Assembly (NCBI GenBank): GCA_902579985.1
Contig: CACHIV010000002.1
Span: forward strand, 1 to 64,000
Length of the DNA: 64,000 bases
From: an uncultured Pelagibacteraceae bacterium
GTDB lineage: Bacteria; Pseudomonadota; Alphaproteobacteria; Pelagibacterales; Pelagibacteraceae
Direction of reading: 5' to 3'
Shown here: in pieces, positions 1-64,000 of the stretch
Numbering within the stretch: the stretch's first letter is position 1
Layout of the letters: each line of letters begins with the position of its first letter
Program-made: the position numbers and the translations under genes
The notes under the pieces: generated by a model
Told to the model about the DNA's origin: nothing
What the model saw: the letters and a program-made list of their open reading frames with translations, nothing else
The model's database searches: none

Positions 1-727
1 AATGTTCAAAATAAGCAGAATTATAAATACCTGGTGTCAATACTACCATGTGAGGATTAGCAGTTTTTTTAGGTATACATTCGTTCATACAATTAAAAAG
101 TTTGTTAGTGTATTGATGGATTGATGCAACTTTATATCTCGTAAAAAGTTCAGGAAAGACATCTCTCATAACCATTCTATTCTCAAGCATATAAGAAACT
201 CCAGAAGGAACTCTTAAATTATCCTCTAGAACTAAATAGTCGCCATTTTTATTTCTGATTAAATCTACTCCAGATATATTTGCCCAGGACTTATATTTAG
301 GTGAAAAACCTTCACATTCTTTCACATAGTAAGGTGAATTAAAAATGATATCTTTTGGAACAATATTGTCTTTAAAAATTTTCTTTTGATTATAAACGTC
401 ATCTATAAATAAATTCAAAGCTTTTACTCTTTGCTTTAAACCTTTGGTTACCTTATTCCATTGTGATTTAGGAATTATTCTTGGAATAATATCTAATGGC
501 CATTTCTTTTCCTCTGCCCTGTTATTAGCAGCATAGACCCTAAAATTTATTCCTCTAGCACTTATTGTACTTTGACAATTTTTTTCAATTTCTTGAAGTT
601 TATCTTTTCCATATCTCTCTAAAATATTTGAAATTATAACAGCATGTTTTCTTAATTTATTTTCACTTGTAAAATAACCATCATATGCTTTAGTAGCATT
701 GTAATTATCCCAGAGTTTCCCGCTCAT
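1..727 (-). CDS. Circularly permuted ATP-grasp family protein (DUF404/DUF407-like, COG2308), partial, runs off left edge
   Basis: Reverse-strand translation is open from ATG at 725-727 to the window edge: MSGKLWDNYNATKAYDGYFTSENKLRKHAVIISNILERYGKDKL...SGVDLIRNKNGDYLVLEDNLRVPSGVSYMLENR; the DNLRVPSGVSYMLENR motif is typical of this family. Not in the supplied ORF list because it is truncated. Confidence 0.85.
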   Translation of the reverse strand, partial: MSGKLWDNYNATKAYDGYFTSENKLRKHAVIISNILERYGKDKLQEIEKNCQSTISARGINFRVYAANNRAEEKKWPLDIIPRIIPKSQWNKVTKGLKQRVKALNLFIDDVYNQKKIFKDNIVPKDIIFNSPYYVKECEGFSPKYKSWANISGVDLIRNKNGDYLVLEDNLRVPSGVSYMLENRMVMRDVFPELFTRYKVASIHQYTNKLFNCMNECIPKKTANPHMVVLTPGIYNSAYFEH

Positions 728-834
728 TTAATGATTGTTTAATAATTAGTGTAAACAATCAATTGCGATATAGTTATATCAGCTATGCTAGAATTAAATT
801 ATATGTTAATTAATTAATAATTATTAATAGTATT

Positions 835-1563
835 ATGACTTATTGTGTTGGCATTAAAGCTCAAGACGGAATTGTATTTGCCTCAGACTCTAGAACAAAT
901 GCTGGATTAGATAATGTTAATATTTATTCAAAAATGTTTATTCACGATGTTGGGGATAGGTGTGTTATTATAGTTACTTCTGGAAATCTAGGTACATCCC
1001 AAGCAGTATATAAATCTATAGAAAATGATCTTAAAGGTGACAATGGTATAAATTTAAACACATGCAAAGATTTCGACCAAATTGCATCTTACATTGGTTC
1101 ATTAAATATTAAACATTCAGCGCCAAAAGGAATAAACACAGATACAGTTTTATTAGGTTCATCATTCTTAGTTGGTGGTCAAATTAAAGGTCAACCATTA
1201 GAATTGTACTTAGTTTACTCGCAAGGAAATTATATTAAGCCAGCTGATAGCAAACCTTATCTAGTCATTGGTGAAGTAAAATACGGCAAACCTATTTTGG
1301 ATAGAGTTATAAAACCGAGTGTATCTATTGGCGATGCATCAAGATGTGCTTTAATTTCAATGGACTCAACTTTAAAAAGTGACTTAACAGTTGGCCCTCC
1401 TATAGATTTTGCTGTCTATAAAAAAGATGAATATAAAATTGCCTCACAAAAATGCTTGAATATCACTGATACTGAATATTCTAAGGTCTGTGATCAATGG
1501 TCTAATGGTATCTTTAAAATTTTTGACTCTTTTCCAAGATTTGATTGGGAAGACAACAAATAA
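835..1563 (+). CDS. Anbu-type proteasome-like T1 peptidase
   Basis: MTYCVGIKAQDGIVFASDSRTNAG...: Thr directly after Met, SDSR motif (D17 counted from Thr1), conserved Lys (K32); adjacent to the cp-ATP-grasp gene, a known Anbu neighbour. Confidence 0.85.
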   Translation: MTYCVGIKAQDGIVFASDSRTNAGLDNVNIYSKMFIHDVGDRCVIIVTSGNLGTSQAVYKSIENDLKGDNGINLNTCKDFDQIASYIGSLNIKHSAPKGINTDTVLLGSSFLVGGQIKGQPLELYLVYSQGNYIKPADSKPYLVIGEVKYGKPILDRVIKPSVSIGDASRCALISMDSTLKSDLTVGPPIDFAVYKKDEYKIASQKCLNITDTEYSKVCDQWSNGIFKIFDSFPRFDWEDNK

Positions 1564-1632
1564 GATTATTTTTCCTTTAAACTGTAATAAATTCTTAACA
1601 TGAATGAAATAATAATAACGAAAGGAAATTTT

Positions 1633-1854
1633 ATGTTTATAAAAAAATATCTAAAATGGATAAGTACGTTTCTAGTATTAGTTGGCATTCTATTAACAAA
1701 CCTAAATATATATCCTTTAAATATATACTTTCACGGATTAGGAGTTGTTGGATGGACTATTGCAGGATTTATGAGCAAAGATAAAGCAATCTTAACAAAC
1801 TTTGGATTACAAATTCCATTGTTTGTAATTGGTATTTATAAAGTTATTTTTTAA
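1633..1854 (+). CDS. Small hydrophobic membrane protein, unknown function (start moved to internal ATG, MFIKKYLKW...)
   Basis: Two hydrophobic segments, ends directly against the downstream arsC ATG. Confidence 0.55.
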   Translation: MFIKKYLKWISTFLVLVGILLTNLNIYPLNIYFHGLGVVGWTIAGFMSKDKAILTNFGLQIPLFVIGIYKVIF

Positions 1855-2286
1855 ATGAAGAATATATTGTTCGTATGCACAGGTAATTCAGCAAGAAGTA
1901 TTATTGCTGAAAGTATAATAAACAACGAGTATGACGATTTGTATAAAGGTTTTAGTGCTGGAAGTAATCCAACAGGAAAAATTAATGAAGATGTGAAGAA
2001 TTATTTATTATCAAAACATTATGATCTTTCAAATTATAGATCTAAAAATTTTAATGAGTTTATTAATGGTCAAATTAAAATGGATTATGTTATTACAGTT
2101 TGTAATAATGCCAATAACGAGGTCTGCCCTATTTGGCCAAATAAAGATCAGATAATTCATTGGGATATAGAGGATCCCGTTAAATTACTTAATGAAACAA
2201 ATGACTTAAATAAAAAAGATGAAATAATTGAAAAAGTTTACAATAATATTCATAAAAGAATAAAGGAACTACTTTATGAAAAATAA
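1855..2286 (+). CDS. arsC: Low-molecular-weight phosphatase-type arsenate reductase (ArsC)
   Basis: N-terminal CTGNSARS P-loop (CX5R) plus distal VCNNANNEVCPIWP cysteines of thioredoxin-coupled ArsC. Confidence 0.85.
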   Translation: MKNILFVCTGNSARSIIAESIINNEYDDLYKGFSAGSNPTGKINEDVKNYLLSKHYDLSNYRSKNFNEFINGQIKMDYVITVCNNANNEVCPIWPNKDQIIHWDIEDPVKLLNETNDLNKKDEIIEKVYNNIHKRIKELLYEK

Positions 2287-2935
2287 AAGTCGTTATTTTC
2301 TTGCTGAACTATTAGGCAGTTGTTTTTTGGTAATGATTATTGTTGGTTCAGGTTTAATGGCTGAAAACCTAACTAATGACGTTGCTGTAATGTTAATTGC
2401 AAATACAATAGCAACAGGAGCAGGTTTATTTGTGCTCATTACAGTATTTGCTGATGTATCAGGAGCTCACTTTAATCCATTTGTAAGTATCGCAATGACA
2501 ATAACAGGTAAATTAAAAAAGAAACTATTACCCTACTATATCATTGCTCAATTGGTTGGTTGCTTGATTGGTGTTGGTTTAGCCAATTTCTTTTTTGAAC
2601 ATGAAATTTATGAATTATCTACTAAGTCAAGAGATGGTATTTACATATTCACATCTGAGATAATAGCAACATTAGGACTTATAATGATAATTTTTGGTTC
2701 AATGAAGTCAGGTAAAATTACTGTTGCTGCTAGTGTTGGTCTTTATATTACTGCTGGTTATTGGTTTACTTCTTCAACTTCATTTGCAAATCCAGCTGTT
2801 GCAATTGCTAGAACATTTACAGAGTCTTTTACTGGTATTAGTTATTTAAATACTCCTTATTATATTATAGCTGAGCTTATCGGAATGTTAATTGCTGTAT
2901 TTATTGTTAAAAAGTTATTTTTAGAGAAAAATTGA
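2276..2935 (+). CDS. MIP/aquaporin family channel (possible arsenite channel, AqpS-like)
   Basis: Two NPA-type motifs (HFNPFVS, FANPAVA), six-TM pattern, overlaps the arsC 3' end. Confidence 0.85.
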   Translation: MKNKSRYFLAELLGSCFLVMIIVGSGLMAENLTNDVAVMLIANTIATGAGLFVLITVFADVSGAHFNPFVSIAMTITGKLKKKLLPYYIIAQLVGCLIGVGLANFFFEHEIYELSTKSRDGIYIFTSEIIATLGLIMIIFGSMKSGKITVAASVGLYITAGYWFTSSTSFANPAVAIARTFTESFTGISYLNTPYYIIAELIGMLIAVFIVKKLFLEKN

Positions 2936-3423
2936 AAAATATAAAACTTACCAATCGAATAAGTTTAATTAACAAAAAATTTAAGAAAAAAGAGTTTTAT
3001 CATTATCTTAAAACTTCTAATCTTTCATTAGTAATACCTAAGATTAAAGACAAATATATAGTAGTATCTCAAAAAAGAGCTCCGATTAACAAAATTAATT
3101 ATGAGTTTCCTTCTGGGATAGTAGAAAAAAAAGAAACAACTCTGCAATCAGCTCATAAGGAATTAAAAGAAGAAACAGGGTATAAATCAAGATCAAAATT
3201 GAGTAAAATTATAACTTTTTATACTGAGCCTGGGCGATTAACTACTAAAATTACTGGTTATTTTACGAAAGACTTAATAAAAATTTCAAAGCCAGAAAAA
3301 GGTATTAGAATTCATCTGTTTAATCAAAGCGATATATTTAAATTAATATTAAATCAAAAATTTAATAATAGTTCTCACATAGCAATGTTTTTATATTTAA
3401 TAAAAAATATTAAAAATCTATAA
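2932..3423 (+). CDS. NUDIX hydrolase (TTG start)
   Basis: NUDIX box FPSGIVEKKETTLQSAHKELKEETGY. Confidence 0.85.
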   Translation: MKNIKLTNRISLINKKFKKKEFYHYLKTSNLSLVIPKIKDKYIVVSQKRAPINKINYEFPSGIVEKKETTLQSAHKELKEETGYKSRSKLSKIITFYTEPGRLTTKITGYFTKDLIKISKPEKGIRIHLFNQSDIFKLILNQKFNNSSHIAMFLYLIKNIKNL

Positions 3424-3505
3424 ACTACAGGTTGTATCAAATTAACTTTTAGATTTATGAATTATGTGATTAAATTGGTCATATAATAATAATTTGGAGG
3501 TGAAA

Positions 3506-3712
3506 ATGGGAAAAAAATTAAAAAAAAATGAGAAGAAAAAAACAAAAATTTTAAAAGCAATTGATAGACTGAAAAATAAAATTACAGCTAAAGAGAAAAA
3601 GTTATCAAATGTTAATATTAAAATTGCTGGTTTAGAAAAAAAGGTTGCAGAAAAAAAAGCAAAAAAACTTGCTAAAAAAGCAGAGCAGTCTCCTGCATCT
3701 ATAAATAATTAA
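3506..3712 (+). CDS. Small Lys-rich, probably coiled-coil protein, unknown function
   Basis: ATG at 3506 preceded by GGAGG (3496-3500) at 5-nt spacing; MGKKLKKNEKKKTKILKAIDRLKNKITAKEKKLSN...; followed by a perfect hairpin. Confidence 0.65.
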   Translation: MGKKLKKNEKKKTKILKAIDRLKNKITAKEKKLSNVNIKIAGLEKKVAEKKAKKLAKKAEQSPASINN

Positions 3713-3727
3713 TATAAGATAAATCGT

Positions 3728-3761
3728 CTTACTTCCTTCTCTCTATTGAGAAGGAAGTAAG
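3728..3761 (+). terminator. Perfect 14-bp stem-loop downstream of the Lys-rich ORF
   Basis: CTTACTTCCTTCTC-TCTATT-GAGAAGGAAGTAAG; no clean poly-T tail, so terminator or mRNA-stabilising role not settled. Confidence 0.6.
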
Positions 3762-3799
3762 TAGTTAATTAACAAAATTTAACTATTAGGAGGAAAATG

Positions 3800-3865
3800 A
3801 TGAGACTTAATATCTTAAATTTTGTTAAAATCCTTATAGATAAACTAGGTTACAAAATAATTTAA
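3800..3865 (+). CDS. Candidate 21-22 aa microprotein ((M)MRLNILNFVKILIDKLGYKII)
   Basis: AGGAGG at 3788-3793 upstream of tandem ATGs at 3797 and 3800, stop TAA 3863-3865. Confidence 0.4.
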   Translation: MRLNILNFVKILIDKLGYKII

Positions 3866-3893
3866 TTATTGTTAAAGTTTAATTAACTTCAGT

Positions 3894-5405
3894 TTATTTT
3901 GAATTATTTGAGTAAATTACTCTTGGTTCCAAAAATAATTCTCTAGCAAGAGCTTTAAATCTTTTAGTAACTTGTTTTGAGATTATTTCTTGATGTTGTG
4001 ATGGAATTTTCAAAAATACAGCATTACCTCTTTTATATAATTTAAATTCTTCAAGGAATATCGTAGATATCGAGGTCAATGATTGTGAAAATCTCAATGC
4101 CGCTCCCACTTGTTTGCTTGAAAAAATTTCATTATTATTTAAAAAAGTTAGATACTCCATTTTTGGATTATATTTGATACTGCAGTAGCGCCAATAACAC
4201 GACAAAGCTAATTGTATTCTTTCTTTGTGAGTTAATCTAAGTAATGGGGTGTTAATCGTTTCTTGAAATACTAATTCGGCTTTTTGAAATGCGCCTAATC
4301 CCCAATCCATATGACTTAATACACATGACAAATATAATAACTTCTTATTAAAGTGCTCATTTCCTTCAAAAACTGGCTGAATAAAATCATAATATTTTTT
4401 ATAATTCGATCCTAGATCACCTCTTTTTTTTGCAACATTCTCAAGTGCTTTATGAAAAATTTCTGAGTCTTTTACATCTTTAAAATAGTCAATTGATAAA
4501 GAACCTTCACGCAAACCACTTATAGAACAAATTATATTTTTTGGATTTGTAACTCTCATAATTTCATCAAGTATAATGCAACTATAAGGTAAATATGGTG
4601 TTCTAGATTTTGAAATATACTCAACTGTTTTAAGTTTGGATTTATTAAAAGATGAAATTTTTTCAACAAACTTAGATAAAACATTGTTATCAATACTATA
4701 TTGATGAATTATATGTACCGGATGATTATTTTGAAAAAGATGTAATTTAAATAATGATCGCCAAGTACCTCCAACTAAATATAAATTATTAAACCTCTTT
4801 TTTGAAAGCCATTTTTCTTCTCTTAATAATTTTTTGATATATTTTGCTAAATTTCTTTTTTTAACTATAGGATTATTTAATAATCTCAAAACACCAAAAG
4901 GTAATGAGGTTTTATTAGTTACTATATTGTTTTCAACTCGAGCTAATTCTAAACTACCACCTCCAAGATCAGCAACTAATCCATCAACATTTTCAAAGCC
5001 TATTTTTACTCCCTCAGCTGAGCATTCAGCTTCTTCATCTCCTGACAATATATTAATCTTAGTTTTAAAAAGTTTTTCGACTTCATCAATAAATGGTTTT
5101 GTATCAGTTGCTTCTCTTAAAACTGCTGTTGCAATGATTTTTAAATTTGTGATTTTTGAAACATTTAAAATTTCAGAGAATCTTTTTAAAACTTTTAAAG
5201 CATACTCGGTACCAGATCTGTGAAGTTTTTTGGATTTATCTAAATTTTTTCCAAGTTCACAAACTGCTTTTTCATTAAAAAAAGGCACACGAGAAGAACT
5301 AAAATCTTCATAAATTAGCATTCTTATAGAGTTTGATCCAATGTCTATTATAGCTAATTTTGCCTGTTTTAATTTTAAACTTTTTTTACTTTTAATTACT
5401 TCCAC
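3894..5405 (-). CDS. ppx: Exopolyphosphatase Ppx/GppA family
   Basis: AIIDIGSNSIRMLIYE, ...VADLGGGSLELA; adjacent to ppk. Confidence 0.92.
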   Translation of the reverse strand: MEVIKSKKSLKLKQAKLAIIDIGSNSIRMLIYEDFSSSRVPFFNEKAVCELGKNLDKSKKLHRSGTEYALKVLKRFSEILNVSKITNLKIIATAVLREATDTKPFIDEVEKLFKTKINILSGDEEAECSAEGVKIGFENVDGLVADLGGGSLELARVENNIVTNKTSLPFGVLRLLNNPIVKKRNLAKYIKKLLREEKWLSKKRFNNLYLVGGTWRSLFKLHLFQNNHPVHIIHQYSIDNNVLSKFVEKISSFNKSKLKTVEYISKSRTPYLPYSCIILDEIMRVTNPKNIICSISGLREGSLSIDYFKDVKDSEIFHKALENVAKKRGDLGSNYKKYYDFIQPVFEGNEHFNKKLLYLSCVLSHMDWGLGAFQKAELVFQETINTPLLRLTHKERIQLALSCYWRYCSIKYNPKMEYLTFLNNNEIFSSKQVGAALRFSQSLTSISTIFLEEFKLYKRGNAVFLKIPSQHQEIISKQVTKRFKALARELFLEPRVIYSNNSK

Positions 5406-7548
5406 TTTTAATCAATCTTAAGTGCAGTTGTTTAGGCTGCATTTTTAGTTTAGCTTTACCTCTTCCAGATAAGCTCGGATTATTCATAAAATATTCATGA
5501 GCTGAAAAGGAATCGTTCTTACTATATTTAATTTTTTTATAATTACCATCAGCATTGAGCTCCCAGCTCTGACTGGTATCAAGATAATTTGCTAACATTA
5601 TTTGATCTAAAATTTGCTCATGAACAGTTTCATTTTCAATTGGCACTAGAAGTTCTACTCTTCTATTTAAATTTCTCGGCATTAAATCGGCTGAAGAAAT
5701 ATATACTTTCGCATTTCTATTAGGCATTTTTTTTGTACCATTACTAAAGCAGTAAATTCTAGAATGCTCTAAAAATCTTCCTATGATACTTTTTACAACT
5801 ATGTTTTCTGATCTATCTTTTACTCCTGGTCTTAAACAACAAACACCCCTTACAAATAAATGAATTTTTACACCAGCATTCGAAGCTTCATAAAATTTAT
5901 CAATAATTTCTGGATCTACTAAAGAGTTCATTTTTGCCCAAATAGCTGCAAATTTTCCATTTTTAGAATTTTTAATTTCAGCATCAATATTTTCATTTAA
6001 GGTTTGTCTCATATTTACTGGCGAAATAGAAATTTTATTTAAATTTTTTGGTTTTGCGTATCCAGTTACATAATTAAAAAATTTCTCAACATCAGAGGCC
6101 ATTTTTTTATCAGAACTAAATAAAGATAAATCAGTATAAATTTTAGCATTTACAGGATGATAATTGCCAGTTCCTAAATGAAAATAAGTTTGTATTTTTC
6201 CTTGTTCTCTTCTTAAAACTAATGATGATTTTGCATGGGTTTTATATTTAGCAAAACCATAAACAATTTGGACACCTACTTTTTCTAAACTTCTTGATAG
6301 TTGAATATTAGCTTCCTCATCAAATCTAGCTTTAATTTCAATTAAAGCGGTAACTGTTTTTCCGTTTTCTGCTGCTGTTATTAAAGCTTTAACAATTGGT
6401 GAGTCTAGAGTTGTTCTATACAAAGTCTGTTTAATAGCTATAACTTTTTTATCATTTGCTGCTTGGTTTAGAAATTCAATTACTGAGTCAAATGTTTCAA
6501 AAGGATGATGAACAACTAAATCTTTCTTTTTAATAGTTTCAAAAAAGTTATCATTATATTCTTTTAATCTTTCAACTTCTCTAGGTGTAAAATGCTTAAA
6601 TCTTAATTTTGGATTTTTTACTTTACATATTTGATCTATATCTTGAATTCCAACAAGGCCAGATACATCGTAAATATAATCAGGATTTATTTCTAATTTA
6701 TTTGTAATAAATTTTACCAATTCATTATCGCTATTTTCGAGGATCTCTAAACGAACAATATCACCCGTTCTACGTCTTTTTAAAGCCAATTCAAAAGATC
6801 TAACTAAATCTTCCGCTTCTTCTTGAATTTCTACATCACTATCTCTTATTACTCTAAAAATCATTTTCTTTTCTAAATCATGATCTGGAAAAATTTCATT
6901 AGCAAAAAAACTTATTACATCATCTAGAATTACAAATTTCTTATGATTTTTTGAAGACTCTATTTCAATAAATCTAGATAATGCTTTTGGTATTACTATT
7001 ATGGAGTTTAAAACCCTTTTTTTATTTTTTTTTCTTAATTTCATTACAAGTGCTCTTCCTTGATTGATTATGAATGGAAATGGGTGCGCAGGATCAATTG
7101 CTGATGGTGTTAATAAAGGGTAAATCTCTTCTTTAAATATTTCTAGAAGTTTTTTTTTATCCTTAGTATTTAAATTAACAGGTTTAACTAAACTGATATT
7201 ATTTTTTTTTAATTCTATAATCAGTTGAGTAAAAATTTTGTTCTGTTTTTTTAATAAATTTTTAGTTTCAAGTACTACCTCATCCATCTGTTCTTCAGGT
7301 GTCAAACCATCAGAACTTAATGAGTCAACTTCTTGTTTTATTTGACTATATAATCCACCAACTCGGACCATAAAAAATTCATCTAGATTAGACCCAGCAA
7401 TTGATAAAAATTTTACTCTTTCATAAAGTGGATTTTCAGTATTTTGTGCTTCTAGAAGTACTCTATCGTTGAATTTTAACCAAGAAAGCTCTCTATTCAG
7501 ATATTTAGATTTCAGCTCTTCTTTATGTTGTTTTTTTAAAGCAGTCAT
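5392..7548 (-). CDS. ppk: Polyphosphate kinase (start trimmed to MTALKKQHKEELKSKYLNRELSWLKFNDRVL)
   Basis: LNRELSWLKFNDRVL, SNLDEFFMVRVGGL, FHLGTGNYHPVNAKIYTDLSLFS, NLNRRVELLVPI. Confidence 0.95.
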   Translation of the reverse strand: MTALKKQHKEELKSKYLNRELSWLKFNDRVLLEAQNTENPLYERVKFLSIAGSNLDEFFMVRVGGLYSQIKQEVDSLSSDGLTPEEQMDEVVLETKNLLKKQNKIFTQLIIELKKNNISLVKPVNLNTKDKKKLLEIFKEEIYPLLTPSAIDPAHPFPFIINQGRALVMKLRKKNKKRVLNSIIVIPKALSRFIEIESSKNHKKFVILDDVISFFANEIFPDHDLEKKMIFRVIRDSDVEIQEEAEDLVRSFELALKRRRTGDIVRLEILENSDNELVKFITNKLEINPDYIYDVSGLVGIQDIDQICKVKNPKLRFKHFTPREVERLKEYNDNFFETIKKKDLVVHHPFETFDSVIEFLNQAANDKKVIAIKQTLYRTTLDSPIVKALITAAENGKTVTALIEIKARFDEEANIQLSRSLEKVGVQIVYGFAKYKTHAKSSLVLRREQGKIQTYFHLGTGNYHPVNAKIYTDLSLFSSDKKMASDVEKFFNYVTGYAKPKNLNKISISPVNMRQTLNENIDAEIKNSKNGKFAAIWAKMNSLVDPEIIDKFYEASNAGVKIHLFVRGVCCLRPGVKDRSENIVVKSIIGRFLEHSRIYCFSNGTKKMPNRNAKVYISSADLMPRNLNRRVELLVPIENETVHEQILDQIMLANYLDTSQSWELNADGNYKKIKYSKNDSFSAHEYFMNNPSLSGRGKAKLKMQPKQLHLRLIKSGSN

Positions 7549-7561
7549 ATATTTAGATTTT

Positions 7562-8086
7562 ATGTATCGATTATACGTCATGAGACACGCAAAATCTAGT
7601 TGGGATGATTTAAGTATTAATGATTTTGATAGACCACTTAGTAAAAGAGGCAAGAAAAATGCAAAAATGATTTGTGAATTTTTTGTTAAAAAAAAATTTA
7701 AATTCGATTATGCATTAATTTCATCATCAAAAAGAACAAAAAAAACTTTTCAAATTTTGTCCAAGAAAATTAATAAACCAAAAAAAGTTAATTTTTCAAA
7801 AGATGTATATTTAGTTGATGAGAATATAATTATAAAAAAAATTAAAGAAATATCCAGTGAATATAAATCAATTTTGATTATAAACCATGAACCATCAGTG
7901 AAAAATTTAGTACGAAATCTTACAAAAAATCATAATACGAATAATTTTAAACTAATGAATTATAAATTCCCAACAGCATCATTTGCAAAAATTGAGTTTG
8001 ATATTAAATCCTGGAATGAAGTTGAGAAAAAAGGAGTATTAAAAGAATTTATAAGGCCCAAAGATCTTCAAGATTCTAAAGAATAA
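7562..8086 (+). CDS. SixA-like histidine phosphatase
   Basis: MYRLYVMRHAKSSWDD (RHG-like motif); start trimmed from 7469. Confidence 0.8.
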   Translation: MYRLYVMRHAKSSWDDLSINDFDRPLSKRGKKNAKMICEFFVKKKFKFDYALISSSKRTKKTFQILSKKINKPKKVNFSKDVYLVDENIIIKKIKEISSEYKSILIINHEPSVKNLVRNLTKNHNTNNFKLMNYKFPTASFAKIEFDIKSWNEVEKKGVLKEFIRPKDLQDSKE

Positions 8087-8751
8087 CCAGCTGATCTCAC
8101 TGTTCTAATTAAAGGTTTTGTATTTTGAATGTTAATTGCTTGTCTTAATCTTCTAATATGAACATCTACTGTTCTAGACTCAACATATATATCTTCCCCC
8201 CAAACATTATTCAGAAGTTGTTCTCTTGAATAAACTCTTTTTGGATTTTTGATAAAAAAATCTAATAGTTTAAATTCAGTTGGACCTAAAGTAATTTCCT
8301 TATCTTTTCTATAAACTCTTTTTGTAATCCGATCTATTTTTAAATCAGTAAATTCTACAATGTCTGATGATGATTGAGGCTTAGATCTTCTTAATAAAGA
8401 TTTAATTCTAGCATTCAATTCTTTTTGACTAAAAGGTTTAGTTACATAATCATCTGCACCTGTATCAAATGCTTTTAATTTGTCTTCTTCCTCCCCTTTT
8501 GCAGTTAACATGATGACAGGAATATCATTAAACTTATTATCTTTTTTTAAATTTTTACAAATTTCAACACCAGATAATTCAGGTAACATCCAATCCATTA
8601 ATATCAAATCTGGCTGTTTTAATTTTATTTGTTTAAGAGCATCTTCTCCATTTTCTGAATGACTGACTTTATAACCTTCTTTTTCAAGATTGTACTTTAA
8701 CAAACTAACAATTGATGCTTCATCTTCAGCTATGAAAACATGAGCTGACAT
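8068..8751 (-). CDS. phoB: Phosphate regulon response regulator PhoB
   Basis: CheY receiver plus OmpR-type winged helix; next to phoU/pst. Confidence 0.9.
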   Translation of the reverse strand: MSAHVFIAEDEASIVSLLKYNLEKEGYKVSHSENGEDALKQIKLKQPDLILMDWMLPELSGVEICKNLKKDNKFNDIPVIMLTAKGEEEDKLKAFDTGADDYVTKPFSQKELNARIKSLLRRSKPQSSSDIVEFTDLKIDRITKRVYRKDKEITLGPTEFKLLDFFIKNPKRVYSREQLLNNVWGEDIYVESRTVDVHIRRLRQAINIQNTKPLIRTVRSAGYSLES

Positions 8752-8754
8752 AAA

Positions 8755-9462
8755 TCATTTTTCTCCAGTTACAATTGGCTCGGTGCCCTTAGGTCTGTCA
8801 CCTTCTAAATATTCACCTTTAACTAAATAATAAATTTGTTCTGCAACATTTGTAGTATGATCACCAATACGCTCAACGTTTTTGGTCACAAACAACAAGT
8901 GAGTTCCATCCTCTAAATTTTTTTCATTTTCTTTAAGATATTTTATAACTTCTTGCATACATAGATTTGTTAGATCATCTATTTGCTCATCACCTTCCCA
9001 AACATTTACTGCCATTGGCGCAGATCTTTCTAGATAAGCGTCTAATGTTGATTTTAATTGTTTTTGAACATTGGTAGATACTCTATTTAATGAATCTAGC
9101 AAGTTCTTTGGAAGATTTTCATTAAGCAAAAGTGTTCTCTTGGATATATTTTTTGCTAAATCACCTATTCTTTCTAAATCTGAAGACATTTTCAAAGCCG
9201 TTACTGTCTCTCTTAAATCAATTGCCATAGGTTGTCTTAAAGCAATTAAATTTACAACTTGTTGTTCAATCAAAGCTTCATATTTATCTATTTTTTCATC
9301 GTCTTTAATTACTGCTTCCGCAGAGTCGCTATTTCTTGTGGTAATGGCTTGAATTGCTTTACCCAAAGCTTCCTCACATGCACTTCCCATTTTAATGATA
9401 TTAGCATTGAGATTTTTTAGTTCTTCTTCGTAAGATTTAACTGTATGTGGTGCTTCAGACAT
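8755..9462 (-). CDS. phoU: Phosphate transport regulator PhoU
   Basis: SSDLERIGDLAKNISKR and VERIGDHTTNVAEQIYYLV repeats. Confidence 0.95.
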   Translation of the reverse strand: MSEAPHTVKSYEEELKNLNANIIKMGSACEEALGKAIQAITTRNSDSAEAVIKDDEKIDKYEALIEQQVVNLIALRQPMAIDLRETVTALKMSSDLERIGDLAKNISKRTLLLNENLPKNLLDSLNRVSTNVQKQLKSTLDAYLERSAPMAVNVWEGDEQIDDLTNLCMQEVIKYLKENEKNLEDGTHLLFVTKNVERIGDHTTNVAEQIYYLVKGEYLEGDRPKGTEPIVTGEK

Positions 9463-10217
9463 TATCCAAACCTCCCGGTTATATAGTCCTGGGTTTTTTT
9501 ATTATCAGGATTCTTAAATATTTTATCAGTAGATCCATGTTCTATCAATTGTCCTAAATGAAAAAAACCTGTATTTTGAGATACACGTGCAGCTTGAGCC
9601 ATAGAATGAGTTACAATTATTATTGTGTGCTCTTTTTTTAACTCATCAATCAATTCTTCAATTTGTGCTGTTGCTATAGGATCTAATGCTGAACAAGGCT
9701 CATCCATTAATATAACTTCAGGTCTTACAGAAATTGCTCTAGCAATACAAAGTCTTTGCTGTTGCCCTCCAGATAATCCAGTTCCAGGTTCATGCAACCT
9801 ATCTTTTACCTCTTCCCATAGTGCAGCTTTTTTTAAGCTAGTTTCAACAATTTCATCCATTTCTTGTTTTGATTGAGCTATGCCATGAATTGTTGGACCG
9901 TAAGATACATTTTCATATAAAGTTTTTGGGAAAGGATTAGGTTTTTGAAAAACCATACCAATTTTTTCTCTTAGTCTTACTACATCACAACTTTTATCAT
10001 TGATATTAAAGTCATTAATTAAAATTTCTCCTTTAACACTACAGATATCAATTACATCATTCATTCGATTAAGACATCTTAGGAAAGTTGATTTACCACA
10101 ACCAGATGGACCAATTAATGCTGTTACTTGATTTTCCTCAATATCTAAACTTATATTAAAGAGTGCTTGTTTTTTTCCATAAAAAACATCAACATCTTTT
10201 GCTTTAATCTTTATCAT
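9462..10217 (-). CDS. pstB: Phosphate ABC transporter ATP-binding protein PstB
   Basis: [35 protein letters not shown]; likely ATG at 10217 ([14 protein letters not shown]). Confidence 0.95.
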
Positions 10218-10218
10218 T

Positions 10219-11487
10219 TTAACTCCATTTTTTCTCAAACTTATGTCTTATTATTTGGGCAAATAAATTCATTGTTATTAAAAAACCAAGTAAGACCATT
10301 ATACATGCCGAGACTTTTTCTACAAATCCTCTTTCAGCACTTTCAGCCCAAATATAAATTTGAACTGGTAAACTTGCAGCAGGATCCATAGGTGATCCAG
10401 GTATCGTGTTAACAAAAGCTACCATTCCAATTAAAATGAGGGGTGCGGTTTCTCCTAAAGCTTGAGCTAAACCAATTATTGTTCCTGATAACGTACCAGG
10501 CATAGAAAGAGGAACTGTATGATGCATTGTGGTTTGCATTCGACTTGCTCCCATAGCAAGTGCTGCCTCTCTTATACTTGGTGGAACCGCTTTTAATGAT
10601 GCTCTAGCAGCTATAATTATTGTTGGTAAAGTCATTAAGGACAAAGTGATACCTCCAACTAATGGAGTAGACCTTGGTAATTGAAATATTGCCAATAAAA
10701 CTCCTAATCCTAATAGACCAAAAACTATAGATGGAACAGCTGCTAAGTTATTTATATTTACTTCAATAAAATCAGTAAATCTATTTTTAGGAGCAAATTC
10801 TTCAAGATAGATTGCTGCTAGAACTGCTACAGGAAAAGCTATCATTAAACAAACAAGTATAGAAAAAATTGAGCCCATAAATGAACTTGCTATTCCAGCT
10901 AGTTCAGCTTCTCTTGAGTCGGCATTTGTAAAAAAACTAATATTAAATTTACTTTCAACCTTACTATTTGCAACAAGTTGATCAAAAATTTTTAATTGAT
11001 AATCGCTTACTCTTCTTTGATCTTCGGGTAAATCTCTTGGATAATTTCCTTTAAAAACTTGATCTAAATCATCTGAAGCAGTTAAATAAACTTCTTTTGT
11101 TTTTCCTATTAAACTAGGGTCATTTAAAAGTTCATTTTTAATTTCTTTTTCGAAGAAATAAGACACCATTCTCTTCAATTCATTTTCTTGATCCTCATTG
11201 GCATTTAGATCTAAATCAGCCATTGATTTTAATGCTATATCGTAATAATCAGCGTCTTGTATGTCCTCTTTAGAAGGGTTTTGTTCTAACATCATTAATT
11301 CAGCATCAAAAGTTACTGGAACAATGAGCCAAGTTTTTTGAAAAGCTGAATAGCCAGTTGAAAAAATTTTAAAAATAAAGATTGTTAAAAATAAAAGTGC
11401 CATAAAAATTGCACTTTGACCGTATAAGCGAAATCTCTGCTCAGCCTTGTATCTTTTATTTAATAATTGTTCTTTATTTTTATTCAT
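10219..11487 (-). CDS. pstA: Phosphate ABC transporter permease PstA
   Basis: Permease EAA-type loop, [12 protein letters not shown]; position in the pst operon. Confidence 0.93.
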
Positions 11488-12865
11488 ATTTCTCTCTATA
11501 TTTTTTAACTACTCTTAAGGCCACAATATTTAAACAAAGCGTTACTAAAAATAATGACATACCTAAAGCAAAAGCAGCTTGTGTTTTTGGGTCGCCAAAA
11601 GCTTGATCACCAATTAGAATAACTACAATTTGAGCTGTAATTGTTGAAGTAGACTCTAATGGATTTAAAGTTAAATTAGCAGCTAAACCAGAAGCCATAA
11701 CAACTATCATTGTTTCTCCAATAGCTCTTGAAACACCAAGTAAAATAGATCCAACTATCCCCGGCAATGCTGCAGGAAAAATAACTCTCTTGATTGTTTC
11801 TGATTTAGTTGCTCCCATAGCATAACTTCCATCTCTTAAACTTTGAGGTACACTTGTAATTACATCGTCACTTAAACTTGAAATAAATGGTATGATCATA
11901 ATACCCATTACCCCTCCTGCCGCTAAAGCACTCTCAGCTGAAACTTCAAGACCCATAGAGGTTCCTAATTCTTTTAAAAATGGGCCAACAGTTAGGGCAG
12001 CAAAAAAACCATAAACAACTGTTGGTATACCAGCTAAAATTTCAATTAAAGGTTTTGCATATTGTCTAACTTTACTTGATGCATATTCAGCTAAATAAAT
12101 TCCACTCATTAATCCAATTGGGATAGCAACGCACATAGCAATAAATGCAATAAAAAATGTGCCTGCAAAAATAGGGACCGCTCCAAAAGTATCAGAATAC
12201 ATTGACGGATCTAAAGCCTCAGAAGAATCTCTAACAAAAGCTTTTGCTGGATACCAGTGAGTTCCAAAGACAAAATCAAATAATGGAATTACTTTAAAAA
12301 AATCTATAGTTTGAAATATAAGTGAGAAAACTATTCCAACAGTAGTTAATATTGCGGCTAATGAAGCTGTAAATAAAACTGCGTTCAAAAATTTTTCAAC
12401 TGGTTCTCTTGTTCTAGAATTAGATGAAATTCTTTTATACGCATAAGCAACAGAGGCAATGATTGCAGATAATACTATAACAACTTTTGAACTTTGAGCT
12501 ATTGATCGAAGACTTAAATATTTTTCAGCTGAAGCTTCAATAAAAGGTGTAATTTCTCCAGTGAATTGACCTCGAGACAATGCTTTTGTTTTTTCGTATA
12601 TTAAATTTAATTCATCATCAAGATAACCTTGATTTGAATAATCACTTAAAACTAATAGTTTTACAATTGTGGGCTCAAAAATTGCCCATAAAGAAAAAAT
12701 TATAAAGGCTGGTATTGCACACCAGATCGCAAGATAATAACCATAAAATTGAGGTAATGCAGTTAATCTTTTTTTGGTAGATTGAATTGTGTATGCTTTT
12801 TTACGTCCAAAATAATAACTTGTGAAACCTAGAAGAACAATAAATGTAAACAATATTAAGTTCAA
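11480..12865 (-). CDS. pstC: Phosphate ABC transporter permease PstC
   Basis: AIGETMIVVMASG, IPTVVYGFFAALTVGPFL; position in the pst operon. Confidence 0.93.
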   Translation of the reverse strand: MNLILFTFIVLLGFTSYYFGRKKAYTIQSTKKRLTALPQFYGYYLAIWCAIPAFIIFSLWAIFEPTIVKLLVLSDYSNQGYLDDELNLIYEKTKALSRGQFTGEITPFIEASAEKYLSLRSIAQSSKVVIVLSAIIASVAYAYKRISSNSRTREPVEKFLNAVLFTASLAAILTTVGIVFSLIFQTIDFFKVIPLFDFVFGTHWYPAKAFVRDSSEALDPSMYSDTFGAVPIFAGTFFIAFIAMCVAIPIGLMSGIYLAEYASSKVRQYAKPLIEILAGIPTVVYGFFAALTVGPFLKELGTSMGLEVSAESALAAGGVMGIMIIPFISSLSDDVITSVPQSLRDGSYAMGATKSETIKRVIFPAALPGIVGSILLGVSRAIGETMIVVMASGLAANLTLNPLESTSTITAQIVVILIGDQAFGDPKTQAAFALGMSLFLVTLCLNIVALRVVKKYREKYE

Positions 12866-12903
12866 AGAATCTCCTTTATTGAGGACTTTACTCTTATTTT
12901 AAA

Positions 12904-12931
12904 AAAAAGGGGTCTAAAAAGACCCCTTTTT
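12904..12931 (-). terminator. Hairpin with T-tract between pstS and pstC
   Basis: AAAAAGGGGTC-TAAAAA-GACCCCTTTTT; on the transcribed (-) strand a stem followed by a T run. Confidence 0.8.
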
Positions 12932-12955
12932 AATCATTTGTTAACTGAGGAATAA

Positions 12956-13987
12956 TTAATTACCCATAGCAACTAGTTTGGTAGCATTAGTTCTAGTTGT
13001 TTTATACAACTTAGAGTCTAATGGCACTAAACCAATGTCTGCTAGGTAACCACCTTTTCCAATAGCTTTCTTTGTTGTGAATTCTTTCACAAACTCATGT
13101 AAGCCTGGAATTACTCCAACGTGAGCTTTTTTCACGTAGAAGAATAAAGGTCTAGCAACAGCATAACTGTAGTCTTGAATAGACTTCAATGATGGTTGTC
13201 CACCATCAATACTTGCTGCTTGTAATTTATCTTTTGCAGCTAAGAAATAACTGAAACCAAAGAAACCAAACATATCTTTATCTTGAGTTAACTTTTGGAT
13301 GATTAAACTATCATTTTCTCCAACTTCAATAGCAGCACCATCTTCTCTGTAAAGTTTTTGAGGTTTTTTGTATTTTTTATTTCCAGCTTCAAAACCAGCT
13401 TTATAAAGAGCTTTAGCTTCTTTAGTCATACCTTTTTTCATTACTAAAGAATTCCAAGCATCTCTAGTTCCTGATGTTCCTGGTGGGATCATCACTGAAA
13501 TTTTTTGTTTTGGTAAACTAGAGTCAATTTGATCCCAAGTTTTATAAATATTTGGAACTAATTTACCATCAACAACTGTATGAGCAGCTAGTGCTAAATA
13601 CAAATGTTCTTTAGTAAAGTTTACTGGTTTTGCATCTTTGCTGTAAGCTAATGTAATACCATCGTTACCAATTACGATCTCAACGATTTCATTTACACCA
13701 TTTTTCTTACATAGAGCTTTTTCTTTATCTTTCATAGCTCTTGATGCGTTTGTAATATCTGGATGTTGTTCACCTACACCAGCACAGAATAGTTTAGCTC
13801 CACCACCAGTACCAGTAGATTCGATTACAGGAGTTTTAAATCCTGAACCACCAAATCTTTCAGCAACAACTGTTGCATAAGGGAATACCGTAGAAGAACC
13901 AACTATCTTAATTTGATCTCTTGCTTGAGCAACAGTTGCAATTGAAAGTGCAACTAAAGAAGCAATTACTATAGTTAGTTTTTTCAT
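12956..13987 (-). CDS. pstS: Phosphate-binding protein PstS
   Basis: Signal peptide, IKIVGSSTVFPYATVVAERF, PPGTSGTRDAWNSLV. Confidence 0.95.
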   Translation of the reverse strand: MKKLTIVIASLVALSIATVAQARDQIKIVGSSTVFPYATVVAERFGGSGFKTPVIESTGTGGGAKLFCAGVGEQHPDITNASRAMKDKEKALCKKNGVNEIVEIVIGNDGITLAYSKDAKPVNFTKEHLYLALAAHTVVDGKLVPNIYKTWDQIDSSLPKQKISVMIPPGTSGTRDAWNSLVMKKGMTKEAKALYKAGFEAGNKKYKKPQKLYREDGAAIEVGENDSLIIQKLTQDKDMFGFFGFSYFLAAKDKLQAASIDGGQPSLKSIQDYSYAVARPLFFYVKKAHVGVIPGLHEFVKEFTTKKAIGKGGYLADIGLVPLDSKLYKTTRTNATKLVAMGN

Positions 13988-14057
13988 TATCTTTAATCCT
14001 TTCGTTATTTATTAAATAAAAGATGACAGACTCATATAAATTTATTGAATCTTTAAT

Positions 14058-14075
14058 ATTACAAAATTGTTACAC
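14058..14075 (-). promoter_or_regulatory. Candidate Pho box upstream of pstS
   Basis: On (-) strand GTGTAAC-AATT-TTGTAAT: two 7-mers at 11-bp spacing, as in the Pho-box architecture; about 70 bp upstream of the pstS start. Confidence 0.5.
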
Positions 14076-14096
14076 TTTTGTTAAAAAGGTAACTTT

Positions 14097-14705
14097 TTAG
14101 TTGTAATTTTTTGATATAATTATCTGATCAGTATCAGTTTCTAGACCACCAATACATGAAACAGGGTTTACCTGTTCATTAAGAGCGAGTTCATTGCTTG
14201 GACGTAAAGTTATTTCTAGTTTTACTAAGTTTACTAATTCTTCTCTAATTTCTTCATCATATCTCCAGCTAGGCCATGAGCTTGGGGTTGAAAATATAGA
14301 GGTTAAATAACTTGCAGCCATAGTATATCTGTAATTACTCAAATTCTCATTCCTCAATAAAAAATCTCTTACAGAATTAAAAATATTCCTACATCTAAAA
14401 GAATCTGAAAAATAATTTTCCTTCTTGAGATTTCTATTCATAGGAACAGAAACAATTAAATCAATTGAATTTTTAGAATACGAGGTAACTACGTCTGTAT
14501 AAAATTCAGCTTCAGTAACTTCTAAATGATCTTTTATAGAAGGATATGAGGTTTTTAAATCTGCTTCTAATCTAAAAATTCCAATATCAAAAACTGTAAG
14601 TTGCTGATTTCTTAATAATGTTGTGATATCTTTAGAAAAAACACTTGTTGTTATAAAGCTTAATAAAAAAGCAAAAATCAAAATATTTTTGAATATTTTA
14701 ACCAT
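14097..14705 (-). CDS. Secreted/periplasmic protein of unknown function between phoR and pstS
   Basis: N-terminal signal peptide (MVKIFKNILIFAFLLSFITTSVFS); no family recognised. Confidence 0.75.
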   Translation of the reverse strand: MVKIFKNILIFAFLLSFITTSVFSKDITTLLRNQQLTVFDIGIFRLEADLKTSYPSIKDHLEVTEAEFYTDVVTSYSKNSIDLIVSVPMNRNLKKENYFSDSFRCRNIFNSVRDFLLRNENLSNYRYTMAASYLTSIFSTPSSWPSWRYDEEIREELVNLVKLEITLRPSNELALNEQVNPVSCIGGLETDTDQIIISKNYN

Positions 14706-14795
14706 ATAAAAAATTAATTAAAAGATTAACATTAATCAAGTAAAGAATTGTTAAAAAAACCTTCTAAAACTATTACAATACAATATTTTTTAAAT

Positions 14796-15941
14796 TTAAG
14801 TTTTCGCTGGTAAATAAATTTGAATTTCAGTTCCTTTATTCTCTTCACTTAGAATCTCATAGTGTCCACGATGTTGAGTAATTATATGTTTAACAATAGC
14901 TAATCCTAAACCGGTTCCACCAACCTTATTACTTTGTTCAAGATCTACTCTAAAAAATCTTTCTGTAATTCTAGAAATATATCTTTGAGGAATGCCAACA
15001 CCTTCGTCTTTAATACTGATCATAAAATTTTTTTCTAACAATTTACCGTCGCTAATTTTGCTTGATATAAAAATAGACTTATTTTCCTTTGAATACTTAA
15101 TTGCATTATCTAAAAGATTAGAAAAAACAGTTTGTAATTTTTTTTTATCTCCAATAACAATTGTTGGATTTGCGAGAGATAAATTAATGTTTAATTTCTT
15201 TTTTTTTAAAATAATCTCAAAATTACTGATGATTGTTTTGAAAAGATCATTTATATCAACTAAAGAGTTTGGCCTTATGTGTTCTTCTAATTCAATTCTT
15301 GTGAGTATTAAAAGATCATTAATTAAATTTTCCATTCTATTTGATTGATCAGTGATTATTTTCATAAATTTTTTTTTAGCCTTTTCATCATCAGACGCTG
15401 GACCTTCAATAGTTTCTAAAGATCCTTTGATTGCCATTAAAGGTGTTCTTAATTCGTGACTTACATTGGCTACAAAATCAGTTTTAAATTTTTGTGCTTT
15501 TGTAATTTCAGTAAAATCTTTAAAAAATAACACAACAGAATCTGGTTCAGTAAATAAATGAGTTGGGCCAGGGATGATATAAATCTTATAAAATTGATAT
15601 GATGGCAAGTCTATTTCAACATCAATATTTTTTGTTTTATTTTCAATTATAGCTTTTTCAATATTTTCTATTAATTCTGGTTTTCGAATTACAGAAGAAA
15701 TGTTTTTATCAATTAAACTACTTCCAAATCTTTTTAATGCACTTGGATTAGCATATTTAATTATATTAAATTTATTTAATGCAAAAAACTGATCCTCAAG
15801 CTCATCAATAATTACTCTTTTAGTTTTTTCTTCTCTTTTATTAATTATTGTAGCGGTATTTATTGATTTGTTTTTTTTTTGATTAAGTAAATATAGGAGA
15901 TAAACCATAACAACTATAAGTAGAATGATGAAATATTCCAT
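14796..15941 (-). CDS. phoR: Phosphate regulon sensor histidine kinase PhoR
   Basis: PAS region, VSHELRTPLMAIKGSLET, GGTGLGLAIVKHI; pst/pho context. Confidence 0.9.
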   Translation of the reverse strand: MEYFIILLIVVMVYLLYLLNQKKNKSINTATIINKREEKTKRVIIDELEDQFFALNKFNIIKYANPSALKRFGSSLIDKNISSVIRKPELIENIEKAIIENKTKNIDVEIDLPSYQFYKIYIIPGPTHLFTEPDSVVLFFKDFTEITKAQKFKTDFVANVSHELRTPLMAIKGSLETIEGPASDDEKAKKKFMKIITDQSNRMENLINDLLILTRIELEEHIRPNSLVDINDLFKTIISNFEIILKKKKLNINLSLANPTIVIGDKKKLQTVFSNLLDNAIKYSKENKSIFISSKISDGKLLEKNFMISIKDEGVGIPQRYISRITERFFRVDLEQSNKVGGTGLGLAIVKHIITQHRGHYEILSEENKGTEIQIYLPAKT

Positions 15942-16005
15942 AAATTTAGATAAGTTAATTTTGCATCATTACTCTTTTTAATGCAAATAAATTAATAAAA
16001 GTTTA

Positions 16006-17013
16006 CTAATGATTTGGTGAAATATTATTAAAAAATATTTTTGCTGTTTCTTCCCAAGTAAATTTTTTTGCAAATTCAATACAATCATTTCGATCAACTT
16101 TCAAAGCTTTATGGGCTGAAACTTTAAGATCATTATCTAAACAATTTATTTTGGATCCTTCAAATATATCTTTAGGACCTGGAACAGGATAAGCAGCGAC
16201 AGGAGTACCACAATTTAAAGCCTCGGTAACTACAATTCCAAATGTATCTGTTTTACTAGGGAATACAAAAACATCAGAAGATGCAAAATATGATGCAAGT
16301 GCACCATTTGTTTTTTCTCCTAAAAAAATATCTTTAGGGAATTCTTCTTTTAATTTTTTTAAATCGGGTCCTTTTCCTATTATTATTTTTGTACCTTCTA
16401 AATCACATTCTAAGAAAGCTCTTATGTTTTTTTCAACTGCAACTCTTCCAACATAAATCCAAATTGGTCTTTTGTGATGTAATTCAATTTTTTTAGGTTT
16501 CTTAAAGGCTCCATGATTTCCCCCTCTGGTCCAAGTAATCATTTTATTATTATCTATACCTATATCGATTAATTCTTTTCTCATGGATTCTGTTGTTACT
16601 AAAATTCTCTCGGCCTTGTTATGAAAGTTTGCTAAGAATTTTTCAGCCCATTTTGCTGGTATAATAGGAAAGTAAAGTTTTAGATATTTATCAAATCTTG
16701 TATGGAAACTCGTAGTAAACTTTAGATTATTTTTTAAACAATATCTTCTTGCCATCGTCCCTATAGGACCTTCGGTAGCAATATGTATTGCATCAGGTTT
16801 TATTTTCTTTATTAAACTACCAACTCTTGGCCATACATTTATAGACAACCTAATTTCGTTATATTTCGGCATCGGAAAAGTTAAAAATAAATGTGGTGTA
16901 ATATATTCTATAATATGACCTTGTTCTTTTAATACATTGCCTGTTTCATGTAAGGTTCTTACGACACCATTTACTTGTGGAAAATATGCATCTGTCGCTA
17001 TTAAAATTTTCAT
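16006..17013 (-). CDS. GT4-type glycosyltransferase, probable Agt-like glycolipid glycosyltransferase
   Basis: MKILIATDAYFPQVNGVVRTLHET, FVFPSKTDTFGIVVTEALNCGTPVAAYPVPGP; directly downstream of the plcP-like gene. Confidence 0.8.
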   Translation of the reverse strand: MKILIATDAYFPQVNGVVRTLHETGNVLKEQGHIIEYITPHLFLTFPMPKYNEIRLSINVWPRVGSLIKKIKPDAIHIATEGPIGTMARRYCLKNNLKFTTSFHTRFDKYLKLYFPIIPAKWAEKFLANFHNKAERILVTTESMRKELIDIGIDNNKMITWTRGGNHGAFKKPKKIELHHKRPIWIYVGRVAVEKNIRAFLECDLEGTKIIIGKGPDLKKLKEEFPKDIFLGEKTNGALASYFASSDVFVFPSKTDTFGIVVTEALNCGTPVAAYPVPGPKDIFEGSKINCLDNDLKVSAHKALKVDRNDCIEFAKKFTWEETAKIFFNNISPNH

Positions 17014-17016
17014 TAA

Positions 17017-17829
17017 CTATGAAGCTTTTTTTAATTCTTCGGTTTTAATTGGTTTAATTATTTCTTTATTATCTAAGTATTGTTCTCTTATTTTGTCCCA
17101 ATATAATATTTCAAAACTACCATCATAATTTTCGGCTAATGCAGTGCAAGATTCAACCCAGTCTCCACAATTTAAATAATTAACCCCATTAAAATCTCTA
17201 TCCTCGGCATGATGGATGTGGCCACAAATAATTCCATCAAATTTCTTTCTTTTTGCATATTCTGAGACTGTCTTTTCGTATTCACCAATATATTTGACTG
17301 CGTTTTTGACTTTATACTTTAAAAATTTTGCAAGAGACCAATATTCTTTTCCTCTCAATCTTCTAAAAAAATTAATTATTACATTCAATTTTAATAATAA
17401 ATTATAGGCTATTGATCCAAGTTTAGATAACCATTTAGCATGTTTCATAACACCATCCCAAGCATCACCATGGACAACAACATATTTTTTTCCAGCATTT
17501 GTTTCATGAATTACTCTATTAACCATTTGGATGTCACCAAAATGCATTGGAATAAATTTTCTTAACATTTCGTCATGATTACCCATTATGTAGAAAACTT
17601 TAGTACCATGCCTTGCTTTTCTTAAAATTTTTTGAATTACATCATTATGTTCTTGAGGCCAAAAAAAACTTTTTTGCATTTCCCAAATATCTATAATATC
17701 TCCTACAAGATAAAGATTTTCAGATCTTGAGTTTTTAAAAAACTCTAAAAGTTTATTTGCCTGACATCCCTTGGTACCTAAATGTACGTCAGAAATAAAT
17801 ATACTTTTATATTTAAGTATATTAGGCAT
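17017..17829 (-). CDS. plcP: Calcineurin-like metallophosphoesterase (COG2908 type), probable PlcP phospholipase C
   Basis: SDVHLGTKGCQ, LVGDIIDIWE, MGNHDE, VHGDAWD, CGHIHHAE; paired with an Agt-like GT. Confidence 0.75.
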   Translation of the reverse strand: MPNILKYKSIFISDVHLGTKGCQANKLLEFFKNSRSENLYLVGDIIDIWEMQKSFFWPQEHNDVIQKILRKARHGTKVFYIMGNHDEMLRKFIPMHFGDIQMVNRVIHETNAGKKYVVVHGDAWDGVMKHAKWLSKLGSIAYNLLLKLNVIINFFRRLRGKEYWSLAKFLKYKVKNAVKYIGEYEKTVSEYAKRKKFDGIICGHIHHAEDRDFNGVNYLNCGDWVESCTALAENYDGSFEILYWDKIREQYLDNKEIIKPIKTEELKKAS

Positions 17830-17844
17830 TTAAAAAACTATTTT

Positions 17845-17862
17845 TTAACACAACTGTAACAC
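17845..17862 (-). promoter_or_regulatory. Candidate Pho-box-like direct repeat upstream of the plcP-like gene
   Basis: On (-) strand GTGTTAC-AGTT-GTGTTAA, 11-bp period. Confidence 0.4.
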
Positions 17863-17889
17863 GAATCATGTAATTATTATCTCATTCAA

Positions 17890-17907
17890 ATGTTACAAAT
17901 TTGTTAA
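17890..17907 (+). promoter_or_regulatory. Candidate Pho-box-like direct repeat upstream of the DAG kinase gene
   Basis: ATGTTAC-AAAT-TTGTTAA, 11-bp period, 20 bp upstream of ATG. Confidence 0.4.
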
Positions 17908-17927
17908 AAATTTTTTAAGGAATAATT

Positions 17928-18812
17928 ATGTTATATTGTTTGATTTACAATCTAAACTCTTCTTCTGGAAGAAAATCAAAATTCATAAATAGGGTTTTAT
18001 CTAAGTTAAAAGAAAATAATTATGTAGACTACTTTGAGACCAAAACAATAAATCAAGCTAAGAAAATTTTTAAAGATTTTAATCAAAAAAATTATGATAG
18101 ACTAATAGTAGCTGGTGGAGATGGATCCGTTTCTTTTGCAATTAATGAATTAATTAAAAATAATTTTAATTTTAAAGATGATTTTGCCATAGGTTATATC
18201 CCTGCTGGGACTGCAAATTTACTTCAAGCTGAATTATCAATGAATAAAAAAGTTGATGATATAGTAAATGTATTGGTCTCTAATAATTATAAACCCTCTA
18301 ATCTTGTAAAAATAAACGAAAATTATTTCTTTTTAATGGCTGGTATAGGCTGGGATGCAAAAATTGTTCATTCAATTAATTCAAAAATTAAAAAAATTCT
18401 TGGTAAAATTATTTTCGGAATTAAAGGTTTTCAATATTTCTTATTTATGAATAATAAAAAATTAAATGTAACTTTTGATGGGCAATTTTATCAAGCAGAC
18501 TGGATATTATCCTCAAATTCCAAATATTACGCTGGACATCATAAAATAAATAAAACAAATATTTTTGAAGATAAATTAGTTACCTATATATTTAAGGATT
18601 TGACTAGGATCAGTTTATTATATTCTATATTCTTAATAATTCTTAATGGTGATTTAAGTAAAAACAAAAATGTTATTACTACTTATTCACATAAAATTAC
18701 TATTGATGGAAATGATTTGATACCTGTTCAAATTGATGGAGATAATTTTGGTTCATATAAAAAAATTCATTTAAAATTATCAAATAAAAAAGTGAATTTT
18801 CTTGTGAAATAA
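17928..18812 (+). CDS. Diacylglycerol kinase family lipid kinase (COG1597)
   Basis: VAGGDGSVSFAINEL, IGYIPAGTANLLQAEL. Confidence 0.88.
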   Translation: MLYCLIYNLNSSSGRKSKFINRVLSKLKENNYVDYFETKTINQAKKIFKDFNQKNYDRLIVAGGDGSVSFAINELIKNNFNFKDDFAIGYIPAGTANLLQAELSMNKKVDDIVNVLVSNNYKPSNLVKINENYFFLMAGIGWDAKIVHSINSKIKKILGKIIFGIKGFQYFLFMNNKKLNVTFDGQFYQADWILSSNSKYYAGHHKINKTNIFEDKLVTYIFKDLTRISLLYSIFLIILNGDLSKNKNVITTYSHKITIDGNDLIPVQIDGDNFGSYKKIHLKLSNKKVNFLVK

Positions 18813-19910
18813 TTACTGCGAAATAATATTATAAATATCTTTTTCTCCAATTTTTACAGGATTATTACCAAGTCTTAATAAATTTATGCCTTTTATAATT
18901 TCATCTGAGCTTTGCTTAATATTGATATTTAGTGTTTGGAGATTATCCTCTAATTTTGCTTGTTTTTTTATTAATGATATTTTGGAATTAAAATCATTAA
19001 TTGCTTGCACATCAAATAGGTTAAATATTAAATCAAATCTTTTTTTTAAATCAAAAGAGGTTTCTGATTTATCTTTGTTTTCGTAATTAAACTGAAAAAA
19101 TTTTTCAAAAAATAAGCCTACTGCATGACCATGACTCACATTAAATAAGGAGGTAAAAGGATATGAAACAGCATGGGGTGCAGTTGTTTTTGAAATATTG
19201 ATTGCTTTACCAGCTAAATTTGATGCGATAGCCATTTCAGTTGCATTTTTTAAATTCGGATTATTTAAAAAAGAAATATAGCTGTTTATTGATACTCTTA
19301 AAGATTTAGAGGCGTATTCAACACTTTGATCATTTGATTTTTTAGAAACCAAAGATTCTAAAGCTTGTGCTATAGCATCAAAACCAGCTGAAGCTTTAAT
19401 CTTATTTGGTGCAGAAATTAAAAATTCAGGGATTAGAAAAAAATTATCTGGTATTAATAGTTGGCTTTCAAATGAATGTTTAATGCCATCTAAATAAATA
19501 ACTGCATTTGACGTTACTTCAGCCCCGGAACCTGCTGTTGTTGGTATTACTACTAATTTGCAATATTTTTTTTTAAATGGGTAAGAATAATTCACAATTA
19601 AATCAGCTAAATCAGGTCTCACATCTACAACATTTGCTATCTTTGCATAATCAATTACTGCACCCCCACCTACCGCAAGAATTAAATTTGGTTCAAAATT
19701 TCTTATAGCTTTAATTATTTCAATGAGTTCTTCTAAGATTGGAAGATTTGAATTTTTATAAAAAAATTTTATTTCTTTATTATCTATATCTTTTTTAAAA
19801 AATTTTTCAGCACCAGATGTTATAAAAGATTTTTTTCCACATAATAAAAAAATTTTTTTTAAACTTTTATCATTAATAAATTTTTTTATATCTTCAATTG
19901 AATTTACCAT
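18813..19910 (-). CDS. Iron-containing alcohol dehydrogenase, probable phosphonoacetaldehyde reductase (forms 2-hydroxyethylphosphonate)
   Basis: AVGGGAVIDYAKI, PTTAGSGAEVTSNAVI, GFDAIAQALES, FNVSHGHAVGLFF; immediately downstream of ppd. Confidence 0.82.
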   Translation of the reverse strand: MVNSIEDIKKFINDKSLKKIFLLCGKKSFITSGAEKFFKKDIDNKEIKFFYKNSNLPILEELIEIIKAIRNFEPNLILAVGGGAVIDYAKIANVVDVRPDLADLIVNYSYPFKKKYCKLVVIPTTAGSGAEVTSNAVIYLDGIKHSFESQLLIPDNFFLIPEFLISAPNKIKASAGFDAIAQALESLVSKKSNDQSVEYASKSLRVSINSYISFLNNPNLKNATEMAIASNLAGKAINISKTTAPHAVSYPFTSLFNVSHGHAVGLFFEKFFQFNYENKDKSETSFDLKKRFDLIFNLFDVQAINDFNSKISLIKKQAKLEDNLQTLNINIKQSSDEIIKGINLLRLGNNPVKIGEKDIYNIISQ

Positions 19911-21010
19911 TATTTCATAAATTGGCTCTTAATTTGAATTAAATCTTTAGGTCTTGGTAATTTCTTAATTTTATTATTTGAAACTCTTACTTCTAAAAAA
20001 CTAAGATTTCTTGAATTAATAAAATTATTCAAATTTATTTTTAAATTTTTTTTATTTTTAATAACAAAAAACTTTCTAAAACCTAAACTTTTCGAAAAAT
20101 TTTTTAAATCTATATTTTTTGTATATGTGCTTTGTCCTCCAACAGAATCGTGGATATTATTATTTAATAGAATATATTTTAAATTCTTTTCAGCAAAAGT
20201 TCCTAGTGTTTTTATTGCTCCTAAATGCATTAAAAAAGATCCATCACCATCAATACAGATTATCTTTTTTTTACTTTGTAATGAATAACCAAAAGCTACA
20301 GAAGAGGTGTGGCCCATACCACCAACCATATAAAAATCTTTACTTTTTTTATAGTTATATTTTTGTCTTATGTACATTAATTCTCTTGAGTTAAAACCTG
20401 TGCTTGAGATAATTTTTGTATTTGACTTTATATTTTCTAACAGTGTCTTGAAAAACAACTCTTTATCTAAATTAAAATAATCTTTTTTCTTTATTATTTT
20501 TTTGCTTTTTTCTAAGGTTCCATTTTCAATTAAACAAGCAACTATAGATTTATTTTTTTTTGCAATTTTAATTTGTTTGTCAAATTTTTTAAGATCTTTA
20601 TTTGATCTAATTATAGTGTATTTAATATTTAATAGTTTTAAGATTTTTTCAGTAATTTTTCCTTTTACATTATGTTGAGGCTCATCTTTTAATCTCGGAG
20701 AACCTCTCCATCCTATAATAAGAATCAATGGTATAGAGTAGACTTTATGATGAGCTATTGAAATTAATGGATTTAAAGCATTTGAAAGACCGGAGTTTTG
20801 CATATAAACACAAGGAATTTTTTTGGTTGAGAGATAGTGTCCAATTCCTATTGATACTGCTGATCCTTCATTTGTAGCAATTATATGTGTCTTTTTTTTT
20901 TTATTTTGTAAAAAAACAGAAAGTTCTTTTAAAACACTGTCTGGTACACCTGTAAAAAAGTTACTATTATTTTTTTTAAGAATATTGATTAAAGAACTAA
21001 TCTTAATCAT
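19910..21010 (-). CDS. ppd: Phosphonopyruvate decarboxylase
   Basis: FFTGVPDSVLKEL, ATNEGSAVSIGIGHYL, VYMQNSGLSNALNPL, LIIGWRGSPRLKDEPQHNVKG; GDGSFLMHLG ThDP motif. Confidence 0.93.
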   Translation of the reverse strand: MIKISSLINILKKNNSNFFTGVPDSVLKELSVFLQNKKKKTHIIATNEGSAVSIGIGHYLSTKKIPCVYMQNSGLSNALNPLISIAHHKVYSIPLILIIGWRGSPRLKDEPQHNVKGKITEKILKLLNIKYTIIRSNKDLKKFDKQIKIAKKNKSIVACLIENGTLEKSKKIIKKKDYFNLDKELFFKTLLENIKSNTKIISSTGFNSRELMYIRQKYNYKKSKDFYMVGGMGHTSSVAFGYSLQSKKKIICIDGDGSFLMHLGAIKTLGTFAEKNLKYILLNNNIHDSVGGQSTYTKNIDLKNFSKSLGFRKFFVIKNKKNLKINLNNFINSRNLSFLEVRVSNNKIKKLPRPKDLIQIKSQFMK

Positions 21011-22310
21011 TTTTTATAAGGTTAATGATTTCTTTTATCGGTATTATCTTTTTATCAATTTCAAAAGCCCTTCTTTTTTGTAAAATTGTTTTTGCAGCAT
21101 TTTGCATGGCTGGATAAGCAGCTCTCAAAAGTTGATTTGCATAAATAACTAATTTAAAACCATTCCTAATTAAATCTTTTTCATAAACTTTTGAATAAGT
21201 TGATGGAACTGAAACTAGAGGTATATAATATTTGCTTTTTTTAAAAGCATTTGCAAAAGAAAAAATCTCAGCTGGAGTTTTTTCTTTACTGTGAATTAAT
21301 ATTGCATCAGCACCAGCTTTTGAATAAATCTCTGCTCTATATAAAGCATCTTTTAATCCTTTTCCTAAAATAAAACTCTCGATTCTTGCTATTACAAGAA
21401 AATCATTTGATCTTCTTGCCGAACAAATTTTTTTAATTTTTTTTGCAAAAGTTTGGGGTTTATCTTGTTGTGTGTCACTCTGATTTTTAAATAGAGAATT
21501 TTTCTTTAATCCTATTTTATCTTCCATAATAATGGCAGAGACACCAGATCTTTCCAGAGATCTAATCAAAAATGGTAAATGTTCAAGTTGTCCTCCATTA
21601 TCAGCATCGAAAACTAATGGTTTTGTAGTCACATCCATCATATCATTTAATGATGAAACACGAGCTGAAAAATCTAATGATGAGTTATCAGGTTTTCCCT
21701 TAGTTGCGGAGTCAGTTAAACTTGATGACCACATCCCATCAAACTCAACAGAGGAATTTTTATTTAAAATTTTAAGGTTTTCAATAATAAGACCTGTCAA
21801 TGAATTATGTGACTCTAAGATCCTTACAATTTTTTTTGATAACATTAGTCTTTTTAGTCTTGAAATTCGGTTTTCAGGTAAAGTGGCAATTTCTAAAATT
21901 TTATTTTTAATTTTAGAAGATGAAATATTTTTTGTATATCTAGGTTCTATCAATTTTCCTGACCACTTTTTTAATGTTTTGATAACTTTTGTTCTTATTC
22001 TTTTTCTATTATCATATTTCCAATCATCTCCATGAACCAAGTAATCTGGTTTAATTTTATTTAAATTGTTGATGTAATCATCTGTTGTCTGTGGAACAAC
22101 TTTTGAAACATATTTTAAATTTTTTACTAACAATTCTCTATTTTTATAATTAAGAATTGGAATAGATTTGTATGAGGCAATAGCCTCATCGGTCAAAAGT
22201 CCAACAATAACCTCACCATACTTTTGTGCTATTTTAAGTATATTTATATGACCTTCGTGTAAAAAATCTACAGCAAGAGGAACATAAACTTTTTTTTTAA
22301 ATTTTTTCAT
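21003..22310 (-). CDS. pepM: Phosphoenolpyruvate mutase with N-terminal cytidylyltransferase domain
   Basis: Catalytic motif EDKIGLKKNS (EDKX5NS of PEP mutase) in the C-terminal domain; N-terminal HEGHINIL and ISSSKI nucleotidyltransferase motifs. Confidence 0.93.
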   Translation of the reverse strand: MKKFKKKVYVPLAVDFLHEGHINILKIAQKYGEVIVGLLTDEAIASYKSIPILNYKNRELLVKNLKYVSKVVPQTTDDYINNLNKIKPDYLVHGDDWKYDNRKRIRTKVIKTLKKWSGKLIEPRYTKNISSSKIKNKILEIATLPENRISRLKRLMLSKKIVRILESHNSLTGLIIENLKILNKNSSVEFDGMWSSSLTDSATKGKPDNSSLDFSARVSSLNDMMDVTTKPLVFDADNGGQLEHLPFLIRSLERSGVSAIIMEDKIGLKKNSLFKNQSDTQQDKPQTFAKKIKKICSARRSNDFLVIARIESFILGKGLKDALYRAEIYSKAGADAILIHSKEKTPAEIFSFANAFKKSKYYIPLVSVPSTYSKVYEKDLIRNGFKLVIYANQLLRAAYPAMQNAAKTILQKRRAFEIDKKIIPIKEIINLIKND

Positions 22311-22740
22311 ATAATGATTTTTTTAATTTTGATGAAGAAATGCCCCTAGTATATGGAAATTCTAATACTTTACCACTCCATTTTTTCATAGTTTTTATCA
22401 ATCTTAATCTAACATTTGATTGAATATTTTTTTTCCAATCAGTGCCGTGAACAAAATAATCAAATTTATAAAACTTAGAATACTCAACATATTTAAGTCC
22501 ATCTATTGGGATAATTTTATCAATACATTTTATTTGGGACAATATTTTTTTTCTATTTGAGAATTTAATTAAAGGTTTCCTTTTTTTATATCTTTTAATA
22601 CCATTATCTGTCATTAAACCTACGATTACGGTACCATATTTTTTTGCTTTTAATAGAATATTTATATGCCCATAATGAAATAAATCTGCTGCCATTGGCA
22701 CAAAAACAAAGGGTCTTGGAAAATTTTTTAAAGACTTCAT
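22297..22740 (-). CDS. Stand-alone cytidylyltransferase-like protein, paralogous to the N-terminus of PepM
   Basis: HYGHINILLKAKKYGTVIVGLMTD ... KKWSGKVLEFPYTRGISSSKL, closely parallel to the PepM N-terminus. Confidence 0.88.
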   Translation of the reverse strand: MKSLKNFPRPFVFVPMAADLFHYGHINILLKAKKYGTVIVGLMTDNGIKRYKKRKPLIKFSNRKKILSQIKCIDKIIPIDGLKYVEYSKFYKFDYFVHGTDWKKNIQSNVRLRLIKTMKKWSGKVLEFPYTRGISSSKLKKSLYEKI

Positions 22741-22796
22741 TTTAAAATAACTAAATCATTTTATATATATTTTATAAAAAAAAGCTATATAAATAG

Positions 22797-24101
22797 ATGA
22801 TGGTCTCAAATATTAAACTTAGAAAAGTATTGAATGATTTAAAAAGACGTCCTGAAGATGCAGCAAAAGATTTAAAAATAAGTGTAACAAAAATTAATAA
22901 TATTCTTTCAAATAAATCTAAACTTGATTTTAAGACAATTAGTCGTGCAGTAAAAATATGGCCAATAAATTATGGAGATTTTTTTTCTTTTTATGATGAT
23001 GCGAAACTAGGTTTTAAAATTATGAGACATAATGAGTCAGAAAAATCAAAACGTATTATGAAAAGAGGAGGCAAACCATATTATTTATATAAAGATACAG
23101 TTATGAGTAAATTATCACCGTTTAGACCTGAATTGATTACCGAATTAGAAGTAGTTGCAAATGATAGTCCTAAAAATTCTAAAGTTAGATTTAATAATGG
23201 TCATTTTCTTCATCAATTTACCTATTTTATAGGTCCGGTAAATTTTTATTATATTGAAAAAAATAGAAAAAAAGTTGCAAAAATGAACACTGGAGACTCT
23301 ATGTATATTAGCCCGTATGTTTGTCACTCATTTACAACAAGAAAAAATAAAAAAAAGTTGTTAGGAAAAATTTTGGCATTAACATATTCAGATAAGCTTG
23401 ATAATGAAACTTTAAATGAAATAACAGCTCTAGGTTTTAATATCACAAAAAAATACAAGATAAATTTAAAAGATCATAAAACCGCATTTTGGTCAAACAT
23501 AGAAAATTTTTTTAAAAATTCATCTATAACATTTAAAGAATTTAAAAGAAATACTTCAATAGATTTAGATAAAATAAAAAAATCAAAAAAAATACCTTCA
23601 GAAAAAATAATTAAAAAAATCTCACATAATTTAAAATTAAATTATCGAGATTTATTCCCACCAAATAATACTTTGGAAGTAAAAATACAAAAATATTCTA
23701 ATTGTAAAAATTGGTTTTATCCTTCAATGAAGAAGAAAGATTATTTATTCAAAGAACTCACTAATATACCTCAATTACCTTTTTCAAGAGGCTATGAATT
23801 AACTTTACTAAATGAAAAAAAACATAAAAGTTTTTTAGATGTGCCATCTCATCAGTACATTTATAATTTAGGAACTACTAAAATCAATTTCATTATAAAT
23901 GGAAAAAAAGGCTATCTTAACCCATCTGACTCCATCTATATAAAACCAAATAATAAACATATTTTTTATAAAAAAGGTAAATTGTTGATTTTAAGACTTG
24001 GAGGAAGGATATCTGGTGATAGTTTGTATCAACTATCTATGATATCAGAAAAAAATCTGAAAAAAACTATTGATGACAATAGACCTTGGTTTAACAAATA
24101 A
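22797..24101 (+). CDS. mpnS: HEPD/MPnS-family cupin dioxygenase with N-terminal HTH, probable methylphosphonate synthase
   Basis: N-terminal XRE-like helix, cupin with H136-x3-Q140 and H177 (NNGHFLHQFTYFIG ... MYISPYVCHSF); Ile at the position where HEPD carries Glu; adjacent to pepM, ppd and Fe-ADH. Confidence 0.82.
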   Translation: MMVSNIKLRKVLNDLKRRPEDAAKDLKISVTKINNILSNKSKLDFKTISRAVKIWPINYGDFFSFYDDAKLGFKIMRHNESEKSKRIMKRGGKPYYLYKDTVMSKLSPFRPELITELEVVANDSPKNSKVRFNNGHFLHQFTYFIGPVNFYYIEKNRKKVAKMNTGDSMYISPYVCHSFTTRKNKKKLLGKILALTYSDKLDNETLNEITALGFNITKKYKINLKDHKTAFWSNIENFFKNSSITFKEFKRNTSIDLDKIKKSKKIPSEKIIKKISHNLKLNYRDLFPPNNTLEVKIQKYSNCKNWFYPSMKKKDYLFKELTNIPQLPFSRGYELTLLNEKKHKSFLDVPSHQYIYNLGTTKINFIINGKKGYLNPSDSIYIKPNNKHIFYKKGKLLILRLGGRISGDSLYQLSMISEKNLKKTIDDNRPWFNK

Positions 24102-24107
24102 ATTTAT

Positions 24108-25223
24108 CTAATTAAATATTTTGGAAAAATTATCATCAAAAAATTTTACTGTTTTTCCATAATTATAAAAATTTTCATTCAAAAATTTGTCAATTTCATT
24201 TTTTTTAAATTCTAATATAGATTTATTGATTACATAATTAATGTTATTAATTTGATCGGTATAAATTTTGTAACCAAATTTGTTTTTAACTAAGTCATCG
24301 ATTGTGTTTAAATTTTTATACATATCAAATTTTTCATTATGTATTTTATCAAACTCACCATAGTAAATAGCGGGCCTTTTAAATATTAACATATATTCTA
24401 TTGATATACCTGAATTATCAGTAATTAAGCATTTGGCTTTTGTAAGTGCTTCGAAATTACCAGCAAAATCATCAAAAATAAAATTATCACCATGAAATTT
24501 TTTTTTATAAAAACTCATTAATTTTTTTGATCTTTTAATGGTTTCAGGATGTGGTCTAAATCTCACCTTATGTCCATCGTCTAATAGTTTTTCTATAATT
24601 TTTTCAAAATCTTCATTAATAAAATTTTTTTTATCTTTATTCCATGACGGAGCAACTAGAATCTCATTATTATCTGAATTAATTTTATCAATTTTTCTTG
24701 TTAAATAATCAAAGTAAAAAAAACCAGTTTTAATTAATCTTTTTTTTTTTAAATTTTCAATTGATTCTCTTTGTTGAATTTCTCTTATTTGATAATCTCC
24801 ATTACATAATATTGTATCATAATTATCAAAAGCAGCTGAGGTATAAATTTTAGTAGTACTTACAGCACCATGAAAATAATAGATATAATTCTTAACAAAC
24901 TTATTTTTTTTTATTATTGAGTTATTCAAATCTGTCAAAGTCATAAACAAATTTTCAACGGAAACGCTGGTGAAGAAATATTGTAATAAAAATCCACTAC
25001 TAATATGAACATTTATTACATCTAAATTATTAATCTTATCTTCTGCATCAGAGGAAACATAATAAACTTCGCCAGGAAATTTTTTGGCTAAATATTCAAT
25101 AATTAAATATCCAAATTTTAGATATGATTTGCTCTCAGAATAAAATAAAAATTTTGGTTTTATTTGATTAATTTTATTTATGGTTTTAAATATAAGAAAA
25201 AATTCTTTAATTTTTTTCAACAT
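24108..25223 (-). CDS. CDP-glycerol glycerophosphotransferase-like (TagB/TagF-type) protein
   Basis: FHGAVSTTKIYTSAAFDNYDTILCNGDYQ, VRFRPHP, CLITDNSGISIEYMLIFKRPAIYY. Confidence 0.75.
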   Translation of the reverse strand: MLKKIKEFFLIFKTINKINQIKPKFLFYSESKSYLKFGYLIIEYLAKKFPGEVYYVSSDAEDKINNLDVINVHISSGFLLQYFFTSVSVENLFMTLTDLNNSIIKKNKFVKNYIYYFHGAVSTTKIYTSAAFDNYDTILCNGDYQIREIQQRESIENLKKKRLIKTGFFYFDYLTRKIDKINSDNNEILVAPSWNKDKKNFINEDFEKIIEKLLDDGHKVRFRPHPETIKRSKKLMSFYKKKFHGDNFIFDDFAGNFEALTKAKCLITDNSGISIEYMLIFKRPAIYYGEFDKIHNEKFDMYKNLNTIDDLVKNKFGYKIYTDQINNINYVINKSILEFKKNEIDKFLNENFYNYGKTVKFFDDNFSKIFN

Positions 25224-25240
25224 ATATCATCTATATTTAT

Positions 25241-26431
25241 TTACCTTATTCTCCCATAAGCATCTTCGTATCTTATTATATCAGTTTCCTTCAAAATTGA
25301 TCCTACCTGAGCTTCAATAATTTTTACTGGTTTTTTATAAGGATTTTCTATTCTATGAACAGCACCTAATGGAATAAAGATGGTTTCATCAGGTTTCATT
25401 GTAAAATATTTCTTATTTAAGGTAATTTTAGGTTTACCATGAGTAACTACCCAGTGCTCAGCCCTATGATGATGTTTTTGAAGGCTTAGTATACCTTTTG
25501 GTTTTACATATAATTCTTTAATCAAGAATTCTTTACCATTAAATAAATTAACATAACTACCCCAAGGTCTGTGGAATACATTTTTCTTTTTAAAATAATG
25601 TCTCTTATTTCGTCCATACATCTTACAGATTTCTTTCCAAGATCCTAAATCAGACCAAGGAATATCTAATTTAATCGCATTAATTTCCTTTGTTTTTTCT
25701 AATATTGCATAGTCAAAAGACTTAGCTGTTGCTTTGGTAAACGCTTGTTTGTTTAAATAATACACATTACTTTTATATTTTGCTTTTGTTACAGCTTTGT
25801 TACAGCTTCGGTAAATATTTGGTTGGTATTTCTTAAAATTATTAATAATTGAATCTTTTCTTAAATAAAACATTCCAGAATTCCAATAGCCTTTTTTACT
25901 AATTATTTGTTTAGCTTTTGTCTCTTTAGGTTTTTCTACAAATTTAGATACTTTGGTATTTTTTGTTAAAAAATAACCAAATTCGCTTGAGGGCATTTTA
26001 GGTTTGATCCCAAAAATAAAGATATTATTTTGAGTTAATTTCTTTTGGTTTTTTTTAATAGCTTTATTGAATAAACCAACCTTCTCTATTAAATGATCAG
26101 CTGCTAAAAACATTAATGGTTGTTCGTTTGAAATATCCTTTATTAATGCCGTACTTAATATAGCTGGTGCGGTATTTCTTTTTGCTGGCTCTAAAACTAT
26201 CTTGAATTGTCTTATTTTGTGTTTCTTTAAGTGTTGTTTAACTTGTTTTAGATATTTTGCATTAGTACTTATAATTGGAGCATCAAATATAGATGCTTTA
26301 ACTCTCTCTAAAGTTTTGCCTAATAAAGTCCAATTACCAAAATCTATAAACTGTTTAGCTTGATGTTTTTTGGCATTCGGCCAAAGTCTGGTTCCTGCTC
26401 CACCACATAAGATGACTGGGCGAATTTTCAT
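25241..26431 (-). CDS. manC: Mannose-1-phosphate guanylyltransferase / mannose-6-phosphate isomerase
   Basis: VILCGGAGTRLWP, FLAADHLI, FVEKP, WNSGMFYLRKD; C-terminal cupin RPWGSYVNL...LQKHHHRAEHWVV. Confidence 0.9.
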   Translation of the reverse strand: MKIRPVILCGGAGTRLWPNAKKHQAKQFIDFGNWTLLGKTLERVKASIFDAPIISTNAKYLKQVKQHLKKHKIRQFKIVLEPAKRNTAPAILSTALIKDISNEQPLMFLAADHLIEKVGLFNKAIKKNQKKLTQNNIFIFGIKPKMPSSEFGYFLTKNTKVSKFVEKPKETKAKQIISKKGYWNSGMFYLRKDSIINNFKKYQPNIYRSCNKAVTKAKYKSNVYYLNKQAFTKATAKSFDYAILEKTKEINAIKLDIPWSDLGSWKEICKMYGRNKRHYFKKKNVFHRPWGSYVNLFNGKEFLIKELYVKPKGILSLQKHHHRAEHWVVTHGKPKITLNKKYFTMKPDETIFIPLGAVHRIENPYKKPVKIIEAQVGSILKETDIIRYEDAYGRIR

Positions 26432-28149
26432 TAAATTTTTGAGTAATCCTTAACTTCTTTTTTCTTACCTGGATGTGTAGGTGCACCCAAATAAGCAGGT
26501 CCGACAGTTTGAGCATATTTCCAAAGTGTTCCTGATCCAAAATCAGATTTTCTAGCCTTCCATTTTCTTTTTCTTGAAGCTAATTGAGCTCTGGTTAATC
26601 TAACATTTATTGTTCCTTTTTTAGCATCGATATCAATCGTATCTCCATTACGTAAAAGCGCTATAGGGCCACCTAAAGCTGCCTCTGGACCAACATGTCC
26701 TACACAAAAACCTCTTGTTGCTCCTGAAAACCTTCCATCAGTTATTAGTGCAACTTTTTCTCCTTTACCTTGGCCATAAATCGCACCAGTGGTTGATAAC
26801 ATTTCTCTCATTCCTGGTCCACCAACTGGTCCTTCATATCTAATAATAATTACATCACCATCTTTATATTTTCTACTTTGAACTGCTTTCATTGCGCTTT
26901 CTTCATTATCAAAGCATCTTGCTCTTCCAGTAAATTGAAGTTTTTTAAGTCCAGCGATTTTAACAATTCCACCTTCAGGTGCTAAATTACCTTTTAATCC
27001 TACAACACCTCCATCTGGCGACAAAGGTCTATTGTAAGCTCTTAAAACTTTTTGTTTTGGATTAAACTTTATTCCTTTTAAATTTTCTTTCATTGTTTTT
27101 CCTGTAACTGTCATACAGTTTCCATGAATGTATCCACCATCATAAAGAGTTTTTAAAAGCATAGGTACACCACCAGCTAACCACATATCTTTTGCAACAT
27201 ATTTTCCACCTGGTTTTAAATCAGCAAGATAAGGTGTTCTTTTAAATATTTTTGCAACATCCATTAAATCAAATTTAATTCCAGCTTCGTTTGCAATTGC
27301 TGGTAAATGTAGTGCAGCATTTGTTGATCCACCAGTTGCAGCAACAATCGTTGCAGCATTTTCTAATGCCTTTCTGGTAACAATATCTCTTGGTTTTATT
27401 TTTTTTGCCAATAATTCCATTACCATACGACCACTTGCTTTTGCATACTTATCTCGTTCTTCATATGGTGCTGGTGTTCCAGCTGAATAAGGTAGTGCTA
27501 AACCAATGGCCTCTGATACACAAGCCATAGTGTTTGCAGTAAATTGACCACCACAAGCGCCTGCAGTTGGACAAGCAACTAACTCTAATTTTCTTAATTC
27601 TTTTGCAGACATTTGACCTGAAGAATGTTTTCCAACTGCTTCAAAAACGTCCACAACAGTTACATCTTTACCTTTGTATTTACCTGGAAGTATTGATCCT
27701 CCATAAATAAAAACACTTGGAACATTTAATCGAACCATTGACATCATTAAACCAGGCAAAGATTTATCACAACCTGCGATACCTACTAGGGCATCATAAC
27801 AATGCCCTCTTACAGTTAATTCAGCACTATCTGCAATTACTTCTCTGGAGATTAATGAGGATTTCATCCCTTCATGACCCATAGCTATACCATCGGTAAC
27901 TGTAATAGTACAAAATTCTCTTGGTGTTCCTCCAGATGCTCTCACACCTTTTTTAACTGATTGAGCTTGTCTCATTAAAGCAATGTTACATGGGGCAGCT
28001 TCGTTCCAAGTAGATACAACTCCTACAAAAGGTTTGGAAACATCTTTTTCGGTTTCTCCCATAGCATAATAAAAAGATCTATGTGGAGCTCTATCCGCAC
28101 CTAGAGATGTATGTCTACTTGGTAATTTTTTTTTGTTAAACTTCCGCAT
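26431..28149 (-). CDS. ilvD: Dihydroxy-acid dehydratase
   Basis: [61 protein letters not shown]. Confidence 0.95.
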
Positions 28150-30776
28150 TATAAATTTTTAATAGTTAATGATATTTTTTTGATATCATCTTTTAAATTA
28201 ATATAGTTAGTTTTTTCTTGTTCAACAATATTTTTTGGTGCTCTATCCGTAAATCCTTTGTTAGATAATCGTTGAGATAACTTACCCATTTCTTCTTCAT
28301 ATTTATTCTTTCTTTTAATTAAGTTTTCTTTTATTAGATTTAAATCAATATTTTCATCAAAATATATCTTAAATATGTCACCAGATATAACTAGTGTAGC
28401 AGAAGGCTTTTGTTGATCTTTATCAAAGAAATTGTTGATACGACCAAGTTTTTTAAGAATTATTTCATTATTGTTCATCAAAGATTTGTTTTTTTTGGTA
28501 ATTTTATTTATTGAAATATCAATAAATGAACCAGGACTTACATTTAATTCATTTTTGAAAGATCTTAATTCTGAAATAATGTTAATGATTTTCTCCACAT
28601 CATTCATAGATTGATCTTTCTTAAATTTTCCAGTTGGCCAGTTAGCATGCATAAGGAAATTCTTATTTGACCTATCAAATTTGTTTTTTAACCAAATTTT
28701 CTCTGTAACAAAAGGTATAAATGGATGAAGTATAATTAGTATTTGTTTGAATATATAGGCAGATACTTCTTTTACTTCTTTTTTAGCTTTTTCATTGTCG
28801 GAAAATAAAATAGTTTTTGAAAGTTCGATGTACCAATCACAATATGAATGCCAAGCAAATTGGTAAGCATTTTTAGCGGCCTCGTCAAATCGATAATCTT
28901 TAAGATTTTTTTCAATCTTATCTTTTGTTTGAAGAAGTTCAGAATAAATCCATTTATTAATATTTAATGTAGTTTTAGGTGCTTTATCAATTTTACCAAA
29001 ATCACATTCATTGGTTATTAAAAAGTTGTTAGCATTCCATAATTTATTTAAAAAGTTTCTATATCCTTTAACCCTATCTTCAGAAAGTTTAACATCAGTT
29101 CCTGGTGATGCCATTGAAAGAAGTGTAAACCTTAAAGCATCTGCGCTATATTTATTTATTAAATCTAAAGGATCAATGACATTTCCTTTTGACTTAGACA
29201 TCTTTTGACCTTTTTCATCTCTAACTAAAGCATGAACATAAATATCTCTAAATGGTTCTTTGTTTAGAAACTCCATTCCAAACATCATCATTCTAGCAAC
29301 CCAAAAAAAGATAATATCAAAACCAGTAACTAAAACAGTTGTAGGATAAAATTTTTTAACGAAATCTTTTTTATCAGGCCAACCAAGTGTAGCAAATGGC
29401 CATAGTCCAGATGAAAACCAAGTATCTAAAACATCTTGATCTCTAACTAAACTTACTTCCTTTTTATAAAATTTTTTTGCTTGTTTTTTTGCGTCACTTT
29501 CATTTATAGCAACAAATATTTTTTTATCTGGTCCATACCATGCTGGTATTTGATGGCCCCACCAAAGTTGTCTGGAAATACACCAGGGCTCAATATTATT
29601 CATCCACTGAAAATAAGTTTTAGACCAATTAGCTGGAAAGAAATTTGTTTTTTTAGATTTAACTATTTTTTTTGCCTTAACTGATAATTTTTTTGCATTT
29701 ACAAACCATTGCTCCGTTAAGAAAGGTTCAATAATTGAATTTGATCTATCGCCATATGGCACTTTATTTTCAATATTTTCTTCTTTAACAAAAAAATCTT
29801 TTTCTTTTAATTCATCTAATATTTTTTTTCGTGCTTCAAATCTATCTAAACCAATGTAATCGTCAGGTGCATTTTTGTTAATTTTGCCTTCCTCAGTAAA
29901 AATATTTATAATATCTAATTTGTTTCTTTGACCTACATCATAATCATTAAAATCATGTGCTGGAGTAATTTTTAAGGCACCCGTTCCCTGATCTGGATCA
30001 GCATAATTATCTTTTATAATTTTAATTTTTCTTCCTACTATTGGAATTGTGACAATTTTACCTACATACTTTTTATATCTTTTGTCTTTTGGGTTTACAG
30101 CAACAGCTGTATCTCCAAGCATAGTTTCAGGTCTTGTGGTTGCTATTGTAATAAATTCAGTTGAATTAACTATTGGGTATCTAATGTAATAAATTTTTGA
30201 ATTTACTTCTCTTTGATCTACTTCTAAATCAGATATAGCTGTTTTGAGCACGGTGTCCCAATTAACTAATTTCTCAGCTTTATAAATTAATTTCTTTTTA
30301 TAGAGTTCAATAAAAACCTTTATTACGGATTTTGATAGGTTCTCATCCATTGTAAACGCATTTCGAGACCAATCGCAAGAACATCCTAATTTTTTAAGTT
30401 GATTTATAATTATGTCACCATATTGATTTTTCCATTCCCAAACTTTTTGAGTAAATTTTTCCCTACCTAAATCATTTTTATTTAAATTTTCTTTTTCAAG
30501 TTTTTTTTCGACTAAAGCTTGTGTAGCAATTCCCGCATGATCAGTTCCTGGTTGCCACAAAGTTTCATAGTTATTCATTCTGTAAAAGCGAACTAATAGA
30601 TCTTGTATAGAATTATTTAAGGCATGACCCATGTGTAAGCTTCCAGTAACATTAGGTGGTGGAATTACAATTGAAAATTTTTTTGAATTTTTTTTTGGTT
30701 TAAATAGCTCGTTTTTTTCCCAATAAGAATAAATATTATCTTCTACTTCTAAATGTATATATTTATTGCTATCCAT
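28149..30776 (-). CDS. valS: Valyl-tRNA synthetase
   Basis: [43 protein letters not shown]. Confidence 0.97.
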
Positions 30777-30901
30777 GGGTGTAAGTAGTTTATAATTTAA
30801 TAATTTAAATTAACAATAATCAAATTGAAACGTTATTTAATAGACTAATCAATAATATTTTATATATAAAGGGTACCCAATCGTATAATATAAGATCTAT
30901 T

Positions 30902-30975
30902 GGCATCGTGGCGGAATGGTTACGCAGAGGATTGCAAATCCTTCTATCCCAGTTCGATTCTGGGCGATGCCTCCA
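30902..30975 (+). tRNA. tRNA-Cys (GCA)
   Basis: GGCATCG/CGATGCC acceptor, anticodon arm GGATT-GCA-AATCC, T-loop GTTCGATTC, discriminator T, encoded CCA. Confidence 0.95.
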
Positions 30976-31026
30976 AAAAAAATTCTTGTTTTAGTTTGAA
31001 AAAAAAGTAAGTTCAGTTTTTAATAT

Positions 31027-31102
31027 TCCTCGGTAGCTCAGTTGGTAGAGCAGTTGACTGTTAATCAATTGGTCGCAGGTTCGAGTCCTGCCCGAGGAGC
31101 CA
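31027..31102 (+). tRNA. tRNA-Asn (GTT)
   Basis: TCCTCGG/CCGAGGA acceptor, anticodon loop CTGTTAA, GTTCGAGTC, encoded CCA. Confidence 0.95.
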
Positions 31103-31121
31103 AAAAATTTAATTTATATAA

Positions 31122-31493
31122 TTATCCAGTTTTAGAAATTACAGTATTTTGTAATTGTAAAGATTTACTGAATTTTATTTTTTGATCATTAGAAAGTTCC
31201 TTATACAATTTTGCTAAAAAATTATAATTAATATTCATATGACCTTCATTTAATTTTTCCAAGTTTATTGCGTATTCAGAAAAGTCTTCAAAAAAATAAT
31301 TAACAGGAACTTTCAAATAATTTGCTAATTGTAGTAATCTTATAGAACTTACTCCATTAGTTCCCTTTTCATATTTTTGTATTTGCTGAAATGTTACGTT
31401 GATTGCTTTTGCGACCTTTGTCTGAGTTAATCCTAAAGCTAGTCTTCTTAGTTTTAACTTATTACCCAAATGTTTATTAAAGTTATCTTCCAT
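31122..31493 (-). CDS. XRE-family transcriptional regulator
   Basis: LKLRRLALGLTQTKVAKAINVTFQQIQKYEKGTNGVSSIRLLQLANYL. Confidence 0.9.
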   Translation of the reverse strand: MEDNFNKHLGNKLKLRRLALGLTQTKVAKAINVTFQQIQKYEKGTNGVSSIRLLQLANYLKVPVNYFFEDFSEYAINLEKLNEGHMNINYNFLAKLYKELSNDQKIKFSKSLQLQNTVISKTG

Positions 31494-31667
31494 TAAGACC
31501 CCTCTTAAATGTTTTATTTAAACAGTATTCAACATATATTTTAAGGTTATCGCAACCTAAAAATTTATTTTATTTTCGTGGAATACTTAGAAAAATGAAA
31601 TCGTGTCAAGTGATTAAATTCAAATAAATTTAAATAATTCCCTTGAAATAACTAATAAAAATTCAAT

Positions 31668-32402
31668 CTATAATATCTGACTTAAAAAAAGCTTAGTTCT
31701 ATCACTTTTTGGATTAGCAAAAAACTCTTTAGTTTCAGCTCTTTCAACTATCATTCCTTCATCCATAAATACAACTTCATCAGCTACTTCTTTAGCAAAA
31801 CCCATTTCATGCGTAACAACTATCATTGTCATTCCACCTTTAGCTAGACTTACCATAGCATCTAGCACTTCTTTAATCATTTCTGGATCTAAAGCAGATG
31901 TGGGTTCATCAAATAACATTATTTTAGGCTCCATGCATAATGCTCGTGCAATTGCACATCTTTGTTGTTGACCACCTGACAATTGGCCTGGAAATTTACT
32001 AGCTTGATCATCAATTTGAACTTTTTTTAATTGATTAAGTGCTAACTCTTCAGCATGTTTTTTTGGCATTTTTTTTACCCATATTGGTGCAAGTGTGCAA
32101 TTATCTAAAATTGATAAATGTGGAAATAGATTGAACTGTTGAAATACCATTCCAACATTTGCTCTAATATTTTCTATATCTTTTGTGTTTTCTGATAATT
32201 CATTACCATCTACAACTATAGTGCCCTCTTGATGTTCTTCTAATCTATTAATGCATCTTATAAGAGTTGATTTACCAGATCCTGAAGGTCCACAAACTAC
32301 AATTTTTTTATTTGGCTCTACATCAAAATTAATATTCTTTAAAACTTGAAAATCTCCAAACCATTTATTCATATTATGAATCTTTATTATTGAGTCAGTC
32401 AT
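31668..32402 (-). CDS. aapP: General L-amino acid ABC transporter ATP-binding protein
   Basis: [28 protein letters not shown]; operon with two polar amino acid permeases and a binding protein. Confidence 0.88.
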
Positions 32403-32403
32403 T

Positions 32404-33651
32404 TTATCTTTCAGTTTTATATTTTTCTTCTAAATTATAACTATATTTACTCATAGCATAACAAATTATCCAGAAAATTATAGAAGCAAAAACATATCCT
32501 TCCATTGCAAAACCTAACCATTCTGGGTTTGTTTTGGCTAATGCTAACATGCCAGCTAATTCTGCTAATCCTACAACAAAGATTAATGGAGTATCTTTAA
32601 CTAAAGCTAAAAAAGTATTAGCAATACCTGGAATAACTAATTTTAAGGCTTGAGGCAAAATAACAAATATATGCATTTTCCAATAACCCATACCTAAAGA
32701 TTTAGCGGCATCATATTGACCTCTTGGCAATGCTTGCAAACCACCTCTTATAACTTCAGCACAGTAAGCAGCCTCAAAAAGAGTAATAGCTATTATGACT
32801 CTAACAAGTTTATCCATGAAAAAATCTTCTGGCAAAAACATTGGAAACATTACCGATGACATAAATAAGACTGTTATTAAAGGAACGCCCCTCCAAAACT
32901 CTATATAACCTATAGAAATATACCTTATTGTTGGTAAAGTTGATCTTCTACCTAATGCTAATACCATGCCTAAAGGAAAACAAAATATTAAACAAAAAAA
33001 GGAAACAATAAATGTTAATGATAATCCTCCCCAAGCACCTGTTTCTACCCATTCTAATCCAAAAGCTCCCCCAGATATCAAATAGTATATTATCAAAAAA
33101 GCAATAATTGGATATATTATAACATAATATAATGCTAAATATTTTTTCAATTTTTCTTTTGCAAATAGACCCAGCATTCCAAGAGCTATAACTAGTATGA
33201 ATGCAACATTAACTCTCCAATGTAATTCATTTGGATACATTCCATACATAAATCTTTTAAACCAAACTTTTATATATGTCCAACATGCGCCAGTTCCTGT
33301 ACATGCATCCCTACTATCACCTGCAATATTTGCATCAAATACCATCCAGCTCATTGATGGTGGTATTGCTTTAATTATTAAAAAAATAATTAATAAAGTT
33401 AAAACAGCATTAAAATTTGAAGTATTTACATTTTTATTTAAAATATCTAAATGCTTTATTCCGGTATAATCTGCTCTTATTAAATAAAATCCGATTGTAC
33501 CCAAAATTAATGGTAAAAAAAGGCTAATTGATCCTGGAAAGAAACCAGTTAGGTTTAATTGAAAAAATGAGTTTAAAAAAACATCAATAAAACTGATTAA
33601 AACCAATGAGGATCCTAAATAAAGATTTGTCATAGATTTTTGAATAATCAT
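32404..33651 (-). CDS. aapM: General L-amino acid ABC transporter permease
   Basis: [43 protein letters not shown]. Confidence 0.88.
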
Positions 33652-33653
33652 TG

Positions 33654-34805
33654 TTATTTTTCCTTAATCTCAATTTTCTTATTATACCAATTCATTAATG
33701 CTGCTATTGCTAAGCTTAATGACAAGTAAGTAAGCATAGTTATCGACACAATTTCAATAGCTTTACCAGTTTGCATCAATGCAGTTCCTGCAAATACTAA
33801 AACTAAATCTGGATAGGCTATAGCAGCTGCAAGAGACGAATTTTTTGTTAAATTTAAATATTGGTTAGTTGTTGGTGGAATTATTATTCTTAATGCTTGA
33901 GGCATAACAACTAATTTTAAAACTTGATTAGTATTTAAACCAATAGAAGCTGCAGCTTCCTTTTGACCTTTACTAATACCTTGGATTCCCGCTCTTACAC
34001 ATTCAGCAACAAATGTAGCTGTATAGAGTGATAAAGCTAAAGTTAGTGCTATAAGTTCTGGTGGAAGTCCAATTCCTCCCACATAAGTAAATGAAGTTGC
34101 TGATAATTGTTCTATAACTGGTAATTCAAAATTTAGAGTAACTCCTCCTATAATAAACGATAAAAGCGGAAGTATTATTATTAAGCCCAAAGAAATATAA
34201 AATACCGGTAATTGTTTACCTTCATTTTCCTGTAATTTTCTTGCATAAGTTTTAATAATTATAATACCAATAAAGGCTAATATTAATGAATAAAGAAATA
34301 TATTTAAATTATTCCAAATCATAGCAGGGATATAAAATCCTTTTATAGTTAAAAAAGAAATACCTAATAATGGTTCAGCATCTTGTGGCAATGGTAAAGC
34401 TCTAAGGGCAGCGTAATACCAAAAAAATATTTGTAATAATAAAGGTATATTTCTAAAAAACTCCACATACCAAGCTGCGGCATTTCTAATTAAATAATTC
34501 GGAGATAGTCTAGCAACTCCAACTATTACACCTAAGATAGTACATAATATGATTCCTAAAGATGCTACTAATAAAGTATTTAGTAGTGCTGCAACATATG
34601 CCCACCAATAAGGATCTAAGCCATCATACTCTACTAAGCTAAATTGTATATCAAAAGATGCTTCTTGTTTTAGAAAACCAAAACCAAAATCTATACCTCT
34701 ATTGTCCATGTTAACTTGTGCATTAAAGGTAAAAAATCCAAGAATTAAGACAACAAATAATAAAGTTAGAATTTGAGGTAATATTTTTTTAATTTTATTA
34801 TTCAT
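33654..34805 (-). CDS. aapQ: General L-amino acid ABC transporter permease
   Basis: EFFRNIPLLLQIFFWYYA; ECVRAGIQGISKGQKEAAASIGL. Confidence 0.88.
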   Translation of the reverse strand: MNNKIKKILPQILTLLFVVLILGFFTFNAQVNMDNRGIDFGFGFLKQEASFDIQFSLVEYDGLDPYWWAYVAALLNTLLVASLGIILCTILGVIVGVARLSPNYLIRNAAAWYVEFFRNIPLLLQIFFWYYAALRALPLPQDAEPLLGISFLTIKGFYIPAMIWNNLNIFLYSLILAFIGIIIIKTYARKLQENEGKQLPVFYISLGLIIILPLLSFIIGGVTLNFELPVIEQLSATSFTYVGGIGLPPELIALTLALSLYTATFVAECVRAGIQGISKGQKEAAASIGLNTNQVLKLVVMPQALRIIIPPTTNQYLNLTKNSSLAAAIAYPDLVLVFAGTALMQTGKAIEIVSITMLTYLSLSLAIAALMNWYNKKIEIKEK

Positions 34806-34820
34806 TTATATGATACTAAA

Positions 34821-34850
34821 AAAAAGGGCTAGATAAATCTAGCCCTTTTT
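34821..34850 (-). terminator. Hairpin with T-tract between aapJ and aapQ
   Basis: AAAAAGGGCTAGA-TAAA-TCTAGCCCTTTTT. Confidence 0.8.
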
Positions 34851-34869
34851 TACAATTTATTACTTAAAA

Positions 34870-35907
34870 TTATCTTGATGGTGGAACGTATAAAATACCA
34901 CCTTTAGTCCATAATTCATTTGGACCTCTGTCTGGTAAGATACCAGTGTCAGCTATATTTCTTTTATAGCTTTCACCGTAATTTCCAACTTGCTTGATTA
35001 TTCTTAAGTTCCACTCGTTATCTAAACCGAATGCTGCACCCATTTCACCTTCAGCTCCAACTAATCTTTTGATAGCAGGATTATCTGAAGTTTTCATTGA
35101 ATCAGCATTAGCAGAAGTAATACCATACTCCTCAGCTTCGATCATAGTATTTAAAGACCATCTTACGATATCTTCCCATACTGCATCACCTTGACGAACA
35201 ACAGGACCTAAAGGTTCTTTTGAAATCGTTTCAGGTAAAACTACGTGTTCATCTGGATTGCTTAATTTAATTCTTTGAGCAGCTAAACCAGACTTATCAG
35301 TTGTGTAAGTATCACATCTTCCAGCATCGTATGCAGCTACAACCTCATCAGCTTTTTCAAAAGTTACTGGAGTATAAGAAATTCCTTTAGAATTAAAGAA
35401 GTCTCTCATATTTAGCTCAGTTGTTGTACCTAAGTTAGTACAAGCTGAGATACCATCTTTGAATTGGCTTGTTGAAGTAATACCAGAACTTTTTCTAACC
35501 ATGAAACCTTGACCATCGTAGAAGTTGACTCCAACGAAAGTAAGTCCGATATCTGCATCTCTAGAAAGTGTCCAAGTTGTGTTTCTAGACAAGATATCAA
35601 TCTCTCCAGAAGTTAGAGCTGTGAATCTTTCTTTAGCACTTAGTGGAGTAAACTTAACTTTGTTTGCATCACCTAGTACTGCAGCAGCTACTGCTCTACA
35701 TACATCAACATCAACACCAGTCCAATTTCCAGCTGCATCAGCATTTGAAAATCCTGGTAGACCTTGAGATACACCACATCTTACAAAACCTTTTTTCTGA
35801 GTGTTTTTAAGAGTTTTAGATTTCTTTGCCATAGCTTCAGTTGAGAATGCAAAAAGCACAGCAACCATTGCTACGAAAGAAGTCAATTGTTTTACGTATT
35901 TAAACAT
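34870..35907 (-). CDS. aapJ: General L-amino acid ABC transporter substrate-binding protein
   Basis: VRCGVSQGLPGFSNADAAGNWTGVDVDVCRAVAAAVLGD; signal peptide. Confidence 0.92.
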   Translation of the reverse strand: MFKYVKQLTSFVAMVAVLFAFSTEAMAKKSKTLKNTQKKGFVRCGVSQGLPGFSNADAAGNWTGVDVDVCRAVAAAVLGDANKVKFTPLSAKERFTALTSGEIDILSRNTTWTLSRDADIGLTFVGVNFYDGQGFMVRKSSGITSTSQFKDGISACTNLGTTTELNMRDFFNSKGISYTPVTFEKADEVVAAYDAGRCDTYTTDKSGLAAQRIKLSNPDEHVVLPETISKEPLGPVVRQGDAVWEDIVRWSLNTMIEAEEYGITSANADSMKTSDNPAIKRLVGAEGEMGAAFGLDNEWNLRIIKQVGNYGESYKRNIADTGILPDRGPNELWTKGGILYVPPSR

Positions 35908-36075
35908 TATTTATTCCTCTGTTTGTTTATTTGTTAACAAATAATTCAAATTATAATTTGAATTAGATTTATTATTCATCATTATCTAATTGTGATCAAA
36001 GAAAATATTAATATCTTTCTAAATAATTTTAACTATATGTAGTGTAAAATTTAATCTTAATTATATATATAGTGA

Positions 36076-36152
36076 TGGCGCGCTCTGGAGGATTCGAACC
36101 TCCGACCCTCGGTTTAGAAAACCGATGCTCTATCCAGCTGAGCTAAGAGCGC
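36076..36152 (-). tRNA. tRNA-Arg (TCT)
   Basis: Reverse strand GCGCTCTTAGCTCAGCTGGATAGAGCATCGGTTTTCTAAACCGAGGGTCGGAGGTTCGAATCCTCCAGAGCGCGCCA. Confidence 0.95.
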
Positions 36153-36187
36153 AAAAAAATATTTATAACTATATTTATAATATTAAT

Positions 36188-37597
36188 TTAATTTTTAAAA
36201 AGAAATTTTTTACATATTATCAACAATGTTAAAAGCTCTATCCTTCCAATAACCATAAAAAAAATAAGATAATATTTAGTAAAAAATTGTAAATTATTAA
36301 AACTGAAGTCATTTAATCCATACATAGATGAATTTACAGTATTCATAATTGTAAGAATAGATAGTTTAAAGGAATTTTCAAATTCAACGCCACTCAAAGT
36401 CAATAAACATGTTAAAAAAAATAAAGAAAATATAAAAATGATTATAGATAAAAAATATTTATAAACTTCATTTAATTCAAATGATTCCTTGGCAAATAAA
36501 TGTTTATTAACAAAAATATTTTTTGGCTTACTATAAGATAATATTTCATTTATTGAGTATTTAAATAGTGAATAAATTTTTAAAAATCTTACTCCAGAAC
36601 TTGTTGAAAAAAAAGATCCTCCAATAATCACTAAAATCAAAAAAATAAAGGATAAATTTTTAGAATTACTTTCGAAAGAAAAACCTATATTTGAAATACT
36701 ACTTGTTAACGAAAAAAAGAGCTTAGAAAAATTATTATCAAAATTAAAAAAAGTAAAAAAAATAATTAATAATACTGAAAGATAAATTAATAAATAAATA
36801 TCTTCACTAAAAAAATTTATATTACGATTTTTAGTAAATATTAAATTATAAATTAAAAAAATACTAAAAAAGGAGGTTAATAATAATAAAGAAGTAATAA
36901 CTATCTGAGAATTATTTAATAGTATATTTGATAAATCATTTGTTGGTAAAAAACCACCAGATGAGATAATGGTCATGGCTAAATTTAGAGAATTAAATGA
37001 CCTGATATTAAAAAAGTTTAAAGTTATAAATATGAATAAAGTTATTGAGGAATATAATAAAAAAATTTTTAAAGATTGTTTTAAAGTTTCTGCTTTATTG
37101 AAAGATATAAAATTAGTTAAAGATTTTTTAAAACTATTATCAAAAATATCAATTAATAAAATAATTGAAAATAAAAAATAAAGACCTCCAATCCATTGAG
37201 AGGAAGAACGCCAAATAATTAAACTTTGATCGATATGTTTAATATTATCAAAAATTGTAAATCCAGTAGAGGTAAAACCAGATATAGATTCAAAATATGC
37301 ATTCAAAAAAGTTAAATTATATATACTGAAATAAAAAGGTATAGATATAATCAAAGGAAGAAAAAAATAACCTAAAATAATTGTTAAAATCTTTTCATAG
37401 ATTGAAGTTTTTTTTTCATCATTATTTTTAGAATAATAAAAAATTATTGCAAACAATATTGATACGAAAAAAGTCCAAACATAAGTATTTAAATTAAGAT
37501 AGAGATTTAAATAATATGAATATATAATATTAAGAAAAGATAAAATTGAAATTAAACCGCAAAAAATACTCAAATAAATGAGTTTAAAATATTTCAT
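36188..37597 (-). CDS. trkH: TrkH-family potassium uptake protein
   Basis: ESISGFTSTGFTIFDNI, WRSSSQWIGGLYFL, downstream of trkA. Confidence 0.88.
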   Translation of the reverse strand: MKYFKLIYLSIFCGLISILSFLNIIYSYYLNLYLNLNTYVWTFFVSILFAIIFYYSKNNDEKKTSIYEKILTIILGYFFLPLIISIPFYFSIYNLTFLNAYFESISGFTSTGFTIFDNIKHIDQSLIIWRSSSQWIGGLYFLFSIILLIDIFDNSFKKSLTNFISFNKAETLKQSLKIFLLYSSITLFIFITLNFFNIRSFNSLNLAMTIISSGGFLPTNDLSNILLNNSQIVITSLLLLTSFFSIFLIYNLIFTKNRNINFFSEDIYLLIYLSVLLIIFFTFFNFDNNFSKLFFSLTSSISNIGFSFESNSKNLSFIFLILVIIGGSFFSTSSGVRFLKIYSLFKYSINEILSYSKPKNIFVNKHLFAKESFELNEVYKYFLSIIIFIFSLFFLTCLLTLSGVEFENSFKLSILTIMNTVNSSMYGLNDFSFNNLQFFTKYYLIFFMVIGRIELLTLLIICKKFLFKN

Positions 37598-37601
37598 TTT
37601 A

Positions 37602-38993
37602 TTATACTGCGCTTATACGAAACATATTTTCTACATCTTCTAAAAAATCTTTTTTAGCAAGAAAAACAACTATATCATCCTTTTTAAAAATAAAATTAGA
37701 TCTGGGTATAATAACTTCTTCACCTCTAAGAACTGCACCAATTCTGATTTCATCTGGAAGATCTAAATTTTTTAATTCTTTATTGATCAATTCTGATGTG
37801 TCAATAATTTCAGCTTCAATAATTTCATATTCACCATTTAAGATACTATAAGCATTTTCAATTGTTCCTTTGTGAACATGTTTTAAAATACTAGAAACTG
37901 TATTCATTCTCGGATCAATTAGATCATCTATTTTTAATGAAGACTGAAGTAAAGAATAATTTGTTTTATTTATTAATGCCATTGTTCTTTTGTCATCTAA
38001 TTCTTTTTTGTCTTTATTGAATTTTTCAACTAATACACTTACCATTAAATTGTCTTCATCATCATTTGTTAACGCTAATACAGTTTGAACTTCTTCAAGA
38101 TTCGCCTCTAATAAAACTTCTTCATCAAGACCATCTCCATTAATTATAATTGTATTATTAAGTTCACCTGCAATGAATTCTGCTCTTTCTTTATTTTTTT
38201 CTATAATTTTGACTCTTGCAGAGTCAAAACTTTCCTCAAGATTTTTTGCTAAATTCAATCCAATATTACCACCTCCGATAATCAAAATTTTATTTGAGAT
38301 TTTTTCATTATGACCAAAAGCATTTAATGTTTCTTGCATTTGAGATGCATTTATAGCGATATATGCTCTATCTTCTTTTAACATGACATCATTTTTTCTT
38401 AACACTAAAAACTTATCATTTCTTATAACACCCATAATATTTGAATCTAATTTTGGAAATTTCTTCGTAAGATCATTAAGTTTTATATTAATCAGTGGGC
38501 ACTTTTCGTTTATTAATACTTCAAGTAATCTAATTTTATTTTTTGCAAAAGGAACATTATCTAAGGCACCTGGTGCTTCTAATTTCCTTTGTAATGATTT
38601 AGCAATTTCAATCTCTGGAGAAATAATAACATCAATAGGAAGATTTTCTTTACTATATACTTTTGTAAATTTTGGATTAAGATAATCTTGAGATCTAATT
38701 CGTGCAATCTTTTTTTGAACTTTGAAAATTGAAAAAGCAATTTGACATATCAACATATTTATTTCGTCATTTCTTGTAACAGCTATAATCATGTCTGCTT
38801 CAGAAGCATTAGCTTTTTCAAGTATAGAAGGATATGTGGCTTTACCAACTATTGCTTTTACATCTAAACTTTCGTTAATCTTTTTAATATCATCACTAGA
38901 CTGATCAACTACAGTAATAGAATGACCCTGTTCACCCAAAATTTTTGCTATTGTAAAACCAACTCTTCCGGCACCACAAACAATTATATTCAT
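37602..38993 (-). CDS. trkA: Potassium uptake regulatory protein TrkA
   Basis: MNIIVCGAGRVGFTIAKILGEQGH; second Rossmann domain IIGGGNIGLNLA. Confidence 0.93.
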   Translation of the reverse strand: MNIIVCGAGRVGFTIAKILGEQGHSITVVDQSSDDIKKINESLDVKAIVGKATYPSILEKANASEADMIIAVTRNDEINMLICQIAFSIFKVQKKIARIRSQDYLNPKFTKVYSKENLPIDVIISPEIEIAKSLQRKLEAPGALDNVPFAKNKIRLLEVLINEKCPLINIKLNDLTKKFPKLDSNIMGVIRNDKFLVLRKNDVMLKEDRAYIAINASQMQETLNAFGHNEKISNKILIIGGGNIGLNLAKNLEESFDSARVKIIEKNKERAEFIAGELNNTIIINGDGLDEEVLLEANLEEVQTVLALTNDDEDNLMVSVLVEKFNKDKKELDDKRTMALINKTNYSLLQSSLKIDDLIDPRMNTVSSILKHVHKGTIENAYSILNGEYEIIEAEIIDTSELINKELKNLDLPDEIRIGAVLRGEEVIIPRSNFIFKKDDIVVFLAKKDFLEDVENMFRISAV

Positions 38994-40349
38994 TTAATTT
39001 AATTCTTTAATTCCTAAACCCTTAAGTTTTCTATGTAAGGCTGATCTTTCCATGCCTATAAAATCAGCTGTTTTAGATATATTTCCATTAAATTTTTTCA
39101 ATTGAGTAGTTAAATACTCTTTTTCAAAATTTTCTCTAGCTTCTTTTAATGGCACAGATAAAGAGTTTTTTGATGGTTCATCTTTAATATCAGCTGTTTT
39201 TAATGACTCTTTAATTATAAGAGAAATTTTGTTTGAATTGTCTGGGGACAAAATTGCTATTCTTTCTATCAAATTTCTAAGTTCTCTAACATTACCTGGC
39301 CATTCATAATTTAATAAATAATTATCATTGGAATCAATATTTAATTTTTTTAAATTATAATTTTTTGAAATTTTTTCAGAAAAATATTCAATTAAATATG
39401 GAATATCAGAAACTCTATTTCTAAGTGGTTCTACATTAATCTCAAAAACATTAAGTCTATGATAAAGATCTTCTCTAAAATTACCAATTTCTATTTCATG
39501 TTTTATATCTTTACTAGAAGAGCATATAATTCTAACATCAACTTTAATATCGTGATCACCATTAATTCTCTTGAATTTTTGATCAATCAAAACACGTAAA
39601 ATTTTAGATTGTGTTTCAAGTGGGATTTCTGAAATTTCATCTATCAAGAGAATCCCACCAGATGATTTTTCTAAAGCTCCATAAGAAATTGCACCATTAT
39701 TTTTTTCTTCACCAAATAATTCTAGTTCATATTTTTCTATATCTAATAAAGCACCATTTAAAATTACAAAAGGACCTTTTTGTCGTTTAGATTCTTTATG
39801 AATTTTTCTTGCTATTAATTCTTTTCCAGATCCAGTTGGTCCATTTATAAAAATTCTGCTTTCTGAAATTGAAATTTTATCAATTTGTTCTTTAATGTTT
39901 TTAATATTTTCACTTTGACCAATTAATTCATATGAATAAAAAAGTTTATTTTCAAATTCCTTATTTTTATTCTTTAAATTAATATTTTCTACAGCCCGGT
40001 TAACAAAATTTAATAATCTTTCCTGGTTAAATGGTTTTTCAATAAACTCAAATGCACCAGCCTTTAGAGCTTTAATTGCCATTTCAACATTAGCATGACC
40101 TGTGATTGTAATAACAGGAATATTTTTATCTTTTCTTTTAATGTGTGATAAAAGTTCTAATCCATCATTATCACCTTTATCCAATTTAACATCTATAATT
40201 GCTACATCTGGAAGTTTTTTATCAATTTCATTTAATGCTTGATTATAATTCGCTGCTAATCTTGTTTTGTAACCTGCTTCTTTAATCAAATCATTTATAA
40301 TGTTTCTAATATCAGTATTATCATCTATTATTAATATTTCTGTACTCAT
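38994..40349 (-). CDS. ntrX: Sigma-54-type nitrogen response regulator NtrX
   Basis: Receiver, AAA+ GPTGSGKELIARKIH, C-terminal Fis-type HTH NISKTADFIGMERSALHRKLKGLG. Confidence 0.92.
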   Translation of the reverse strand: MSTEILIIDDNTDIRNIINDLIKEAGYKTRLAANYNQALNEIDKKLPDVAIIDVKLDKGDNDGLELLSHIKRKDKNIPVITITGHANVEMAIKALKAGAFEFIEKPFNQERLLNFVNRAVENINLKNKNKEFENKLFYSYELIGQSENIKNIKEQIDKISISESRIFINGPTGSGKELIARKIHKESKRQKGPFVILNGALLDIEKYELELFGEEKNNGAISYGALEKSSGGILLIDEISEIPLETQSKILRVLIDQKFKRINGDHDIKVDVRIICSSSKDIKHEIEIGNFREDLYHRLNVFEINVEPLRNRVSDIPYLIEYFSEKISKNYNLKKLNIDSNDNYLLNYEWPGNVRELRNLIERIAILSPDNSNKISLIIKESLKTADIKDEPSKNSLSVPLKEARENFEKEYLTTQLKKFNGNISKTADFIGMERSALHRKLKGLGIKELN

Positions 40350-42130
40350 TATCTTACAAAATTTATCTGAATTTTTGCACCATCTTGAATTGGAATAAAG
40401 TTTATTGAACCATTATGATCATTTATAATTTTATTAACAATTGCTAAACCTAAACCTGTACCTTTTTTTTTGGTTGTAAAATATGGATCTAATATATTTT
40501 TAATGTTTTTAGAAAATATTTCAAAACCTAAGCCATTGTCAATAATAATAAAATCTATATTTGATTCTTTATTTTTCAATTTGATCTCTATTTTACCATT
40601 AAAACTATTATTTTTATTACGCTTTTCTTGAATACTTTCAATAGAATTTTTAATCAAATTAAAAAAAACTCTACTTAATTGCTCATAATCTGAATTTAAT
40701 ATTGTTTTTTCACTGTCATAATTAAAATCAATTGAAATATCTGAATCTAATTCTTTTATTAAATTAATATTTTCATTAATTATAGAAACTAAATTATTAT
40801 CTTTAAGTATTGGTTTTGGCATTCTAGCAAAATCTGAAAATTCATTTACTAAATTTTCAATTTGTTTTATTTGTTTAGTTATAATCTTTAAACCTTTATT
40901 AAATTTGTTATCATCTTGAGTTTCAACATTTTTTGAATATTCATTTTTTAATTTATCTAATGTTAATTGTATTGGAGTGAGTGGATTTTTTATTTCATGT
41001 GCTAATTTTCTTGCAAGATTTTCCCATGCTTCATGTCTTTCATTAATAATTAATTTATTTTGTTGAGTTTTCAATTTTTCAGTCATTAGATTAAAATTTT
41101 TATTTAAAATCTCCATATCTTTGTCTGATTTTATTTCTGGAACTTTAGTATCTAAATTTCCCATTCCAATATTTGATGATGCAATAATTAAATTATTTAT
41201 AGATCTAAAGAATCTTGATGAAAATCTTATTGCAATAGATATTGATAAAAATAACAATAATGAAACTACAACAAGATAAATAAATGCAAAAGAAATTTTA
41301 ATTCCAGTTTGTTTATTTAAAACTGTATAGTAAAAATTAAGAGCTTCTTCTGACTCAATTAAATATTGTGAAATCTTTTGATCTAAATATTTAACTATAT
41401 ATAAATATTTATCATCAAAATTTTCAAGTTTTATAATTGAAGCAGACTGATTTTTGTAAGCATTTATAATTTTAAGTGGTCGTTTGTCATTTGAAACCAT
41501 CTCAAGTGCATCTTTTAATGGGGGGCGATATAAATCTATGTCCTGCAATGTGCTTAAGAAAAGATTTCCATTTATATCAATAATATGTACTTCATCCATA
41601 CCACGAATTAATTTTTGAGTATTAAGAAAACTTTTAAATTGATTTATATTCATTTTTAAAAAATTAGCACTTTTGTTTAAATCATAAGCTATTAAGATAA
41701 TTTCTGATTGAGTCTTCGTTCTAACTTCTTCTGTATAACTTTTTGCAACTTCATAAGAATTGTTTACAGCTGTTGTGATTTTTTTATCTAAATACTTATC
41801 AAGTGCAAAAGATAAAAGGAATAAAGAAAATAGTGAAATTAATATTGATGGTATTAAAGTAAATAAAGCAAAAAATGTTATATACTTTCTATTGGCTCTG
41901 GCACCACTTATATCAATATCAATCTTTAGAGAGCTTTTAACTTCTTTAAAAATCATTAAGAAAAGAAGAAGTAATAATCCTATATTTCCAATTAAAAGAA
42001 TTTGAAGATTCTTATCACTTAATTTAACAAAACCTTTATCAATAAAGGTTAAAAATGTTATAAATCCCAATAACAAAGTTATTAAAAATATTATAGTTAT
42101 AAAAATATTTTTTTTGATAAAATCAATCAT
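40349..42130 (-). CDS. ntrY: Nitrogen sensor histidine kinase NtrY
   Basis: HAMP, LAHEIKNPLTPIQLTLDKLKNEY, GTGLGLAIVNKI; adjacent to ntrX. Confidence 0.9.
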   Translation of the reverse strand: MIDFIKKNIFITIIFLITLLLGFITFLTFIDKGFVKLSDKNLQILLIGNIGLLLLLFLMIFKEVKSSLKIDIDISGARANRKYITFFALFTLIPSILISLFSLFLLSFALDKYLDKKITTAVNNSYEVAKSYTEEVRTKTQSEIILIAYDLNKSANFLKMNINQFKSFLNTQKLIRGMDEVHIIDINGNLFLSTLQDIDLYRPPLKDALEMVSNDKRPLKIINAYKNQSASIIKLENFDDKYLYIVKYLDQKISQYLIESEEALNFYYTVLNKQTGIKISFAFIYLVVVSLLLFLSISIAIRFSSRFFRSINNLIIASSNIGMGNLDTKVPEIKSDKDMEILNKNFNLMTEKLKTQQNKLIINERHEAWENLARKLAHEIKNPLTPIQLTLDKLKNEYSKNVETQDDNKFNKGLKIITKQIKQIENLVNEFSDFARMPKPILKDNNLVSIINENINLIKELDSDISIDFNYDSEKTILNSDYEQLSRVFFNLIKNSIESIQEKRNKNNSFNGKIEIKLKNKESNIDFIIIDNGLGFEIFSKNIKNILDPYFTTKKKGTGLGLAIVNKIINDHNGSINFIPIQDGAKIQINFVR

Positions 42131-42163
42131 TGTGAGATAAGTAGACTAATATATATTTTTATC

Positions 42164-43279
42164 ATGAATAACTGTTTTATAATACTTGCTGCTGGAGAAA
42201 GTAAAAGATTTAATTCTAAGACACCTAAACCATACAGCTTATACAGAGGAAAACCTTTGTTATTGCATTCTATAGATAAAGCTAAAAAATATAATAAATT
42301 TAGCAAAATTATTCTGGTGATTAATAAAAAACATAAAAAATATATTAAAAAACTTAGAATTAAAGATATTAAAATAATAGATGGTGGAAAAACACGTGCT
42401 GAGTCTGCTTATAAAAGTTTAAAATACTTAAAAAAGTACAATATAAAAAGAGTTATGATTCATGATGCTGCTAGACCGAATTTTTCTTTAAAACTTTTAG
42501 ATAAATTAATTAATGCAAGTAAATCCAATTATTGTGTAATACCAGCACTGCAAGCTACCGACACTATTAAACAAAAGATCTTTAAAAAAATTAAAAATCT
42601 AAGAAGAGAAAATATTTATTTAGTACAAACTCCACAAATATTCGATTATAAAAAATTATATAGTTTACAATCTGATATAAGTACAAATATAACTGATGAT
42701 GCTAGTCTATTTTTATCTAAAGGCAAAAAGATAAAGATTATTAAAGGAGAAACTTCTAATAATAAAATAACAATAAATTCTGATACTAAAATTTCCAATA
42801 AGATAAAATATGGAATAGGTTTTGATGTTCACAGATTAGTTCCTAATAAAAGTTTATATTTAGGAGGTATTAAAATTCCTTCATCTCTAGGAACATTGGG
42901 TCATTCAGACGGAGATCCTGTACTTCATGCTTTAATAGATTCTATATTGGGAGCATGTTCTATGGGGGATATTGGTCAAAAATTTTCAGACAAAAGTAAA
43001 AAATATAAAAATATTAGATCAACTATTTTAATTAAAAAAATTTTAGATCAGATAAAATCTAAAAATTTTTCAATAAATAATATTGATTTAAATATAATTG
43101 CTCAAAAGCCTAGAATTTCAAAATTTAAAAATAAAATCCATCAATCAATTTCAAAAATTTGTGAAATATCAAAAAATCAAATAAATATAAAAGGTAAAAC
43201 AACGGAAAAACTAGGTTTAATTGGTAAAGAAAAAGCTATCGCATGTGAAGTAATAACTTCTGTAATTAAATATGATTAA
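42164..43279 (+). CDS. ispDF: Bifunctional IspD/IspF
   Basis: N-terminal IspD (LAAGESKRF, HDAARPNFS), C-terminal IspF (GIGFDVHRLVP, HSDGDPVLHALIDSILGA). Confidence 0.95.
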   Translation: MNNCFIILAAGESKRFNSKTPKPYSLYRGKPLLLHSIDKAKKYNKFSKIILVINKKHKKYIKKLRIKDIKIIDGGKTRAESAYKSLKYLKKYNIKRVMIHDAARPNFSLKLLDKLINASKSNYCVIPALQATDTIKQKIFKKIKNLRRENIYLVQTPQIFDYKKLYSLQSDISTNITDDASLFLSKGKKIKIIKGETSNNKITINSDTKISNKIKYGIGFDVHRLVPNKSLYLGGIKIPSSLGTLGHSDGDPVLHALIDSILGACSMGDIGQKFSDKSKKYKNIRSTILIKKILDQIKSKNFSINNIDLNIIAQKPRISKFKNKIHQSISKICEISKNQINIKGKTTEKLGLIGKEKAIACEVITSVIKYD

Positions 43280-43766
43280 CAAAATAAATTTTTTATTTGT
43301 CACTTTATTTGGAATTGGAAAATTAAAAAAAATACCTGGTAGTTATGCATCATTGATAACTACTATTTTTCTATTTCTTTTATTTCATATATTAAATTTT
43401 TCACCAAGTATTGTTTTAATAGTAATAATAATTATATTTTTTATATCTCTTTATTCAGTGAATAAATTTATAAAAAATTTAGATAATAAAGATCCTAAAG
43501 AAATAGTAATTGATGAATTTATTGGTCAATCAATTCCAATATGTCTTTATGAAATTGCACATGAAGGAACAAAAGAAAATAGTCAAGTATTAACATTCTA
43601 CTTTATAATGTTTATCTTATTTAGAATATTCGATATCACTAAACCATACCCTGTAAGTTATTATGATAAAAACTTTAAAAATAGTTTTGGTGTTATTATG
43701 GATGATGTTTGTGCTGGATTATATGTTGTAGCTGTCCTTGTTTTATATATGGTAATTATATCATGA
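43272..43766 (+). CDS. pgpA: Phosphatidylglycerophosphatase A
   Basis: GIGKLKKIPGSYASL, VIDEFIGQSIP, RIFDITKPYPVSYYD. Confidence 0.88.
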   Translation: MINKINFLFVTLFGIGKLKKIPGSYASLITTIFLFLLFHILNFSPSIVLIVIIIIFFISLYSVNKFIKNLDNKDPKEIVIDEFIGQSIPICLYEIAHEGTKENSQVLTFYFIMFILFRIFDITKPYPVSYYDKNFKNSFGVIMDDVCAGLYVVAVLVLYMVIIS

Positions 43767-44236
43767 AAAAACTCTCTCAAAAAATAGTTAAATTGCTTAC
43801 TTTAAAGAGATTAAAGATATCTTTCGTAGAATCTTGCACTGGTGGTTTACTTTCAAATAATATAACTTTAATAAGTGGGGCTTCTAAAGTTTTTACTCTT
43901 GGATTAGTTACATATTCAAACCAAACTAAAATTAACATTCTCAGAGTTCCTAAAAAAATAATAATGAAACATGGTGCTGTAAGTTATGAAACCTGTTTAT
44001 CTATGGTTAAAAATTTGAACAAAATTAGTAAAACTGACATTTCTGTCTCAATTACAGGAATTGCTGGACCTAAAGGGGGGACTAAGCATAAACCTGTAGG
44101 TTTAGTATATATAGGTATTAAAAAAAATAATAAAACATTCATAAAAAAGTACTTATTTAAAAATAAAATAAGATCTTCAATTCAAAGGGCAACAGTTAAT
44201 AGGGCTTTAAATTTAATTTTAGCTTTTATTAAATAG
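43763..44236 (+). CDS. CinA C-terminal domain amidohydrolase family protein
   Basis: VESCTGGLLSNNIT, SITGIAGPKGGTKHKPVGLVYIG; start at MKKLSQK. Confidence 0.9.
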   Translation: MKKLSQKIVKLLTLKRLKISFVESCTGGLLSNNITLISGASKVFTLGLVTYSNQTKINILRVPKKIIMKHGAVSYETCLSMVKNLNKISKTDISVSITGIAGPKGGTKHKPVGLVYIGIKKNNKTFIKKYLFKNKIRSSIQRATVNRALNLILAFIK

Positions 44237-44668
44237 TTCTTCTGCTCTTTTTTGAAAAGCATCAGCAATTTTATCTAATCCAAACTGAAAAGATTTAGTC
44301 ATAATTACATTTAAAAAATGATTTTTAAGCTCAAAATCAACATCAAAAGAAACTTCAGTAAAATTATTTTTTTCTTTAAAATACCATTTGTTTTCTAAAT
44401 GTTTTAAAGGCCCATCAAGATTAGTAACATAAATTGAGTTTTCATTTTTGTTAAATTTTACATCGCTTTTATATGTGTCTTGAAATGGACCTTTTCCAAT
44501 AGTTAAATCTGCAATTATTAATAATAGTTCACCTTCATATTTTTTTTCATAAATTTTTGCATTAAGACAAAAAGGAACAAATTTAGGATATTTTTCTATA
44601 TCCAGTACAAGATTAATTAAGTCATTTTTTTTACATTCAATTAATCTCTTAACTGAAGCTTTAGGCAT
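44219..44668 (-). CDS. COQ10/RatA-like START-family protein
   Basis: DLINLVLDIEKYPKFVPFCLNAKIYEK; VDFELKNHFLN. Confidence 0.85.
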   Translation of the reverse strand: MPKASVKRLIECKKNDLINLVLDIEKYPKFVPFCLNAKIYEKKYEGELLLIIADLTIGKGPFQDTYKSDVKFNKNENSIYVTNLDGPLKHLENKWYFKEKNNFTEVSFDVDFELKNHFLNVIMTKSFQFGLDKIADAFQKRAEELFNKS

Positions 44669-45588
44669 TAATTTTTATTTTTTCTATTTTGTTGAAGCTT
44701 CGCAAAATCTTCGTCTGCGTGATAAGATGATCGAGTAAGTGGAGACGACGATACTAATAAAAAACCTTTAGCTTTAGCAATTTCCCCTAACTCATCAAAT
44801 TCTTTGGGTGAATAATATCTGTCTAAAGGAAAATGTTTAACTGAAGGTTGAAGATATTGGCCAATAGTTAAAAAATCAACATCAGCTGATTTTAAATCAT
44901 CCATTACCTGTATAATTTCTTCCTTTTTTTCTCCAAGTCCAACCATTATTCCAGACTTAGTAAATATATTTTTGTTTATTTTTTTTGCATTTTTTAACAG
45001 TTCTAATGATGAAAAATATCTAGAACCAGGTCGTACTTTTAGATAAAGGCTTGGAACGGTTTCAATATTGTGATTAAAAACATCTGGATTTGCGTCTAAA
45101 ACTTTTTTATAGGAATCTCCTTTTCTTAAAAAATCTGGCGTTAAAACTTCTATTGTTGTTTTGGGATTTATTTTTCTAGTTTGTTTAATAACTTCATAAA
45201 AATGATTTGAGCCACCATCCTTTAAATCATCTCTATCCACTGATGTAATTACTACATGTCTTAAATTTAATTTTTTTACTGCACTAGATATTTTATAAGA
45301 CTCAAAAGGATCTAATTTGCCAGGTTTACCAGTTTTAACATCACAAAAAGCACATGCTCTCGTACAAGTATCACCCATAATCATAAATGTTGCATGTCTT
45401 TTGCTCCAACACTCTGTAATATTTGGACAATTTGCTTCCTGACAAACTGTTATTAGATTATTTTTATTTATAATTGTTTTTGTTAAAAAAAATTCTTTAC
45501 TATTTGTTAATTTAGATCTAATCCAAATTGGTTTTTTTTTAATTGGATTAGAAGGTTTATTAATTTTTTCTGGGTGCCTAATTTTCAT
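44668..45588 (-). CDS. lipA: Lipoyl synthase
   Basis: [34 protein letters not shown] radical-SAM motifs. Confidence 0.97.
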
Positions 45589-45881
45589 TAATTTTTAATT
45601 ATATAAATTGTTTCTCCCTCTTTACCAAATAAAAATTTTTTTCTGATTAATATCTCAATATAATCCAAATCTAAATTACTACTTAATAAAGAATTTTTAA
45701 ATTCAAGATCTTCTATTTTATTTTTTAAAATAGCTTCTTTATTTTGAAGAGTTAATAATATCTCCTTTTTTTTAAAGTAAGAAAATAAACCTCTTTCTCC
45801 ATCTAATAAATTAAAAAAAAAATAGAGTAATAAAAAAGTCGAAATTAACAAAAAATAATTTTTTTTAATTTTACCAAACAT
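45588..45881 (-). CDS. FtsB/DivIC-like septum formation initiator
   Basis: Single TM plus coiled coil, [33 protein letters not shown]; upstream of lipA, after eno. Confidence 0.7.
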
Positions 45882-47137
45882 TAATTAATTTTATTCATTC
45901 TTGCTTTTTTTCCAAGCAATTCTTCTATACGTAATAATTGATTATATTTAGCAACTCTTTCAGATCTTGCTAAAGAACCAGTTTTAATTTGATTAGAATT
46001 AGTACCTACCGCTAGATCAGAAATAAATGTATCTTCACTATCACCAGATCTATGTGAAATAATTGTTTCAAATCCTATAATTTTTGCAAATTTAATAACT
46101 TCTAATGTTTCAGATACTGTTCCTATCTGATTCAGTTTAATCAAAATCGAATTAGATGAATTATTTAAAAAACCTTTTTTTAGTCTTTCTAAGTTAGTAA
46201 CGTAAAGATCATCACCTATTAATTGTATTTTATTCAGTAATTTCATAAATTTATTCCATGATTTCCAATCATTCTCTGCAAAAGGATCTTCAATAGATTT
46301 TATCTTATATTTATTAATAATTCTTAAATAGCCTTTAATAGATTTTTCTACTGAAATAAATTTTTTTGAATGTATAGAATATTTGTTTTTTTTATAAAGT
46401 TCGTTTGCAGCTACATCTAAACAAATAGATACATCTTTACCATTTTTAAATCCTGATTTCTTAATAGCAGTTACAAGTAAATCTAATGCTTTTTCATTGT
46501 TATTTATCATTGGGGCAAATCCGCCCTCATCTCCAACAGATGTCGATAAACCTTTTTTTTTTATCAAATCTTTTAATTTATTTATAACAATAAAACAAAT
46601 TCTCATCGCTTCTTTAAAACTTTTAGCTTTATCAGGTCTAATCATAAACTCTTGTATTCTTAAACCGTTATTAGCATGGGCACCACCATTTATAACGTTC
46701 ATTAAGGGAAAAGGTAATTTGAAATTATTTTTTACTAAAAAATTTTTATACAAAGGAATTCTTTTTATTTTAGAAGAAAGTTTCTTTACTGCCATAGATA
46801 CAGCCAATATAGCATTTGCACCAAATTTAGTTTTTTGTGTTGTACCATCAAGATTTATTAAGATTATATCAATTCTTTCTTGATCATGAACATTTAAACC
46901 TTTAAGTTTTTTTGAAATTTTTTTATTTACTAGGTCTACAGCAATTAAAACACTTCTACCTAAATATTTCTTATTATTTTTATCTCTTTTTTCAAAAGCT
47001 TCGTATGTCCCAGTTGATGCACCCGAAGGACAAATCGCTGATGAACTAAAATTTTTTGAATATACTTCTGCTTCTATCGTAGGATTTCCTCTACTGTCAA
47101 ATACTTGACGGGCTTTTACTTTTAAAATTTTACTCAC
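45881..47137 (-). CDS. eno: Enolase
   Basis: ARQVFDSRGNPTIEAEV, GDEGGFAP, IKLNQIGTVSETLE, SHRSGDSEDTFISDLAVG. Confidence 0.97.
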   Translation of the reverse strand: MSKILKVKARQVFDSRGNPTIEAEVYSKNFSSSAICPSGASTGTYEAFEKRDKNNKKYLGRSVLIAVDLVNKKISKKLKGLNVHDQERIDIILINLDGTTQKTKFGANAILAVSMAVKKLSSKIKRIPLYKNFLVKNNFKLPFPLMNVINGGAHANNGLRIQEFMIRPDKAKSFKEAMRICFIVINKLKDLIKKKGLSTSVGDEGGFAPMINNNEKALDLLVTAIKKSGFKNGKDVSICLDVAANELYKKNKYSIHSKKFISVEKSIKGYLRIINKYKIKSIEDPFAENDWKSWNKFMKLLNKIQLIGDDLYVTNLERLKKGFLNNSSNSILIKLNQIGTVSETLEVIKFAKIIGFETIISHRSGDSEDTFISDLAVGTNSNQIKTGSLARSERVAKYNQLLRIEELLGKKARMNKIN

Positions 47138-47961
47138 TAATTCTTAATTAAATTATCTATATCTGAAAGTTGTTTTAATAAATTTTCTAATTTATCTAAA
47201 GGAACCATATTTGGTCCATCTGATGGAGCATTATCTGGATCTTGATGAGTTTCAATAAATACTCCAGCGACACCAACAGCAACAGCTGCTCTTGCCAAAT
47301 ACTCTACAAATTCTCTTTGGCCTCCACTTTTTTCTCCTAGTCCACCTGGTTGCTGAACGGAGTGAGTCGCATCAAAGATAACTGGATAACCATTTTTTGC
47401 CATTATTGGTAATGCTCTCATATCTGAAACTAAAGTATTATATCCAAAACTTGCACCTCTCTCAGTGACTAAAATATTTTTATTACCCGAGTCTGAAATT
47501 TTTTTAGTTACATTAATCATATCCCATGGAGCTAAAAACTGTCCTTTTTTAACATTTATAATCTTATTTGTTTTTGCTGCCGCAACTAATAAGTCTGTTT
47601 GTCTACATAAAAATGCTGGAATTTGAAGTACATCAACATGATTTGCAACTACTGAACACTGTTCAATGTTATGAATATCAGTCAGAATAGGGACGCCTAA
47701 TTGTTTTCTAATTTTATCAAAAACTGGAAGTGATGCTTCTAAACCTGCTCCTCTTTTTCCTTTAAGACTAGTTCTATTTGCTTTATCAAATGATGTTTTG
47801 TAAATAAATCCGACATTAAATTTCTTAGTAATTTCTTTAATTTTTCCTGCCATATCCATAGCATGTTGTTCTGTTTCAAGTTGGCAAGGTCCTGCAATTA
47901 TACAAATCTTATTATCGTTGGAGATTTCAATTTTTCCACAATTTACTTTAATACTGCTCAT
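47137..47961 (-). CDS. kdsA: 3-deoxy-8-phosphooctulonate synthase
   Basis: IAGPCQLETEQHA, FDKANRTS, DATHSVQQPGG. Confidence 0.96.
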   Translation of the reverse strand: MSSIKVNCGKIEISNDNKICIIAGPCQLETEQHAMDMAGKIKEITKKFNVGFIYKTSFDKANRTSLKGKRGAGLEASLPVFDKIRKQLGVPILTDIHNIEQCSVVANHVDVLQIPAFLCRQTDLLVAAAKTNKIINVKKGQFLAPWDMINVTKKISDSGNKNILVTERGASFGYNTLVSDMRALPIMAKNGYPVIFDATHSVQQPGGLGEKSGGQREFVEYLARAAVAVGVAGVFIETHQDPDNAPSDGPNMVPLDKLENLLKQLSDIDNLIKN

Positions 47962-49574
47962 TTATGATTTTTTGCTGCTTTGATAAAAGACGAGAATAAA
48001 GGATGTGGGGCCAAAGGTCTAGATTTAAATTCAGGATGAAACTGAACACCTATAAACCAAGGATGATTTTTAAGCTCTATTATCTCTGGTAATTTGTGAT
48101 CTGGTGACATTCCTGAAAAAATTAATCCCTTTCTTTCAAATTGATCTTTAAGATTGTTATTAACTTCATATCTATGTCTATGTCTTTCCTTTATATATCT
48201 AGATTTATAAATTCTGTTTATGGCAGAATTATTTCTTAATTTAGCTTCATATAAGCCTAATCTCATTGTTCCACCTAAATTTTTATCTGTTCCTTTAATT
48301 ATTTTTCCATTTTTATCCCATTCACTAATCAATCCTATGACTGGATAACATTTTTTATCTAATTCACTTGATCCAGCTTTTTTAATTTTTAATTTATTTC
48401 TTGCAAATTCAATAATAGCCATCTGCATTCCAAAGCAAATACCAAGAAAAGGTATCTTATTTTCTCTGGCAAATTTTATTGCTGAAATTTTACCTTCAGT
48501 TCCTCTTTTACCAAAGCCCCCCGGTATTAATAATCCTGAAACATTTTGAAGACTTTTTTTAATTTCATTAGTTTTTAACTTATCTGACTCTATTCTAATT
48601 AAATTTACTTTTACTTTATTAGAAATACCTCCATGAATTAAAGCTTCATCTAAAGATTTATAAGCATCTTTCAAATTTACATATTTTCCAATTATTGCAA
48701 TATTGACTATTTTTTTTGTATTTAAGGTAATTTTTGTAATTCTCTTCCATGGACTTAGATTAGCCCTTTTTTTGGATTTTAGTTTAAAATATTTTAAAAC
48801 TTGTTTATCAAGTTTTTGATTAAAAAAACTAATAGGTGCTTCATAAATTGTTCTTACATCTACTGTTTCAATAACATTATCAATTGAAACATTACAAAAT
48901 AAAGATATTTTTTTTCTTTGATCTAAAGGTATAGATTGTTGAGATCTACAAATAATTATATCTGGTTGGATACCAATACTTCTCAACTCTTTAACTGAAT
49001 GTTGAGTTGGTTTAGTTTTTATTTCATCTGATGATTTTAAAAAAGGAACAAAAGTTAAATGAATAAATAAAGTCTTTGACTTGCCGTGTTCATTTGAAAA
49101 TTGCCTAATAGCTTCGATAAATGGTAAGCTTTCAATATCTCCCACAGTACCTCCAATCTCACATATAACAAAGTCTTCATCTGATATATCTTTTTTAATA
49201 AATTCTTTTATTCGATTTGTAATATGAGGTATAACTTGAACTGTTTTTCCGAGATACCCTCCTTGTCTTTCTCTTTTAATTACATCACTATAAATACGAC
49301 CAGTTGTTATATTATCTGATTGTTTAGAGGATATATTCGTAAATCTTTCATAATGACCTAAATCTAAATCTGTTTCAGCACCATCATCAGTTACAAAAAC
49401 TTCTCCATGTTGAAATGGACTCATTGTTCCAGGATCTACATTTAAGTATGGATCCATTTTTCTTAATCTAACTTTATATCCTTGAGATTTTAATAAGTAA
49501 GCTAACGAAGCTGAAGAGAGACCTTTACCTAGGGATGAAACCACACCGCCAGTGACAAAGATATATCGCGCCAT
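47958..49574 (-). CDS. pyrG: CTP synthase
   Basis: FVTGGVVSSLGKGLSSASLA, GGFGKRGTEGKI, LGICFGMQMAIIEFARN. Confidence 0.97.
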   Translation of the reverse strand: MARYIFVTGGVVSSLGKGLSSASLAYLLKSQGYKVRLRKMDPYLNVDPGTMSPFQHGEVFVTDDGAETDLDLGHYERFTNISSKQSDNITTGRIYSDVIKRERQGGYLGKTVQVIPHITNRIKEFIKKDISDEDFVICEIGGTVGDIESLPFIEAIRQFSNEHGKSKTLFIHLTFVPFLKSSDEIKTKPTQHSVKELRSIGIQPDIIICRSQQSIPLDQRKKISLFCNVSIDNVIETVDVRTIYEAPISFFNQKLDKQVLKYFKLKSKKRANLSPWKRITKITLNTKKIVNIAIIGKYVNLKDAYKSLDEALIHGGISNKVKVNLIRIESDKLKTNEIKKSLQNVSGLLIPGGFGKRGTEGKISAIKFARENKIPFLGICFGMQMAIIEFARNKLKIKKAGSSELDKKCYPVIGLISEWDKNGKIIKGTDKNLGGTMRLGLYEAKLRNNSAINRIYKSRYIKERHRHRYEVNNNLKDQFERKGLIFSGMSPDHKLPEIIELKNHPWFIGVQFHPEFKSRPLAPHPLFSSFIKAAKNHK

Positions 49575-49614
49575 GGAAGTATCTTATAGCGATTATTTAA
49601 TAAAATGAAAAGTC

Positions 49615-49917
49615 TTAATTATTATTTTCTGGAATTGATGGTGTATCGTCTATTTTTTCCTCAGTTTTATCTAAAACTGATGAGGTTGGTGTTAACTCTG
49701 CTCTTGATATTATAGTAAGTGCCAGACTACAAATTATAAATAAAGTTGCAACGATAGCCGTAGCTTTAGTCATAAAATTACCAGCTGATCTAGAAAACAT
49801 AAAATTATCTTGTGAAACACCTATTCCTAAAGCACCACCTTCAGACTTTTGCATAAGTATTAAACACACAAGTACAACGCCTATTACCAAATTGATTACT
49901 AATAAAATATTTTCCAT
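49615..49917 (-). CDS. secG: Preprotein translocase subunit SecG
   Basis: Two TMs, LVCLILMQKSEGGALGIG. Confidence 0.9.
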   Translation of the reverse strand: MENILLVINLVIGVVLVCLILMQKSEGGALGIGVSQDNFMFSRSAGNFMTKATAIVATLFIICSLALTIISRAELTPTSSVLDKTEEKIDDTPSIPENNN

Positions 49918-49922
49918 CTGGA

Positions 49923-50663
49923 CTAACTATAGGTTTTTTTAACTATATCAATAAATTTATTAGCATTTTGAGAAGCTCCACCAATCAAAAAACCATCAAT
50001 GTTATCGATTTCTTTTAAATTTTTAATATTTTTAGGATTAACTGATCCTCCATATAAAATTTTTGGAAATTTTTTTTTAAATTTACTTTTAATAAACTGA
50101 ACTGTTTTTATTAGATCGTTTGATGATGGAATAATACCAGTTCCTATTGCCCAAACTGGTTCGTATGCAATAAAGATTTTTGATTTATTTTTAACTTTTT
50201 TTAAACCAATTTTAATTTGATTGGATAAAATTGATTTTGTCTTTTTTTTTCTTTTTTCAACTAATGTTTCACCAATACAAAAAATAACTTTAAGTTTTGC
50301 TTTTAGTGCACTTTTTATTTTTAGATTAATTAATTTATCATTCTCACCTTTTTTTCTATTTTCAGAATGTCCAACAATTACAAATTGAGCACCAATATTT
50401 TTCAGCATTTTACAATTAACAAATCCAGTAAAAGGTCCATAACTTTCGTTCTCGTGGCAATTTTGAGCACCTATTGCAATTTGACAGTTACTAAATTTTT
50501 TAGACAATGGACTTATTAGAGTATTTGGTGGACAATAAATTAATCTCCCTTTGTTTATTGCTTTAGATTTAGAAAATTTAATAACTTTATTTAATGTATT
50601 TAGTGAAGATAAATTCCCATACATTTTCCAATTAGCTACAAAATACATAAATTTATTTGTCAT
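49923..50663 (-). CDS. tpiA: Triosephosphate isomerase
   Basis: NWKMYG, VGHSENRK, AYEPVWAIGTG, YGGSVNPKN. Confidence 0.96.
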   Translation of the reverse strand: MTNKFMYFVANWKMYGNLSSLNTLNKVIKFSKSKAINKGRLIYCPPNTLISPLSKKFSNCQIAIGAQNCHENESYGPFTGFVNCKMLKNIGAQFVIVGHSENRKKGENDKLINLKIKSALKAKLKVIFCIGETLVEKRKKKTKSILSNQIKIGLKKVKNKSKIFIAYEPVWAIGTGIIPSSNDLIKTVQFIKSKFKKKFPKILYGGSVNPKNIKNLKEIDNIDGFLIGGASQNANKFIDIVKKTYS

Positions 50664-50719
50664 AATGAAAAATTTAATCTATAGGTTTGTATTTTACACT
50701 TCAATATATTTATAAGAGA

Positions 50720-52141
50720 ATGATAAAAATCTTTAAAAATTTTACAAAAAAAAAATTTGCTGGATTAATACTAATCCTTGTAATTATAATAGCATTTGGA
50801 TTTGGAGGTTTTGGTGGTGGTTTTAATATTGGAAACCAAAACAATATAGCAAAAATAAATAATAAAAATATTACAACTCAGGATTTTATAGATTATTTGA
50901 ATCAATCTGGTTTAAGTCAAAAAGTTATAAAAGAAAATATTGATAAGAATATCATTGAAGAACTTTTAACAACATTAATTTCTACTGAAATATTGGGATT
51001 AGAGATTAAAGATCTAAATTTAAAGATTACAGAAAATATTTTGATCGAAAAATTAAAAAAAAATAAAAATTTTCAAGATAAAAAAGGCAAATTTCAAAGA
51101 ACAATTTATGAAAAATTTTTATTAACAAATAATTTAAATGCAACAGAATATGAATTAAAATTAAAAAATAATACTTTACAAAAACAATTATTTACTTACA
51201 TGAGTGGCGGGACTAAATCTTCAAATTTTTTAGTAAATAAATTATATAAAGAAAAAAATAAAAAATTAAATATAGATTATATTGCGCTAAAAAAATATTA
51301 TAAAAAAGTAAATGAATTTACAGATAATGAAATCAAAAAATTTATTAAAGAAAATAATGACCAATTAAAAAAGGATTATATTGATTTTTCCTATGCAATA
51401 ATTACACCAAAAAATCTAACTGGTTTAAATGAATATAATCAAATATTTTTCGAAAAGGTTGATGAAATTGAAAATATGATTTCTAAAAATATAGATTTAG
51501 ATACTATTCTTTCTGATTTTAATATTAAACCAACGATAGTCAAGGATTACAGTAATATCGGCGATAAAGAATCTATAGAAAATAAAATTTATAATTCTAG
51601 GAAAGATAAAATCGAAATTTTAGATGATGAAGATTCTTTTATATTTTATCAAATAGATAAAACTATTTCTAAAGTACCTAGTTTAAATAATAAAAAATTT
51701 GAAGCTCAAATAAGAGAATTATTATTTCAAAAAGAAAAATTTGAATTTAATAAAAAAATCCTAAATCAAATTAAACAGAAAAAATTTGATCAAGCTTCTT
51801 TTAATAAACTTGGATCAAAAGATATTAATAAGATTATATTAGATTCAATCAATGATGATGCTAAATTTGAAATTAATTCAATTGAGCTTTTATACTCTCT
51901 TCCAAAAAATTCTTTTACATTAGTTAGCGATTATAATGACAATATATTTATTGCAAAAATAGTAAGTTTTGAAGAAAAAAATTTTTCAGAAAATTCAAAA
52001 GAGTTTAAAAAAATTTCTAATGAATCAAATTCTATAAATAAGAATTTGATTTTAGAATCTTATGATTTATTTTTAAATACAAAATATAAAATTGTAATAA
52101 ATGAAAAAACTCTTGAAAGAGTAAAAAATTATTTTAAATAA
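50720..52141 (+). CDS. SurA/PpiD-like periplasmic folding factor
   Basis: N-terminal TM anchor, SurA_N-like region (IAKINNKNITTQDFIDYLNQ...); PPIase signature not obvious; start trimmed to MIKIFKNFTKKK. Confidence 0.7.
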   Translation: MIKIFKNFTKKKFAGLILILVIIIAFGFGGFGGGFNIGNQNNIAKINNKNITTQDFIDYLNQSGLSQKVIKENIDKNIIEELLTTLISTEILGLEIKDLNLKITENILIEKLKKNKNFQDKKGKFQRTIYEKFLLTNNLNATEYELKLKNNTLQKQLFTYMSGGTKSSNFLVNKLYKEKNKKLNIDYIALKKYYKKVNEFTDNEIKKFIKENNDQLKKDYIDFSYAIITPKNLTGLNEYNQIFFEKVDEIENMISKNIDLDTILSDFNIKPTIVKDYSNIGDKESIENKIYNSRKDKIEILDDEDSFIFYQIDKTISKVPSLNNKKFEAQIRELLFQKEKFEFNKKILNQIKQKKFDQASFNKLGSKDINKIILDSINDDAKFEINSIELLYSLPKNSFTLVSDYNDNIFIAKIVSFEEKNFSENSKEFKKISNESNSINKNLILESYDLFLNTKYKIVINEKTLERVKNYFK

Positions 52142-53595
52142 TGCTAAATCGAAGCCTCAAAAATTTTAAGTTTCAACATAAAAAGAATAATAACCAAATT
52201 TTATTTACTTCCTTTAAAACAAAAAATGATTTTGAGATTTTAAATTTAATTGACTCTTTTCTTAATGAAAAAAATAGTTTTATTTTTGAATCTGTTGAAA
52301 AAGGAAAAATAAAAGGCAGATATACAATTTTTGGAAAAAACCCAGATAAAATTTGGGAATTTAATAATAATAAATCATACTTAATTAATAATGGATTTAA
52401 GAAAATAATTAAAGGTGATCCAAATAAAGTTATAGAAAATTTAATAGAAGACTTTAATTTTAAAACACCTTCTAGTCTTCCACCTATTTGTTCTTTAATT
52501 TCAGGTTATTTTTCTTATGATGCAGTTAGATATATAGAAAAAATTCCCAATAAATGTAAAGATGACCTAAATATACCTGACGTAAGATTATTAAGGCCCA
52601 GAACTTTAGTTATTCACGATAATCTTAAAAAACAAATTTTTTATATAATCAATGTTTTTAAAGATGAAAAAATAAAAAATTATAAAAACAAATATTTAAA
52701 AATTATAGCTGAGATGAATGATTTATTAATACAATCATCAATTTATAAACAACCAATAATAAATAATAATTATAAAAACATTAAAATTAAATCCAATACA
52801 ACAAAAAATAAATTTTTAAATATAGTTAAAAAAGCAAAAAGTTATATTAAAATTGGAGATATTTTTCAGGTAGTACTGAGTCAAAGATTTGAAGCAAAAT
52901 TATCAAAAAAACCTTTAGAAATTTATAAGAAGTTAAGAGTTACTAATCCTTCACCATTCATGTTTTATTTTAATTTTCCTGACTTTCAAATTATAGGAGC
53001 AAGTCCTGAAATTTTAGTTAGATTAAGAAATAATAAAATTACTATTAGACCAATAGCAGGAACTAGACCAAGAGGAAAAAATTCTAAAGAAGATAATTTT
53101 TTTGCCAAGGATTTATTAAAAGATAAAAAGGAGCTCTCAGAACATTTGATGTTATTAGATCTTGGAAGAAATGATGCTGGTAAAGTTTCTAAAATTAATA
53201 CTGTAAAAGTTACAGAGAGCTTTATTATTGAAAAATATTCTCATGTTATGCACATTGTTTCAAATGTAACGGGTGTGTATAATAAACAATATTCAAAATT
53301 CAAATCTTTATTAGCAGGTTTTCCTGCTGGAACTGTTTCGGGAGCTCCTAAGATTAGAGCTATGGAAATTATTGATGAACTAGAGTCTACAAAAAGAAAA
53401 GTTTATGCTGGTGGAATAGGTTATTTCTCAGCAAATGGTGAGTTTGATACTTGTATAGCATTAAGAACGGCTGTAGCTAAAAATAATAAATTTTATGTTC
53501 AAGCAGGAGCAGGCATTGTAGCGGATAGTAAACCAATAAAAGAATATGAAGAAACTGTTAACAAAGCTAAAGCTTTGTTAAATGCTTTAAAATAA
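52141..53595 (+). CDS. trpE: Anthranilate synthase component I
   Basis: RPIAGTRPRGK, LLDLGRNDAGKV, FPAGTVSGAPKIRAMEIIDELE. Confidence 0.95.
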   Translation: MLNRSLKNFKFQHKKNNNQILFTSFKTKNDFEILNLIDSFLNEKNSFIFESVEKGKIKGRYTIFGKNPDKIWEFNNNKSYLINNGFKKIIKGDPNKVIENLIEDFNFKTPSSLPPICSLISGYFSYDAVRYIEKIPNKCKDDLNIPDVRLLRPRTLVIHDNLKKQIFYIINVFKDEKIKNYKNKYLKIIAEMNDLLIQSSIYKQPIINNNYKNIKIKSNTTKNKFLNIVKKAKSYIKIGDIFQVVLSQRFEAKLSKKPLEIYKKLRVTNPSPFMFYFNFPDFQIIGASPEILVRLRNNKITIRPIAGTRPRGKNSKEDNFFAKDLLKDKKELSEHLMLLDLGRNDAGKVSKINTVKVTESFIIEKYSHVMHIVSNVTGVYNKQYSKFKSLLAGFPAGTVSGAPKIRAMEIIDELESTKRKVYAGGIGYFSANGEFDTCIALRTAVAKNNKFYVQAGAGIVADSKPIKEYEETVNKAKALLNALK

Positions 53596-54167
53596 TGAAA
53601 ATTATATTAATAGATAATTACGATAGTTTTACTTTTAATCTTTATCACTATCTTTCATCATTTAGAATAAATGTAGAAGTATTTAGAAACAATAAAATTA
53701 CTGATAAAGAAATTATACAAAAAAAATATAATAAAATTGTAATTTCACCTGGTCCAGGTAATCCCAATCAATCAGGTAATTGTTTAAAAATAGTTAAAAA
53801 TTTATATAAAAAAATTCCAATTTTAGGTGTTTGTTTAGGACATCAAATTATCGGGCAAGTATTTGGCTCAAAAATTATCCAATCAAAAAAATTAATGCAT
53901 GGAAAAACAAGTATAATAAATTCCAAAAAGAAGGGTATATTAAAAAATCTTCCTTCTCAATTTGAGGCTACAAGATATCACAGTCTTATAATTGATAAAA
54001 AAACTTTATCTAAAGAACTTGAAATTACTGCTGAAACTAATGATGGACTAATAATGGGTGTTAAACACAAAAAATATAATATCCATGGAGTGCAATTCCA
54101 CCCAGAAAGTATTAAAACTAAACTAGGAATAAAAATTCTAAAAAACTTTATTAACTATAAAAATTAA
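53595..54167 (+). CDS. trpG: Anthranilate synthase component II (amidotransferase)
   Basis: IDNYDSFTFNLYHYL, ISPGPGNP, GVCLGHQIIGQVFG, GVQFHPES. Confidence 0.95.
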   Translation: MKIILIDNYDSFTFNLYHYLSSFRINVEVFRNNKITDKEIIQKKYNKIVISPGPGNPNQSGNCLKIVKNLYKKIPILGVCLGHQIIGQVFGSKIIQSKKLMHGKTSIINSKKKGILKNLPSQFEATRYHSLIIDKKTLSKELEITAETNDGLIMGVKHKKYNIHGVQFHPESIKTKLGIKILKNFINYKN

Positions 54168-55162
54168 TGAAACAATATATAGACAAAATCAAAGAGAAAC
54201 AAAATTTATCATTTGATGAAAGTATATCAGCTTTTGAATTACTAATGGAAGGCAAAGCAGATGATCAAGAAATATTTGATTTTTTGACATTTTTATCTGC
54301 TAAAGGTGAAACTTCAGACGAAATAGCTGGTGGAGTTTTTGTGCTTAGAAATAAGTCCAAAAGAGTAAGTGTAAATGATCATTGTATTGATACCTGTGGC
54401 ACTGGTGGAGACGGTATGAATACACTAAATATTTCTACAGCCTCTGCATTATTGCTAGCAAGTATGGGCATTAAAGTAGCAAAACATGGAAATAAGGCAG
54501 TTTCATCGAAGTGTGGTTCTGGTGATGTTTTAGAAGCTTTAAATATAAAAATTAATTTAGAGCCAAAAGATATTGAAAGTCAAATTAATAAAAATAATTT
54601 TGGTTTTATGTTTGCACCTAATTATCATAGTGCAATGAGATTTGTTGGGCCGACTAGAAAAAAAATTGGAAAAAAAACAATATTTAATATGATAGGACCT
54701 TTAAGTAGTCCTGCTTTAGTGAAAAGACAAGTTGTTGGTGTTTTTGATAAAAAGCTTTTAAAAATATTTGCAAATGCTTTAAAAAGTTTAGATATTCACT
54801 TTGCATGGATTGTAAATAGTGAAGATGGTCTGGACGAAATTTCTCCTTATGCAAAAACAAAAGTTATACAATTAAGACATGGTGAAATTTCGGAAATAGT
54901 TATTGATCCAAAAAAATTAAATATTAATGCTGATAAATTTGAAAATCTTGTTGGTGATGATGCAAAATTTAATGCAGATAAAATAATTAATATATTTAAA
55001 GCTGAAGATAATGATTTTTCTAAAGCTGTATGTTTGAATGCAGCTGCTGGATTAATAGTAAATGAATTTCATAAAAAATTTGAGGATGCCTATGATCATG
55101 CAAGGCAACATATTCTAAATGGTCTAGTCATAAAACATTTAAAAAAAATTCAAAATGGCTGA
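54167..55162 (+). CDS. trpD: Anthranilate phosphoribosyltransferase
   Basis: DTCGTGGDGMNTLNIST, KHGNKAVSSKCGSGDVLEALN. Confidence 0.96.
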   Translation: MKQYIDKIKEKQNLSFDESISAFELLMEGKADDQEIFDFLTFLSAKGETSDEIAGGVFVLRNKSKRVSVNDHCIDTCGTGGDGMNTLNISTASALLLASMGIKVAKHGNKAVSSKCGSGDVLEALNIKINLEPKDIESQINKNNFGFMFAPNYHSAMRFVGPTRKKIGKKTIFNMIGPLSSPALVKRQVVGVFDKKLLKIFANALKSLDIHFAWIVNSEDGLDEISPYAKTKVIQLRHGEISEIVIDPKKLNINADKFENLVGDDAKFNADKIINIFKAEDNDFSKAVCLNAAAGLIVNEFHKKFEDAYDHARQHILNGLVIKHLKKIQNG

Positions 55163-55946
55163 AAATGTACTTAATAAAATAATTAAGAATAAAAGCAAAA
55201 AAATATTTAATTTAAAAAAAAATATTTCACTAGACTCATTAAATGAATTAATAGATAAGAATAAAACATTTATAAATTTTAAAGAAAAAATTGAAAATAA
55301 TATTAAGAAAAGTAAATTTTCAATAATTGCTGAAATTAAAAAAGCTAGCCCTTCTGCAGGTTTAATTATTAAAAATTACGATCCTGTTAAAATTGCTAAT
55401 ATATATAATGACAACAAAGCTACTTGTTTATCGGTCTTGACTGAAGAAGATTTCTTTTTAGGTGACTTAATCCATATTAGTAAAATTAAAAAAGAAGTTG
55501 ATTTACCAATTCTTTGTAAGGATTTTTTTGTAGACAAGTTTCAGATACCATTAGCAAAAAGTTATGGAGCAGATGCAATATTAATTATATTAGCTGGTGT
55601 CAGTGAAAGCCTCGCTAATGAATTATATAATGAAGCAATAAAATTAGATATGTCTGTTATAATCGAGGTACATACCATTGAAGAAGCCAAACAAGCTCTA
55701 AAATTTAAAAATGCTTTGATAGGAATAAACAATAGAAATCTAAAAACTTTAAAAACAGATATAAATACAACTTATAATATCTATAATATTCTAGTAAATC
55801 ATTCTGGACCATTAATTTCCGAAAGTGGAATTAAAACAAAAGATGAACTCCTTGAACTGTCTAAAAAAACCTCTATTAAAACATTCCTAATTGGTGAATC
55901 ACTTTTAAAAAATTTAAAAAATAACTCAATTTTTTCAGTTTTATGA
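55155..55946 (+). CDS. trpC: Indole-3-glycerol phosphate synthase
   Basis: IIAEIKKASPSAGLI, LCKDFFVDKFQI, IGINNRNLKTL, ISESGIKT. Confidence 0.96.
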   Translation: MAENVLNKIIKNKSKKIFNLKKNISLDSLNELIDKNKTFINFKEKIENNIKKSKFSIIAEIKKASPSAGLIIKNYDPVKIANIYNDNKATCLSVLTEEDFFLGDLIHISKIKKEVDLPILCKDFFVDKFQIPLAKSYGADAILIILAGVSESLANELYNEAIKLDMSVIIEVHTIEEAKQALKFKNALIGINNRNLKTLKTDINTTYNIYNILVNHSGPLISESGIKTKDELLELSKKTSIKTFLIGESLLKNLKNNSIFSVL

Positions 55947-55996
55947 TTAAATTTACCTTTATTTTACTAGCTTTTTTTACTATTGTTAAACTTAAA

Positions 55997-56011
55997 GAAC
56001 TTTTATAGAAC
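55997..56011 (-). promoter_or_regulatory. LexA binding site (SOS box) upstream of lexA
   Basis: GAAC-TTTTATA-GAAC, reverse complement GTTCTATAAAAGTTC = GTTCN7GTTC, the alphaproteobacterial SOS box; 22 nt upstream of the lexA ATG. Confidence 0.85.
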
Positions 56012-56033
56012 ATAAGTGTACTTAATTTGTTCT

Positions 56034-56711
56034 ATGCTTACAAAAAAACAAAAAAACCTATTATTATTTATAAATAAGAAGTTAAGAGCTTCAGGAGTTT
56101 CTCCTTCTTATGAAGAAATGAAAAATTCATTAAATTTAAGATCAAAATCAGGGATACATAGATTGATTAGTGCTTTAGAAGAAAGAGGATTTATTAAAAG
56201 ATTACCTCACAAAGCACGTGCTTTAGAAGTAATTAAACTTCCAGAAACAGCCTCAGCGAATGATATTTATAACAATTTTTCACCTAGTGTAATTAAAGGT
56301 GGATTAGATGAAAAAGAAAATAAATCAGATGAAATTGAAATACCTGTACTAGGAAAAATTGCTGCTGGTACTCCAGTTGAAGCTATTCAAAATGAAGTAT
56401 CTAGAATACCTCTGCCTGGTAATCTTGAAAAAAATGGACAATATTTTGGTTTAAAAGTTCAAGGAGATTCTATGATTGAAGCTGGAATTAATGAAGGAGA
56501 TACTGTTATTATCAAAAGATCAGATACAGCAGATAATGGAAAAATAGTAGTTGCTTTAATAGATGATCATGAAGCAATGTTAAAACGTATTAGAAGAAAA
56601 GGCAAAACAGTTGCTCTTGAAAGCGCAAATAGAAATTACGAAACAAAAATATTTGGTCCAGATAGAGTTAAAGTTCAAGGTGTTCTTGTATCTTTATATA
56701 GAAACTTCTAA
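56034..56711 (+). CDS. lexA: LexA repressor
   Basis: MLTKKQKNLLLFINKKLRASGVSPSYEEM; AAG cleavage region (GKIAAGTPVEA); GDSMIEAGINEGD; K in KIVVALIDD. Confidence 0.95.
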   Translation: MLTKKQKNLLLFINKKLRASGVSPSYEEMKNSLNLRSKSGIHRLISALEERGFIKRLPHKARALEVIKLPETASANDIYNNFSPSVIKGGLDEKENKSDEIEIPVLGKIAAGTPVEAIQNEVSRIPLPGNLEKNGQYFGLKVQGDSMIEAGINEGDTVIIKRSDTADNGKIVVALIDDHEAMLKRIRRKGKTVALESANRNYETKIFGPDRVKVQGVLVSLYRNF

Positions 56712-56733
56712 TAAAATAGTCTAAAAAGTTCTC

Positions 56734-58134
56734 ATGGTTAAAATAGCAACTAGATTTGCTCCGTCCCCAACCGGACCATTACATATAGGTGGTGTAAGAA
56801 CAGCACTATTTAATTGGTTATATTCAAAAAATAAAAAAGGTAATTTTTTTCTAAGGATTGAAGATACTGATAAAGAGAGATCTAAAGATGAATATAAAAA
56901 TCAGATAATAGAGTCACTTAAATGGATAGGCATCAACTATGATGGAGAAGAATATATTCAGTCACAAAAAATTAAAGATCACATTAAAGTTGTAAATGAA
57001 TTACTTAAAAATGGTAATGCATATAAATGTTATTGTTCTAGTGAAGAAATAGAAGAACAAAAAAAAAGAGCAAAACAAAAAAAAATTCCATATATCTATA
57101 ATAGAAAATGGAGAGATAAAAAAGAAGCTGATACTCCTAGAGATATTAAACCAGTAATAAGATTTAAAAGTAAAATTGATGGAAATACTGTATTAAAAGA
57201 TTTGGTTCAAGGTGATGTAGAAATTGAAAATAATTCCATTGAAGATTTTATTATTTTAAGAAATGATGGGACCCCAACATATAATTTGTCTGCATCTGTT
57301 GATGACCATCAAATGAATATGACTCACATTATAAGAGGTGATGACCATAAAATAAATACATTTAAACAAATTCAAATCTATCAAGCTATGAAATGGGAGT
57401 TGCCTTCTTTTGCTCATATACCTTTAATACATACAATTGAAGGAAAGAAACTATCAAAAAGAGATAAAGCTTCTACATTAGACGATTATTCAAAAATTGG
57501 TATTATGCCAGATGCACTTAGAAATTATCTTCTTAGATTAGGTTGGTCTTACAAAGATAAAGAAATATTCACATTAGATGAAAGTATTAAATATTTCAAT
57601 CTTGAAGGTATTGGTAAATCTCCTTCTAAGCTTGATATTAGTAGAATATTATCAATGAATGAACATTACATAAAAAATATTGACGAAAAAAATTTGTTTG
57701 ATCAATTTATTAAGTACTGTCAATTATTTAAGAGTGAAATTAAATCCGATAAAAAAGATAAGATCAAAAAATCATTATCTTTTCTTAAGAACAAAGCTAA
57801 AACTTTAGAAGATATATTTAATAATGGTCAATATATTATTCTTGATGAAGTGAATTTTAATAATGAAGACATTAAATTAATTGATGATAGAGCAAAAAAA
57901 GTGATTTATGATTTTAAAACTCAATTTGCAAAAGTAGATCAACCTAGTAGAGAGATTTTAGAATCTTTAGTAAATAGTCTTATTAAATCACATGATACAA
58001 ATTTTAAAGGTATTGGTCAGCCTTTGAGAATTGCTCTAACTGGATCCAAATTTGGTCCTGGAATTTATGATATTATAATTTCTCTTGGTAAAAAAGAAGT
58101 TGTAAATAGATTAAGCAATAAGATATTGATTTAA
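56734..58134 (+). CDS. gltX: Glutamyl-tRNA synthetase
   Basis: RFAPSPTGPLHIGGVRTALFNWL, GKKLSKRDKASTL. Confidence 0.96.
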   Translation: MVKIATRFAPSPTGPLHIGGVRTALFNWLYSKNKKGNFFLRIEDTDKERSKDEYKNQIIESLKWIGINYDGEEYIQSQKIKDHIKVVNELLKNGNAYKCYCSSEEIEEQKKRAKQKKIPYIYNRKWRDKKEADTPRDIKPVIRFKSKIDGNTVLKDLVQGDVEIENNSIEDFIILRNDGTPTYNLSASVDDHQMNMTHIIRGDDHKINTFKQIQIYQAMKWELPSFAHIPLIHTIEGKKLSKRDKASTLDDYSKIGIMPDALRNYLLRLGWSYKDKEIFTLDESIKYFNLEGIGKSPSKLDISRILSMNEHYIKNIDEKNLFDQFIKYCQLFKSEIKSDKKDKIKKSLSFLKNKAKTLEDIFNNGQYIILDEVNFNNEDIKLIDDRAKKVIYDFKTQFAKVDQPSREILESLVNSLIKSHDTNFKGIGQPLRIALTGSKFGPGIYDIIISLGKKEVVNRLSNKILI

Positions 58135-59241
58135 TATATTTGCAGCTTCATCACTTGACAAACTTTTTGACTTAATTTCGTCTAATGTTTTTGAACATTC
58201 ATCAACTTGTTTACTTGCTAAATCAGGATTTTTTAAAAAATAAACAACTGATTTATAAATTTCATTTGCATTACACTTATTTTGTAAAAGTTCTGGAATA
58301 ACTTCTCTATTGTTAATTATATTGATTATATTAGCAAAATTAATTTTAACTAAAGATTTCATAATTAAATAATTAATAAAATTTATTTTATAAATTATTA
58401 TAGATGGTACTTTTGAATTACAAATTTCTAGAGAAACTGTACCTGATTTTGAAACTGCAAAAATTGAGTTAAGTAAAACTTGAGACTTTATATTTTTATC
58501 AGAGACAATATCTATATTTTTTAAATTCAAATTTTTTAATTTTTCATTAATTAAATTCTTATTGTCATCAGTTGCATGAAATACAAAAAGATATTCCTTA
58601 AATTTTTTATTCATTAATTTTATAAAATCAATCAAAATTGGTAAAAGTATGTTTGTTTCTGAAGATCTACTACCAGGAAATATAGATATTATTTTTTTAC
58701 CTTTAGAAATACTTGAAATATCAACTTTTGAATTATTTTGTTCTAACAATGGATGACCGACAAAAGTATTTTTAATATTTTCTTTATCAAAATATTTCTT
58801 TTCAAAATTAAACAATAATAAAAAATGATCAACAAATTTTTTAAATTTTTTGACTCTTCCTTCTCTCCATATCCATACTTGAGGGGCTACATAATGAATA
58901 GTTTTAACCTTAGGATTAATTTTTTTAACTTTTTCAGCGACTCTTAAAGTAAAATCGGGACTATCTACACTAAATAATATATCTGGATTGAATTTTATGA
59001 TTTCATCGACTGTTTTATTTATTATATTTTTAATTTTAAAAATATTTAAAATTACACTTGTAAATCCTATATAAGTTATTTCTTTTAAGTCAAAAATTGA
59101 TTTAATGCCTAAATTGTTTAAATTAGATCCTCCTACGGACAAATACTCTATTTCATTATTTTTTTCTTTAAGTTTAGAAATTATGGCTGACGCTAATTTG
59201 TCACCTGAAGACTCACCAGTTAATATAAATATTTTTTTCAT
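58111..59241 (-). CDS. lpxB: Lipid-A-disaccharide synthase
   Basis: ILTGESSGDKLASAII, IHYVAPQVWIWREGRVKKFKKFVDHFLLLFNFE, GSRSSE. Confidence 0.95.
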   Translation of the reverse strand: MKKIFILTGESSGDKLASAIISKLKEKNNEIEYLSVGGSNLNNLGIKSIFDLKEITYIGFTSVILNIFKIKNIINKTVDEIIKFNPDILFSVDSPDFTLRVAEKVKKINPKVKTIHYVAPQVWIWREGRVKKFKKFVDHFLLLFNFEKKYFDKENIKNTFVGHPLLEQNNSKVDISSISKGKKIISIFPGSRSSETNILLPILIDFIKLMNKKFKEYLFVFHATDDNKNLINEKLKNLNLKNIDIVSDKNIKSQVLLNSIFAVSKSGTVSLEICNSKVPSIIIYKINFINYLIMKSLVKINFANIINIINNREVIPELLQNKCNANEIYKSVVYFLKNPDLASKQVDECSKTLDEIKSKSLSSDEAANILNQYLIA

Positions 59242-60026
59242 TTTACTTTTATAAACATCTTATTTTTGTTAGCAAAATTAATACATGCCTTTTTTTCCAA
59301 AAAAATATTTTGTTTATTTTTTAAAACAACACCTTTAAGTCCTGCTCTTTTACAATCTTTAAATGTTTCCAATCCAATCGTTGGAAGATCGACTTTTAAA
59401 TCTTGTTTTTTTTTGGGAAATTTAATTAATACACCTGTATTATTTTTTAATTTTTTTATTGATTGAATTAATTTCTTTGTACCCTTAAATGTTTCTTTGA
59501 TAATAACATTATTTCTCACTATAATAGCTTGAACATGGTCATAAGAATTCGAATTATTAAGTATTTTTATACCTTTTTTAATATCAATCAGATCAAATTT
59601 ATTTGGCTTAAATTTGGAATAATTTCCTTTGGCTAAAGAAAGCTCTGGATTGTAATATATAGAGCTTATAACTTTTATTTTTTCTTGTGATAAAATTTTT
59701 ATCAATTCTTTCAAAATAGCTGCATCCCCTTTTTTAGCCGCTTTAATAACTCTTGGAATATAATAAACACCTGTCATATCTAATCTAATCCTAGATAGTT
59801 TGGGCTTATTTATTTTTCCCGCAAAAATAACTTTTTTACTTTTTTTTTGCCTAATTAATCTTAAAATTTTACCAAATTGACCAATACTAATACGATAGGA
59901 ATTTGAATCATTTTTAAAAACATTATTTTTTGATAAATCTATTATAAAATAACTTTTTTTTTTTCTTTTTATACTATTCAATATTAATTTTGGAAATTTG
60001 GTATCTCCAAAGAATAAGCCTATCAT
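59238..60026 (-). CDS. lpxI: UDP-2,3-diacylglucosamine pyrophosphatase LpxI (DUF1009)
   Basis: IGLFFGDTKFPKLIL...GKILRLIRQKKSKKVIFAGKINKPKL; lies between lpxA and lpxB. Confidence 0.9.
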   Translation of the reverse strand: MIGLFFGDTKFPKLILNSIKRKKKSYFIIDLSKNNVFKNDSNSYRISIGQFGKILRLIRQKKSKKVIFAGKINKPKLSRIRLDMTGVYYIPRVIKAAKKGDAAILKELIKILSQEKIKVISSIYYNPELSLAKGNYSKFKPNKFDLIDIKKGIKILNNSNSYDHVQAIIVRNNVIIKETFKGTKKLIQSIKKLKNNTGVLIKFPKKKQDLKVDLPTIGLETFKDCKRAGLKGVVLKNKQNIFLEKKACINFANKNKMFIKVK

Positions 60027-60028
60027 TG

Positions 60029-60811
60029 TTATCTGCTAAATGGTGTACAAATTGGTCTTTTTTTATCTTTATTTATAAAATCTATTATCTCTTTCACATA
60101 AATATTATGTTTAAAATCACCATTAAGTTTTTTTAAATTTTCATTTAATTTTTCACTAATAAAAATTTCTTTATAAGCATTAGTTAGACCAATAATATCT
60201 TTGTTTAAAACATTATTTCTTCTTAATCCAACAACGTTAATTCCATTTAAGTAATTTCTGTTACCTGTCGACAAACCATATGGTATTACATCTCTCGAAA
60301 CTCCTGTCATTCCACCTATCATAGCCATTTTTCCAATTCTAGTGTATTGTTGTACTCCACAATTACCACCTATAATTACTTGATCACCTATTTCTACGTG
60401 ACCGGCAATTGCAGCACTGTTAGCTATAATAACATTATTGCCAATAATACAATCATGTGCAATGTGCGCACTAATCATAATTAAATTATTACTCCCAACT
60501 TTAGTAATTCCTCCTCCTTGAACTGTTCCAGTATTAATTGTTACATATTCTCTTATAGTATTATTATCTCCAATTATTAGTTTTGTTTTTTCGTCTTTAT
60601 ATTTCATATCTTGTGGAGAGCTTCCAATCGAAGCAAAAGGATATATAATATTATTTTTTCCAATTACTGTATGTCCAGTTATATTTACGTGTGAGTGAAT
60701 AGTTACATCTTTATTAATTTCAACATCTGGTCCTATGATTGAATATGGTCCTATTTTTACTGATTGTGTAATTTTTGCTTTAGGATTTATTATTGCTGTC
60801 TTATGAATCAT
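60029..60811 (-). CDS. lpxA: UDP-N-acetylglucosamine acyltransferase
   Basis: Hexapeptide repeats, [41 protein letters not shown]. Confidence 0.95.
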
Positions 60812-61789
60812 TTATAAATTATCCTTTATAAAATTTTTTAAATCTTTAGCCGGATATCCCATTACTCTTGAATTATTAGTTATATTTTTTATGACACCAC
60901 TACCGCCACCAATTTGAACATTATCACCTATTTTTAAGTGACCAGAAATACCTGCTTGACCACCGATTAATACATTGTTACCCAAAGTTGAACTTCCAGC
61001 AAAACCTACTTGTCCTGCAATAATACAATTATCCCCAATTTTGTTATTGTGAGCAATATGAATTTGATTATCTAAATATGTATTTTTTCCAATTATTGTA
61101 TTAGACATTGAACCTCTATCAATTGTAGAACCACAGCCAATTTCAGAATGATCTTTTATAATTACTACTCCTATATGCGGATACCTTACATTTTTAATCT
61201 TATTAGGAAAAAAACCAAAACCTTTTTTTCCAATAATACATCCATCTAGAATGGCAACATTATCATGAAGAATTGTATTTCTAATTATAACATTAGAGCC
61301 AATTGAACAATTATTTCCAATAATTACATTTTTTTCTAAAATTGAATTATGGCCTATTAAACAATTTTTTCCTATTTTTACATTCTTACCAATTAAAACA
61401 TTTTTGCCATGATTAACTTTTTTTTTAAATAAAGTTTTGGAGATATCTTTTACAGTAATATCAAAATTATCAGTAATAGAATCTGGATAAAATAATTGAG
61501 TAATTTTTGCAGTTGAGATTAAAACATTCTCTACAATTATTTTTTCACAATTAGTTGGTAAAAATTTTTGTAATGCTTCAGTTGTAATACAATACGATGC
61601 CTTAGTTTTTAAAGCTAAAGATTCATATTTCTTTGAATGAAAAAAAGTAATGTCACCTTTTTTAGCATCATCTAGATTTCTTATATTAGATACCTTAGAT
61701 TTAATAAATTTTATGTTTTTGATACCACATAACTTTAAAAGTTTATCTATATTGAATGGACCTTTGTTTTTAAAAAAAGGATTATGCAT
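60812..61789 (-). CDS. lpxD: UDP-3-O-acylglucosamine N-acyltransferase
   Basis: Hexapeptide repeats, IDRGSMSNTIIGKNTYLDNQIHIAHNNKIGDNCIIAGQVGFAGS. Confidence 0.95.
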   Translation of the reverse strand: MHNPFFKNKGPFNIDKLLKLCGIKNIKFIKSKVSNIRNLDDAKKGDITFFHSKKYESLALKTKASYCITTEALQKFLPTNCEKIIVENVLISTAKITQLFYPDSITDNFDITVKDISKTLFKKKVNHGKNVLIGKNVKIGKNCLIGHNSILEKNVIIGNNCSIGSNVIIRNTILHDNVAILDGCIIGKKGFGFFPNKIKNVRYPHIGVVIIKDHSEIGCGSTIDRGSMSNTIIGKNTYLDNQIHIAHNNKIGDNCIIAGQVGFAGSSTLGNNVLIGGQAGISGHLKIGDNVQIGGGSGVIKNITNNSRVMGYPAKDLKNFIKDNL

Positions 61790-61842
61790 TTAAAACTATT
61801 TACCAAAACTATAATAAATTACTCATCAAGAATTATTACTAA

Positions 61843-62292
61843 TTATTTTCTTTCAACTATAGTCGCAGACCATAAGGCATCTGCCATTTTTTTTCCTTCG
61901 ACAAAGGCCTCACCCTTATATTTCCAAACCCGGCCGTGTGATCTTATTGCTTCAATTTTTAATTCCAATTTACAATTTGGTATTACAGGATTTCTAAACC
62001 TAGCTTTCTCAATCCCCATTAAAAAAACTAATTTATTTTCGTATTCTTTTTTATCTATGCCTGCAGCTGTAAGTGCGGCAGCAGCTTGACCAAAAGCCTC
62101 TACAATAAGGACACCTGGCATAACTGGATTGCCTGGAAAATGACCTTGTACAAAAAAACTATCTTTATGTACATCAACTATAGCAGTCGCAGAAAATAAT
62201 TTTTTTATATTAATTAATTTTTCAATTAATAGCATAGGTTCTCTATGAGGCAATAAATTTATAATCTCTTTTTTACTTAAAGTATCTTTCAT
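61843..62292 (-). CDS. fabZ: 3-hydroxyacyl-ACP dehydratase
   Basis: LLPHREPMLLIEKL, GHFPGNPVMPGVLIVEAFGQAAA. Confidence 0.96.
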   Translation of the reverse strand: MKDTLSKKEIINLLPHREPMLLIEKLINIKKLFSATAIVDVHKDSFFVQGHFPGNPVMPGVLIVEAFGQAAAALTAAGIDKKEYENKLVFLMGIEKARFRNPVIPNCKLELKIEAIRSHGRVWKYKGEAFVEGKKMADALWSATIVERK

Positions 62293-62825
62293 TAATTCAC
62301 TTTGATTTTTTTAATTTTTTGATCAAGAAGTTTTAAAATATCTTTTGTCACATTTAAATCAGATCTACCAATAACAATATTTTTTTGATCAATAATAAAA
62401 GTTAAGTTATTTTTTTTTGAATATTCAGATAATAATACTTGTAATTCTCCTAAAATTTTTTTCATGGCATTATTTCTTTTGGTTCTTAAATCTTCTATTT
62501 TTTCATTAGCTTCATTTTGAAAAGTTGCAAATTCATTATTCAAATTTATAACTTTTTTTTCATATTCTTCTTTAGATAAAATATTTTTTTGTGAATTTAC
62601 TTTATCTTTTTTTAAATTTAGCGTTTTTTTCTTTTCTAAGAAACTTTTTTTATTTTTGTTGTCTAATTTATCTAATTGTTCAATTACTGATTTACCTACT
62701 AAAGACTCACTCATTATTCTATCCATTTCAACAAAAGCAACTTTAGTTTCAGCTTTAATTTTAGTGTAAATTAGTGTGATAAAAAAACTAAAAATAATAA
62801 CTTTAATATATTTAGTAACATTCAT
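62292..62825 (-). CDS. OmpH/Skp family periplasmic chaperone
   Basis: Signal peptide, VAFVEMDRIMSES, long coiled coil; downstream of bamA. Confidence 0.85.
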   Translation of the reverse strand: MNVTKYIKVIIFSFFITLIYTKIKAETKVAFVEMDRIMSESLVGKSVIEQLDKLDNKNKKSFLEKKKTLNLKKDKVNSQKNILSKEEYEKKVINLNNEFATFQNEANEKIEDLRTKRNNAMKKILGELQVLLSEYSKKNNLTFIIDQKNIVIGRSDLNVTKDILKLLDQKIKKIKVN

Positions 62826-64000
62826 TAAAATGTTGTTCCTAAATTAAACCTAAACGACTCTGTCACGTCACCACTTTGTTTTGTAATAGGTTGGGACAAT
62901 GAAAAACTTAAAGGTCCAACAGGCGTAATTACATCAACTGCAACTCCTGCAGCAGATCGAATTGAATTTCCCTGGTCTACTAAGCTATCATAATCCACAT
63001 GCCAAACATTGGCTGCATCATAAAAAATAGCAAAGTCTACATTATCAAAAGATTGAAATAAAAATGGAAGAGTAAGCGCTGTATTGAACGAAGCCATATA
63101 ATTACCACCAACAAAATCTGCTCCATCTTTAGGTCCAATTTTTCCAGCTTCAAATCCTCTTAGTCTTGAAGATGGTAAAAATAATCTCTTAGATACTCTA
63201 ACATCTTCATTTGATTGAATAGAATTAACTGCCCTTGTATACAAACCAATAGCTAATACAGAGTCACCCATAATCTCGTTATATCCTGTTATTTGATAAC
63301 CATTAATTATTGAATAACTATCGGAGACAATAGGAACTTCTTGAAGGAAAGTACTTACAAATCCTTCAGAGGGTCTATAAGGAGAATTACGCTTATCATA
63401 ACTCAGAGAATAATTAAATAATGTATCAAAATACGATCCCTCTTGTTTTTTATAATTGGCAGATGCATTAGCTTCTGTAGTTAATTTTTCATGTTGTATT
63501 GAGAATGTTGGTCTAAAATATAAATTCTCATATTGTTCAAAACCAGTACCTAATTCGAATCTATTTAATGAGCTTTTATAGCCAAAATCTTGTTCTTTAT
63601 CTACGGTACTACTTTCTATTAATGTTGTTAAACTTCGATCAGAATATCTAAAATTTGGTGTTGTATATGCAAATTTTCCTTTTACAGAATCTTCGTTAAT
63701 AGATAAATTTGTATCAAGTCTTACACCTTGTCCTCTAAAATTATTTTCTTTAATACCAACCATAAATGAAGATCCCTGAGTACCATACCCGGCACCTGCA
63801 GTTATTTCTCCGGTTGGTTTTTCTTCAACGGTTAAATTAATAATCTTTAATCCTTCAGTAGAGCCTTCTTTAATTTCTGATTTAACTGATTTAAAAATAT
63901 TTTTACTTTTTAACTTATTTACAGTTTTATTATGAAGTAAAGCGTTAAAAGGATCACCTTCATCAACAATTACGTTTTGTCTGATAAAATCTTCATTAGT
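62825..64000 (-). CDS. bamA: Outer membrane assembly factor BamA, C-terminal part, 5' end beyond right edge
   Basis: The frame stays open from 63763 to 64000 (TNEDFIRQNVIVDEGDPFNALLHNKTVNKLKSKNIFKSVKSEIKEGSTEGLKIINLTVEEKPTGEITAGAGYGTQGSSF), i.e. POTRA region then barrel; RLRGFEAGKIGPKDGADFVGGNYM. Confidence 0.93.
   Translation of the reverse strand, partial: TNEDFIRQNVIVDEGDPFNALLHNKTVNKLKSKNIFKSVKSEIKEGSTEGLKIINLTVEEKPTGEITAGAGYGTQGSSFMVGIKENNFRGQGVRLDTNLSINEDSVKGKFAYTTPNFRYSDRSLTTLIESSTVDKEQDFGYKSSLNRFELGTGFEQYENLYFRPTFSIQHEKLTTEANASANYKKQEGSYFDTLFNYSLSYDKRNSPYRPSEGFVSTFLQEVPIVSDSYSIINGYQITGYNEIMGDSVLAIGLYTRAVNSIQSNEDVRVSKRLFLPSSRLRGFEAGKIGPKDGADFVGGNYMASFNTALTLPFLFQSFDNVDFAIFYDAANVWHVDYDSLVDQGNSIRSAAGVAVDVITPVGPLSFSLSQPITKQSGDVTESFRFNLGTTF

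Follow-up and report, generated by a model that had tools for sequence, protein, structure and literature searches.

In oxic surface water, one source of methane is the methylphosphonate (MPn) contained in high-molecular-weight dissolved organic matter; other microbes release the gas by breaking MPn down. The window analyzed here, a 64,000-nucleotide stretch of DNA from an uncultured member of the Pelagibacteraceae (SAR11), carries genes for PEP mutase through to methylphosphonate synthase. This raises the question of where such a pathway ends: at free MPn, or at MPn attached to a surface acceptor. MPn synthesis in SAR11 has already been published (Acker 2022; 2022 ISME J survey), and the core claim is not new. 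What is new is that the synthase is accompanied by a TagF-like transferase and a second cytidylyltransferase, together with the exact definition of the empty site. The preferred reading, to which a probability of roughly 0.65 is given, is that an island of 6.4 kb is responsible for MPn synthesis and probably also for coupling the product to an acceptor at the cell surface.

The preliminary description of this DNA regarded a phosphonate producer in a lineage better known for consuming phosphonates as ecologically important. Such a producer comes as no surprise: pepM is reported from 18% of SAR11 cells, with surface glycoproteins proposed as the phosphonate site, and cultured SAR11 strain HTCC7217 is reported to both produce and consume phosphonate (PMC8931226); mpnS is reported from Pelagibacterales, where neighboring genes suggest phosphonate esters (PMC9381506). 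Among 397 genomes of the family, PepM exceeded the cut-off in 53 and mpnS was found in 4.

Pathway to Methylphosphonate

The following features were recognized:

18813..19910, minus strand: Fe-ADH family protein (PF00465/PF25137; PepM-linked Fe-ADH clade), predicted phosphonoacetaldehyde reductase (PhpC role)
19910..21010, minus strand: phosphonopyruvate decarboxylase (Ppd/AepY; TIGR03297, 363.5 bits, cut-off 312.5)
21003..22310, minus strand: fusion of an N-terminal Fom1-type cytidylyltransferase, CT1 (PF01467, residues 15-136), and a C-terminal PEP mutase, PepM (TIGR02320, residues 152-434)
22297..22740, minus strand: stand-alone cytidylyltransferase, CT2 (PF01467; nearest 5x3d, 118 bits), predicted CTP:methylphosphonate cytidylyltransferase
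22741..22796, no strand: divergent intergenic region between CT2 and mpnS, 56 bp
22797..24101, plus strand: methylphosphonate synthase, MPnS (367 bits to 6b9s)
24108..25223, minus strand: TagF-like GT-B transferase, TagX (AF2 pLDDT 91; Foldseek TagF E 8e-13), predicted (methyl)phosphonyl transferase

PepM would convert PEP into phosphonopyruvate, which Ppd would decarboxylate to phosphonoacetaldehyde, pulling the reaction forward. Conversion of phosphonoacetaldehyde to 2-hydroxyethylphosphonate (2-HEP) could be catalyzed by the Fe-ADH, and that of 2-HEP to MPn by MPnS at a 2-His-1-Gln iron site. The enzyme families and intact motifs support this previously proposed route, and judging by sequence a real pathway to MPn is very probably encoded.

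PepM scores 361.6 bits against TIGR02320 (cut-off 319.6) and carries the EDKX5NS motif as EDKIGLKKNS. In alignment to Mytilus PepM, its acidic, Arg and His residues are kept at the positions that we take to be the active site. Inactivity of PepM or Ppd had been named as a possible objection; both keep their catalytic motifs.

The profiles matched by the Fe-ADH are those of general Fe-ADH families only. In a tree of other PepM-locus Fe-ADHs and 28 other Fe-ADHs from SAR11 and relatives, it groups with the PepM-linked enzymes, archaeal ones included, and is split from the 28 with support of 100/99. Clustering away from phosphonoacetaldehyde reductases, the other objection named, is not seen in this comparison of PepM-linked with other Fe-ADHs, and the reductase activity stays a prediction. 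From its context, the Fe-ADH is likely a phosphonoacetaldehyde reductase. Three of its four metal ligands, at positions presumably equivalent to those of FucO, are kept (D178, H246 and H260), with Gln replacing His at 182. A lost metal site was considered and rejected after a register check, Q182 being the sole change. Residue 182 is Gln in most PepM-linked Fe-ADHs and His in the other Fe-ADHs compared.

MPnS scores 367 bits to 6b9s (MPnS), 225 to 6b9r (the hydroxyethylphosphonate dioxygenase, HEPD, of S. albus) and about 34 to HppE. Its iron triad H136, Q140 and H177, the 2-His-1-Gln triad reportedly defined by Born et al. in 2017, is invariant in 22 relatives. The shared superfamily and triad, with the 225 bits to S. 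albus HEPD, would allow the enzyme to be a dioxygenase producing hydroxymethylphosphonate, but this is very improbable. The match to MPnS is better by 142 bits, and the residues near the triad (F137, H139, I145, F150 and MYI169-171) are those of 6b9s, while the corresponding residues of S. albus HEPD are L, Y, V, Y and VWG; on score and residues HEPD identity was rejected. Moreover, SAR11 possesses a distinct HEPD-type family, represented at the compared locus L072 (247 bits to PhpD).

This PhpD-like gene (L072:7451-8785, 247 bits to 3g7d) stands beside PepM. Members of its cluster, c18, were also seen in L062, L097, L101, L102, L104, L105 and L111, usually adjoining an adenylylsulfate-kinase-like gene; the L062 copy is near MPnS, and another copy lies in the genome of L042.

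Gene Arrangement and Selection

The gene positions given earlier within 18813-24101 are exact, and the operon-like arrangement of the minus strand holds: Fe-ADH and Ppd, Ppd and the fusion, and the fusion and CT2 overlap by 1, 8 and 14 bp, respectively. The divergence of mpnS from these genes across the 56-bp gap is likewise confirmed. No promoter signal above chance was detected in 22741-22796, and promoter and terminator scans gave no excess over shuffled sequence.

This set of genes is found, again as a group, in other SAR11 genomes; the proteins of the window are 67-92% identical to those of L039. Against L039, dN/dS is 0.08-0.10 for the Fe-ADH, Ppd and the CT1-PepM fusion and 0.19-0.20 for CT2 and MPnS; Ppd, CT2 and MPnS all have dS values above 1. 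By these ratios (0.08-0.20) the gene set is under purifying selection and, since it also co-occurs in other SAR11 genomes, is no chance assembly. In L043, which is near-identical to the window, the mpnS frame (8001-9301) is broken by a one-base difference in an A run, representing either a sequencing error or a real lesion.

The Island and Its Insertion Site

The insertion site and its surroundings are described by the following features:

8068..17829, minus strand: left neighborhood, outside the island; phoB, phoU, pstB, pstA, pstC, a pstS-like gene, a 202-aa unknown, a PhoR-like kinase, an Agt-like glycosyltransferase and a PlcP-like metallophosphoesterase
17928..18812, plus strand: left border gene, YegS-like diacylglycerol/lipid kinase, DAGK (PF00781, E 2e-23)
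18810..18815, no strand: left junction TAATTA, identical to the empty-site hexamer of DAGK stop and manC stop
25241..26431, minus strand: right border gene, mannose-1-phosphate guanylyltransferase-like, manC (TIGR01479, 365 bits, just under the cut-off of 373)

The insert between DAGK and manC measures 6428 bp (18813-25240) and includes TagX. The preliminary description took 18813-24101 as the whole gene set; the true unit reaches 25240, with TagX added. In 28 of 39 relatives the site is empty, the stop codons of DAGK and manC lying 0-2 bp apart, and TAATTA is the commonest form of this empty site. The presence of the empty site in close relatives identifies the insert as a flexible-genome island. 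A foreign base composition is unsupported: GC is 0.243 versus 0.271, and third-position GC resembles that of the neighbors.

PhoB, PhoU, PstB, PstA and PstC exceed their NCBIfam cut-offs, and the PstS and PhoR models are matched under cut-off. The Agt-like gene has a GT4 Pfam domain and the PlcP-like gene a calcineurin-like one; the plcP-agt pairing is described in SAR11 (PMC4796936). The genes of this phosphate-starvation (Pho) cluster are excluded from the island because the same genes, namely the PhoR-like, Agt-like and PlcP-like ones, also flank the empty site wherever the compared stretch extends far enough. Genes for a Ppx/GppA phosphatase and polyphosphate kinase (ppk), at 3894-7653 of the window, adjoin the Pho cluster.

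Related sets occupy the same site in L039-L041, where CT2 and MPnS are present and no TagX homolog was found nearby, and in L044, with a different gene order. Only CT2, MPnS and TagX stand at the site in L042, with PepM on another contig. A TagX homolog adjoins manC at a contig end in genome G289, and in genome G299 mpnS is elsewhere and the site is empty. In L117, L134-L136 and L147 other genes, 1.3-5.8 kb, fill the site, which may therefore accept varied cargo.

Candidate Enzymes for Activation and Transfer

Activation of phosphonates with CTP is established for Fom1, acting on HEP, and PntC, acting on AEP (PMC6697681). Both CT1 and CT2 exceed the PF01467 cut-off, with the Fom1-type domain (5x3d, recorded as PEP phosphomutase) as nearest solved relative, at 137 bits for CT1. 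CT2 has the HxGH motif as HYGH in the alignment and scores 118 bits to this PepM-fused enzyme versus about 50 to glycerol-3-phosphate cytidylyltransferase, whose model TIGR01518 it matches with 64 bits. Stand-alone relatives of CT2 with at least 50% identity were found in 5 of the 397 family genomes; two of these five hold mpnS, compared with 4 of 397 overall. CT2 relatives (50-53% identity) in two PepM loci lacking mpnS, L078 and L082, count against a CT2-mpnS link. In place of CT2, mpnS loci often carry a LicC/PntC-like gene (L044, L047, L048, L051, L053, L055, L059 and L062). The one in L044 (6718-7839) encodes a nucleotidyltransferase with an N-terminal helix-turn-helix domain; its relatives in L210 and L211, about 380 aa long and 68-81% identical, are a few genes away from TagX homologs, in two genomes of the SAR11 family that gave no match to PepM.

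TagX falls into no clear sequence family. Sequence searches of the PDB with it gave nothing usable, and a fold search was therefore run with an AF2 model built with nine homologs (pLDDT 91). In Foldseek, the predicted model found TagF at ranks 1-8 (E 8e-13 to 1.4e-11, TM 0.54-0.60) and, next below them, a capsule enzyme whose solved structure includes CMP. The best structural match is thus TagF, the wall teichoic acid polymerase (3l7i-3l7m), which is alike in its GT-B fold; TagX differs in having only 15-18% identity to it in structural alignment. PF04464 is absent from TagX at E up to 1 and matches four of the nine homologs (best 5e-12), and TagX is accordingly described as TagF-like and not filed as a TagF-family member. 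TagF uses CDP-glycerol and releases CMP. Homologs of TagX were also located at mpnS loci from Thaumarchaeota, SAR202 and Chloroflexi. PepM-positive genomes make up 9 of 16 with TagX versus 53 of 397 in the family (Fisher p 4e-5). All of these association figures, for CT2 as well, are optimistic because the genomes are related. Homologs are also found where PepM is missing from the genome, in some cases close to LicC-like genes, so the donor used by TagX need not be a phosphonate. A search of open-access literature for phosphonate with CDP-glycerol glycerophosphotransferase returned nothing relevant.

The activity of every enzyme, what CT1 and CT2 act on, and the role and acceptor of TagX are inferred. 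In the resulting scheme, CT2 would form CMP-methylphosphonate from MPn and CTP. TagX would release CMP as it transfers the methylphosphonyl group to a membrane-associated glycan or lipid, at one of its hydroxyls, and the Fom1-like CT1 fused to PepM could activate 2-HEP in parallel. For this activation and transfer of MPn the odds appear even. By gene content CT2, MPnS and TagX behave as a module, since L042 has only these three at the site with PepM on a separate contig; parts of the module are seen in marine Thaumarchaeota and Chloroflexi. The L042 set and L072, which holds PepM, Ppd and Fe-ADH, belong to one SAR11 genome, as modules on separate contigs. In a narrower proposal, put forward tentatively and at somewhat less than even odds, CT2 would serve as a dedicated CTP:methylphosphonate cytidylyltransferase and TagX as a TagF-like methylphosphonyl transferase, and together with MPnS they would form a module for attaching MPn to polymers or lipids of the cell surface.

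The End Point of the Pathway

The pathway probably does not end at free MPn, because the island contains CT2 and TagX, neither of which is needed for MPn synthesis. The pathway could nevertheless stop at free MPn, stored or released, with CT2 and TagX serving an unrelated CDP-alcohol polymer. The lack of TagX near L039-L041, its relatives in PepM-less genomes and the resemblance of CT2 to glycerol-3-phosphate cytidylyltransferase all agree with this. It is unlikely, as CT2 is nearer to the PepM-fused Fom1 type than to the glycerol-3-phosphate enzyme, overlaps PepM and remains with MPnS where PepM is elsewhere (L042). In addition, no PhnJ (C-P lyase) was found in the window's genome (95% complete), and stored MPn would not be recoverable by C-P lyase.

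Decoration could also be mixed, CT1 making CMP-HEP and TagX transferring chiefly 2-HEP, with MPn as a second, minor substituent. TagX adjoins CT1-PepM-Ppd-FeADH loci in which neither mpnS nor CT2 was seen (L098, L108 and L208), and the cytidylyltransferase domain of Fom1 acts on HEP (PMC6697681). Taken alone, however, this would leave the CT2 or LicC-like gene that accompanies mpnS unexplained, and it is rated unlikely, slightly below an end at free MPn.

Comparison with Known Systems

The mpnS loci of SAR11 and marine Thaumarchaeota were reportedly described by Born et al. in 2017. They are alike in having PepM, Ppd, Fe-ADH and MPnS together with a nucleotidyltransferase nearby (PMC9381506; PMC8931226). 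In the island, by contrast, PepM carries a fused Fom1-type cytidylyltransferase, a second protein of that type takes the place of the LicC-like partner, and the locus occupies a defined empty site beside the Pho cluster. Fom1 of fosfomycin biosynthesis (5x3d) likewise joins an N-terminal cytidylyltransferase domain to PEP mutase, but no fosfomycin genes were seen beside the fusion here, and in the island the domain is present once more as a stand-alone protein. With the Pnt (phosphonyl tailoring) pathways using PntC (PMC6697681), the island would share CTP activation for surface attachment; it differs in MPn or HEP instead of AEP, PF01467 instead of PF12804, and a TagF-like instead of a LicD-like transferase.

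Seven further PepM loci (L074, L076, L077, L078, L082, L083 and L087) carry a PhnW-like aminotransferase (scored for L074 only, under cut-off) and/or a CDP-alcohol phosphotransferase-like gene, recognized by eye, which suggests that other SAR11 make AEP and perhaps phosphonolipids.

Significance

For the binding of MPn to polymers, the locus offers two candidate enzymes, one for activation and one for attachment. The exact empty site permits comparison of producers with non-producers. SAR11 is among the most abundant bacterial groups of the ocean, and if the reading of the CT2/TagX module is true, the bound phosphonate pool of seawater would be fed by MPn on polymers or lipids.
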